From NCBI GenBank assembly GCA_020627985.1, contig JAHDFV010000005.1, forward strand, positions 1 through 37,773: a stretch of DNA of 37,773 nucleotides, written 5' to 3'. The notes beneath the pieces were generated by a model. It was not told the origin of the DNA and searched no databases. It saw only the letters and a list, made by a program, of their open reading frames with translations. How positions within the stretch are numbered: position 1 is the first letter of the stretch; the number at the start of each line of letters is the position of its first letter. Origin of the DNA: Saprospiraceae bacterium. GTDB taxonomy: Bacteria; Bacteroidota; Bacteroidia; Chitinophagales; Saprospiraceae. This document shows, one piece after another, positions 1-37,773 of this stretch. Made by a program: the position numbers and the translations under genes.

Positions 1-419
1 CATTAGGCAATAATTTAACGGGTAAAACCATAGCACTGTGGGGATTAGCATTTAAACCAAATACCGATGATATTAGGGAAGCACCTGCGTTATATATTAT
101 AGATGGTCTATTAGCAGCAGGAGCAACAATCAAAGTATTTGATCCTGAAGCAATGCCAAATGTGAAAGAAATATATGGAGATAAGCTCCAATATACTGCT
201 GATCAATATGAAACATTAATAGATGCTGATGCATTAGCAATTGTAACTGAATGGAGTGTATTTAGAGCACCAAGTTTCAATGTAATGAAAGAATTAATGA
301 AATCTCCAGTCATCTTTGATGGAAGAAATTTATATGATTTGGAAAGAATTAGAGAAAAAGGATTTTATTACGAGAGTATCGGTAGAGGGAAGATAAATAA
401 TGAAGTTACAGTAAGCTAG
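1..419 (+). CDS. ugd: UDP-glucose 6-dehydrogenase, C-terminal part (5' end outside window)
   Basis: The frame is open from the window edge (first full codon at base 3) to a stop at 417-419, giving the last 138 residues; the ORF-track entry from 153 is only its internal-Met portion. The visible part is the UDP-binding C-terminal domain of UDP-glucose/GDP-mannose dehydrogenases, recognised by LWGLAFKPNTDDIREAPA near its start and the later VFDPEAM, LAIVTEW and FDGRNLYD stretches typical of the UDP-glucose 6-dehydrogenase subgroup. The family makes UDP-glucuronate from UDP-glucose in the cytosol, using two NAD. The NAD-binding domain and catalytic Cys lie upstream and cannot be checked. The product would feed the UDP-xylose synthase at 6421. 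It ends 3 bases before the next gene. Confidence 0.9.
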   Translation, partial: LGNNLTGKTIALWGLAFKPNTDDIREAPALYIIDGLLAAGATIKVFDPEAMPNVKEIYGDKLQYTADQYETLIDADALAIVTEWSVFRAPSFNVMKELMKSPVIFDGRNLYDLERIREKGFYYESIGRGKINNEVTVS

Positions 420-422
420 AAA

Positions 423-896
423 ATGAATAAAGCATATGCAAAAGAATCTCACCTAAGATCTATTTTAAAAGGACTATCATGGAGGCTAGTAGCAATGCTA
501 GATACTTTTATAGTAGCCTTAATTATTACTTGGATTATTTATGGATCTCCTCAGTTAGAAAAGTCTTTATGGATCATGATAATAGAGACTCCTTTAAAAT
601 TGGTGATCTATTATTTTCATGAAAGATTTTGGCAGTTATTGTGGAAAAATAAAAACATTGAGAGCAAGGATATAATTTATAAAACTATTTCATGGAGATT
701 AATTGCAACTTCAATGACGTTTATTATATCAGGTTCAATATTAGGAAAAGGAGCAGAAGGAGCAGCTTTAGCAATAGCATTAACAGAATTAATTTCAAAA
801 ACAATTTTATATTTCTTTCACGAAAAATTGTGGCTTAAAATTTCAAGAGGCAAAATTAGAAATAAATTTAATCAATTAAAATCTAAGTTCATTTGA
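423..896 (+). CDS. DUF2061 small integral membrane protein (tandem duplicate)
   Basis: A 157-residue membrane protein made of two copies of the same unit. Copy 1 has LKGLSWRLVAMLDTF followed by YYFHERFWQLLW; copy 2 has YKTISWRLIATSMTF followed by YFFHEKLWLKI. Each copy has about two hydrophobic segments, so roughly four membrane helices in total. The SWR-(L/I)-(V/I)-A and FHE-(R/K)-(F/L)-W signatures match the DUF2061 family, whose function is unknown. It lies 3 bases after ugd and its stop overlaps the TTG start of cysC, so it is probably translationally coupled to PAPS synthesis. A role in sulfate or anion handling is an inference from this position only. ATG start at 423. Confidence 0.8.
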   Translation: MNKAYAKESHLRSILKGLSWRLVAMLDTFIVALIITWIIYGSPQLEKSLWIMIIETPLKLVIYYFHERFWQLLWKNKNIESKDIIYKTISWRLIATSMTFIISGSILGKGAEGAALAIALTELISKTILYFFHEKLWLKISRGKIRNKFNQLKSKFI

Positions 897-1498
897 ATCA
901 TCGTAATAATAATATCCATCCAATTTTTGACAGATTAATTCAAAGAAAAGATAGGGAAGAAAGACTTCAACAAAATGCTAAAGTATTATGGTTGACAGGT
1001 TTATCTGGTTCAGGTAAAAGTACAATAGCCCAAGCTTTAGAACGCAAACTTTATAATGAAGGTTTTTTTCCTCAAGTCCTTGATGGAGATAATATTCGAA
1101 TAGGAATTAATAATAATTTAGGCTTTTCAATAGATGATAGAACAGAAAATATTCGAAGAATATCTGAAGTAGCAAAACTGTATTTAAATTCTGGTTTAAT
1201 TACAATAAATTCATTTATCAGTCCAACTAAAGAAATTAGAAATTTCGCAAAGCAAATAATTGGTTCAGAAAATTTCATTGAAATATTTATTAATACTCCT
1301 CTTGAAATTTGTGAAAAAAGAGATGTAAAAGGGCTTTATAAAAAAGCAAGAGCAGGAGAAATAAAAGGTTTCACAGGAATTGACTCCCCATATGAAGCTC
1401 CCGAAAACCCAGCACTTGAAGTCAAAACAGAAGATTTATCAATCGAAGAATCTGCACAAAAGATTTACGATTACATTTTACCAATCATAAGAATTTAA
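893..1498 (+). CDS. cysC: Adenylylsulfate (APS) kinase
   Basis: Phosphorylates APS at the 3'-hydroxyl to give PAPS, the donor for sulfotransferases. The 201-residue protein has the P-loop GLSGSGKST (residues 36-44), LDGDNIR (63-69) that binds APS, and ENIRRISEVAKL (about 85-96), all standard for CysC; its length is normal for the stand-alone enzyme. The usual SPFRxDR loop reads SPTKEIR. The start is TTG at 893, overlapping the DUF2061 stop; the N-terminus (NNIHPIFDRLIQRKDR) resembles family N-termini and no ATG lies nearby, so TTG is favoured. The PAPS made here probably serves the sulfotransferases at 15139 and 17034. Confidence 0.95.
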   Translation: MNHRNNNIHPIFDRLIQRKDREERLQQNAKVLWLTGLSGSGKSTIAQALERKLYNEGFFPQVLDGDNIRIGINNNLGFSIDDRTENIRRISEVAKLYLNSGLITINSFISPTKEIRNFAKQIIGSENFIEIFINTPLEICEKRDVKGLYKKARAGEIKGFTGIDSPYEAPENPALEVKTEDLSIEESAQKIYDYILPIIRI

Positions 1499-1528
1499 TT
1501 TCTAGAAATAGATAAATAATTATAAATA

Positions 1529-2431
1529 ATGAATTATCAGTTAAATCATTTAAAAGAATTAGAAGCAGAATCAATATTTGTATTGAGAGAAGTGGCTGCT
1601 CAATTTGAAAATCCTGTACTCATGTTTTCAGGTGGTAAGGATTCTATCCTTATGTCATATCTAGCATCAAAAGCATTTTATCCTGCTAAAGTACCCTTCC
1701 CATTGTTACATGTTGATACTGGACATAATTTTCCTGAAACAATTGAGTTTAGAGATAATTGGGTAAAAAGAATTGGCGCTAAATTAATAGTAGGATCAGT
1801 AGATAAAGCTATTGAAACAGGAATGGTAAGAGAAGAGCAAGGTGCAAATGCAAGTAGAAATGGTTTACAAACTGCTGTTCTTTTAGATGAATTAGAAAAA
1901 GGAAAATTTGATGCTGCTTTAGGTGGAGCGAGAAGAGATGAAGAAAAGGCAAGAGCAAAAGAAAGATTCTTTTCACATAGAGATGAATTCGGGCAATGGG
2001 ATCCTAAAAATCAAAGACCTGAATTATGGAATCTCTTTAATGGTAAAAAACATTTTGGTGAACATTTCAGAGTTTTCCCAATATCGAATTGGACAGAAAT
2101 GGATGTTTGGATGTACTTAGCTATGGAAAAAGTTGAATTACCAAACTTATACTACGCTCATGAAAGAGATGTCTTTGAAAGGGACGGAATCTTATTGGCC
2201 AATACAGACTATATCCAAAAGAAACCAGGTGAGAAAATCGTTCGTAAAAAAGTTCGATGTAGAACAATTGGTGATATGACTTGTACTGGGGTTTGGGAAT
2301 CAGAAGCTGATACCATCGATAAAATCATTACGGAAGTTTCAACGACAAGAGTAACAGAAAGAGGAGGAAGAACCGATGATAAAAGATCTGAAACTTCAAT
2401 GGAAGACAGAAAAAAGAAAGGTTATTTCTAG
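1529..2431 (+). CDS. cysD: Sulfate adenylyltransferase subunit 2
   Basis: Small, catalytic subunit of ATP sulfurylase; with CysN it makes APS and pyrophosphate from ATP and sulfate. The 300-residue length is typical. The N-type PP-loop FSGGKDS is at residues 33-39, followed by LHVDTGHNFPETIEFRD, GGARRDEEKARAKER and the C-terminal RCRTIGDMTCTG and RGGRTDDK motifs, all standard for CysD. It starts with ATG 30 bases after cysC and is followed by an 84-base spacer holding a palindrome before cysN. The order cysC-cysD-cysN is compact and suits a locus-dedicated sulfate activation module. Sequence identification is firm. Confidence 0.97.
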   Translation: MNYQLNHLKELEAESIFVLREVAAQFENPVLMFSGGKDSILMSYLASKAFYPAKVPFPLLHVDTGHNFPETIEFRDNWVKRIGAKLIVGSVDKAIETGMVREEQGANASRNGLQTAVLLDELEKGKFDAALGGARRDEEKARAKERFFSHRDEFGQWDPKNQRPELWNLFNGKKHFGEHFRVFPISNWTEMDVWMYLAMEKVELPNLYYAHERDVFERDGILLANTDYIQKKPGEKIVRKKVRCRTIGDMTCTGVWESEADTIDKIITEVSTTRVTERGGRTDDKRSETSMEDRKKKGYF

Positions 2432-2479
2432 CCAATACTTTTTTTTGTAAAACGATTTTAAATTCTAATTAAAAAACAT

Positions 2480-2497
2480 TGCAATTTTAAAATTGCA
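2480..2497. repeat. 18-bp perfect AT-rich palindrome in the cysD-cysN spacer
   Basis: TGCAATTTTAAAATTGCA reads the same on both strands. It has no unpaired loop, so it is a weak terminator candidate; an operator-like site or a chance AT-rich palindrome is equally possible. A T8 run lies upstream near 2437. Confidence 0.45.
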
Positions 2498-2515
2498 CTT
2501 CTTAATAATATTAAA

Positions 2516-3781
2516 ATGACACAACAGGAATACGAAAATATGGAATTACTACGATTCACAACTGCAGGTAGTGTGGATGATGGTAAAAGTACATTAATCG
2601 GACGATTATTATACGATAGTAAATCTATATTCGAAGATCAATACGAGCAAGTTAAAAAAACAAGTGAAAGAAGAGGTGAAGAAGGAGTTAACTTAGCATT
2701 ATTAACGGATGGATTAAAATCTGAAAGAGAACAAGGTATTACAATTGATGTAGCATATAGATACTTTTCTACTCCAAAAAGAAAATTCATTATAGGTGAT
2801 ACACCAGGTCATATTCAATATACAAGAAATATGGTAACAGGTGCTTCAACTGCAAATGTAGCCCTTGTATTAATTGATGCAAGAAATGGTGTAGTTGAGC
2901 AAACAAGAAGACATGCAATTATTGCTTCATTATTGCAAATTCCTCATTTAGTCGTTTGTGTCAATAAAATGGATTTAGTTGATTACAAAGAAGATGCTTA
3001 TGAAAAGATTAAAGATGAATTTTCAAATTGGGCCTCTAAACTCGATGTGAAAGATGTGAGTTTCATTCCAATGTCTGCTTTAGCTGGTGATAACGTAGTG
3101 GATCAATCTGTAAACATGCCTTGGTATAAAGGTTCTACTTTATTATACTATTTAGAAAATGTACACATAGGGAGTGATCACAATTTAATTGATGTTCGGT
3201 TTCCTGTTCAGTATGTTATTCGTCCTTACAATGATGAATTCCATGATTATAGAGGTTACTCAGGAAGAGTAGCAGGTGGAATTATGAAAAAAGGAGATAA
3301 AGTAACGGTTCTACCTTCAGGATTTACATCAACAATTGCTAAGATAGATACATTTGATGGTGAATTAGAAGAAGCACATGCACCGATGTCTGTAACAGTA
3401 TTGTTAGAAGATGATATTGATATCAGTAGAGGAGATATGATTGTTAGAGAAAACAATCAACCAGAAGTTTCTCAAGATATTGAAGTAATGATTTCTTGGT
3501 TTCATGAAAAACCAATGCAGCCTAGAGGAAAATATACAATTATGCATACAACTAGAGAAGCTAGATGCGTAATAAAGGAAATAAATTACAAATTAGATAT
3601 CAATACACTTCATAGAAATCTTGAAGATCAAGAAATTAGAATGAATGATATTGCAAGAGTAACTTTACGTACTACTGTCCCATTATTTGCAGATCCATAC
3701 AGAAGAAATAGAATTACAGGTAGTATCATTTTAATTGATGAAGGCACCAATGAAACTGTTGGAGCTGGAATGATTATCTAA
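2516..3781 (+). CDS. cysN: Sulfate adenylyltransferase subunit 1 (GTPase)
   Basis: GTP-hydrolysing regulatory subunit of ATP sulfurylase, an EF-Tu-like GTPase that drives APS formation by CysD. Motifs are G1 AGSVDDGKST (17-26), the switch region GITIDVAYRYFST, DTPGH (G3) and NKMD (G4), followed by translation-factor beta-barrel domains ending near FADPYRRNRITGSIILID. At 421 residues it is the stand-alone form, not the CysNC fusion; this agrees with the separate cysC upstream. Start ATG at 2516; the next in-frame Met is at residue 9. It lies 34 bases before rfbB. Confidence 0.97.
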   Translation: MTQQEYENMELLRFTTAGSVDDGKSTLIGRLLYDSKSIFEDQYEQVKKTSERRGEEGVNLALLTDGLKSEREQGITIDVAYRYFSTPKRKFIIGDTPGHIQYTRNMVTGASTANVALVLIDARNGVVEQTRRHAIIASLLQIPHLVVCVNKMDLVDYKEDAYEKIKDEFSNWASKLDVKDVSFIPMSALAGDNVVDQSVNMPWYKGSTLLYYLENVHIGSDHNLIDVRFPVQYVIRPYNDEFHDYRGYSGRVAGGIMKKGDKVTVLPSGFTSTIAKIDTFDGELEEAHAPMSVTVLLEDDIDISRGDMIVRENNQPEVSQDIEVMISWFHEKPMQPRGKYTIMHTTREARCVIKEINYKLDINTLHRNLEDQEIRMNDIARVTLRTTVPLFADPYRRNRITGSIILIDEGTNETVGAGMII

Positions 3782-3814
3782 TTCTAATAGCAATACATTT
3801 TAATAAAGATTAAA

Positions 3815-4864
3815 ATGAAGATTCTTGTAACAGGCGGCGCTGGATTTATTGGTTCGCATGTCATACGTAGATTTGTAAATTTATATCCAAATTATCAAAT
3901 TTTTAATTTGGACAAGTTGACATATGCAGGAAATCTTGAAAATATAAAAGATATTGAAAACGTCTCAAATTATACATTCTTAAAAGGAGATATATCTGAT
4001 TTAGAATTTATAAGGAGTATTTTCAAAACATATAAATTTGATGCGGTAATACATTTAGCTGCTGAATCTCATGTTGATAGATCTATAACAGATCCATTAG
4101 CATTTGTTACCACAAATATGGTAGGTACGGCTGTATTATTGCAAGTCTTTAAAGAAACATGGAAAGATAATTTTAATGGAAAATTATTTTACCATGTTTC
4201 TACAGATGAAGTATATGGTTCATTAGGAGATACAGGATATTTTTTAGAAACAACTCCTTATGATCCTAAAAGTCCATATTCATCTTCTAAGGCAGGTTCA
4301 GATCATTTAGTAAGAGCTTGGGGGCATACCTATAAGATGCCGATTAAAATTTCAAATTGTTCCAATAATTATGGGGCAAATCAGTTTCCAGAAAAATTAA
4401 TACCCTTATTTATACATAATATTGTTCAGCAAAAACCATTACCAGTTTATGGTAAAGGAATTAATGTAAGGGACTGGTTATGGGTAGAAGATCATGCCGC
4501 AGCTATTGATGCAATTTTCCATAAAGGAACTTTAGGAGAAACCTATAATATTGGTGGAGATAATGAGTGGAAAAACATTGATTTAATTCATTTATTATGT
4601 GAATTAATGGATGAAAAACTCAAAAGAGAAAAAGGGAACTCGAAAAATCTAATCACTTATGTGACAGATAGAGCAGGGCACGATATGAGATATGCAATAG
4701 ATGCTTCCAAACTGAAAAATGAATTAGGCTGGACGCCCTCAGTTACATTTGAAGAAGGTTTATCGAATACAATTGATTGGTATTTGAATAATCAAGAATG
4801 GTTAGAAAGTGTTACTTCAGGTAACTATAAAGAATATTACAACAAACAATACACAAAAAGATAA
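3815..4864 (+). CDS. rfbB: dTDP-glucose 4,6-dehydratase
   Basis: Extended SDR that converts dTDP-glucose to dTDP-4-keto-6-deoxyglucose with bound NAD. The 349-residue protein shows the Rossmann glycine motif GGAGFIG (7-13), HLAAESHVDRSI (80-91), STDEVYG (129-135, the Thr-Asp-Glu catalytic triad of this dehydratase) and YSSSK (155-159). The N-terminal FNLDKLTYAGNLENI is typical of RfbB. It is followed 13 bases later by rfbA and then rfbC. No rfbD is present in the window, so the final dTDP-sugar is not determined from here. Confidence 0.97.
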   Translation: MKILVTGGAGFIGSHVIRRFVNLYPNYQIFNLDKLTYAGNLENIKDIENVSNYTFLKGDISDLEFIRSIFKTYKFDAVIHLAAESHVDRSITDPLAFVTTNMVGTAVLLQVFKETWKDNFNGKLFYHVSTDEVYGSLGDTGYFLETTPYDPKSPYSSSKAGSDHLVRAWGHTYKMPIKISNCSNNYGANQFPEKLIPLFIHNIVQQKPLPVYGKGINVRDWLWVEDHAAAIDAIFHKGTLGETYNIGGDNEWKNIDLIHLLCELMDEKLKREKGNSKNLITYVTDRAGHDMRYAIDASKLKNELGWTPSVTFEEGLSNTIDWYLNNQEWLESVTSGNYKEYYNKQYTKR

Positions 4865-4877
4865 TTTGAGTTTATAA

Positions 4878-5747
4878 ATGAAAGGAATTATTTTAGCAGG
4901 AGGGTCAGGAACTAGGTTATATCCAATAACTAAAGCGATCTCAAAGCAATTAATGCCGATCTATGATAAACCGATGATTTATTATCCGCTTTCCATTCTT
5001 CTTCAAGCAGGAATTAGAGAAATCTTAATTATTACAACACCAGAAGATAATCCGCAATTTAAGCGATTATTAGGTGATGGTAAAAATTTAGGTTGTGAAT
5101 TCAAATACGCTATTCAAGAAATTCCAAATGGTTTGGCTCAAGCCTTTGTTATTGGAAAAGATTTTATAGGGGATGATGAAGTTGCTCTAATATTAGGGGA
5201 TAATATATTTTATGGAGCTGGCTTAACTCAATTACTTCAAGAAAGTGCTCAGTTAAAATCTGGAGCAAGAGTTTTTGCCTATCCAGTCAATGATCCAGAA
5301 CGATATGGTGTTGTTGAATTTGATAAGAACAACAAAGTAATATCAATAGAAGAAAAGCCTCAAAACCCTAAATCTATTTATGCCGTTCCTGGATTGTATT
5401 TTTATGATAATAATGTAGTAGAAATAGCTTCTAAAATTCAACCTTCAGCAAGAGGGGAATATGAAATAACAGATTTAAATAGAATCTATTTAGAAAAAAA
5501 TGAACTGGAAGTAGGTATCATGGATCAAGGAGTTGCCTGGTTAGATACAGGAACTTTTGATTCCTTAAATGATGCAACAGAATTTGTTCGGGTGATAGAA
5601 AAAAGACAATCTCATAAAATTGGTTGTATAGAAGAGATCGTTTGGAGAATGGGTTTTATTTCTGATGAACAATTAAATGATATTGCAAAACCATTAATTA
5701 AAAGTGGTTATGGAAAATATCTCTTGAATCTTTTGCAACGAAAATGA
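4878..5747 (+). CDS. rfbA: Glucose-1-phosphate thymidylyltransferase
   Basis: Makes dTDP-glucose from dTTP and glucose-1-phosphate, the first step of the dTDP-6-deoxyhexose route. The 289-residue length is typical. The nucleotidyltransferase signature GGSGTRLYP lies at residues 8-16, followed by [32 protein letters not shown] and EEKPQNPKS are further family markers, and [13 protein letters not shown] lies near the C-terminus. Its last 4 bases overlap rfbC, so the two are probably translated together. Confidence 0.97.
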
Positions 5748-6277
5748 AAGCAGTAGAACAGAGCATTAAAGGTGTATTCTTAATTGAACCTCAAGTATTT
5801 GGAGATCAGCGAGGTTATTTTTTTGAATCTTTTAATAAAAAGAAATTTTTAGAACAAACAGGAATAGATGTTGATTTTGTACAAGACAATGAATCAAAAT
5901 CTGATCTAGGTGTATTAAGAGGATTACATTTTCAAAAGGCACCCTTAGAACAAGCAAAACTCATTCGAGTTATACAAGGAAAAATATTTGATGTCGCTGT
6001 TGACATTCGCCCAAATTCAAAAACATTTGGACAATGGACAAGTGCTGTGTTATCTGCTGAAAACAAACATCAATTATTTATTCCCAAAGGATTTGCTCAT
6101 GGATTTTTAGCTTTAGAGAATGAAACTATTATCAGTTATAAATGTGATGAATTTTATTCTAAAGAACATGAAGGCGCAATTCGATTTGATGATCCCGAAA
6201 TAGGGATTCAATGGAATTTAAAAAGGGATAAAATTATTTTGTCAAAAAAAGATCTTGAAGCAGGATTTTTAAAATGA
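5744..6277 (+). CDS. rfbC: dTDP-4-dehydrorhamnose 3,5-epimerase
   Basis: Cupin-fold epimerase that inverts C3 and C5 of dTDP-4-keto-6-deoxyglucose. The 177-residue protein is normal in size. It shows [10 protein letters not shown] (21-30), QDNESKS (47-53), RGLHFQ with the catalytic His62, [11 protein letters not shown] and [12 protein letters not shown]. It overlaps rfbA by 4 bases. A terminator-like hairpin lies in the 143-base gap after it. With no RfbD-type reductase next to it, its 4-keto product may be reduced by an enzyme encoded outside the window or by one of the unassigned SDRs here. Confidence 0.96.
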
Positions 6278-6357
6278 ATTTGTTTAAAAGTAAAGCAGAA
6301 TACTGTTGGTCATTAAAACTAACAAAAAATCTTTACAGAAAATATATAGCTATTGTT

Positions 6358-6381
6358 GTGATTAATTAGAATCACTTTTTT
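6358..6381 (+). terminator. Terminator-like hairpin after rfbC
   Basis: GTGATT (6358-6363), loop AATTAG, AATCAC (6370-6375), then six T (6376-6381). The arrangement is that of an intrinsic terminator, but the stem is only 6 bp and AT-rich, so it may be weak or leaky. It falls in the 143-base gap between rfbC and the UDP-xylose synthase, one of the larger gaps in the locus. Confidence 0.4.
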
Positions 6382-6420
6382 AAACGTCCTCGATCATTAA
6401 ATATAAAGAACTAATTTATT

Positions 6421-7371
6421 ATGGAAAAATCATCTGGTAGAGTATTAATTACTGGTGCAGCTGGCTTTCTAGGATCTCATTTATGTGATCGATTTTTAAA
6501 AGAAGGATACCATGTCATTGGTATGGATAATCTTTTAACAGGAAACATAAAAAATTTAGAACATCTTTTCCCAAGAAAAGATTTTGAATTTTATCATCAC
6601 GATGTTAGTACTTATGTACATGTGCCAGGAGAGTTAGATTATATTCTACATTTTGCTTCACCAGCTAGTCCTATAGATTACTTGCAAATGCCGATTCAAA
6701 CAATGAAGGTAGGATCTTTGGGGACTCATAATTTATTAGGTTTAGCAAAATCTAAAAGTGCAAGAATGTTGATTGCATCAACTTCAGAAGTATATGGAGA
6801 TCCATTAGAGCATCCTCAAACAGAATCCTATTGGGGTAATGTAAATCCAATTGGACCAAGAGGTGTTTATGATGAAGCAAAACGTTTCCAAGAAGCAATA
6901 ACCATGGCTTATCATACGTATCATGGATTAGAAACCAGAATAGTAAGGATTTTTAATACATATGGTCCTCGAATGAGAACCAACGATGGTAGAGTTTTAC
7001 CAGCATTTTTTTCTCAAGCAATTAGAGGAGAAGGCTTAACGGTATTTGGAGATGGAAATCAAACTCGTTCTTTTTGTTATGTTGATGATTTAATAGAAGG
7101 TATTTATAGATTGCTTTTTAGTGATTATCATTTACCTGTCAATATTGGGAATCCTTCAGAAATAACAATGAATGAATTCGGAGAGGAAATATTAAAATTA
7201 GTAGGAAATCCGAAATCAAAATTGATTTACAAACCTCTACCAAAAGATGATCCTAAAAGGCGTAGACCTGATATTTCTTTAGCAAAAAAAGTCTTGGACT
7301 GGGTTCCTCAAGTCGATAGAGTGGAAGGACTTAGAAGGACATACGAATACTTCAAAACTGTTGTGAAGTAA
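6421..7371 (+). CDS. uxs: UDP-glucuronate decarboxylase (UDP-xylose synthase)
   Basis: Extended SDR that oxidises UDP-GlcA at C4, loses the carboxylate and reduces the ketone to give UDP-xylose. The 316-residue protein shows GAAGFLG (12-18), [25 protein letters not shown] (120-133), YDEAK (150-154) and [15 protein letters not shown]. The SPASP and GDPLEHPQ stretches are hallmarks of the UXS subgroup and set it apart from the 4-epimerases. The length excludes an ArnA-type fusion. The upstream ugd would provide UDP-GlcA. ATG start; a 49-base stretch separates the preceding hairpin from the start region. Confidence 0.93.
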
Positions 7372-7399
7372 GAAAGTATTGAAATAGAGTAATAGAAAT

Positions 7400-8770
7400 T
7401 TGATCGATAAATTTTACAAAGCATTTATTGCTACTAATTCTTTTTTATTTATTGCTTTAATCCTTTTCCAATGGTTTACATTGGTAGATTTAGGTCCATT
7501 AAACTTCAAACAATATCATATTTTTATGTTATTGATGTTGTTAGGATTGTTTTTTCAAGATTTTAGAACTTCTTTATTTGCTTTTTTAAAGCAATTTCAA
7601 GTCTTTCTTACGTCTTATTTTTTAGTATTACTTGCTTATGGTATCTCTATTACTTGGACTGCTGAAGTAGGAGCAGCAATAGCATATTTATTTAAGGTAT
7701 CAGTTTATTATTTAGTATTTATACTGTTTTCAATTTTTATTATTGAAATAGTGCGGCTAAAATTGACCAAAATAATGTGCTATTCCGCAACATTTGGTTG
7801 TTTTAGTTTTATAGTTTTTGCTCAATTAGTCTTGTATCTAGCAGGAGAAAATCTTTTTAAAACATTAGCGTTGGGTTTGTTAAGTGGGAATCCTGCAATT
7901 TTAATGTATAGTATCTTTAAAAAGATTTTCAATTTCGATATTTTCACTTTTACTTTTTTTAGTAAAATGGATCGAGATCTTGCAATATTAGTGAGCATGA
8001 AAAATAACTTAGCAACAGGTTTTTTGATACACTATTTTGTAATAGCTCTTTTTCAGAAAGGAAGGAATTTTTTGTTTTCTATAGCAAAATATACTTCAGC
8101 TGCATTAATATTTATTACCATTAGTCGATCAAATATTATTGGCTTTGCATTTTCTATTCTTCTTTATTTAATCTTAACAGCTGAAGAAAAAAAAATGCAA
8201 TACTTATTACAAGTATTAGGCATCATTAGTATTACTGGACTTGTATTTTTTACATTTGCTGAGGAAATAATGAGTGTTTTTAGCGCTTTGTTTAGCCGTT
8301 TTAGTGAAATTTCGGATAATTCAAGAATAGGAATGTTTGAATTAGTAATGGAGAAGATTAAGTTACATCCAATCAAAGGATATGGCTTAGCAACTAAAAC
8401 TGATTTAGGAGATGGTCATGAAGGATATGTTCATAATTTCTTTTTGAATATTTGGTACATGAGTGGACTCTTGGGAATAGTGGCGGGTTTAACCATGTAT
8501 TTAAGTTTAACTTATTTATTCTTAAAAAGAATGCTTCATTATTTATTAAGAAAAAATAGACTTAAAATGTCTTTTTCTATTGCTTGGATGCTTGTACTAC
8601 CTGCACAGCCATTATTCAGAATTTTAGTTTCAGGCGGTGCTGGAGATTTTGCTTTCATGGAATGGGTTATACTCAGTTTCTATTTTGGATTATTATATGT
8701 ACTAATAAATGATCTAAACGAGAATAAAAATTTAAAATTTAATTCCCTAAAACATTTAAAATCAAGTTAA
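7400..8770 (+). CDS. O-antigen ligase/polymerase-like membrane protein (candidate Wzy)
   Basis: A 456-residue polytopic membrane protein with about 10-12 hydrophobic segments and one long periplasmic-loop candidate. The segment from about residue 325 (KGYGLATKTDLGDG, then HNFFLNIWYMSGLLGI) resembles the conserved part of the Wzy_C/O-antigen ligase family, and SRSNIIGF precedes a membrane segment as in that family. In a locus with a Wzx-like flippase and a WcaJ-like initiator, polymerase is the likelier role, although a ligase cannot be excluded. The start is TTG at 7400; the next Met is residue 43, and starting there would lose the first membrane helix. Confidence 0.75.
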   Translation: MIDKFYKAFIATNSFLFIALILFQWFTLVDLGPLNFKQYHIFMLLMLLGLFFQDFRTSLFAFLKQFQVFLTSYFLVLLAYGISITWTAEVGAAIAYLFKVSVYYLVFILFSIFIIEIVRLKLTKIMCYSATFGCFSFIVFAQLVLYLAGENLFKTLALGLLSGNPAILMYSIFKKIFNFDIFTFTFFSKMDRDLAILVSMKNNLATGFLIHYFVIALFQKGRNFLFSIAKYTSAALIFITISRSNIIGFAFSILLYLILTAEEKKMQYLLQVLGIISITGLVFFTFAEEIMSVFSALFSRFSEISDNSRIGMFELVMEKIKLHPIKGYGLATKTDLGDGHEGYVHNFFLNIWYMSGLLGIVAGLTMYLSLTYLFLKRMLHYLLRKNRLKMSFSIAWMLVLPAQPLFRILVSGGAGDFAFMEWVILSFYFGLLYVLINDLNENKNLKFNSLKHLKSS

Positions 8771-8834
8771 AAGAAAGTTACTTATCTTAACTACAAAGTC
8801 CTAATAAATGGAACTTAACTAAAATAAGAGTAAA

Positions 8835-9527
8835 ATGGATTTAAGACAGATCAATAAAATATATTCTGAAAAAAGCACAGAAGAAAGACTTCTCATGGCT
8901 TGGGAAGAATATGGAGGAGACATTTGTATGACATCTTCATTTCAGACACAAAGTGTACCGCTCTTATATTTAGTCGCTAAAACAATTCCTGAATTACCGG
9001 TTATATTTTTAGACACAGGTTTTCATTTTGCAGAAACATTAGCTTTTAGAGATCAACTAATTAATGATTATAATTTGAATGTCATTAATGTGAAAACAGG
9101 TATGGGGCACGATAATTTTAAAATGCAATATGGCAACCTGTATGAAATGGATCCAGATTTATGTTGCCATGTAAATAAAACATTACCCTTACAAGAAGAG
9201 TTAGATAAGTATAAGGCATGGATCGCAGGAGTAAGAGGAGATCAAACAGACAATAGAGCAGCAATGGATGTTGTGAATGTTCTAGAGGATGGGAAAGTAA
9301 AAATTTGCCCAATCATTGATTGGACAAAGAAAGATCTTTGGACTTTCCATACTAGAAATGAATTACCTTCTCATCCTTTATTTGTAAAAGGATTTATGAG
9401 TGTAGGTTGTGCGCCTTGTACAAGGGCTAGCAATGATGATACTGATGAGAGAGCAGGCAGATGGTCAGGAAATTGTAAAACAGAATGTGGTATTCATACC
9501 CACATTGGTAAAAAGAAAGACCAATAA
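8835..9527 (+). CDS. cysH: APS/PAPS reductase, 4Fe-4S type
   Basis: Reduces activated sulfate to sulfite. The 230-residue protein has a PP-loop-like N-terminus (TSSFQTQSVPLL), LDTGFHFAETL (59-69), Cys110-Cys111, the pair Cys192-x-x-Cys195 (GCAPC) and the catalytic-Cys tail ECGIH (Cys218). The CC...CxxC set binds a 4Fe-4S cluster and is known to mark the APS-reducing subgroup, so APS is the likelier substrate. No sulfite reductase lies in the window, while a UDP-sulfoquinovose synthase, which consumes sulfite, lies about 2 kb downstream. It ends in a TAATG overlap with the next SDR, which supports a role inside this locus. Confidence 0.93.
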   Translation: MDLRQINKIYSEKSTEERLLMAWEEYGGDICMTSSFQTQSVPLLYLVAKTIPELPVIFLDTGFHFAETLAFRDQLINDYNLNVINVKTGMGHDNFKMQYGNLYEMDPDLCCHVNKTLPLQEELDKYKAWIAGVRGDQTDNRAAMDVVNVLEDGKVKICPIIDWTKKDLWTFHTRNELPSHPLFVKGFMSVGCAPCTRASNDDTDERAGRWSGNCKTECGIHTHIGKKKDQ

Positions 9528-10468
9528 TGCAAAAAATTTTAATAACGGGAGCTTGTGGTTACATCGGTTCTCAGTTACTAGATGAATTAAAACATTTTGA
9601 AGAAGCTGCACTTATTCGAATCTATGATAATTTTTCGACGGGTTCCTATAAGGCATTATTGGAATTACCTTCTCAACACACTTTTGAATTAATAGAAGGA
9701 GATATCTTAAATCCTCATGCACTGATAACTGTCATGAAAGATGTAGATATCGTTATACATTTAGCTGCAGTTGTATTAACTCCTATGGGTTTAGGTAGCA
9801 CAAAAATGGCAGAACAAGTCAATCATTGGGGTACTGTAAATGTATTAGAAGCTGCAATTAAGAATAAAGTGAAACATTTTATTCATGCAAGTTCAACGGC
9901 AGTATATGGTCCAATGATGGAAGGAAAACAGAAAGGAGAATTTAGACCTTTTGGAGCATATGCCAATTCTAAATATCATGCTGAACAAACGATTAAAGGA
10001 TATGTAGATCGGGGATTGGATATTACAATACTTAGAATTGGTACAGTATATGGTTTGGCAAAAGTAACAAGATTCGATGCAGTAATCAATAAATTTATTT
10101 GCACAGCTGGTACTAAAAAGATGATCAGTGTTCATGGAAAAGGGACGCAAAAAAGACCTTCAATACACATTAAAGATGCGGCTTCTGCCATCTTGTATGT
10201 TTTAAAAAATAAAGAAGATTTAAAAAATAGAAGTTTAGATGTGGTTGAGAAAGATTATTCTGTGAATAATATCGCTGAAACCATTGTAGAAATTTTCGAA
10301 AACATTAAACTTCGATACATAGATCAAGATATTAGAAATCATTATTCATTTGTAGCTGAAGGAAAAAAGCTAGATGAATATGGATGGAGCCCCACTTACA
10401 ATTTAGCATATGCTATTTCAAAAGATATACCTCAATTCAACGGCTTCAGAAAATTGAAATTAATTTAA
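9527..10468 (+). CDS. NAD-dependent sugar-nucleotide epimerase/dehydratase (SDR), substrate unknown
   Basis: Extended SDR of 313 residues: GACGYIG (8-14) binds the cofactor, HLAAVV follows the fourth strand, ASSTAVYG (121-128) carries the catalytic Ser/Thr, and YANSK (145-149) is the YxxxK pair. The C-terminal half is that of the epimerase/dehydratase family, but it has no signature that fixes the substrate. Its ATG overlaps the cysH stop by one base, and it is followed by three more sugar-nucleotide enzymes. Possible roles include 4-epimerase, or the missing 4-keto reductase for the rfbBAC product. This is inference from context only. Confidence 0.85.
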   Translation: MQKILITGACGYIGSQLLDELKHFEEAALIRIYDNFSTGSYKALLELPSQHTFELIEGDILNPHALITVMKDVDIVIHLAAVVLTPMGLGSTKMAEQVNHWGTVNVLEAAIKNKVKHFIHASSTAVYGPMMEGKQKGEFRPFGAYANSKYHAEQTIKGYVDRGLDITILRIGTVYGLAKVTRFDAVINKFICTAGTKKMISVHGKGTQKRPSIHIKDAASAILYVLKNKEDLKNRSLDVVEKDYSVNNIAETIVEIFENIKLRYIDQDIRNHYSFVAEGKKLDEYGWSPTYNLAYAISKDIPQFNGFRKLKLI

Positions 10469-10486
10469 TTTAACAATACTTATTTA

Positions 10487-11509
10487 ATGGAAAGTAAATG
10501 GTCAGGCAAAAGTGTCCTTATCACAGGTGTCTGTGGTACAGTCGGTGCCGAGTTATTAAAACAGGTTTCCCAATTTAATCCTAAGGAAATAATTGGATTG
10601 GACAATAACGAAAGTGAATTGTTCTTTTTACAAAATTCCTACAGGGATAGAGATGATGTACATTTCTACATGTGTGATATTAAAAATAAATCACAATTGT
10701 CTGGATATTTCCAAGGAGTGGATATTGTATTGCATTCGGCAGCTAGAAAGCATGTAATCTTATGTGAGAAAGCTCCAAGTGAAGCAGTACAAACTAATAT
10801 TCTAGGTACACAAAATATTATAGATTGTGCACAAGAAGCAGGTGTAAAAAGAGTTCTATTTACTTCTTCTGATAAAGCAGTTAACCCAACAAATGTAATG
10901 GGTACAACTAAATTAATGGGAGAGCGTTTAATGACAGCTGCAAATGCTTCCAAAAGAAATAAATATCCAATTTTCGCTTCTACACGTTTTGGAAATGTAT
11001 TAGGTTCTAATGGATCTGTAATTCCTTTGTTTCAACGCCAAATTTTAGCAGGAGGACCTGTTACTTTGACCGATGAAAATATGTCAAGATTTGTCATGAC
11101 ATTAGAAGAAGCAGCAAGATTAGTGATGGAATCTGTTTTCTTAGCGAATGGAGGAGAAGTATTTGTAACGAAAATGCCTACTATTTCTATTAAAGATTTA
11201 GCCGTTTCTATGGTTGATATTTACAAAGAAAGAGATCAAGTAGATGGAGATATCGATATTAAAATTATCGGTGCTAAACCAGGAGAAAAATTATACGAAG
11301 AATTAATCAATGAAGAGGAAATTAGAAGAACCTTTGAAATCGATAATTACTTTGCTGTAATTCCTGCATTTAAATCTGTATATGGAGATATTAATTATGA
11401 TTTTGGTCCTAATTCTTCTCCAGTAGATAAAATTTACCGATCAGATTTAGAAGACTTCATGAGTGGAGATAATTTAAAGAATTATTTAACTGAAAATAAA
11501 CTAGTTTAA
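10487..11509 (+). CDS. UDP-GlcNAc 4,6-dehydratase-like SDR (CapD/FlaA1 soluble type)
   Basis: A 340-residue soluble SDR of the polysaccharide biosynthesis CapD/PseB group. It has GVCGTVG (14-20), HSAARKHV, SSDKAVNPTNVMG (127-139) with the Asp-Lys pair, and KPGEKLYEELI, which is a strong marker of this group. The usual YxxxK reads MxxxK (Met138, Lys142), as in the WbpM/CapD branch, where Met replaces Tyr. It lacks the N-terminal membrane domain of WbpM/CapD. The family makes UDP-4-keto-6-deoxy-HexNAc. A 4-aminotransferase partner for the legionaminate or pseudaminate route was not recognised, so the end product is open. It ends 3 bases before sqdB. Confidence 0.8.
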   Translation: MESKWSGKSVLITGVCGTVGAELLKQVSQFNPKEIIGLDNNESELFFLQNSYRDRDDVHFYMCDIKNKSQLSGYFQGVDIVLHSAARKHVILCEKAPSEAVQTNILGTQNIIDCAQEAGVKRVLFTSSDKAVNPTNVMGTTKLMGERLMTAANASKRNKYPIFASTRFGNVLGSNGSVIPLFQRQILAGGPVTLTDENMSRFVMTLEEAARLVMESVFLANGGEVFVTKMPTISIKDLAVSMVDIYKERDQVDGDIDIKIIGAKPGEKLYEELINEEEIRRTFEIDNYFAVIPAFKSVYGDINYDFGPNSSPVDKIYRSDLEDFMSGDNLKNYLTENKLV

Positions 11510-11512
11510 ACA

Positions 11513-12664
11513 ATGAAAATAATAGTACTAGGAGCGGATGGTTATCTAGGATGGCCTACGTCTATGGACTTAGCCAATAAGGGACACCAAGTAATTGCAG
11601 TTGACAATTATTCTAGAAGAAATATTGCGATGCAAACATCTTCTGAAGGTTTAATGCATACGCCTAACTTAGAAGAAAGAGCTAAAATCTTTGAAGAAGT
11701 TTCGGGCAAAAAAATTGATGTAAGAATTGGTGATTTAAAGAATTACCGTTTTCTTGAAAATATGGTAAAAACGTTCAAACCAGATGCAATTGTGCATTAT
11801 GCTGAACAACCATCTGCACCATATTCTTTAAAAGGATACGAAGAAGCACACTATACTTTAAAGAATAACTTAGAAGTTACACACAATGTAATTTGGGCAG
11901 TATTAGAACATGCTCCTGATTGTCACCTTGTAAAATTAGGTACAATGGGTGAGTATGGTACTCCAAATATTGATATCGAAGAAGGTTGGTTAAATATCGA
12001 GCATAACGGTAGAAAAGGTAAATTCCTTTTCCCTCGTGCTGCAGGGTCATTATACCATACCACTAAAGTATTAGATACAGATTTACTTTGGTTCTATGTA
12101 AGAACATTTGGATTAAGAGTAACAGATTTAATGCAGGGACCAGTATATGGTTTATCTACAACAGAATCTGACATGGACGAAAGGTTATTACCTAACTTCC
12201 ACTATGATGATATCTTTGGTACAGTTGTAAATCGTTTCTTAGTTCAAGCAGTAGCTGGAGTTCCTTTAACTGTTTATGGAAAAGGAGGTCAAATTAGAGG
12301 ATACTTAAACCTTAAGGATACTTTACAATGTGTAGACTTAGCGTTAAATAATGTAGCTGACAAAGGAGAATTAAGAATCTTCAATCAGTTAACAGAAACA
12401 TTTACTGTAAATGAATTAGCTGAAAATGTACAAAAAGCAGGTGCTGCATTAGGATTAAATGTTGAAGTTAAATCTATTCCAAATCCAAGAAAAGAAGCGG
12501 AAGAACATTATTATAATCCAAAATATACTGGATTAATGGATTTAGGTTTAAAACCAAACTTAATGACAACTGAAGTTTTAGGTGAAATGCTTAAAATTAT
12601 CATCAAATACAAAGGAAATATCGATAATGAAAAGATATTCCCTCGTGTAAAATGGAATAAATAA
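11513..12664 (+). CDS. sqdB: UDP-sulfoquinovose synthase (SQD1/SqdB-like)
   Basis: Combines UDP-glucose and sulfite to give UDP-6-sulfo-6-deoxyglucose (UDP-sulfoquinovose), forming a C-S bond. The 383-residue protein tracks the SQD1 family over its length: GADGYLGWPT (7-16) for NAD, AEQPSAPYSL (97-106), HLVKLGTMGEYGTPNIDIEEG (first half about 138-147), YHTTK (181-185), FGTVVNRFLVQA and YGKGGQIRGYLNLKDT. The residues known in SQD1 as catalytic Thr, Tyr and Lys appear as Thr144, Tyr181 and Lys185. It follows the 4,6-dehydratase by 3 bases and ends before a strong hairpin. No recognised SqdX/SqdD lipid glycosyltransferase is nearby, so the sugar probably enters the polysaccharide rather than SQDG lipid. 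Confidence 0.92.
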   Translation: MKIIVLGADGYLGWPTSMDLANKGHQVIAVDNYSRRNIAMQTSSEGLMHTPNLEERAKIFEEVSGKKIDVRIGDLKNYRFLENMVKTFKPDAIVHYAEQPSAPYSLKGYEEAHYTLKNNLEVTHNVIWAVLEHAPDCHLVKLGTMGEYGTPNIDIEEGWLNIEHNGRKGKFLFPRAAGSLYHTTKVLDTDLLWFYVRTFGLRVTDLMQGPVYGLSTTESDMDERLLPNFHYDDIFGTVVNRFLVQAVAGVPLTVYGKGGQIRGYLNLKDTLQCVDLALNNVADKGELRIFNQLTETFTVNELAENVQKAGAALGLNVEVKSIPNPRKEAEEHYYNPKYTGLMDLGLKPNLMTTEVLGEMLKIIIKYKGNIDNEKIFPRVKWNK

Positions 12665-12683
12665 TTCCGAATCTATCCATCAA

Positions 12684-12714
12684 TATCAAACTGGGAGTTA
12701 CTCCCAGTTTGATA
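12684..12714 (+). terminator. Perfect 14-bp hairpin after sqdB
   Basis: TATCAAACTGGGAG (12684-12697), loop TTA, and its exact reverse complement at 12701-12714. The lower stem has a GC-rich core (CTGGGAG/CTCCCAG). It is followed by CTTTAATAT rather than a clean T run, and lies in the 66-base gap between sqdB and the next SDR. It could be an intrinsic terminator, an attenuator setting a step in operon expression, or an mRNA 3'-end stabiliser. Confidence 0.65.
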
Positions 12715-12730
12715 CTTTAATATGATATAA

Positions 12731-13723
12731 ATGAATTGGTTAATAACTGGCGGTTGTGGTTTCTTAGGTAGAAATCTAATAAAATCTTTGTTAGATGAAG
12801 GTAGAGATATTTCTATCCGAATTATTGATAACTTATCAGTAGGTTCTTTTGAAGATTTAAGTTATGCTACAGATAATGCTGTAGAAGTAAGCATGGCTGA
12901 TGCCAATTGGAACAAAAAAGAAATACAATTAGTCGTTGGCGACATCATGGATGAAAAATTAGCACTAGAAATAACTAAAGGTGCTAATGTGATCGTTCAT
13001 CTGGCAGCGAATACTGGGGTTGGGCCTTCTGTTGAAAATCCAAGAATGGATTGTGTAACCAATGTAATTGGTACATTTAATTACTTAGAAGGATGTAGAA
13101 TTAATAAAGTAAAGCGTTTTGTTTTTGCATCAAGTGGCGCACCAATTGGAGAATGTATTCCACCAATTCATGAAGAATTACCTTGTCATCCTGTATCTCC
13201 ATATGGCGCAAGTAAATTAGCTGGTGAAGCATATTGTTCTTCATACAATAAAACATTTGAAGTAGATACTGTTGCTCTTAGATTTGGAAATGTTTATGGA
13301 CCAGGCTCTACACATAAAAGTAGTGTTGTAGCGAAATTTATTCGCCAAGTATTTGCTGGAGAAACCTTAGAAATTTATGGTAGTGGAAAACAAACCAGAG
13401 ATTTTATTTATGTTGGTGATTTAGTGAGAGCCATATGGTTAGCAGCAACGAAAGAAAATGTTGGAGGTGAAATTTTCCAAATTGCAACCAATAAAGAAAC
13501 AACGGTTTTAGAAGTAACTGAAGAATTATTAAAAGCTTTAGCTCGTTTTAATTTTACAGATGTGAATATTATTCATGGAGAAAAAAGATTGGGTGATGTA
13601 ATGAGAAATTTCTCAGATACAAGCAAAGCAAAAGCAAAATTAGGTTGGGAGCCACTTACATTTATTGAAGACGGTTTAGATAAAACGATTTCTTGGTTTA
13701 TGAAAATTAATGGCAAAGCCTAA
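12731..13723 (+). CDS. NAD-dependent sugar-nucleotide epimerase (GalE/WbpP-like SDR)
   Basis: Extended SDR of 330 residues: GGCGFLG (7-13), IDNLSVGS, HLAANTGVGPSVENP, FASSGAPIGE around 132-141, YGASK (158-162) and RFGNVYGPGS. The overall plan is that of a UDP-hexose 4-epimerase, but the segment before the YxxxK reads SSGAPIG instead of the usual SSxxVYG, so the Tyr-Gly of that motif is replaced. It is the first gene after the strong hairpin, and the next gene is a flippase 57 bases on. It might act on UDP-sulfoquinovose or another local sugar; the substrate cannot be set from sequence. Confidence 0.82.
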   Translation: MNWLITGGCGFLGRNLIKSLLDEGRDISIRIIDNLSVGSFEDLSYATDNAVEVSMADANWNKKEIQLVVGDIMDEKLALEITKGANVIVHLAANTGVGPSVENPRMDCVTNVIGTFNYLEGCRINKVKRFVFASSGAPIGECIPPIHEELPCHPVSPYGASKLAGEAYCSSYNKTFEVDTVALRFGNVYGPGSTHKSSVVAKFIRQVFAGETLEIYGSGKQTRDFIYVGDLVRAIWLAATKENVGGEIFQIATNKETTVLEVTEELLKALARFNFTDVNIIHGEKRLGDVMRNFSDTSKAKAKLGWEPLTFIEDGLDKTISWFMKINGKA

Positions 13724-13780
13724 TTTGATAAATTAAAGAATTTAATCTCTGCAATAAAGTTTTAAAGCGTCGACTAATTT

Positions 13781-15139
13781 TTGAATAAATTAATAGATAA
13801 AGTACTCAATTTATTGGGTAAAAAAGGTGGGGCAGATACTTCTGAAATTTTAAAAGGAGGTGCTACCGCTTTTTTACTTAAGATTTTTGGTATCCTTAGT
13901 ACTTATGCGCTAACACTATTAATTACCAACAAATATGGAGCAGACATTTATGGAAATTATTCCTTTTTTGTAGCTTCTATTCGTATTTTAGGAATTGTAG
14001 CGATTTGCGGAATAGATATTTATTTACTTCGCTATATTTCTAAAAATAGTACAAATAATGATTGGCGAGAAATCATAAATTTAAATCGCAAAGGAGTAAT
14101 TGCGGTTCTTTCCAGTTCTTTTGTATTCTTTTCAGTATTAATATTAGGGCAAGATTATTTTTCCTACAAATTAGAAGTAACAGATTTTTTTATTCTTCTT
14201 CTAGCTATTGGAATAATACCTTTTACCTTATTTAAAATACATAATCAATCTTTCAGAGCGAGAAAGAACACACTTTGGTTTTCGCTTTTTGATTATATAT
14301 CAATTCCTTTTTTTACGATACTGATTTTATTAGCTTGTATTCTATTCAATGTAGAAAAAGCTGAATTACCTGTTATTGCTTTTTTCTCTGCAGTTTGTTT
14401 AGCTGCAATTTTCTCCATGACAAAATGGAGATTTTCTATTTCCAAGGAAAAAGAAAATTTAAAATTAAGTTCTTTTAAAGAAAATGTCAAAGAAGTACCA
14501 CAGCTATATAAATTGGCTTTTCCTTTTTTATTAGCAAGTTCTTCTTTGTTAATTGGACATTGGATTGTTCAACTCATGTTGAAGGTGTATAGTGGAAATT
14601 CAGAGTTAGGTATTTATGATGCGGCATTAAAAGTTGCTCAATTAACTATGTTACCATTAATGGCAAGTAATATTATTGCTGCTCCTAAATTCTCGGAATT
14701 CTTTACCAAAAATCAATTCAATCGTTTAGCCAATACAGCAAAAAATATTACCAATAGTATTGTCTTCATTACAGTACCGATTTTGATTGTTTGTTTTTTG
14801 GGAGCTGACTTTATCGTGAGTATTTTTGGGAAAGATTTTGAAGGGGCTGCTTTGGCTTTAAGGATAATTATTGTAGGACAATTTTTTAATTCTTTAACAG
14901 GTCCTGTTGGAGTTATTCTACAAATGACAGAAAATCAAAGCACTTTTAAAAATATAATTATGTTTACTACTGTAATTAATATTGCAGTAGGTGTTTTATT
15001 GATACCTATTTTAGGAGCAGTAGGTGCTGCAATTACCAATATGATTTTTCAAATTTTAACCAATGGAACTTGTACTTATTTTGTCTATAAGAAATTTGGT
15101 TTCCTTCCTTTTGGTCGTAAAAAATCTGTAGTACAATAG
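13781..15139 (+). CDS. wzx: Polysaccharide flippase (Wzx/RfbX-like)
   Basis: A 452-residue membrane protein with about 12 hydrophobic helices. It opens with LKGGATAFLLKIFGI followed by YALTLLITNKYGADIYG, which is the usual start of polysaccharide_synt/MATE-like flippases, and ends with paired helices containing GAVGAAITNMI. The family moves undecaprenyl-linked oligosaccharide across the inner membrane. Start is TTG at 13781: an in-frame stop (TAA at 13775-13777) lies just upstream and no earlier start is possible, so TTG is forced unless translation begins much further in. Its TAG stop shares one base with the GTG start of the sulfotransferase. Confidence 0.88.
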   Translation: MNKLIDKVLNLLGKKGGADTSEILKGGATAFLLKIFGILSTYALTLLITNKYGADIYGNYSFFVASIRILGIVAICGIDIYLLRYISKNSTNNDWREIINLNRKGVIAVLSSSFVFFSVLILGQDYFSYKLEVTDFFILLLAIGIIPFTLFKIHNQSFRARKNTLWFSLFDYISIPFFTILILLACILFNVEKAELPVIAFFSAVCLAAIFSMTKWRFSISKEKENLKLSSFKENVKEVPQLYKLAFPFLLASSSLLIGHWIVQLMLKVYSGNSELGIYDAALKVAQLTMLPLMASNIIAAPKFSEFFTKNQFNRLANTAKNITNSIVFITVPILIVCFLGADFIVSIFGKDFEGAALALRIIIVGQFFNSLTGPVGVILQMTENQSTFKNIIMFTTVINIAVGVLLIPILGAVGAAITNMIFQILTNGTCTYFVYKKFGFLPFGRKKSVVQ

Positions 15140-16047
15140 TGCAAAGAAAATATGTATTTATCGCTGGAGCTAATAAATCAGGTACAACATCTGTATTCGA
15201 TAATTTAAGTGAACACCCAGAAATTTGTCCTTCCAAAATAAAGCAAACCAATTATTTTTTGGATGAAGACTATGGTGAAGATAAAATGAGAAGCATTTAT
15301 CCTTTTAGTGATAACATAAATGTTTTTAATCAATTTTTTAATGATCAAGGAGAGAAAATTTACTTAGAAGCATCTCCTGATTATATGTATTCAAAAGGAA
15401 CACCTCAGAAAATTAAATCAGTAATAGGAGATCATCCGTTTAAAATAATTTTTATTCTTAGAGAACCAATTGACCGTTTGAAATCTTGGTTTAATTTTTC
15501 CAAACAATTAGGGAAATTAGAAGAAGGAAAAACGCAAGATGATTATTTTAATGATCTATTGAAACAGAAAGAAAACGGGTTTTTATCAACAGGGAATTAT
15601 ATAAATTATTTAAAAGAGTATTGGAAGGTTTTTGGAAAAGAAAATGTAAGTATTCTTTTTTTTGAAGATTTAAAAAACACACCAAATAACTTTTACAAAG
15701 AATTGTGTAATGAAATAGATGTTGATGAAAATTTCTTTAATGCTTTTGAATTTAAACATTCCAATAAAAGTATAAAAGTAAAATCAAAGTTAATTAATGG
15801 TATTTACATTAAAGTAAGGAAGTTAGTTATAGGGAATTTATTGAAAATTAAAGGAGGTGAAAAATATGTCAAAGTATTAAAAGAAAAATTGCTTCCTTAT
15901 TATAAAAAAATGAATACCCAAAAGATTGAAACAAAAGCAGCTCCTGAAAATAAAGTAATTAATCAATTAATTGAATACTATAAACCCTTTGTTCAAGAAC
16001 TTTTTGAAAGTACGAATAAAAAGAATCCTTGGGGATATTATCAATAA
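15139..16047 (+). CDS. PAPS-dependent carbohydrate sulfotransferase 1
   Basis: A 302-residue sulfotransferase. The 5'-phosphosulfate loop is FIAGANKSGTTS (7-18, Lys13), and the 3'-phosphate binding segment is FILREPIDRLKSWF (105-118) with Arg108 and Ser116. The general plan matches the heparan-type Sulfotransfer family. No signal peptide or membrane anchor is visible, so it should act in the cytosol, before Wzx moves the lipid-linked unit. GTG start at 15139 overlaps the wzx stop; its own stop overlaps the deacetylase ATG (TAATG). Acceptor sugar unknown. It would use PAPS from CysC. Confidence 0.9.
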   Translation: MQRKYVFIAGANKSGTTSVFDNLSEHPEICPSKIKQTNYFLDEDYGEDKMRSIYPFSDNINVFNQFFNDQGEKIYLEASPDYMYSKGTPQKIKSVIGDHPFKIIFILREPIDRLKSWFNFSKQLGKLEEGKTQDDYFNDLLKQKENGFLSTGNYINYLKEYWKVFGKENVSILFFEDLKNTPNNFYKELCNEIDVDENFFNAFEFKHSNKSIKVKSKLINGIYIKVRKLVIGNLLKIKGGEKYVKVLKEKLLPYYKKMNTQKIETKAAPENKVINQLIEYYKPFVQELFESTNKKNPWGYYQ

Positions 16048-17003
16048 TGAAGAAAGGTAAATTTGTCATATCATTAGATACAGAAATTGCTTGGGGTAGA
16101 ATAGAAGAATCAAATAAAGATTCTTATTTGCCTTTATTTGAAAAAACAAGAGAAGTTGTCAAAAGATTAGTAGACGTTTTTGATAAATATGAAATCCCAG
16201 CAACTTGGGCGATGGTAGGTAGGTTAATAGAAGATTCAGATAATTTGTCTATTTTTTCTAAAATGAAAATTGAAGATTATTATCCGAGTTTGACTTCAAA
16301 AAAAATATATGAAGATTCAATTTTAAATAATGAATCTAATTCATATGTTTTAGCAAAAGAATTTATGGATCAAGTAATGAATGCTAAAGTCATTCATGAA
16401 ATTGGTACACATTCATACCATCATATTTTATTTGGAAAAATTCCTAAAAGTGATAAATATTTAGTAGAGAAAGATGTAGAAGGAGCAAAAGGAATTTTAA
16501 AAAAATATGGAATAGATTGTCAATCTGTTGTATTTCCAAGAAATTTAATTGGCCATTTAGATGTGTTTCAAAAAAATGGAATTAATTGTTATCGAGGTCC
16601 AGATAAATTTTGGTTTGACAGAATGCCAAATGCAATTAAAAAACCCATATCATTATTAAATACATTTTTGCCGATTTCACCTACAGTTGTAGATGCAGAA
16701 AATAAAAACGGAATGGTAAATATTCCTGGAAGCTTATTTTTTAGAATCACACATTTTGGAATTAAAAAAAATGTACCCTTTTCTATTTTAGAAAAGAAAG
16801 CTATTAAAGGATTACAACAAGCTTCAAGTCAGGGTAAGATCTTTCATCTTTGGTTTCATCCATTTAATTTTGGATATAAAATGGATGAACATTTTAATGC
16901 TTTTGAAAAAGTATTAAAAGAAGCTAAACGATTGAGAGACATAGGAAAAATTGAAACCCAAACTATGAAAACAATTAAAGACGAAGTATTGTCGATAAAT
17001 TAA
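16047..17003 (+). CDS. NodB-type polysaccharide deacetylase
   Basis: A 318-residue CE4-like deacetylase. Motif 1 reads SLDTEIAWG (9-17), with Asp11 and Glu13 where the family has the TFDD motif. Motif 2 is GTHSYHH (120-126), giving the H-x-x-x-H metal pair His122/His126. FHLWFHPFNFG near the C-terminus fits motif 5. The ORF track begins at TTG 16029, but ATG 16047 overlaps the previous stop as TAATG and matches the motif spacing, so I use 16047. No signal peptide is seen, so it should work in the cytosol on lipid-linked intermediates. It sits between two sulfotransferase genes, which suggests N-deacetylation followed by N-sulfation. Confidence 0.85.
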   Translation: MKKGKFVISLDTEIAWGRIEESNKDSYLPLFEKTREVVKRLVDVFDKYEIPATWAMVGRLIEDSDNLSIFSKMKIEDYYPSLTSKKIYEDSILNNESNSYVLAKEFMDQVMNAKVIHEIGTHSYHHILFGKIPKSDKYLVEKDVEGAKGILKKYGIDCQSVVFPRNLIGHLDVFQKNGINCYRGPDKFWFDRMPNAIKKPISLLNTFLPISPTVVDAENKNGMVNIPGSLFFRITHFGIKKNVPFSILEKKAIKGLQQASSQGKIFHLWFHPFNFGYKMDEHFNAFEKVLKEAKRLRDIGKIETQTMKTIKDEVLSIN

Positions 17004-17033
17004 AAAGATTTTATTTTAATTTTTTAAATACTA

Positions 17034-17828
17034 ATGGGAAAAGATAAAAGAAGTAGACTACAAATTTGGAGTGCCAATTTAAAAAGACTCTATATGTGGC
17101 ACTTTAAAAACAAAAAATTAGGACTAGTATTAGTTACAGAATTTCCTAAATCAGGTGGGACATGGTTTTGTCAAATGTTAGAACAAGCAACGGGTATTCC
17201 TTTTCCTAGGAATGTAAGTCCTAATTTTGAAGAAGCAATAATGCATGGTCATAATATTTATCATAAGAATTACGGTAAAGTAATTTGTATTTTAAGAGAT
17301 GGACGAGACATAATGGTCTCAGCTTACTTTCATTTTTTATTTGAAAATGATAGGAATCCATCATTTAGCGTAAAAAATTACCGATCAAAAATGCCTTTTG
17401 ATGATTATGAGAATGTAGAAAAAAATATGCCTGAATTCATAAAATATATGTTTAATGGATATGCAGCAAAATGGAATCATAGCAGTTGGAGTCAAGTGGT
17501 AAATGCTAGTGTAGATAATTCAAATGTTTGTATTGTTAAATATGAAGAATTATTATCTGATGCACCTTCAGCAATGGATAGAGCTATTCGTTTTGTAGGT
17601 AAAACGCCTGTAAGTAGAGAAAAATTACAAGCAGTTGTAGATGATTTTTCTTTTAAAAAATTGACAAAGAGAAAACCTGGAGATGAAAATAAAAAGAGTT
17701 TCTTAAGGAAGGGAATAGCAGGAGATTGGAAAAATTATTTTAATCAAGAATCAATAGATCTATTTAAAAAATTAGCTGGAGCAGAATTAATTAAAGCTGG
17801 CTATGAAAAAAATATGGATTGGAAATAA
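17034..17828 (+). CDS. PAPS-dependent sulfotransferase 2
   Basis: A 264-residue Sulfotransfer_1-type protein, different from the one at 15139. The PAPS loop is EFPKSGGTWFCQ (36-47, Lys39), the 3'-phosphate segment is CILRDGRDIMVSAYF (85-99) with Arg88 and Ser96, and KYEELLSD marks the usual later strand. The end reads KRKPGDENKKSFLRKG followed by GDWKNYF, typical of the RKGxxGDWKNxF region that closes over PAPS; here it is RKGIAGDWKNYF. No signal peptide. ATG start 30 bases after the deacetylase. Acceptor unknown; N- or O-sulfation of the local glycan is likely. Confidence 0.92.
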   Translation: MGKDKRSRLQIWSANLKRLYMWHFKNKKLGLVLVTEFPKSGGTWFCQMLEQATGIPFPRNVSPNFEEAIMHGHNIYHKNYGKVICILRDGRDIMVSAYFHFLFENDRNPSFSVKNYRSKMPFDDYENVEKNMPEFIKYMFNGYAAKWNHSSWSQVVNASVDNSNVCIVKYEELLSDAPSAMDRAIRFVGKTPVSREKLQAVVDDFSFKKLTKRKPGDENKKSFLRKGIAGDWKNYFNQESIDLFKKLAGAELIKAGYEKNMDWK

Positions 17829-17841
17829 TCGAGGATAGAAG

Positions 17842-18999
17842 ATGAAAGTAATTAATATATTAGAAGAAGGTATTTATGGCGGACCACAAAGAAGAGTTCT
17901 TGAAGTAGCCAAAAGATTAAAATCCGATTATAATATAGAAACCGAAGTCCTTCTACCTGATAATCCAGATTCTGATCGTTTTATAAAAGAAATGACAGAT
18001 GCAGGAGTTCAATTTACTGCACTAAAAAGATTCAACAGGATTACAAAAGATAAGAAAAAACTTTTGATGTTTATTATCTTTTTTATTCCTGAATTGATTT
18101 ATATGTATCGATGGTTGAAAAAGAAAAAACCAGCAGTAGTTCATTGTAATGGAGCTTGGCAAATTAAAGGAGTTATTGCTTCTAGATTAGCAGGCGTGAA
18201 AAATGTTTGGCATTTAAATGATACTTCAATGCCTTGGTTTATTAGAGTATTATTTAAAATAGTAGCTAGGCTATTTACAGATTCATTTATTCTAGCTTGT
18301 GAAAGAACAAAAGAATATTACATTAATAGTCCTGCATTAGAAAAAAGGAAATGTAAAATAATTCAAGCGCCAGTTGATACAGTAAGATTTAATCCAGAAG
18401 TTGTAGAGAACAATGATGTTGATTTATTAAAATATAAAGACCATATAAAAGTATTAACCGTAAGTAATGTGAATTTTATGAAAGGGTTAAAAACATTTAT
18501 TCGTATGGCGCACCAAGTAACTCAAATGTTACCAAATGAAAAATTAATTTTTATTGTAGTTGGTGTTATTCGAGATAGTCAATTGGGATATTATAATGAA
18601 TTGCTTAAAATTCAAAAAGAATTAAAAGTAGATAATCTCATTTTTACAGGACCTAAAAATAATATTCCTGAAGTATTAAAAGGAACAGATATTTATGTTT
18701 GTTCTTCAAATTTTGAGGCATCACCTATCTCTGTCTGGGAATCTTTATCTATGGCAAAACCTGTAGCATCTACAGATGTAGGAGATGTGAAAAAGATTTT
18801 TGAAGAAAATAAATGTGGTTTAGTTGTTCCTACTCAAGCACCAAAAGAATTAGCTGAAATAGTAATAAAATTAATTCAAGATAAAACCTTAGCAGAGCAA
18901 CTAGGAAAACAAGCCAGAGAAACAGCATTAAATAAATTAGATATTAATGCATGTGTGAAAAGGCACAGTGAAATGTATAAAGAAATAGCAAAAGCATAA
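17842..18999 (+). CDS. GT4-family glycosyltransferase
   Basis: A 385-residue GT-B retaining glycosyltransferase. The N-terminal domain has EEGIYGGPQRRVLEVAKRL (8-26), typical of the acceptor-side start; the C-terminal domain has VSNVNFMKGLKTFI (207-220) and the EX7E motif ENDs Glu292 and Glu300 (FEASPISVWESL), then STDVGDVKKIF. A hydrophobic stretch around 75-90 could dock it to the membrane. A GAGG-like segment, CGAGG..., was not seen. ATG at 17842 follows a GAGG-containing leader, a clearer ribosome site than most here. Only 2 bases separate it from the acetyltransferase. Donor and acceptor unknown. Confidence 0.9.
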   Translation: MKVINILEEGIYGGPQRRVLEVAKRLKSDYNIETEVLLPDNPDSDRFIKEMTDAGVQFTALKRFNRITKDKKKLLMFIIFFIPELIYMYRWLKKKKPAVVHCNGAWQIKGVIASRLAGVKNVWHLNDTSMPWFIRVLFKIVARLFTDSFILACERTKEYYINSPALEKRKCKIIQAPVDTVRFNPEVVENNDVDLLKYKDHIKVLTVSNVNFMKGLKTFIRMAHQVTQMLPNEKLIFIVVGVIRDSQLGYYNELLKIQKELKVDNLIFTGPKNNIPEVLKGTDIYVCSSNFEASPISVWESLSMAKPVASTDVGDVKKIFEENKCGLVVPTQAPKELAEIVIKLIQDKTLAEQLGKQARETALNKLDINACVKRHSEMYKEIAKA

Positions 19000-19001
19000 T
19001 T

Positions 19002-19553
19002 ATGCAAAAACTGAATACTTTTAAATTACCTCCTAATTTTAGAGGAAGAAGTGGAATCGTAGTTCAACTATGGTGGTTAGTTCAAGCTGTCTTTTTTAGC
19101 CCTTCACCTCAAATACTTTATGGTTGGAGAAGATTTTTATTACGCTTGTTTGGAGCAAAAATTGGGAAAGGAGTAATCATTAGACCAACAGTAAGAACTA
19201 CATATCCTTGGAAAGTGAGTATTGGAGATTACAGTTGGATTGGAGATGATGTAGTTTTATATAGTTTAGGTGAAATTAATATTGGTAAAAATGTAGTGAT
19301 TTCTCAAAAATCATATATCTGTACAGGATCCCATGATTATACAAAAGAAAATTTTGAAATTTATTCAGAACCGATTGTAATTGAAGAAGAATGTTGGTTG
19401 GCTACAGATGTTTATGTGGCTCCCAATGTTACCATAGGAAAAGGCACAGTGGTTGGCGCAAGATCATCTGTTTTTAATGACCTTCCCGCAGGGAAAATAT
19501 GTATAGGAAGCCCTGCTAAAGTATTTAAAGATAGGTTAAGTTCAATCACTTAA
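19002..19553 (+). CDS. wcaF: WcaF-like O-acetyltransferase (left-handed beta-helix)
   Basis: A 183-residue hexapeptide-repeat acetyltransferase of the putative colanic-acid WcaF group. The N-terminal part has LYGWRRFLLRLFGAKIGKGV, usual for WcaF. Repeats of the form (I/V)GxxxxI run from about 60 to 165, and GSHDYTKENF carries the likely catalytic His. It closes with GSPAKVFKDR. It would move acetyl from acetyl-CoA to a sugar hydroxyl in the cytosol. It ends the tight gene run from 13781 and is followed by a 224-base gap without a gene. Confidence 0.88.
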   Translation: MQKLNTFKLPPNFRGRSGIVVQLWWLVQAVFFSPSPQILYGWRRFLLRLFGAKIGKGVIIRPTVRTTYPWKVSIGDYSWIGDDVVLYSLGEINIGKNVVISQKSYICTGSHDYTKENFEIYSEPIVIEEECWLATDVYVAPNVTIGKGTVVGARSSVFNDLPAGKICIGSPAKVFKDRLSSIT

Positions 19554-19777
19554 TCTAATAAATTTTCATCATAAATTTGATACTGATTGGCTATATTAGC
19601 GAATGATTTTTAGATTAAAAAATAACTCTAAAAGTGCAATATATTACCAGTTTAATACATGAATTGAAGTATTGAATTCTCATTTAATTAATGTAATTTA
19701 GCTTTAAATATTTTAAAATTTATTGCGCAAAAACATTGAATCCAAACAGGATTACAAAAATAATTTAGGAAGAAAAA
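19554..19777. promoter_or_regulatory. 224-base gap; possible promoter region
   Basis: No credible ORF was seen. The only promoter-like hint is TAAATTTG at 19572-19579, which matches the Bacteroidota TAnnTTTG -7 box, but no TTG/TTTG -33 box was found at the expected distance. A short AATCC/GGATT hairpin lies close to the next start. AGGAAGAAAAA just upstream of 19778 could serve as a ribosome site. Evidence for a promoter is weak. Confidence 0.25.
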
Positions 19778-21019
19778 ATGCGAATATTGATATACGGCCT
19801 ACATTATCATCCAGACATGATCGGAATACCGAAGTACTCTGGAGAAATGTCAGAATGGTTTGCAGCGCAAGGACATGAAGTTGAAGTGATTACTGGAAAA
19901 CCATTTTATCCAGATTGGGAAATAAGTGATGAATACAAGAAAAAAGGATGGTTCTTTACAGAAATGTTGAACGGAGTAAAAGTAAGAAGATGTCCAACCT
20001 ATGTACCTAAAAATGCAACTGCTTCCAAGAAAATAATTCATGAAGGATTATTTGTTTTAGCATCAATGTTTTATTTTTTTAGAAAGATGTTTTCTAGACC
20101 AGATATTATTATTACTGTTTGTCCTCCTTTTCCATCTGGAATTTTAAGTGTCATTTACTCGAAAATTTTTCGAGTTCCCTTTATCTATCATGTACAAGAT
20201 TTACAAATTGATATTGCAAAAGATCTTGGAATGATAAAAAATAATGGATTGTTAAATTTATTATTTAAAATTGAAGGATTTATTATGAAAAATGCAACCC
20301 GCGTTTCAACAATAAGTGAAGGGATGTATAATAAAATAATGGAGAAAGGTATTCCTGAAAATCAAATGGTATTGTTCCCAAATTGGGTGGATGGAAAAGT
20401 CATTTACCCCATGACGAAAGAAGAGTCTCTGAAAAAAGAATTTGGATATACTTCAGAACAAAACATAGTATTATATTCTGGAAATTTAGGGCAAAAACAA
20501 GGATTAGAACATTTAATCGAAGTTGCTGAAAACTTAAAAGATAATGATAAAATCAGATTTATAATAGTTGGAAATGGAACAGGAAAAAAAGATTTGGTAG
20601 AATTGGCAAACAAAAAAAATCTTGAAAATGTCAAATTTTTTCCACTTCAACCTTATGAAAAACTATCAGCATTATTGGCTACGGGTGATGTCCATTTAGT
20701 CTTGCAGAAAAAAGATGTTTCTGATTTAGTATTACCCTCAAAACTGACGAGTATTTTAGCATCTGGAGGATGCCCAATTGTTACCGCAAACCCTAATTCT
20801 TCTCTAAAGGAAGTCGTAAATCAAAATAATATGGGTATTGTAATAGAACCTGAAAACACTTTAGAATTACAAAAAGCAATTTTGCAAACTATAGGAAGTG
20901 ATATGAAAACAATCCAAAAAAATGCTAGAAAATATTCTAAAGAAAATTTGGATAAAGACAATATACTTTCCAATTTTGAAAATGTACTAACCTTGATCAT
21001 TAATTCGAAGAGAAGCTAA
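19778..21019 (+). CDS. wcaI: WcaI-like GT4 glycosyltransferase
   Basis: A 413-residue GT-B glycosyltransferase like colanic-acid WcaI. The start ILIYGLHYHPDMIGIPKYSG (first 20 residues region), VITGKPFYPDW (37-47), HVQDLQIDIAKDLG (138-151), PNWVDGKVIYP (201-211), YSGNLGQKQGLEHLI and LVLPSKLTSILASGG are characteristic. This family commonly occurs with WcaJ-type initiators in Bacteroidota exopolysaccharide loci. It is the first gene after the 224-base gap, and the WcaJ-like gene begins 3 bases after it. It probably adds the second sugar to the lipid-linked unit (inference). Donor unknown. Confidence 0.9.
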   Translation: MRILIYGLHYHPDMIGIPKYSGEMSEWFAAQGHEVEVITGKPFYPDWEISDEYKKKGWFFTEMLNGVKVRRCPTYVPKNATASKKIIHEGLFVLASMFYFFRKMFSRPDIIITVCPPFPSGILSVIYSKIFRVPFIYHVQDLQIDIAKDLGMIKNNGLLNLLFKIEGFIMKNATRVSTISEGMYNKIMEKGIPENQMVLFPNWVDGKVIYPMTKEESLKKEFGYTSEQNIVLYSGNLGQKQGLEHLIEVAENLKDNDKIRFIIVGNGTGKKDLVELANKKNLENVKFFPLQPYEKLSALLATGDVHLVLQKKDVSDLVLPSKLTSILASGGCPIVTANPNSSLKEVVNQNNMGIVIEPENTLELQKAILQTIGSDMKTIQKNARKYSKENLDKDNILSNFENVLTLIINSKRS

Positions 21020-21022
21020 AAT

Positions 21023-22372
21023 ATGCTCCATTCAAAAAAAATAATAAGGATGTTAATAGATTTGATAGGTATAAACCTATCCTATTATATTTCCTTTTTT
21101 TTAGTAACAGGAGATCTTTATCCTAATAAAGAACATATATACTTAGGGATAATTATTAATCTTCTTTGGTTTTCAACTTTATCTTTAGCCAATAAATTAT
21201 ATGGTCGTTTTGAATACACCACATTTAGAGTTGAAATTCAAAGTGTCTTCAATAATTATCTATTACATTTTATAGGATTAACACTAATTTATCTCCTACT
21301 ATTTAGTATGGATTGGTCGTTTATACCTGTTTTCTATGTAACCTTAGCCATTCTTCTCCCTCTAGGTAGATTTTTATTAAAACGATATATCCCAAGTATG
21401 GGAAGAGTAGAAATGCTCAATTATATTGTTATTGGATATTGTGATGTATTGCAAAAAGTTGAAGGAACAATTGGAAATGCACACCTCGGAAAAGTAAAAT
21501 ATTTAGGATCTGTTGGTAATAATATACCTGAACCATATAAAAAAATAGGTACAGTTGATAAAATTTACGATTACATTAAAGAGCATAATGTCAATATGAT
21601 TATATATGCTTCTGATGAAATGAAAGGAAAAGATGTTAGAAGATTAATGAATTATTCATTATTAAATTTCATCGATTTTAAAATCATTCCATTAGAAGTA
21701 GATTTAATTTCTGGAGGGGTTAAAATGGAAGTTCACAACGGCTATCCAATTATTTCTGTCAAAGATGAAGATATTGCAAGATTAAGAAATCGTTTTCTAA
21801 AAAGATCTTTTGATATTGTATTTTCATTTTTAGTCATTGTATTTATTCTTTCTTGGTTATATCCCTTATTATCTTTTTTAATAAAATATCAATCGCCAGG
21901 TCCAGCCTTATTTAATCAAGCAAGAGTAGGCTATAGAAATAATAATTTCATCTGCCATAAATTTAGATCAATGGTCTTAAATACGGAGGAAGAAAAACAA
22001 GCAACAAAAGATGATGCTAGAATTACTAAAATTGGTGCATTTCTCCGAAAATCCAATTTAGATGAAATGCCTCAATTTTTCAATGTATTCAAAGGTGATA
22101 TGTCTGTAGTGGGTCCTAGACCGCACGCTATTTCTTTAGATAAAGAATTAGCAAATGAAATTGAAAGTTATATCTTAAGACATTACACAAAACCTGGAAT
22201 TACTGGATGGGCTCAAGTTAATGGTTTTAGAGGACCAACTGAAACCAAAGAATCAAAAGAAGGGCGAACAAGTCACGATATTTGGTATTTAAGAAATTGG
22301 TCATTCTTTTTTGATATCAAAATAATCTTCCTCACATTATTTGGTGGTAAAACACAAGATAATGCCTTTTAA
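21023..22372 (+). CDS. wcaJ: Undecaprenyl-phosphate glycosylphosphotransferase (WcaJ-like initiator)
   Basis: A 449-residue polyisoprenyl-phosphate hexose-1-phosphate transferase that attaches the first sugar phosphate to undecaprenyl phosphate. It has four N-terminal membrane helices (to about 118), a CoA_binding_3/NAD-like middle domain (about 130-250), another hydrophobic segment (about 268-290) and the catalytic C-terminal bacterial sugar transferase domain. Motifs include SPGPALFNQARVG, CHKFRSM, KIGAFLRKSNLDEMPQFFNVFKGDMS (the Asp-Glu pair), VVGPRP and KPGITGWAQVNGFRG. Size and layout match full-length WcaJ rather than the short PglC form. The donor is often UDP-glucose. Confidence 0.93.
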   Translation: MLHSKKIIRMLIDLIGINLSYYISFFLVTGDLYPNKEHIYLGIIINLLWFSTLSLANKLYGRFEYTTFRVEIQSVFNNYLLHFIGLTLIYLLLFSMDWSFIPVFYVTLAILLPLGRFLLKRYIPSMGRVEMLNYIVIGYCDVLQKVEGTIGNAHLGKVKYLGSVGNNIPEPYKKIGTVDKIYDYIKEHNVNMIIYASDEMKGKDVRRLMNYSLLNFIDFKIIPLEVDLISGGVKMEVHNGYPIISVKDEDIARLRNRFLKRSFDIVFSFLVIVFILSWLYPLLSFLIKYQSPGPALFNQARVGYRNNNFICHKFRSMVLNTEEEKQATKDDARITKIGAFLRKSNLDEMPQFFNVFKGDMSVVGPRPHAISLDKELANEIESYILRHYTKPGITGWAQVNGFRGPTETKESKEGRTSHDIWYLRNWSFFFDIKIIFLTLFGGKTQDNAF

Positions 22373-22453
22373 TCCAAAGGTCAAATCTAAAAAAGGCAAG
22401 CTGTTCAAGTCTTCTGTTGTATCGAGATAACAATGATTTCTAATTTTATTAAC

Positions 22454-22474
22454 AGAGTTATTTCTTTTAACTCT
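22454..22474 (+). terminator. Weak hairpin between wcaJ and wzi genes
   Basis: AGAGTTA (22454-22460), 7-base loop, TAACTCT (22468-22474), within the 118-base gap 22373-22490. AT-rich and without a T run, so it may be only an AT-rich chance repeat. Confidence 0.25.
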
Positions 22475-22490
22475 TAATTAGTATAAAATA

Positions 22491-24161
22491 ATGAAAACGA
22501 GAATACTATATTTTATAGTTCTGATTCTAATATCCTTACCTATGAAGGGGCAGGATATATATCAACATATGTCAAAGCATTCGATATATGATTTTTTAAA
22601 TGAAGTTGCTGCTCAAAAACTCATTGAAATTAATTCAGCAATCCAACCTTATTCTAGAAAATTAATAGCATCGAAATTATCCGAATTAAATAATAATCGA
22701 GAATCATTAAATAAGAGACAGACAAAAGAATTAGAGTTTTTTCTTAGAGATTATAATAAAGAATTAAAAAGAGAAGAATTTAATGAACTATATAATAATG
22801 AAAAATTCTTCTCTAAAAAAACATGGTTTCATAAAAATGATTTAAAAAGATTAGATGCCATTTTCCATAGCTCTAAAAAATTTCAAGCAACAGTTAATCC
22901 TATTTTTGGAGTGGACTATATCGCTACAGAAAATATTTTTAGAAGATATTATGGAGGAGAAGTCAATACATATCTTGGAAAAGGATTTTCAGCTTTTTTT
23001 AGCTTTCGGGATGTTTCAGAAAATGAAGTATTAATTGACCCGCAATATTTTAATACATACCCTGTAGGAGCAAATAGACCTAATAGAGATAAAGACCTCA
23101 CAGATTTTAGCGAAGTAAGAGGAGGAATTACCTATGGTTGGGAATGGGGTACAATTGGTTTAGTTCAAGATCAATTTAGATGGGGGAATTCATATAAGAA
23201 TGCAAATATCTTTTCTGGTAATTTTCCAGCAATACCTCAAATAAAATTACAAGTAAAACCTACGAAATGGTTAGAATTTAATTATATACATGGTTGGTTA
23301 AATTCTGGGGTAATTGATAGTACCAGAACATATATCGCTGCAAACGGACAAGAAAGAGAAATCTTTAGAGAAAAGGCTATAGTTGCAAATATGTTTACGA
23401 TTAAACCATTTAAAAGTTTACATCTTTCATTTGGTAATTCTACTGTTTATTCTGATTCGAGCTTTGATCCTGCTTATTTAATTCCATTCTTTTTCTATAG
23501 ATCTGTAGATCATGCTCAAAGTAGTCAATCCAATAAAGCAGGTCAGAATGGACAACTCTTCTTAGATGTAAGTTCTAGAAATATTCCTTATTTACATTTA
23601 TATGGAACCTTATATATTGATGAACTAAAATTCTCAGTTGTTTTTGATAAGGAAAAACAACGTAATGAATTAGGATTTAAATTAGGAGCAGCCTCCTATA
23701 ATATTGCTAAAACCAATATTGGTTTTGTTGCAGAATATAATAGATCAAACCCTTACGCTTACCGACATGGATTGGACGCGACAACCTTGACAAATAATGG
23801 TTATAATTTAGGACATTATTTAAGAGATAATGCAGAAGAAATTTATTTCGAATTAAATTATAAACCAATCCAAAAATTAAAATGTAAAATTCATTATTTA
23901 AGGATAAAGAAAGGACCAGATGCAGACCAATACGGTTTCTTACCAGGTTTTGGGGGCATATCTGGAATTCCGTATCTAGAATCAATACAATATAAACAAA
24001 CAGAAATCGGATTAACCGTCCAATATGAAATATTCCATGATATTTATGCTAATGCAAGTTTAGTATCTTCAAAAATAACAGATGATACGAATTCATATAC
24101 ACCTCAATTTATGAGAGGACAACAAACTTTTGCAAATATTAGTTTGAATTGGGGATTTTAA
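22491..24161 (+). CDS. wzi: Capsule assembly Wzi-family outer-membrane protein
   Basis: A 556-residue protein with a signal peptide (MKTRILYFIVLILISLPMKG, cut near GQ-D) and a long C-terminal beta-barrel region with alternating aromatic strands, ending in ISLNWGF with a terminal Phe typical of outer-membrane beta-barrels. The pattern of RDLLEWGNSFRWG-like strands (here VQDQFRWGNSYKNA), the F-F-Y-R-S-V region and the short helical N-terminal domain (to about 115) fits the Caps_assemb_Wzi family. The role is surface attachment or export of the polymer. This supports a capsule-like or surface-bound product. Confidence 0.85.
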   Translation: MKTRILYFIVLILISLPMKGQDIYQHMSKHSIYDFLNEVAAQKLIEINSAIQPYSRKLIASKLSELNNNRESLNKRQTKELEFFLRDYNKELKREEFNELYNNEKFFSKKTWFHKNDLKRLDAIFHSSKKFQATVNPIFGVDYIATENIFRRYYGGEVNTYLGKGFSAFFSFRDVSENEVLIDPQYFNTYPVGANRPNRDKDLTDFSEVRGGITYGWEWGTIGLVQDQFRWGNSYKNANIFSGNFPAIPQIKLQVKPTKWLEFNYIHGWLNSGVIDSTRTYIAANGQEREIFREKAIVANMFTIKPFKSLHLSFGNSTVYSDSSFDPAYLIPFFFYRSVDHAQSSQSNKAGQNGQLFLDVSSRNIPYLHLYGTLYIDELKFSVVFDKEKQRNELGFKLGAASYNIAKTNIGFVAEYNRSNPYAYRHGLDATTLTNNGYNLGHYLRDNAEEIYFELNYKPIQKLKCKIHYLRIKKGPDADQYGFLPGFGGISGIPYLESIQYKQTEIGLTVQYEIFHDIYANASLVSSKITDDTNSYTPQFMRGQQTFANISLNWGF

Positions 24162-24175
24162 AAGAGAGAAAAACG

Positions 24176-25474
24176 ATGTACCAAAAACTATTAAGAAAAG
24201 AAAGTAAAATTGCTGTAGTTGGATTAGGCTATGTAGGTCTTCCTATTGCTTTGGAATTTGCAAAACACTTTAGTGTTATTGGTTTTGATATCAACCAAGG
24301 TAGAGTTGATTTAATGAAACAAGGAATTGACCCTTCTAAAGAATTAGATTCTGCTGCATTTGAAAATACAGATATTGAATTTACAACAGATGTAGAAATA
24401 ATGAGAACAGCTAACTTTTTTGTAGTTGCAGTTCCTACAGATATCAATGAACATAAAGTGCCAGATTTAACACCTTTATTGAAAGCTTCAGAGAGTGTAG
24501 GAAAAGTGATTAAAAAAGGCGATTATGTCGTATTTGAATCTACAGTTTATCCTGGTTGTACAGAAGAAGATTGTTTACCAAGAATAGAAGAATTATCAGG
24601 TTTAAAAAGAAATGTAGATTATAAGTTTGGCTATTCTCCTGAGAGAATAAATCCAGGGGATAAAGAAAAAACTTTAACAACAATTTTAAAAATAGTTTCT
24701 GGAGGAGATGAAGAATCTGCAGAACAAATTGATAAAGTTTATTCACATATTATTACAGCAGGAACACATAGAGCTTCATCTGTAAAAGTTGCCGAAGCAG
24801 CAAAAGTGATTGAAAACACTCAAAGAGATTTAAATATTTCTTTAATGAATGAATTAGCAATCATTTTTGATAAAATGAATATTGATACACAAGAAGTGCT
24901 AAAAGCAGCAGGTACTAAATGGAATTTCTTAAAGTTTTTTCCTGGCTTAGTAGGAGGGCATTGCATTGGAGTAGATCCTTATTATTTAATGCATAAATCA
25001 AAGCAATTAGGTTATGATCCACAAGTCATAGCCGCTGGTAGAAGAATAAATGATCATATGCCTGCATTTATTGTTAAGAAATTAGTACAAATGCTCATTC
25101 AAAAAGGTAAAAACCCTAGTGAATGTAAAGTGCTTGTTAAAGGAATAACATTTAAAGAAAATGTATCAGACATTCGTAATTCTAAAGTAGCTACTTTAAT
25201 TAAAGAATTAATGGAATATTCTGTAGCCGTAGATGTGGTTGATCCATATGCTTCTCCAGAAGAAGTTGAACACGAATATAAAATACAATTAACTTCAGAA
25301 ATTAAAGATAATTACGATGCAATTATTGTTGCAGTAAGTCATAATGAATATGAAGGATTAAATAATCATTATTTTTCTTCGAAAATGGTCAAAGAAGGCA
25401 TTTTAATAGACTTAAAAGGAATGTACGGAAATGGCAAAATGAAAGAAAAAGATTTTGAATATTGGAAATTATAG
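24176..25474 (+). CDS. tviB: UDP-N-acetylhexosamine 6-dehydrogenase (TviB/WbpO-like)
   Basis: A 432-residue nucleotide-sugar dehydrogenase that makes the uronate from UDP-GlcNAc or UDP-GalNAc with NAD. It has GLGYVGLP (16-23), VAVPTDINEHKVPDL, FESTVYPGCTEE (120-131), YSPERINPGD (153-162) and the catalytic GGHCIGVDPYYL (Cys263). The ORF track starts at TTG 24149, inside the wzi frame end; ATG 24176, 14 bases after the wzi stop and behind AAGAGAGAAA, gives the normal N-terminus, so I use it. The paired WbpP/TviC-like epimerase at 28145 suggests UDP-GalNAcA as product. Confidence 0.93.
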   Translation: MYQKLLRKESKIAVVGLGYVGLPIALEFAKHFSVIGFDINQGRVDLMKQGIDPSKELDSAAFENTDIEFTTDVEIMRTANFFVVAVPTDINEHKVPDLTPLLKASESVGKVIKKGDYVVFESTVYPGCTEEDCLPRIEELSGLKRNVDYKFGYSPERINPGDKEKTLTTILKIVSGGDEESAEQIDKVYSHIITAGTHRASSVKVAEAAKVIENTQRDLNISLMNELAIIFDKMNIDTQEVLKAAGTKWNFLKFFPGLVGGHCIGVDPYYLMHKSKQLGYDPQVIAAGRRINDHMPAFIVKKLVQMLIQKGKNPSECKVLVKGITFKENVSDIRNSKVATLIKELMEYSVAVDVVDPYASPEEVEHEYKIQLTSEIKDNYDAIIVAVSHNEYEGLNNHYFSSKMVKEGILIDLKGMYGNGKMKEKDFEYWKL

Positions 25475-25485
25475 ATAAAAGGTAA

Positions 25486-26886
25486 TTGGAAATTTTAAAA
25501 GACATTTCAAATCTTGTTTTTCAAGGGGGAGACGAACGGCTAGATATTCTAGAAACAGGGAATAATAAATATCATATTAATCCTACTGTATATGATAATC
25601 TTTTTAATAGAGGTTCTTGTACCTGTTCTACTTTAAATCCCTTAACAGCAAAAGTTCTGGAAGAAACGGATTTATTCGAAACACCAGATAATATAATTGC
25701 TACAAGAGATCATCAAATAAAAAGAATTAAATCTTTATTAAATTATGAAGGTAAAGATGAATTTGATTTAGTCTTTGCTCCTTCAGGAAGTGATTTGGCT
25801 TATCTGCCCATTCTTTTTTCTAAAATCCTTAAACCGACAAAAGAAATTTTATTAATCTTGACTTGTCCTGAGGAATTAGGTTCAGGGAGTCAAATGGCAT
25901 ATTTAGGAAAATATTATGCCAATAGAAATCAGTTTGGAGAAGAAGTGGAAAAAGGAGAAGACATTAATTTAAGATATGATGTCAACTTAGCTCGTTTTAA
26001 AGCGAGAAACGATGAAGGACAAATTATAAAACATAGCAATGAAATTAGCGATGTTTTAATTCAAGATAAAAAGAAATCAAAAATAGGTGCTTTAGTAATT
26101 GGTAGTAAATCAGGAATAGAAGATGATATTTCTTTAATTCCAAAATTGGATAAAGATGTGATGTGGGTGGTGGATTTATGCCAATTTAGAAATTCTAAAA
26201 GTTTAGTAAATCATCTTTTGGGAATGGGCTGTATGGTAATGATTACAGGCTCTAAGTTTTATATGGCTCCGCCATTTTGTGGAGTAATGTTAGTTCCTAA
26301 ATCAATGACTCAAAAAATCAATGACTCAGAAATATTACCAAAATATACAGAAGGTTTTGATAAAATTTTTTCACAATATGATTTCACAAATGGATTTTCT
26401 AACTTGAAAAAACATTTTAGGAAAAAAATAAATAAAGGATTAATATTAAGATGGGAGATTGCTTTAAATGAAATGGAAAGATTTAATGATATTCCTAGAG
26501 CTAATTCTTCAAAATTAATTCAAAGTTGGAATGCTACCATTCGTAATTCTATTCTAGAAAGTAATTCTTTTGAATTAATGCCTCATCAAGAAAAAACGAA
26601 TCAAAGTATTATTTCTTTTAGAGTGAAATCTAGATTCGGTACTTATTTAAGTTATGATGATTTAAAGGGTTTCTATCAAGAAACGGTAAATGATAATTAT
26701 GAAATAGGTTCATACACAAAAATATTTTTTGGACAACCTGTTAAATATAGTTGTGGCGCATTTATTCGTGTAGCCTTAGGGGCAAATAATATTTATACCC
26801 TTTTACAAGAAGAAGAGAATACTAGATTTGATAATGATAAATTATTTATGAAAATCCTAGATGAAAAAGCCAATTCATTTATATAG
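25486..26886 (+). CDS. Fold-type I PLP enzyme, class V aminotransferase-like, unassigned
   Basis: A 466-residue protein I cannot name. FAPSGSDLAYLPILF (98-112) fits the PLP-phosphate-binding Gly/Ser loop. VVDLCQFR (228-235) gives the Asp230-x-x-Gln233 pair that holds the PLP pyridine nitrogen, and ITGSKFYMAPPFCG (253-266) puts Lys257 24 residues after the Gln, as in class V aminotransferases/cysteine desulfurases. No Cys-containing desulfurase loop was recognised. The start is TTG: an in-frame stop lies directly upstream. It overlaps the next PLP gene by 26 bases, and the two split the tviB-tviC pair, so they may act together on an amino-acid or amine that decorates the uronic acid (inference). 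Confidence 0.65.
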   Translation: MEILKDISNLVFQGGDERLDILETGNNKYHINPTVYDNLFNRGSCTCSTLNPLTAKVLEETDLFETPDNIIATRDHQIKRIKSLLNYEGKDEFDLVFAPSGSDLAYLPILFSKILKPTKEILLILTCPEELGSGSQMAYLGKYYANRNQFGEEVEKGEDINLRYDVNLARFKARNDEGQIIKHSNEISDVLIQDKKKSKIGALVIGSKSGIEDDISLIPKLDKDVMWVVDLCQFRNSKSLVNHLLGMGCMVMITGSKFYMAPPFCGVMLVPKSMTQKINDSEILPKYTEGFDKIFSQYDFTNGFSNLKKHFRKKINKGLILRWEIALNEMERFNDIPRANSSKLIQSWNATIRNSILESNSFELMPHQEKTNQSIISFRVKSRFGTYLSYDDLKGFYQETVNDNYEIGSYTKIFFGQPVKYSCGAFIRVALGANNIYTLLQEEENTRFDNDKLFMKILDEKANSFI

Positions 26887-28090
26887 GAATAACATAGAAA
26901 AATGTAGTCAAATTCTACAGAATAAATTTAAAGAAAATCCAAAATTGTCTGGAGAGAAATCGCTTTATTTTTATAATGTTTCATTATTAGAAAATAGATT
27001 AAATCATTTACGAGAAGTATTTACTTCTAATAATGTTCTTCATGCCGCAGCAATAAAAACCAATAATATCCCTGAAGTTTTATCTCATATTGTAAATCTA
27101 GGATATGGTTTAGAAGCGGCATCTTTTGAAGAAGTTCTATTAGCGAAAACTGCAGGATGCCCAAATGAAAAAATAATTTTTGATTCTCCAGTGAAAACAA
27201 GGAAAGAAATACAGACTTGTGATCAAGAATATCCAGGAATGTATTTAAATGCTAATTGTTTCGCTGAATTAGAAAGACTAAAAGAAACGAATAACTTAAA
27301 TATTGGAATAAGAATTAATCCTTTAGTCGATATTAAAGCACCAGATATTTTTAATGTAAGTAATAATCGTTCGAAATTTGGAATACCTATTTCTGAAAAA
27401 AAGAAAATTATTTTTTTTGCATTAAATACAAATAATATTTCTGGCTTACATGTACATGCAGGTTCTGAAATTGGTAATATTAAAGGGCACATAGAAGCTA
27501 TAGGAGTAGTATATGATTTGGCAAAAGAAATTAATCATGTACAAAAAGATAAAATACGTTTCATCGATATAGGAGGAGGTTTTCCCGCCAATACAAAAAA
27601 AGGAAAACAAGAAGGCTTAGATACTTTTGTAAAAGAATTAATAAATAGATGTCCTTCTATTTTTAATGATTTTAAAATCATGACAGAATATGGAAGATTT
27701 ATTCATACACATAATTCTTTTGTAGTTAGTCAAGTAGAGTATGTTCTTGATCATACTGATCCCAATATTATTTTAACTCATGTAGGAGGCGATTTATTTG
27801 TTCGGGAAATTTATAGTAGTCATCCACCTTTTCACGAGATATCTATATTAAATGAAAAAGGACAAGTGAAAGAAGGAAAACAGCAAGAGTATGATATAGG
27901 AGGACCACTTTGTTTTACAGGTGATTTTTTAAAGAAAAATATTTCCTTACCAAAAGTAGAAGAAAAAGACTTAGTTATTATTGCGGATACAGGATCAAAT
28001 TCCATTTCAATGTGGTCTGGACACTGCAGCAGAGAAAAAATAAAAGTTATTATTTTTTCAGAAATCAATAATATAAATCAAACGGGATAA
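26861..28090 (+). CDS. Fold-type III PLP decarboxylase (DAP/ornithine decarboxylase-like), substrate unknown
   Basis: A 409-residue alanine-racemase/decarboxylase-fold protein. HAAAIKTNNIPEVL gives the PLP lysine Lys66 (AVKAN equivalent); HVHAGSEIG (197-205) is the conserved His-x-His-x-Gly-Ser segment; DIGGGFP (236-242) binds phosphate; TEYGRF (275-280) is the usual E-P-G-R with Tyr for Pro; GPLCFTGD (348-355) carries the Cys351 of decarboxylases. It resembles diaminopimelate or carboxynorspermidine decarboxylases, but no housekeeping lysA context is present. Its start lies 26 bases inside the upstream PLP gene, so coupling is likely. Reaction on a glycan-linked amino acid is possible but not shown. 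Confidence 0.8.
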   Translation: MKKPIHLYRNNIEKCSQILQNKFKENPKLSGEKSLYFYNVSLLENRLNHLREVFTSNNVLHAAAIKTNNIPEVLSHIVNLGYGLEAASFEEVLLAKTAGCPNEKIIFDSPVKTRKEIQTCDQEYPGMYLNANCFAELERLKETNNLNIGIRINPLVDIKAPDIFNVSNNRSKFGIPISEKKKIIFFALNTNNISGLHVHAGSEIGNIKGHIEAIGVVYDLAKEINHVQKDKIRFIDIGGGFPANTKKGKQEGLDTFVKELINRCPSIFNDFKIMTEYGRFIHTHNSFVVSQVEYVLDHTDPNIILTHVGGDLFVREIYSSHPPFHEISILNEKGQVKEGKQQEYDIGGPLCFTGDFLKKNISLPKVEEKDLVIIADTGSNSISMWSGHCSREKIKVIIFSEINNINQTG

Positions 28091-28144
28091 AAAGTAAATG
28101 ATTACTTACTTTTATCACTTGAATAAATAAAACGAAAACAGAAT

Positions 28145-29104
28145 ATGAAAATTCTTGTCACAGGAGGTGCTGGATTTGTAGGTTCAAATATTGTTGAAGC
28201 ACTACTCCAAGATAAAAGAGTAACATTCGTAAGAGTTTTGGATGATCTCTCAACAGGATTTTTACATAACTTAGAAGAGTTTATGTCTAATCCAAACTTT
28301 GAATTTATCAAAGGCGATATAAGAAATTACCAAACCTGCTTAGATGCTTTTCAGGGGATTGATGCCATTACACATCAAGCAGCTTTAGGCTCTGTTCCTA
28401 GGTCAATAAATGATCCAATCAAAACGAATACAGTAAATATAGACGGTTTCTTAAACGTCTTTACTGCTGCGAAAGAATTGGGAATTAAACGAGTTGTTTT
28501 TGCAGCATCTTCTTCAACCTATGGTGATAACAAAGCTTTACCTAAAGTAGAAGATAATATAGGAAATCCATTATCACCTTATGCCGTTACTAAATTAGTA
28601 AACGAATTATACGCCAGAGTTTTTGGCGATATATATGGAATGGAATATGTAGGATTGCGTTACTTCAATATTTTCGGGCCTAGACAAGATCCAAACGGAG
28701 CGTATGCTGCTGTAATTCCTTTATTTATGAAAGCTGCTATCAACAACAATCCTCCAACAATAAACGGTGACGGATCTTTTAGTAGAGATTTTACTTATGT
28801 GAAAAATGCTGTACAAGCAAACTTATTAGCATTGTTTACAGAAAATAAAGAAGGCTTAAATCAAATTTATAATATTGCTTTAGGAGAAAGAACAACATTA
28901 AATGATCTGTGGACATCCATCAAAGATCATGCAGGTTGTGATAAAAAAGCAATTCACGGTCCTGAAAGAAGTGGCGATGTTCCTCATAGTTTAGCAGATA
29001 TTTCAAAGGCTAGAAAATTATTAGGATATAATCCAGAAATTAAAATAGATGAAGGATTAGGCTTAGCATACGAATGGTATACTAAATTTGTAGCCAATGT
29101 CTAA
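28145..29104 (+). CDS. tviC: UDP-GlcNAc/GlcNAcA 4-epimerase (WbpP/TviC-like)
   Basis: Extended SDR of 319 residues: GGAGFVG (7-13), LDDLSTGFLHNL, HQAALGSVPRSINDP (77-91), ASSSTYGDNKALPK (121-134), YAVTK (146-150) and RYFNIFGPRQDPNGAYAAVIP. The GSVPRS and RYFNIFGPRQ(D)PNGAYAAVIP stretches mark the WbpP/TviC subgroup, which acts on N-acetylated UDP-hexosamines or their uronates. With the TviB-like dehydrogenase it would give UDP-GalNAcA. It overlaps neuB by 8 bases, so it joins the nonulosonate genes to this block. Confidence 0.88.
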   Translation: MKILVTGGAGFVGSNIVEALLQDKRVTFVRVLDDLSTGFLHNLEEFMSNPNFEFIKGDIRNYQTCLDAFQGIDAITHQAALGSVPRSINDPIKTNTVNIDGFLNVFTAAKELGIKRVVFAASSSTYGDNKALPKVEDNIGNPLSPYAVTKLVNELYARVFGDIYGMEYVGLRYFNIFGPRQDPNGAYAAVIPLFMKAAINNNPPTINGDGSFSRDFTYVKNAVQANLLALFTENKEGLNQIYNIALGERTTLNDLWTSIKDHAGCDKKAIHGPERSGDVPHSLADISKARKLLGYNPEIKIDEGLGLAYEWYTKFVANV

Positions 29105-30110
29105 AGGAAAAGTTTTTATTATAGCTGAGATAGGTCAAGCACATGATGGCAGTTTAGGAATCCTCCATTCCTACATTGATGCGCTAGCGGAAACAGGGAT
29201 TGATGCCATAAAATTTCAAACGCACATAGCCGAAGCAGAAAGTAGTCAACATGAGCCTTTTAGAGTCAACTTTAGTTATGAAGATAAAACACGTTATGAC
29301 TATTGGGATAGAATGGGTTTTACCAAAGAACAATGGCAGGGTATCAAAAAACATTGTGATGAAGTTGGACTAGAATTTATGTCTTCTCCTTTCTCACAAG
29401 CAGCGGTTGATTTGCTTGAGGAAGTTGGAGTGAAGCGATATAAAATTGGTTCAGGAGAAGTAACAAATTACTTGATGTTAGAGAAAATTGCTAAGACGAA
29501 TAAACCAATTATTCTTTCTTCAGGAATGAGCTCTTTTCAAGAAATAGATGATGCCGTTGCTTTCATTCAAACCTTTGGAAATGATTTAAGTATTGTACAA
29601 TGTACCACAAGCTATCCGACACCTTATGACCGCTTAGGCTTAAATGTCATTACTGAATTGAAAGAAAAATATCCCAAATTAAAAATTGGTTTATCTGAAC
29701 ATACAGGATCTATTTATGCAGGAATAGCGGCAACAGCAATAGGAGCAGAATTATTAGAATTTCATGCCGTTTTTGATCGAAGAATTTTTGGACCAGATGC
29801 TAAATCATCTATGACCATTGATGAAATAAAACAGCTGGTAGAAGGAGTAAGAAACATTGAAGCTTCTTTAGCGAATCCCATTAATAAATCGGATAATTCT
29901 CAATATACAGACCTGAAGAAAATCTTTGAAAAATCGCTAGCGATTAATAAAGATGTAAAAAAAGGGCATACCATTCGATTTGATGATTTAGAAGCCAAAA
30001 AACCGAAAGGTTATGGAATTGATGCTTCTCAATTTAGAAATGTGATTGGAAAGAAATTAAAATCAGATAAATCCCAATACGATTTCATAAAAACGGAAGA
30101 TCTTGAGTAA
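29097..30110 (+). CDS. neuB: Nonulosonic acid (sialic acid-like) synthase
   Basis: Condenses phosphoenolpyruvate with an N-acetylmannosamine-type sugar to give a nine-carbon sialic acid. The 337-residue protein has the TIM-barrel NeuB domain with FIIAEIGQAHDGSLG (7-21), KFQTHIAEAES, FMSSPFS, GSGEVTN, SSGMSS, CTTSYPTP and GLSEHTGS, and a C-terminal SAF/antifreeze-like domain (about 280-337). Whether the substrate is ManNAc (Neu5Ac) or a 2,4-diamino sugar (legionaminate-type) cannot be read from the sequence. It overlaps tviC and neuC by 8 bases each. Confidence 0.92.
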   Translation: MSKGKVFIIAEIGQAHDGSLGILHSYIDALAETGIDAIKFQTHIAEAESSQHEPFRVNFSYEDKTRYDYWDRMGFTKEQWQGIKKHCDEVGLEFMSSPFSQAAVDLLEEVGVKRYKIGSGEVTNYLMLEKIAKTNKPIILSSGMSSFQEIDDAVAFIQTFGNDLSIVQCTTSYPTPYDRLGLNVITELKEKYPKLKIGLSEHTGSIYAGIAATAIGAELLEFHAVFDRRIFGPDAKSSMTIDEIKQLVEGVRNIEASLANPINKSDNSQYTDLKKIFEKSLAINKDVKKGHTIRFDDLEAKKPKGYGIDASQFRNVIGKKLKSDKSQYDFIKTEDLE

Positions 30111-31260
30111 AAGAAAAATATGTGTTGTAGTAACAGCACGACCCAGTTATAGTAGAATAAAAACGGCTTTACAAGCAATTAAAGATCATCCCGATTTAGA
30201 ATTAATGTTAGTCGTAGCAGCTTCTGCTTTATTAGAACGATACGGTACAGCCGTCAATTATATGGAAAAAGATGGCTTTGAAATTAAAGCCAGAGTTTTC
30301 AATGTTTTAGAAGGAGAAAATCTAACAGCTCAAGCTAAAACAACAGGTTTAGGCATTTTAGAATTAGCAACAGTCTTTGAACGATTAGAGCCTGATGCAG
30401 TCGTAACCGTTGCAGATCGTTTTGAAACCATGTCTACGGCAATTGCAGCTTCTTATATGAATATTCCATTAGTACACATTCAAGGAGGTGAAGTGACTGG
30501 AAATATCGATGAAAAGGTAAGGCATGCTATTACTAAGCTTTCTGATTTGCATTTAGTAGCTACAGCCAAAGCAAAAGAACGATTGATTAAAATGGGAGAA
30601 TTCCCCAAAAAAGTTTTTGTAACAGGTTGTCCCTCTATTGATATTGCTCATGAAATTCTAGTCAATCACGAATTCGATTTTGATCTCTTTGGTAAATATG
30701 GAGGAGTAGGAATACAACCAGATTTATCCAATGGATACATTGTGGTAATGCAACATCCTGTTACCACAGAATATAAAATGTCAAGAGAACACATCGAATT
30801 GACATTAAATGCCATTAATGAATTAAAGATACCAACACTTTGGTTTTGGCCGAATGTAGATGCAGGTTCTGATGGTACATCCAAAGGAATAAGAAGTTAT
30901 AGAGAAAAATATAAAATGGAACACATCCATTTCTTTAAGAATATGGAACCATTAGATTTCTTGAAAGTCCTTAAAAACAGTAATTGTTTAATTGGTAATT
31001 CAAGTGTAGGAATTAGAGAGTGTGCTTATTTAGGAATACCCGTAGTAAATATAGGTTCTAGACAGAGTGGTAGAGAAAGAGGTAAAAATGTTCTAGATGT
31101 AACGTATGATAAAGATGCAATAAAAACAGCAGTTTTATCTCAAGTGAAAAACGGTCATTATTCACCCGATAAAATATATGGCGGTGGAGTATCAGGAACG
31201 GAAATAGCTGACCTTTTATCTACAGAAGAATTAACCTTCAGTAAAATATTGAGTTACTAA
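30103..31260 (+). CDS. neuC: Hydrolysing UDP-GlcNAc 2-epimerase
   Basis: Makes the ManNAc-type precursor used by NeuB, releasing UDP. The 385-residue GT-B-fold protein has VVVTARPSYSRIKTAL (8-23), VHIQGGEVTGNIDEKVRHAITKL, HPVTTEY (the His site), and FLIGNSS-like LIGNSSVGIRECAYLG with GSRQSGRERG. These mark the NeuC/LegG type rather than the non-hydrolysing WecB type. Start TTG overlaps neuB by 8 bases. Next is a hydroxyacid dehydrogenase, which does not belong to the standard sialic acid route. Confidence 0.92.
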   Translation: MSKRKICVVVTARPSYSRIKTALQAIKDHPDLELMLVVAASALLERYGTAVNYMEKDGFEIKARVFNVLEGENLTAQAKTTGLGILELATVFERLEPDAVVTVADRFETMSTAIAASYMNIPLVHIQGGEVTGNIDEKVRHAITKLSDLHLVATAKAKERLIKMGEFPKKVFVTGCPSIDIAHEILVNHEFDFDLFGKYGGVGIQPDLSNGYIVVMQHPVTTEYKMSREHIELTLNAINELKIPTLWFWPNVDAGSDGTSKGIRSYREKYKMEHIHFFKNMEPLDFLKVLKNSNCLIGNSSVGIRECAYLGIPVVNIGSRQSGRERGKNVLDVTYDKDAIKTAVLSQVKNGHYSPDKIYGGGVSGTEIADLLSTEELTFSKILSY

Positions 31261-31264
31261 GAAT

Positions 31265-32206
31265 ATGAAAATCTTAATAGCGGAACCCGAAGATTTTAGT
31301 GAAGCGGTAATCGCTAAATTGAGAAAACATGCAACAGTAGATGTTGAACAATGTGAACCGCATAAAATAAAATGGGCATTAGAAAACTATGATGTTTTTT
31401 GGTTCAGATTAGCGCATAAAATGAACGCAGATGTTTTGACAGAAAACTCGCGCTGCAAAATTTTAGCGACTCCTGTTACAGGCATAGATCATATAGATAT
31501 TCCTTTATGTGAAAAGTTAGGGATTCAGATTGTTTGCCTTAAAGGCGAACGAGAATTTTTAAAAGAAGTAAGAGCGACTTCAGAAATGGCAATCGGTTTA
31601 GCCATGAGTGTAATGCGAAATATTCCTCGAGCAAACGAAGCGGTTAAAAAAGGAGAATGGGAAAGAGATCTGTATCGAGGGAATGAATTATACAAGAAAA
31701 CAATTGGTATCATTGGTTTCGGAAGACTAGGAGCGATTATGGCAGATTATGCCAAAGCTTTTGGAATGAAAATCGTTGCCGTTGAACCGAGAGAAGAAAC
31801 CAAGATCGGTGTAGAAGGAGTTGAGTTTTTATCATCTCTTGAAGAATTAGCAAGAGTATCCGATGTGATTTCTCTTCATGTGAATTACAATGAAGAAACA
31901 CATCATTTATTAAATGAGTCATTTTTTAAAGCGTGTAAAGCCAGCTCTTTTTTTATTAATACTTCAAGAGGTGGAATTGTAGATGAGAAAGCATTAGTGA
32001 AAGCTTTAGAAAATAAATGGATACAAGGTGCTGGATTAGATGTGCTACAAGGAGAACCAGAAGTACAAAATAACGTTCTAATCCAGTATGCTAAGAAGAA
32101 TAAAAATATAGTCATTGTACCACACATTGGTGGTAACACATATGAGTCTTTTGAGAAAACAGAACATTTTATAGCAGATAAAATTATTAAATTAATTGGC
32201 ACTTAA
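31265..32206 (+). CDS. D-2-hydroxyacid dehydrogenase family protein, role unknown
   Basis: A 313-residue NAD-dependent oxidoreductase of the D-isomer-specific 2-hydroxyacid dehydrogenase family. It has GIIGFGRLG (148-156), the catalytic Arg235 in NTSRGGIVDE, Glu264 in QGEPEV and His287 in PHIGG, so the active site is complete. An acidic residue follows strand 2 (VAVEPRE), favouring NAD. It lies between neuC and neuA and overlaps neuA by 11 bases. Family members reduce 2-ketoacids, and nonulosonic acids are 2-ketoacids, but free sialic acid is not a known substrate. Modification of a nonulosonate or its precursor, or an unrelated C3/C4 acid supply, are options; not resolved. Confidence 0.88.
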   Translation: MKILIAEPEDFSEAVIAKLRKHATVDVEQCEPHKIKWALENYDVFWFRLAHKMNADVLTENSRCKILATPVTGIDHIDIPLCEKLGIQIVCLKGEREFLKEVRATSEMAIGLAMSVMRNIPRANEAVKKGEWERDLYRGNELYKKTIGIIGFGRLGAIMADYAKAFGMKIVAVEPREETKIGVEGVEFLSSLEELARVSDVISLHVNYNEETHHLLNESFFKACKASSFFINTSRGGIVDEKALVKALENKWIQGAGLDVLQGEPEVQNNVLIQYAKKNKNIVIVPHIGGNTYESFEKTEHFIADKIIKLIGT

Positions 32207-32891
32207 ACACAACATACTAGGAGTAATCCCTGCCAGGGGAGGATCTAAAAGAGTCAAAGGCAAAAACAAGAAAAAATTAGCAGGTAAAGAACTCATCCGA
32301 TATGCAATTGAAGCAACTTTGGCTTCAAAAAAAATTACACAAATTGTCGTATCGAGTGATGATGATGATATTCTAAGTATAGCGAAAGAATATGCTAATG
32401 TTTTAGCTTTAAGAAGACCTGAAGAAATTTCTGGCGATAAAGCTCCTGCCATAACGTATATGCAACACGCCTTATCGGTAATCGATTCGGAGTTTGACTA
32501 TACCGTTATAATCCAGCCTAGCTCTCCTTTTACCTTAGGAGAAGATATCGATCAGACCATAAATTTATTAATTGAAGGAGAAGGAGATTCTTCTGTGAGT
32601 GTCATGCAATTAGATCATGCTATCCATCCTGTTAAATTAAAAACATTAGAAAATGATGTTTTAATTCCTTTCTTAGAAGAAGAAAATGGAAGAATGGCAG
32701 CACATGAATTACCTGAAATTTATGTAAGGAATTGCTCAGTATATGTTTCGTCAATTGAATTGATAAATGAAGGGGAAATTATTGGAAATAAATGTTTAGG
32801 CTATGTTATGCCAAGAGAAAGATCTATTGATATTAATGATCCAATAGATTTTGAATTTGCTGAATTTTTAATGAAGAAACATGTCAAGTAA
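32196..32891 (+). CDS. neuA: CMP-nonulosonic acid (acylneuraminate) cytidylyltransferase
   Basis: Activates the sialic-type acid with CTP. The 231-residue protein has IPARGGSKRVKGKNKKKL (10-27), IVVSSDDDDIL, LRRPEEISGD, QPSSPFTLGEDID and the terminal DINDPIDFEFAE, all standard for the NeuA/PseF group. The start is TTG at 32196, overlapping the dehydrogenase by 11 bases; no ATG lies nearby and the N-terminus fits the family, so TTG is favoured. It overlaps the methyltransferase by 11 bases, so neuB-neuC-dehydrogenase-neuA-methyltransferase are likely one translational unit. Confidence 0.92.
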   Translation: MALKHNILGVIPARGGSKRVKGKNKKKLAGKELIRYAIEATLASKKITQIVVSSDDDDILSIAKEYANVLALRRPEEISGDKAPAITYMQHALSVIDSEFDYTVIIQPSSPFTLGEDIDQTINLLIEGEGDSSVSVMQLDHAIHPVKLKTLENDVLIPFLEEENGRMAAHELPEIYVRNCSVYVSSIELINEGEIIGNKCLGYVMPRERSIDINDPIDFEFAEFLMKKHVK

Positions 32892-33726
32892 AGAACAAGG
32901 TAGCTACGACGGATGGAATAATGTCTGGGGAAAACAATCCGAAAAAGAATATTTAAATCCGATGTATACTGAAGAAACACCCAAAACAATATTTCAGTTT
33001 TGGCAAAAAGGATATGCAAACGATTTATTAGAAATGATAAAAGATCGTTCATATAAAACATTTTGTGAATTAGGATCGGGGAGAGGTACTACGAGCATGT
33101 ATCTTTCAAAAAATGGGTATACAGATATTACGATGGTTGACTTGGCTGAGGAAGGTTTTAAAGTAGCAGAATATAGTTTTCAACATTATGGATTACCCTT
33201 ACCAAAAATGAAATTAGCCAATGTAGAACAAACAGATTTTTCTGCAAACTCTTTCGATTGTATTTATAATATAGGATTATTAGAACATTTCGAAGATCCT
33301 AGTAAAACTTTAAAAGAAGCATATAGGTTATTAACCCAAGGAGGATTAATTTTTATGCCAATAGTTCCTGAATTACCATTTTCTAAAGCGATGAGTTTAC
33401 GTTTAAAATATAATCCTATTTCGGTAGTTAAATATTACGTAAAAGCAGTTTTAGGAAAAAATAAAAAACAAAATGAAACTGGTATTTTAAGAACAACATA
33501 TAATAAGGCTTATTATGAAAAAATTACTAAAGAATTAGGATATAAAAATGTAAAATGCCTTGCGTATAATCCATATTGGAAAGTGACAGAAACGGGTAGT
33601 ACTGCAGAGGATAAAATGTTGAATGAATATATTTCTCATTACAATGAAAATAAAGAGAAACAAAATCCTTCATTATTAACTACAGATAAAAAAGAACTTT
33701 GCTACTTATTAATTGGAGAGAAATAG
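32881..33726 (+). CDS. Class I SAM-dependent methyltransferase
   Basis: A 281-residue methyltransferase (Methyltransf_11/25 type). Motif I is CELGSGRGTTSMYL (62-75), the acidic end of strand 2 is MVDLAEEG, and the FDCIYNIGLLEHFEDP stretch covers post I and motif IV. The start region WNNVWGKQSEKEY is common in sugar methyltransferases of Bacteroidota loci. It overlaps neuA by 11 bases, so it may O-methylate the nonulosonic acid or a neighbouring sugar (inference). No membrane segment. Confidence 0.86.
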   Translation: MSSKEQGSYDGWNNVWGKQSEKEYLNPMYTEETPKTIFQFWQKGYANDLLEMIKDRSYKTFCELGSGRGTTSMYLSKNGYTDITMVDLAEEGFKVAEYSFQHYGLPLPKMKLANVEQTDFSANSFDCIYNIGLLEHFEDPSKTLKEAYRLLTQGGLIFMPIVPELPFSKAMSLRLKYNPISVVKYYVKAVLGKNKKQNETGILRTTYNKAYYEKITKELGYKNVKCLAYNPYWKVTETGSTAEDKMLNEYISHYNENKEKQNPSLLTTDKKELCYLLIGEK

Positions 33727-33727
33727 A

Positions 33728-34813
33728 ATGGTAGATATTGCTTACATTATTTCTCATGGATTTGCTGCAAGAATGGTTATGCAAACCAATTTGTTAGGGA
33801 AATTAGTGCAACAAGGAAAAAAAGTAGCCTTAATTTCTCCTGATAAAAATGATGAAAATCTGGTGAAATATTGCCAAGAAAATAGAGTAGAATTACATGA
33901 ATTTTATGATCCAAAATCTCAAAAAGGTTCTGAATATTTAGAAGCAAGAAAATATTATTTAGAAGATGTGAAAAATAATACGGCACTTTGGGAAAAACAT
34001 ATTAGAGCTACTAAATATAATCCATCCAAAAATCCCATAAAACACCTTAGACCCAGATGGTTGTATTTTATTCACCAATTAATTCAAAAATTCCCATTCT
34101 TAAGAGAGACTTATATTAAAAAGGAAAATGAATTTATTACGTCTTCCAAAGCAGAAGATTTTATAGAGCAATTACAACCCAAAATTGTAGTAGCTACATA
34201 TCCAGTTAATTTTTTAGAAGGGATGTTGCTAAAAGCAGCGAAGAAAAAAGATAAAAAAACAATCATTCATCTTTTAAGTTGGGATAACATTAGTTGTAAA
34301 GGAAGGTTCCCAGCACTAGCAGATGAATACATTGCTTGGGGACCCATTATGAAAGAAGAATTTCAATCCTATTATAATATTCCAGCTAAGAAAATTCATG
34401 CACTAGGTGTTCCTCATTTTGATTTGCATTTAGAAAGTAAAAAGAATCCAAATGCTTCAGTATATATTGAAAAATTAGGAATAAATAGTGAGTTGCCATA
34501 TATTTTTTTTGGGATGAGTTCTCCACGCTTTGCACCCAAAGAAATTGATATTGTAGAATGGATTGCTACTGAAATAAAGAAAAATACTTTTGGTGAAAAA
34601 ATGCAATTTATTATACGACCTCATCCACAAAATGTACAAGGAGGGATGGCTGATAAATCTTGGTTGCCAAGATTAAAAGCATTGCAAGGAAATAGAGTCG
34701 CTGTTGATTTTCCTGATTTAGCCGATAAAAGCAAAATGGCGTGGTCGATGCAAATGAATGATATTATTAGTTTGTCTCAGTTAATTGCAAGTAGTTCTGT
34801 TAGTTTAAATTAA
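33728..34813 (+). CDS. GT-B-like transferase, N-terminal part of a frameshifted gene
   Basis: About 361 residues from ATG 33728 to the TAA at 34811. The ORF track starts at TTG 33713, inside the previous gene; ATG 33728 sits one base after the previous stop and follows GGAGAG, so I prefer it. The fold looks like GT-B: an N-terminal half with HGFAARMVMQTNLL, and a C-terminal half with IFFGMSSPRFAPKE, IIRPHPQN and SQLIASSSVSLN, where the family would continue into an E-A-S-I-D-A-L-type segment. The continuation is in the +1 frame just after the stop (34809 on), so this is the front of one broken or mis-sequenced gene. Donor unknown; possibly a CMP-nonulosonate transferase (speculative). Confidence 0.75.
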   Translation: MVDIAYIISHGFAARMVMQTNLLGKLVQQGKKVALISPDKNDENLVKYCQENRVELHEFYDPKSQKGSEYLEARKYYLEDVKNNTALWEKHIRATKYNPSKNPIKHLRPRWLYFIHQLIQKFPFLRETYIKKENEFITSSKAEDFIEQLQPKIVVATYPVNFLEGMLLKAAKKKDKKTIIHLLSWDNISCKGRFPALADEYIAWGPIMKEEFQSYYNIPAKKIHALGVPHFDLHLESKKNPNASVYIEKLGINSELPYIFFGMSSPRFAPKEIDIVEWIATEIKKNTFGEKMQFIIRPHPQNVQGGMADKSWLPRLKALQGNRVAVDFPDLADKSKMAWSMQMNDIISLSQLIASSSVSLN

Positions 34814-34835
34814 GGAAGCAAGTATTGATGCATTA

Positions 34836-35138
34836 ATGTGTGATACACCTGTTATATTAACATCTTTTGATGGAGATGCTCAATTAGAATATTGGGCTTC
34901 AGCCAGAAGATTAATTGATTATCCACATTTAAAAACATTAGTGGAAACGAAAGGAGTCGATGTTGTTGATTCTTATACAAAATTAGTGGAAACTATACAG
35001 AAATATATAAACGATCAAGATACTAATTTAGAGAATAGAATATCTTCTGTGAATCAATATTGTTCGAATTATCAGGAAATGTCAACAGAAAAAGTAGTAA
35101 ATTTATATATAAATACTTTAGGTCATGAGCAGAATTAA
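34836..35138 (+). CDS. C-terminal part of the frameshifted GT-B-like gene
   Basis: The frame is open from 34809 as IKEASIDALMCDTPVI, and the first ATG is 34836. The 100-residue ORF (CDTPVILTSFDGD near its start) is the natural continuation of the ORF ending at 34813: removing one base from the AAA at 34807-34809 would join SSSVSL to IKEASIDAL. As a separate protein it lacks a fold of its own and is unlikely to be functional unless the two parts assemble or the shift is a sequencing error. It overlaps the PhyH-like gene by 14 bases, so coupling remains intact. Confidence 0.7.
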   Translation: MCDTPVILTSFDGDAQLEYWASARRLIDYPHLKTLVETKGVDVVDSYTKLVETIQKYINDQDTNLENRISSVNQYCSNYQEMSTEKVVNLYINTLGHEQN

Positions 35139-35973
35139 TACCGTTTTATCCAGAGTACCTATACTAGATATTTTTAGTAATAAAAAATTAATAAAAAATA
35201 ATTTTATTAATCGATTAGGGACACAGCCATTTAGAATTTGGTTAGCAGATAAGAGATATGCATTACGTTCTAAGTTTTTAGATGAAAGTATAAAAGGGCA
35301 TATAGAAACGTTACAAAAAGATGGAGTAGTTGTGATTGAAAATTTCCTGCCTCAAGAAGTTTTTGATCAATTAGAAAAAGAATGTAAAGAAGCCTTAAAA
35401 AAAGAAGGTCGATCAAGAAGAAGACAAGATGGACCCAATGAATATTCTAATTTATCGATTCGAAACCTAGGAGATTATAAAACGATACAAGATGTTTTTC
35501 ATCATAAAGAAATAGAAAAACTATTTAAAGCTGCGGAACGTAGAAATTTAAATATTAATCAAATCACTCGTTTACTCTCTTGTCTGACTCAAGGTGAAGA
35601 TAATGGAACAATTGATCCTGAAACGAATCTTCATGAAGATACTTTTTTTAATACGCATAAGGCTTGGTTATACATTACAGATGTAGAAATGAAAAACGCT
35701 CCTTTTGTTTATGTTAAAGGATCCAATGATCATTCTAAAACGGACAGATTGAAAAAATCTTATGAATATAGTTTAGATAAAAACAATATTCATTCTCGTA
35801 GAATTTCAGAGGAACAACTAAAAGAATTAGGTTTAGAAGAAACGATCTTTACGGCAAAGAAAAATACATTAGTATTAGCCAATACTTTAGGCTTTCACAG
35901 AAGGATGAGGGGAGAAGCGGGGAATATTAGAATAGGAATGGCATTTAGTGCTCGATTTAATCCTTTTTTATAA
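35125..35973 (+). CDS. Phytanoyl-CoA dioxygenase-like Fe(II)/2-oxoglutarate oxygenase
   Basis: A 282-residue protein with the PhyH-type jelly-roll plan. The iron-binding triad appears as His170-x-Asp172 (LHEDTFFNTHKAW) and His258 (LGFHRRM), and Arg269 (NIRIGMAFS) would bind 2-oxoglutarate. DGVVVIENFLPQEVFDQL (66-83) is a typical PhyH start. The family hydroxylates or halogenates small molecules or bound substrates; a sugar hydroxylase role here is an inference from context. It overlaps the frameshifted gene by 14 bases and precedes an MBOAT acyltransferase. Confidence 0.78.
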   Translation: MSRINTVLSRVPILDIFSNKKLIKNNFINRLGTQPFRIWLADKRYALRSKFLDESIKGHIETLQKDGVVVIENFLPQEVFDQLEKECKEALKKEGRSRRRQDGPNEYSNLSIRNLGDYKTIQDVFHHKEIEKLFKAAERRNLNINQITRLLSCLTQGEDNGTIDPETNLHEDTFFNTHKAWLYITDVEMKNAPFVYVKGSNDHSKTDRLKKSYEYSLDKNNIHSRRISEEQLKELGLEETIFTAKKNTLVLANTLGFHRRMRGEAGNIRIGMAFSARFNPFL

Positions 35974-35983
35974 AAGATAGAAA

Positions 35984-37414
35984 TTGATATTTAATTCCTT
36001 ACAATTTTTATTTTTTTTACCGATTGTATTCTTATTGTATTGGAAAGTCTTTAATAAAGATTTAACCGTACAGAATGTTTTATTATTAGCAGCTAGTTAT
36101 ATTTTTTACGGTTGGTGGGATTATAGATTTTTAGGTTTAATATTAATTAGTTCTGTAGTAGATTTTTTGGTTGCCCAACAAATTGAAAAAGAAGGAAAAG
36201 TATTTAAACGGAAAATGTTTTTAATGATTAGTATTCTAGTTAATCTTGGAATACTTTCCGTCTTCAAATATTTTAATTTTTTTATAGATTCTTTCGCTGA
36301 CCTACTCGGTCTTTTTAATTTACAAGTGAATCGATGGTCTTTACAATTAATACTACCTGTAGGGATAAGCTTTTATACCTTTCAAACATTAAGTTATACC
36401 ATAGATGTATATCGGAAAGAAATGAAAGCCTCGAAAGACTGGATTAGTTTTTTTGCTTATGTAAGTTACTTTCCTCAATTAGTGGCAGGGCCGATTGAAA
36501 GAGCAAAAAAATTATTACCTCAATTTGAAGTAGAGCGATCATTTAATTTAGAAACAGCCAAAGACGGTTTGCGTCAAATGCTCTTTGGTTTTTTTAAAAA
36601 AATAGTGATTGCAGATAATTGTGCAATTGCAGCGAATGCTATTTTTGACAATTATCAAGAAGCAGATTCACTAACTTTAATTTGGGGATCCATACTTTTT
36701 GCATTTCAGATATATGGAGATTTTAGTGGGTATTCTGATATCGCAATAGGAACCTCTAAATTATTTGGCATTCGATTATCTACCAATTTTGCTTATCCTT
36801 ATTTTTCAAGAGATATTGGAGAATTTTGGAGAAGGTGGCACATCTCTTTAAGCACATGGTTTAGAGATTATATTTACATTCCTCTTGGTGGAAGTCGAGT
36901 AAAAAATAAATGGTTTTTATTTAGGAATGTAATGATCATTTTTATTGTGAGTGGATTTTGGCATGGAGCAAATTGGACGTATATTGCTTGGGGTGGATTA
37001 AATGGATTACTCTTCTTTCCTTTGATTTTTCTAGATAAAAATAGAAGAAATTTAGATATCGTTGCTAAGGATTCATTTCTGCCAAGTATAAAAGATGCAT
37101 TTAGTATTCTAATTACATTTTTACTGGTTTGTTTGACTTGGATATTTTTTAGATCTGAAAATTTATTAGATGCATTTCTATATATCCAAAGAATATTCTC
37201 TTTTGATTTTAATGGCATTCCACAATATGTTAGTTGTTTACCTTATGTATTAGTGTTATTAATATTAGAATGGATTTTTAGAAGAGATGAACATCCTTTA
37301 AAATTAAAGAATATCAATAAGCCAGTGAGATGGTTAATCTATTATAGTTTCATTTTTTGTATATTTTATTTTATGCCATCTGAGGCAATTGACTTTATTT
37401 ATTTTCAATTTTAA
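35984..37414 (+). CDS. MBOAT-family O-acyltransferase (AlgI-like)
   Basis: A 476-residue polytopic membrane protein of the AlgI/DltB type. It begins MIFNSLQFLFFLPIVF, and shows LPVGISFYTFQTLSYTIDVYR (124-144), GPIERAKKL, GDFSGYSDIAIG, FWRRWHISLSTWFRDYIYIPLGG and the catalytic His327 in SGFWHGANW. It would pass acyl (often acetyl) groups across the inner membrane to the polymer or to a periplasmic partner. The start is TTG at 35984; an in-frame stop lies 4 bases upstream (35978-35980), so it cannot be longer. It overlaps the next gene by one base (TAATG). Confidence 0.93.
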   Translation: MIFNSLQFLFFLPIVFLLYWKVFNKDLTVQNVLLLAASYIFYGWWDYRFLGLILISSVVDFLVAQQIEKEGKVFKRKMFLMISILVNLGILSVFKYFNFFIDSFADLLGLFNLQVNRWSLQLILPVGISFYTFQTLSYTIDVYRKEMKASKDWISFFAYVSYFPQLVAGPIERAKKLLPQFEVERSFNLETAKDGLRQMLFGFFKKIVIADNCAIAANAIFDNYQEADSLTLIWGSILFAFQIYGDFSGYSDIAIGTSKLFGIRLSTNFAYPYFSRDIGEFWRRWHISLSTWFRDYIYIPLGGSRVKNKWFLFRNVMIIFIVSGFWHGANWTYIAWGGLNGLLFFPLIFLDKNRRNLDIVAKDSFLPSIKDAFSILITFLLVCLTWIFFRSENLLDAFLYIQRIFSFDFNGIPQYVSCLPYVLVLLILEWIFRRDEHPLKLKNINKPVRWLIYYSFIFCIFYFMPSEAIDFIYFQF

Positions 37415-37773
37415 TGCCTAAAGATTTAATTAAGTCTGTAGTTATTTTTTTTATTCCAATACTTGCTGTAGCAGCTTTTTTGGAATATTATACACAGGTA
37501 AGATCTGAAAATGAAATTAATGCAAAATTAGAATTAATTGAAGAAAAAAGGGAAGATACGAAACTTGTCTTTTTTGGGAATTCACATGGGAGAAATGCTT
37601 TTGTACCTTCTCTTTTTGAAGAAGAAAATATAAACCTTTGTATTGGAGGTAGTAATTTATTTTATAATAAAGAATTTATAAAAGAAAATGTAAACTCCTT
37701 TCCTAATTTAAAAACATTGGTATTGAATGTATCATATCAAAGTTTATATTTTGATATGGATGAATTGCCTGAT
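37414..37773 (+). CDS. SGNH-like membrane-anchored protein, probable MBOAT partner (3' end outside window)
   Basis: Starts with ATG at 37414, sharing one base with the MBOAT stop, and stays open for 120 codons to the window edge; it is missing from the ORF track because it is incomplete. A hydrophobic segment at about 8-23 gives an N-terminal membrane anchor. FFGNSHGRNAF (53-63) resembles the GDS/GNSH block of SGNH hydrolase-like acyltransferase partners such as AlgX/AlgJ and DUF1574. Placing directly after an AlgI-like gene supports a periplasmic O-acylation pair, but the catalytic His-containing C-terminus cannot be seen. Confidence 0.65.
   Translation, partial: MPKDLIKSVVIFFIPILAVAAFLEYYTQVRSENEINAKLELIEEKREDTKLVFFGNSHGRNAFVPSLFEEENINLCIGGSNLFYNKEFIKENVNSFPNLKTLVLNVSYQSLYFDMDELPD

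Follow-up and report, generated by a model that had tools for sequence, protein, structure and literature searches.

The window, a 37,773-nucleotide stretch of contig JAHDFV010000005.1 from a Saprospiraceae bacterium (assembly GCA_020627985.1), carries two adjoining forward-strand genes for PLP enzymes. The first (W25; 25486–26886, 466 aa, TTG start) encodes a class V-like protein of probable fold-type I, and the second (W26; 26861–28090, 409 aa) a fold-type III (alanine-racemase-fold) decarboxylase that resembles DAP decarboxylase (DAPDC) and falls in a clade of its own. As the initial annotation had stated, the two reading frames overlap by 26 bases (26861–26886, forward strand) and lie between tviB-like and tviC-like genes. 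On the same strand, a TviB/WbpA-like UDP-HexNAc 6-dehydrogenase assigned to UDP-HexNAc uronate formation (24149–25474) precedes the pair and a TviC-like UDP-uronate 4-epimerase (28145–29104) follows it, both assigned from Pfam, NCBIfam and locus comparison; their top NCBIfam models are TviB and TviC, each scoring below cut-off (502.9 bits against 592 and 329 bits against 760, respectively). A Pfam scan of 28 window ORFs detected no amidotransferase or ATP-grasp ligase, in agreement with the earlier reading. Eight further ORFs (423–7371), judged by eye alone outside that scan, resemble sulfate-activation and sugar-nucleotide genes.

A PAPS-reductase-like CysH (8835–9527) lies in the window downstream of cysC/cysD/cysN-like genes and near an SQD1-type UDP-sulfoquinovose synthase (11513–12664), which matches PDB 1qrr with an E-value of 5e-125; the locus probably directs synthesis of a sulfoquinovose-containing polysaccharide. 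Two sulfotransferase-domain proteins (15139–16047 and 17034–17828) belong to the same glycan locus and make sulfate esters likely in addition to the sulfonate sugar. Further downstream, a PGDH-like D-2-hydroxyacid dehydrogenase (31265–32206), flanked by a NeuC-like gene on one side and a CMP-sugar synthetase on the other, is also present in the related locus L002 and absent from L004. The ORFs at 33713–34813 (366 aa, surface-polysaccharide-like) and 34836–35138 (100 aa) resemble a single frameshift-split gene, and their L002 homolog is likewise divided into two ORFs.

Neither Pfam nor NCBIfam returned a match for W25, comparison with PDB sequences, either singly or as an alignment profile, yielded chance matches only, and none of 19 homologs scanned singly matched an informative family. 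The W25 family thus has no name in these three resources, and the alignment with a known housekeeping enzyme that the initial annotation had named as counter-evidence did not appear. Profile–profile comparison by hhalign against an alignment of class V enzymes, assembled from ten enzymes out of four of the genomes, gave a probability of 95.3 and an E-value of 2e-8 over 339 columns, pairing K257, D230, Q233 and R428 of W25 with the PLP lysine, the PLP-N1 aspartate, the glutamine and the C-terminal arginine of class V. D230, Q233 and K257, the residues highlighted from the sequence at the outset, are invariant across 19 diverse homologs. Pfam Aminotran_5 did not exceed its cut-off in the window protein or in the 19 homologs, which places W25 as a remote relative, outside that Pfam family as curated; on these alignments, membership of class V is nevertheless highly probable. 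The AlphaFold model of W25, built on a shallow four-sequence alignment that left out the loci from whole-genome searches, is poor (pLDDT 45.6) and its active site is not readable, although the structures that match it best are fold-type I proteins, mostly of class V (SerC, SufS, IscS, AGT), with transaminases also represented and a best match at Z 11.5 and rmsd 4.4 over 216 residues. Residues conserved throughout the family include R18, R174, R235, R322 and R428, a set of invariant arginines that suggests an anionic substrate. Invariance of five cysteines (C45, C47, C127, C232 and C265) is confined to the close clade with decarboxylase partners; elsewhere they are lost piecemeal.

Homologs of W25 were found in three Saprospiraceae MAGs and in 17/395 class, 5/149 order and 15/395 phylum genomes, a distribution that identifies it as an accessory gene. 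More distant homologs (~25% identity) occur in 33 rhizobial plasmid records, and no relative was detected in viral contigs. In all 19 loci with a fold-type III partner, representing at least six families, the decarboxylase lies directly 3′ of the W25-type gene, an arrangement far beyond chance; among the 18 such pairs measured, 15 overlap by 1–29 bases and three are separated by 1–87 bases. The 17 closest members of the W25 tree, all of them paired, form one clade, with the paired L060 and L061 proteins among the remainder, and part of the family (f55, f10 and the rhizobia) has no adjacent decarboxylase. W25 and W26 thus constitute a genuine, conserved two-enzyme module, and that they form a functional pair is close to certain. 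Two variations were recorded: the W25-like protein of f104/g281 bears an extra N-terminal domain that has no Pfam match, and one genome (G815) encodes a second, solitary W26-like decarboxylase (L127:8833–10281, reverse strand) ~20 kb from its own pair.

The partner is not always of the same fold. Within f104/g281, the next gene after the W25-like one in L063 (8416–12082) and L064 (7050–10719, reverse strand) overlaps it by 26 bases and encodes a group II PLP decarboxylase (PF00282), and in L065 (7655–11299, reverse strand) the two proteins are fused into one of 1214 aa; the PF00282 matches have E-values of about 1e-50. The best-scoring model for these partners is DABA decarboxylase, although the scores fall far short of its cut-off. 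That a single class V family is found next to decarboxylases of two unrelated folds is best explained by two consecutive steps, and W25 probably supplies the amino acid on which W26 acts. Two rhizobial plasmid clusters place a remote W25-like gene directly 3′ of an NRPS gene, the position that an enzyme making building blocks would be expected to occupy; the single readable adenylation module of each cluster is presumably glycine-like and uninformative.

W26 is a fold-type III decarboxylase of the Orn/DAP/Arg group, with PF02784 (106 bits) and PF00278 (42.8 bits) both above cut-off, and its K66 and C351, as previously noted, are present and invariant across 15 homologs. The best NCBIfam model is LysA (TIGR01048), reached with 193.7 bits against a cut-off of 297.9, and phylogenetic analysis separates the W26 proteins from LysA into distinct clades with support of 100/99. 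Of the 11 pair genomes tested, seven encode an above-cut-off LysA elsewhere, among them the two complete genomes from the same family. In the substrate pocket, R315 of W26 aligns with R285 of TmDAPDC, the binding residue for the distal carboxylate, and F352 with E315, the one for the distal amine (PMC8277567). According to the rules described for the superfamily, an aspartate in the specificity helix marks enzymes for basic side chains, with arginine there in DAPDC, and an acidic residue adjoining the catalytic cysteine serves a side-chain amine (PMC7857480). Both R315 and F352 are conserved without exception in 18 W26 proteins; retention of the former, together with phenylalanine in place of the distal-amine Glu/Asp, favours a side chain that is acidic and carries no amine, which is the likely character of the W26 substrate as judged from sequence. 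The position of R279 is occupied by R, K or Q within the family and its counterpart binds the PLP phosphate in relatives, so the argument for an acidic substrate rests mainly on R315 and F352. By score, tree and pocket residues, W26 is not LysA.

Seven pair loci were identified in the taxonomic order of the window (the window itself, L002, L003, L004, L025, L026 and L058), and all seven carry HexNAc-uronate genes, encoding a TviB-like dehydrogenase and/or WlbA/B/C-like proteins. In the f6 loci the pair is accompanied by sulfotransferases, a PIG-L deacetylase and flippases, and the stretches read there show no gene recognisable as a uronate dehydrogenase. Across the 19 pair loci, 12 lie in glycan loci, L061 is ambiguous and six lie outside, five of these belonging to one genus. 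The initial annotation had regarded a pair found mostly outside polysaccharide loci as evidence against its proposal, and the survey returned this mixed picture: in f13/g64 and L060 its neighbours are unrelated genes, so that glycan function cannot be generalized to every pair, and the six non-glycan loci show that the link between product and polysaccharide does not hold in all cases.

A possible joining enzyme is encoded in other families. Asparagine-synthetase-like proteins that start MIG[FY]SG, retaining the PP-loop and lacking the N-terminal MCG with the glutaminase Cys2, adjoin the pair in L027 (6364–8154, reverse strand), L028 (5969–7759, reverse strand) and L029 (11862–13643), whereas control AsnBs start MCGI; these proteins are candidate amine ligases. 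More diverged Asn-synthetase-like proteins without MCG adjoin the pair in L058 and L061. The Cys2-less neighbours occur in three families other than that of the window, whose own, incomplete genome showed only ordinary-looking AsnB; no ligase was found in the window itself.

Taken together, the data are compatible with a two-step PLP module whose product is a small amine bearing an acidic terminus and serving, in this locus, to decorate a surface glycan, a reading to which we give slightly less than even chances as a whole. In the first step W25 would make a non-proteinogenic acidic amino acid, and in the second W26 would remove its alpha-carboxylate to give an omega-acidic amine; where present, the glutaminase-dead Asn-synthetase-like ligase may then join this amine to a carboxylate, plausibly that of a HexNAc-uronic acid. 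An acidic amine as the product is an evenly balanced proposition, and its amide linkage to a uronic acid is more tentative. We infer the step order, the acidic substrate, the amine identity and the glycan attachment; the class V relation, the constant pairing, the two decarboxylase folds, the placement of W26 outside LysA, the pocket residues and the co-location with uronate genes are computed. The two-step route to an amine on a uronic acid, as first proposed for this locus, therefore stands as a reasonable hypothesis with circumstantial support: the conserved unit, the uronate genes in all seven loci of the order and the ligase-type neighbour in other families speak for it, and the lack of a ligase in the window speaks against it, while the amine nature of the product, its identity and the amide link keep their conditional standing.

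Within this two-step reading, taurine specifically would be an unlikely product. In that version W25 would be a new sulfonate- or sulfur-incorporating class V enzyme that makes use of its five-cysteine set, and its product, cysteate or a similar amino acid, would be converted by W26 to taurine or a homologue capping uronic acids, an equally unlikely combination. A gene of the ComA (phosphosulfolactate synthase) family adjoining the pair in L029 was considered as a pointer to sulfonates and rejected because of its high background: ComA occurs in 166/198 class genomes and in only 4/15 pair genomes tested, being common in the class and rarer in pair genomes, so the adjacency is uninformative. Despite this frequency in the class, ComA was not found in the tested members of three families, namely that of the window, f13 and f55. 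The CysH of the window was likewise set aside as a sign of a sulfonated amine, since the SQD1-like synthase explains it better. A phosphonate route is disfavoured, as no strong PEP mutase match was obtained in G202, G321, G384, G796 or G560. A literature search for uronic acids bearing taurine or an amide link, and for cysteate synthase, found nothing usable.

Among explanations that depart from this order of events, the best surviving, though still improbable, is that W26 acts first, on an available amino acid, and the resulting amine becomes the substrate of W25 (a transaminase, for example), or that W25 is an epimerase providing the DAPDC-like W26 with a D-amino acid. Epimerases and amine transaminases are both known within class V, DAPDC works on a D-centre, and transaminases figure among the structural matches of the poor W25 model; however, group II partners normally use L-amino acids, which would make an epimerase step needless there, and the NRPS-linked rhizobial copies have no adjacent decarboxylase. 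It is less probable still that the substrate of W26 is an amino acid in conjugated form, attached beforehand to a uronic acid, for instance, or to some other acid, with W25 only preparing the amino acid. FigC, SbnH and AcsE, members of the DAPDC side unrelated to polyamines, do use citryl-conjugates, and FigC, like W26, has a non-acidic residue beside the catalytic cysteine, but W26 retains the specificity-helix arginine of DAPDC rather than the Thr/Tyr set of FigC, and the f13 pair has no sugar or ligase neighbour.

A polyamine or diamine module producing putrescine, cadaverine, agmatine or diaminopropane is very improbable. Although W26 falls within the ODC/ADC/DAPDC superfamily and the group II partner finds its best, if sub-threshold, model in DABA decarboxylase, the aspartates for basic side chains are absent: Arg315 occupies the specificity helix where ODC, ADC and CASDC carry aspartate, and Phe352 lies beside the catalytic cysteine. 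That W26 is the housekeeping DAP decarboxylase of lysine biosynthesis in an incidental neighbourhood can practically be dismissed, for although LysA is its best model and its own genome, yet only 83% complete, shows no other LysA, the deficit in score, the LysA encoded elsewhere in most pair genomes tested, the separate clades and the replacement of the distal-amine Glu by Phe all argue against it.

A conserved PLP family that has no Pfam, NCBIfam or PDB name, associated with two unrelated decarboxylases, indicates an amino-acid or amine pathway not yet described. Should the product decorate uronic acids, it would represent a new glycan substituent together with genes that predict it from sequence, and the sulfonate version, if true, would be a bacterial route capping glycan uronic acids with a sulfonated amine. 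The fusion and the pocket residues render the substrate class directly testable.

Comparison with characterized systems shows both shared and distinguishing features. W25 shares with class V enzymes (the cysteine desulfurases SufS and IscS, SerC, AGT and AEP transaminase; Aminotran_5) a probable fold-type I character, the GSK/GHK PLP lysine, the D-x-x-Q motif and the C-terminal carboxylate-binding arginine, and is distinguished from them by the absence of a Pfam or NCBIfam match, by its own invariant motifs (GxDxR, SxT, ExGxG, SK, RW and GQxV) and by the five-cysteine set of the paired clade. SepCysS, a class V enzyme that has conserved cysteines together with an iron–sulfur cluster, offers a lead only: both proteins combine a class V character with several conserved cysteines, whereas the cysteine spacing differs and W25 has no tRNA link. 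W26 resembles LysA, such as the T. maritima enzyme (2yxx), in its fold-type III character, K66, C351, GGG loop and specificity-helix arginine, and departs from it in the Phe substituted for the distal-amine Glu, an HCSR C-terminal signature, a score below the TIGR01048 cut-off and a separate clade. With the FigC/SbnH/BtrK group it shares derivation from DAPDC, a place in non-polyamine pathways and, in the case of FigC, a non-acidic residue beside the cysteine; unlike that group, it keeps the DAPDC arginine and is partnered by a class V enzyme rather than by a siderophore synthetase or carrier protein. The group II PLP decarboxylases (PF00282), which include DABA, aromatic, cysteine-sulfinate and glutamate decarboxylases, have a fold unrelated to that of W26, yet in L063–L065 they occupy the same slot beside a W25-family partner, in one case as a fusion.
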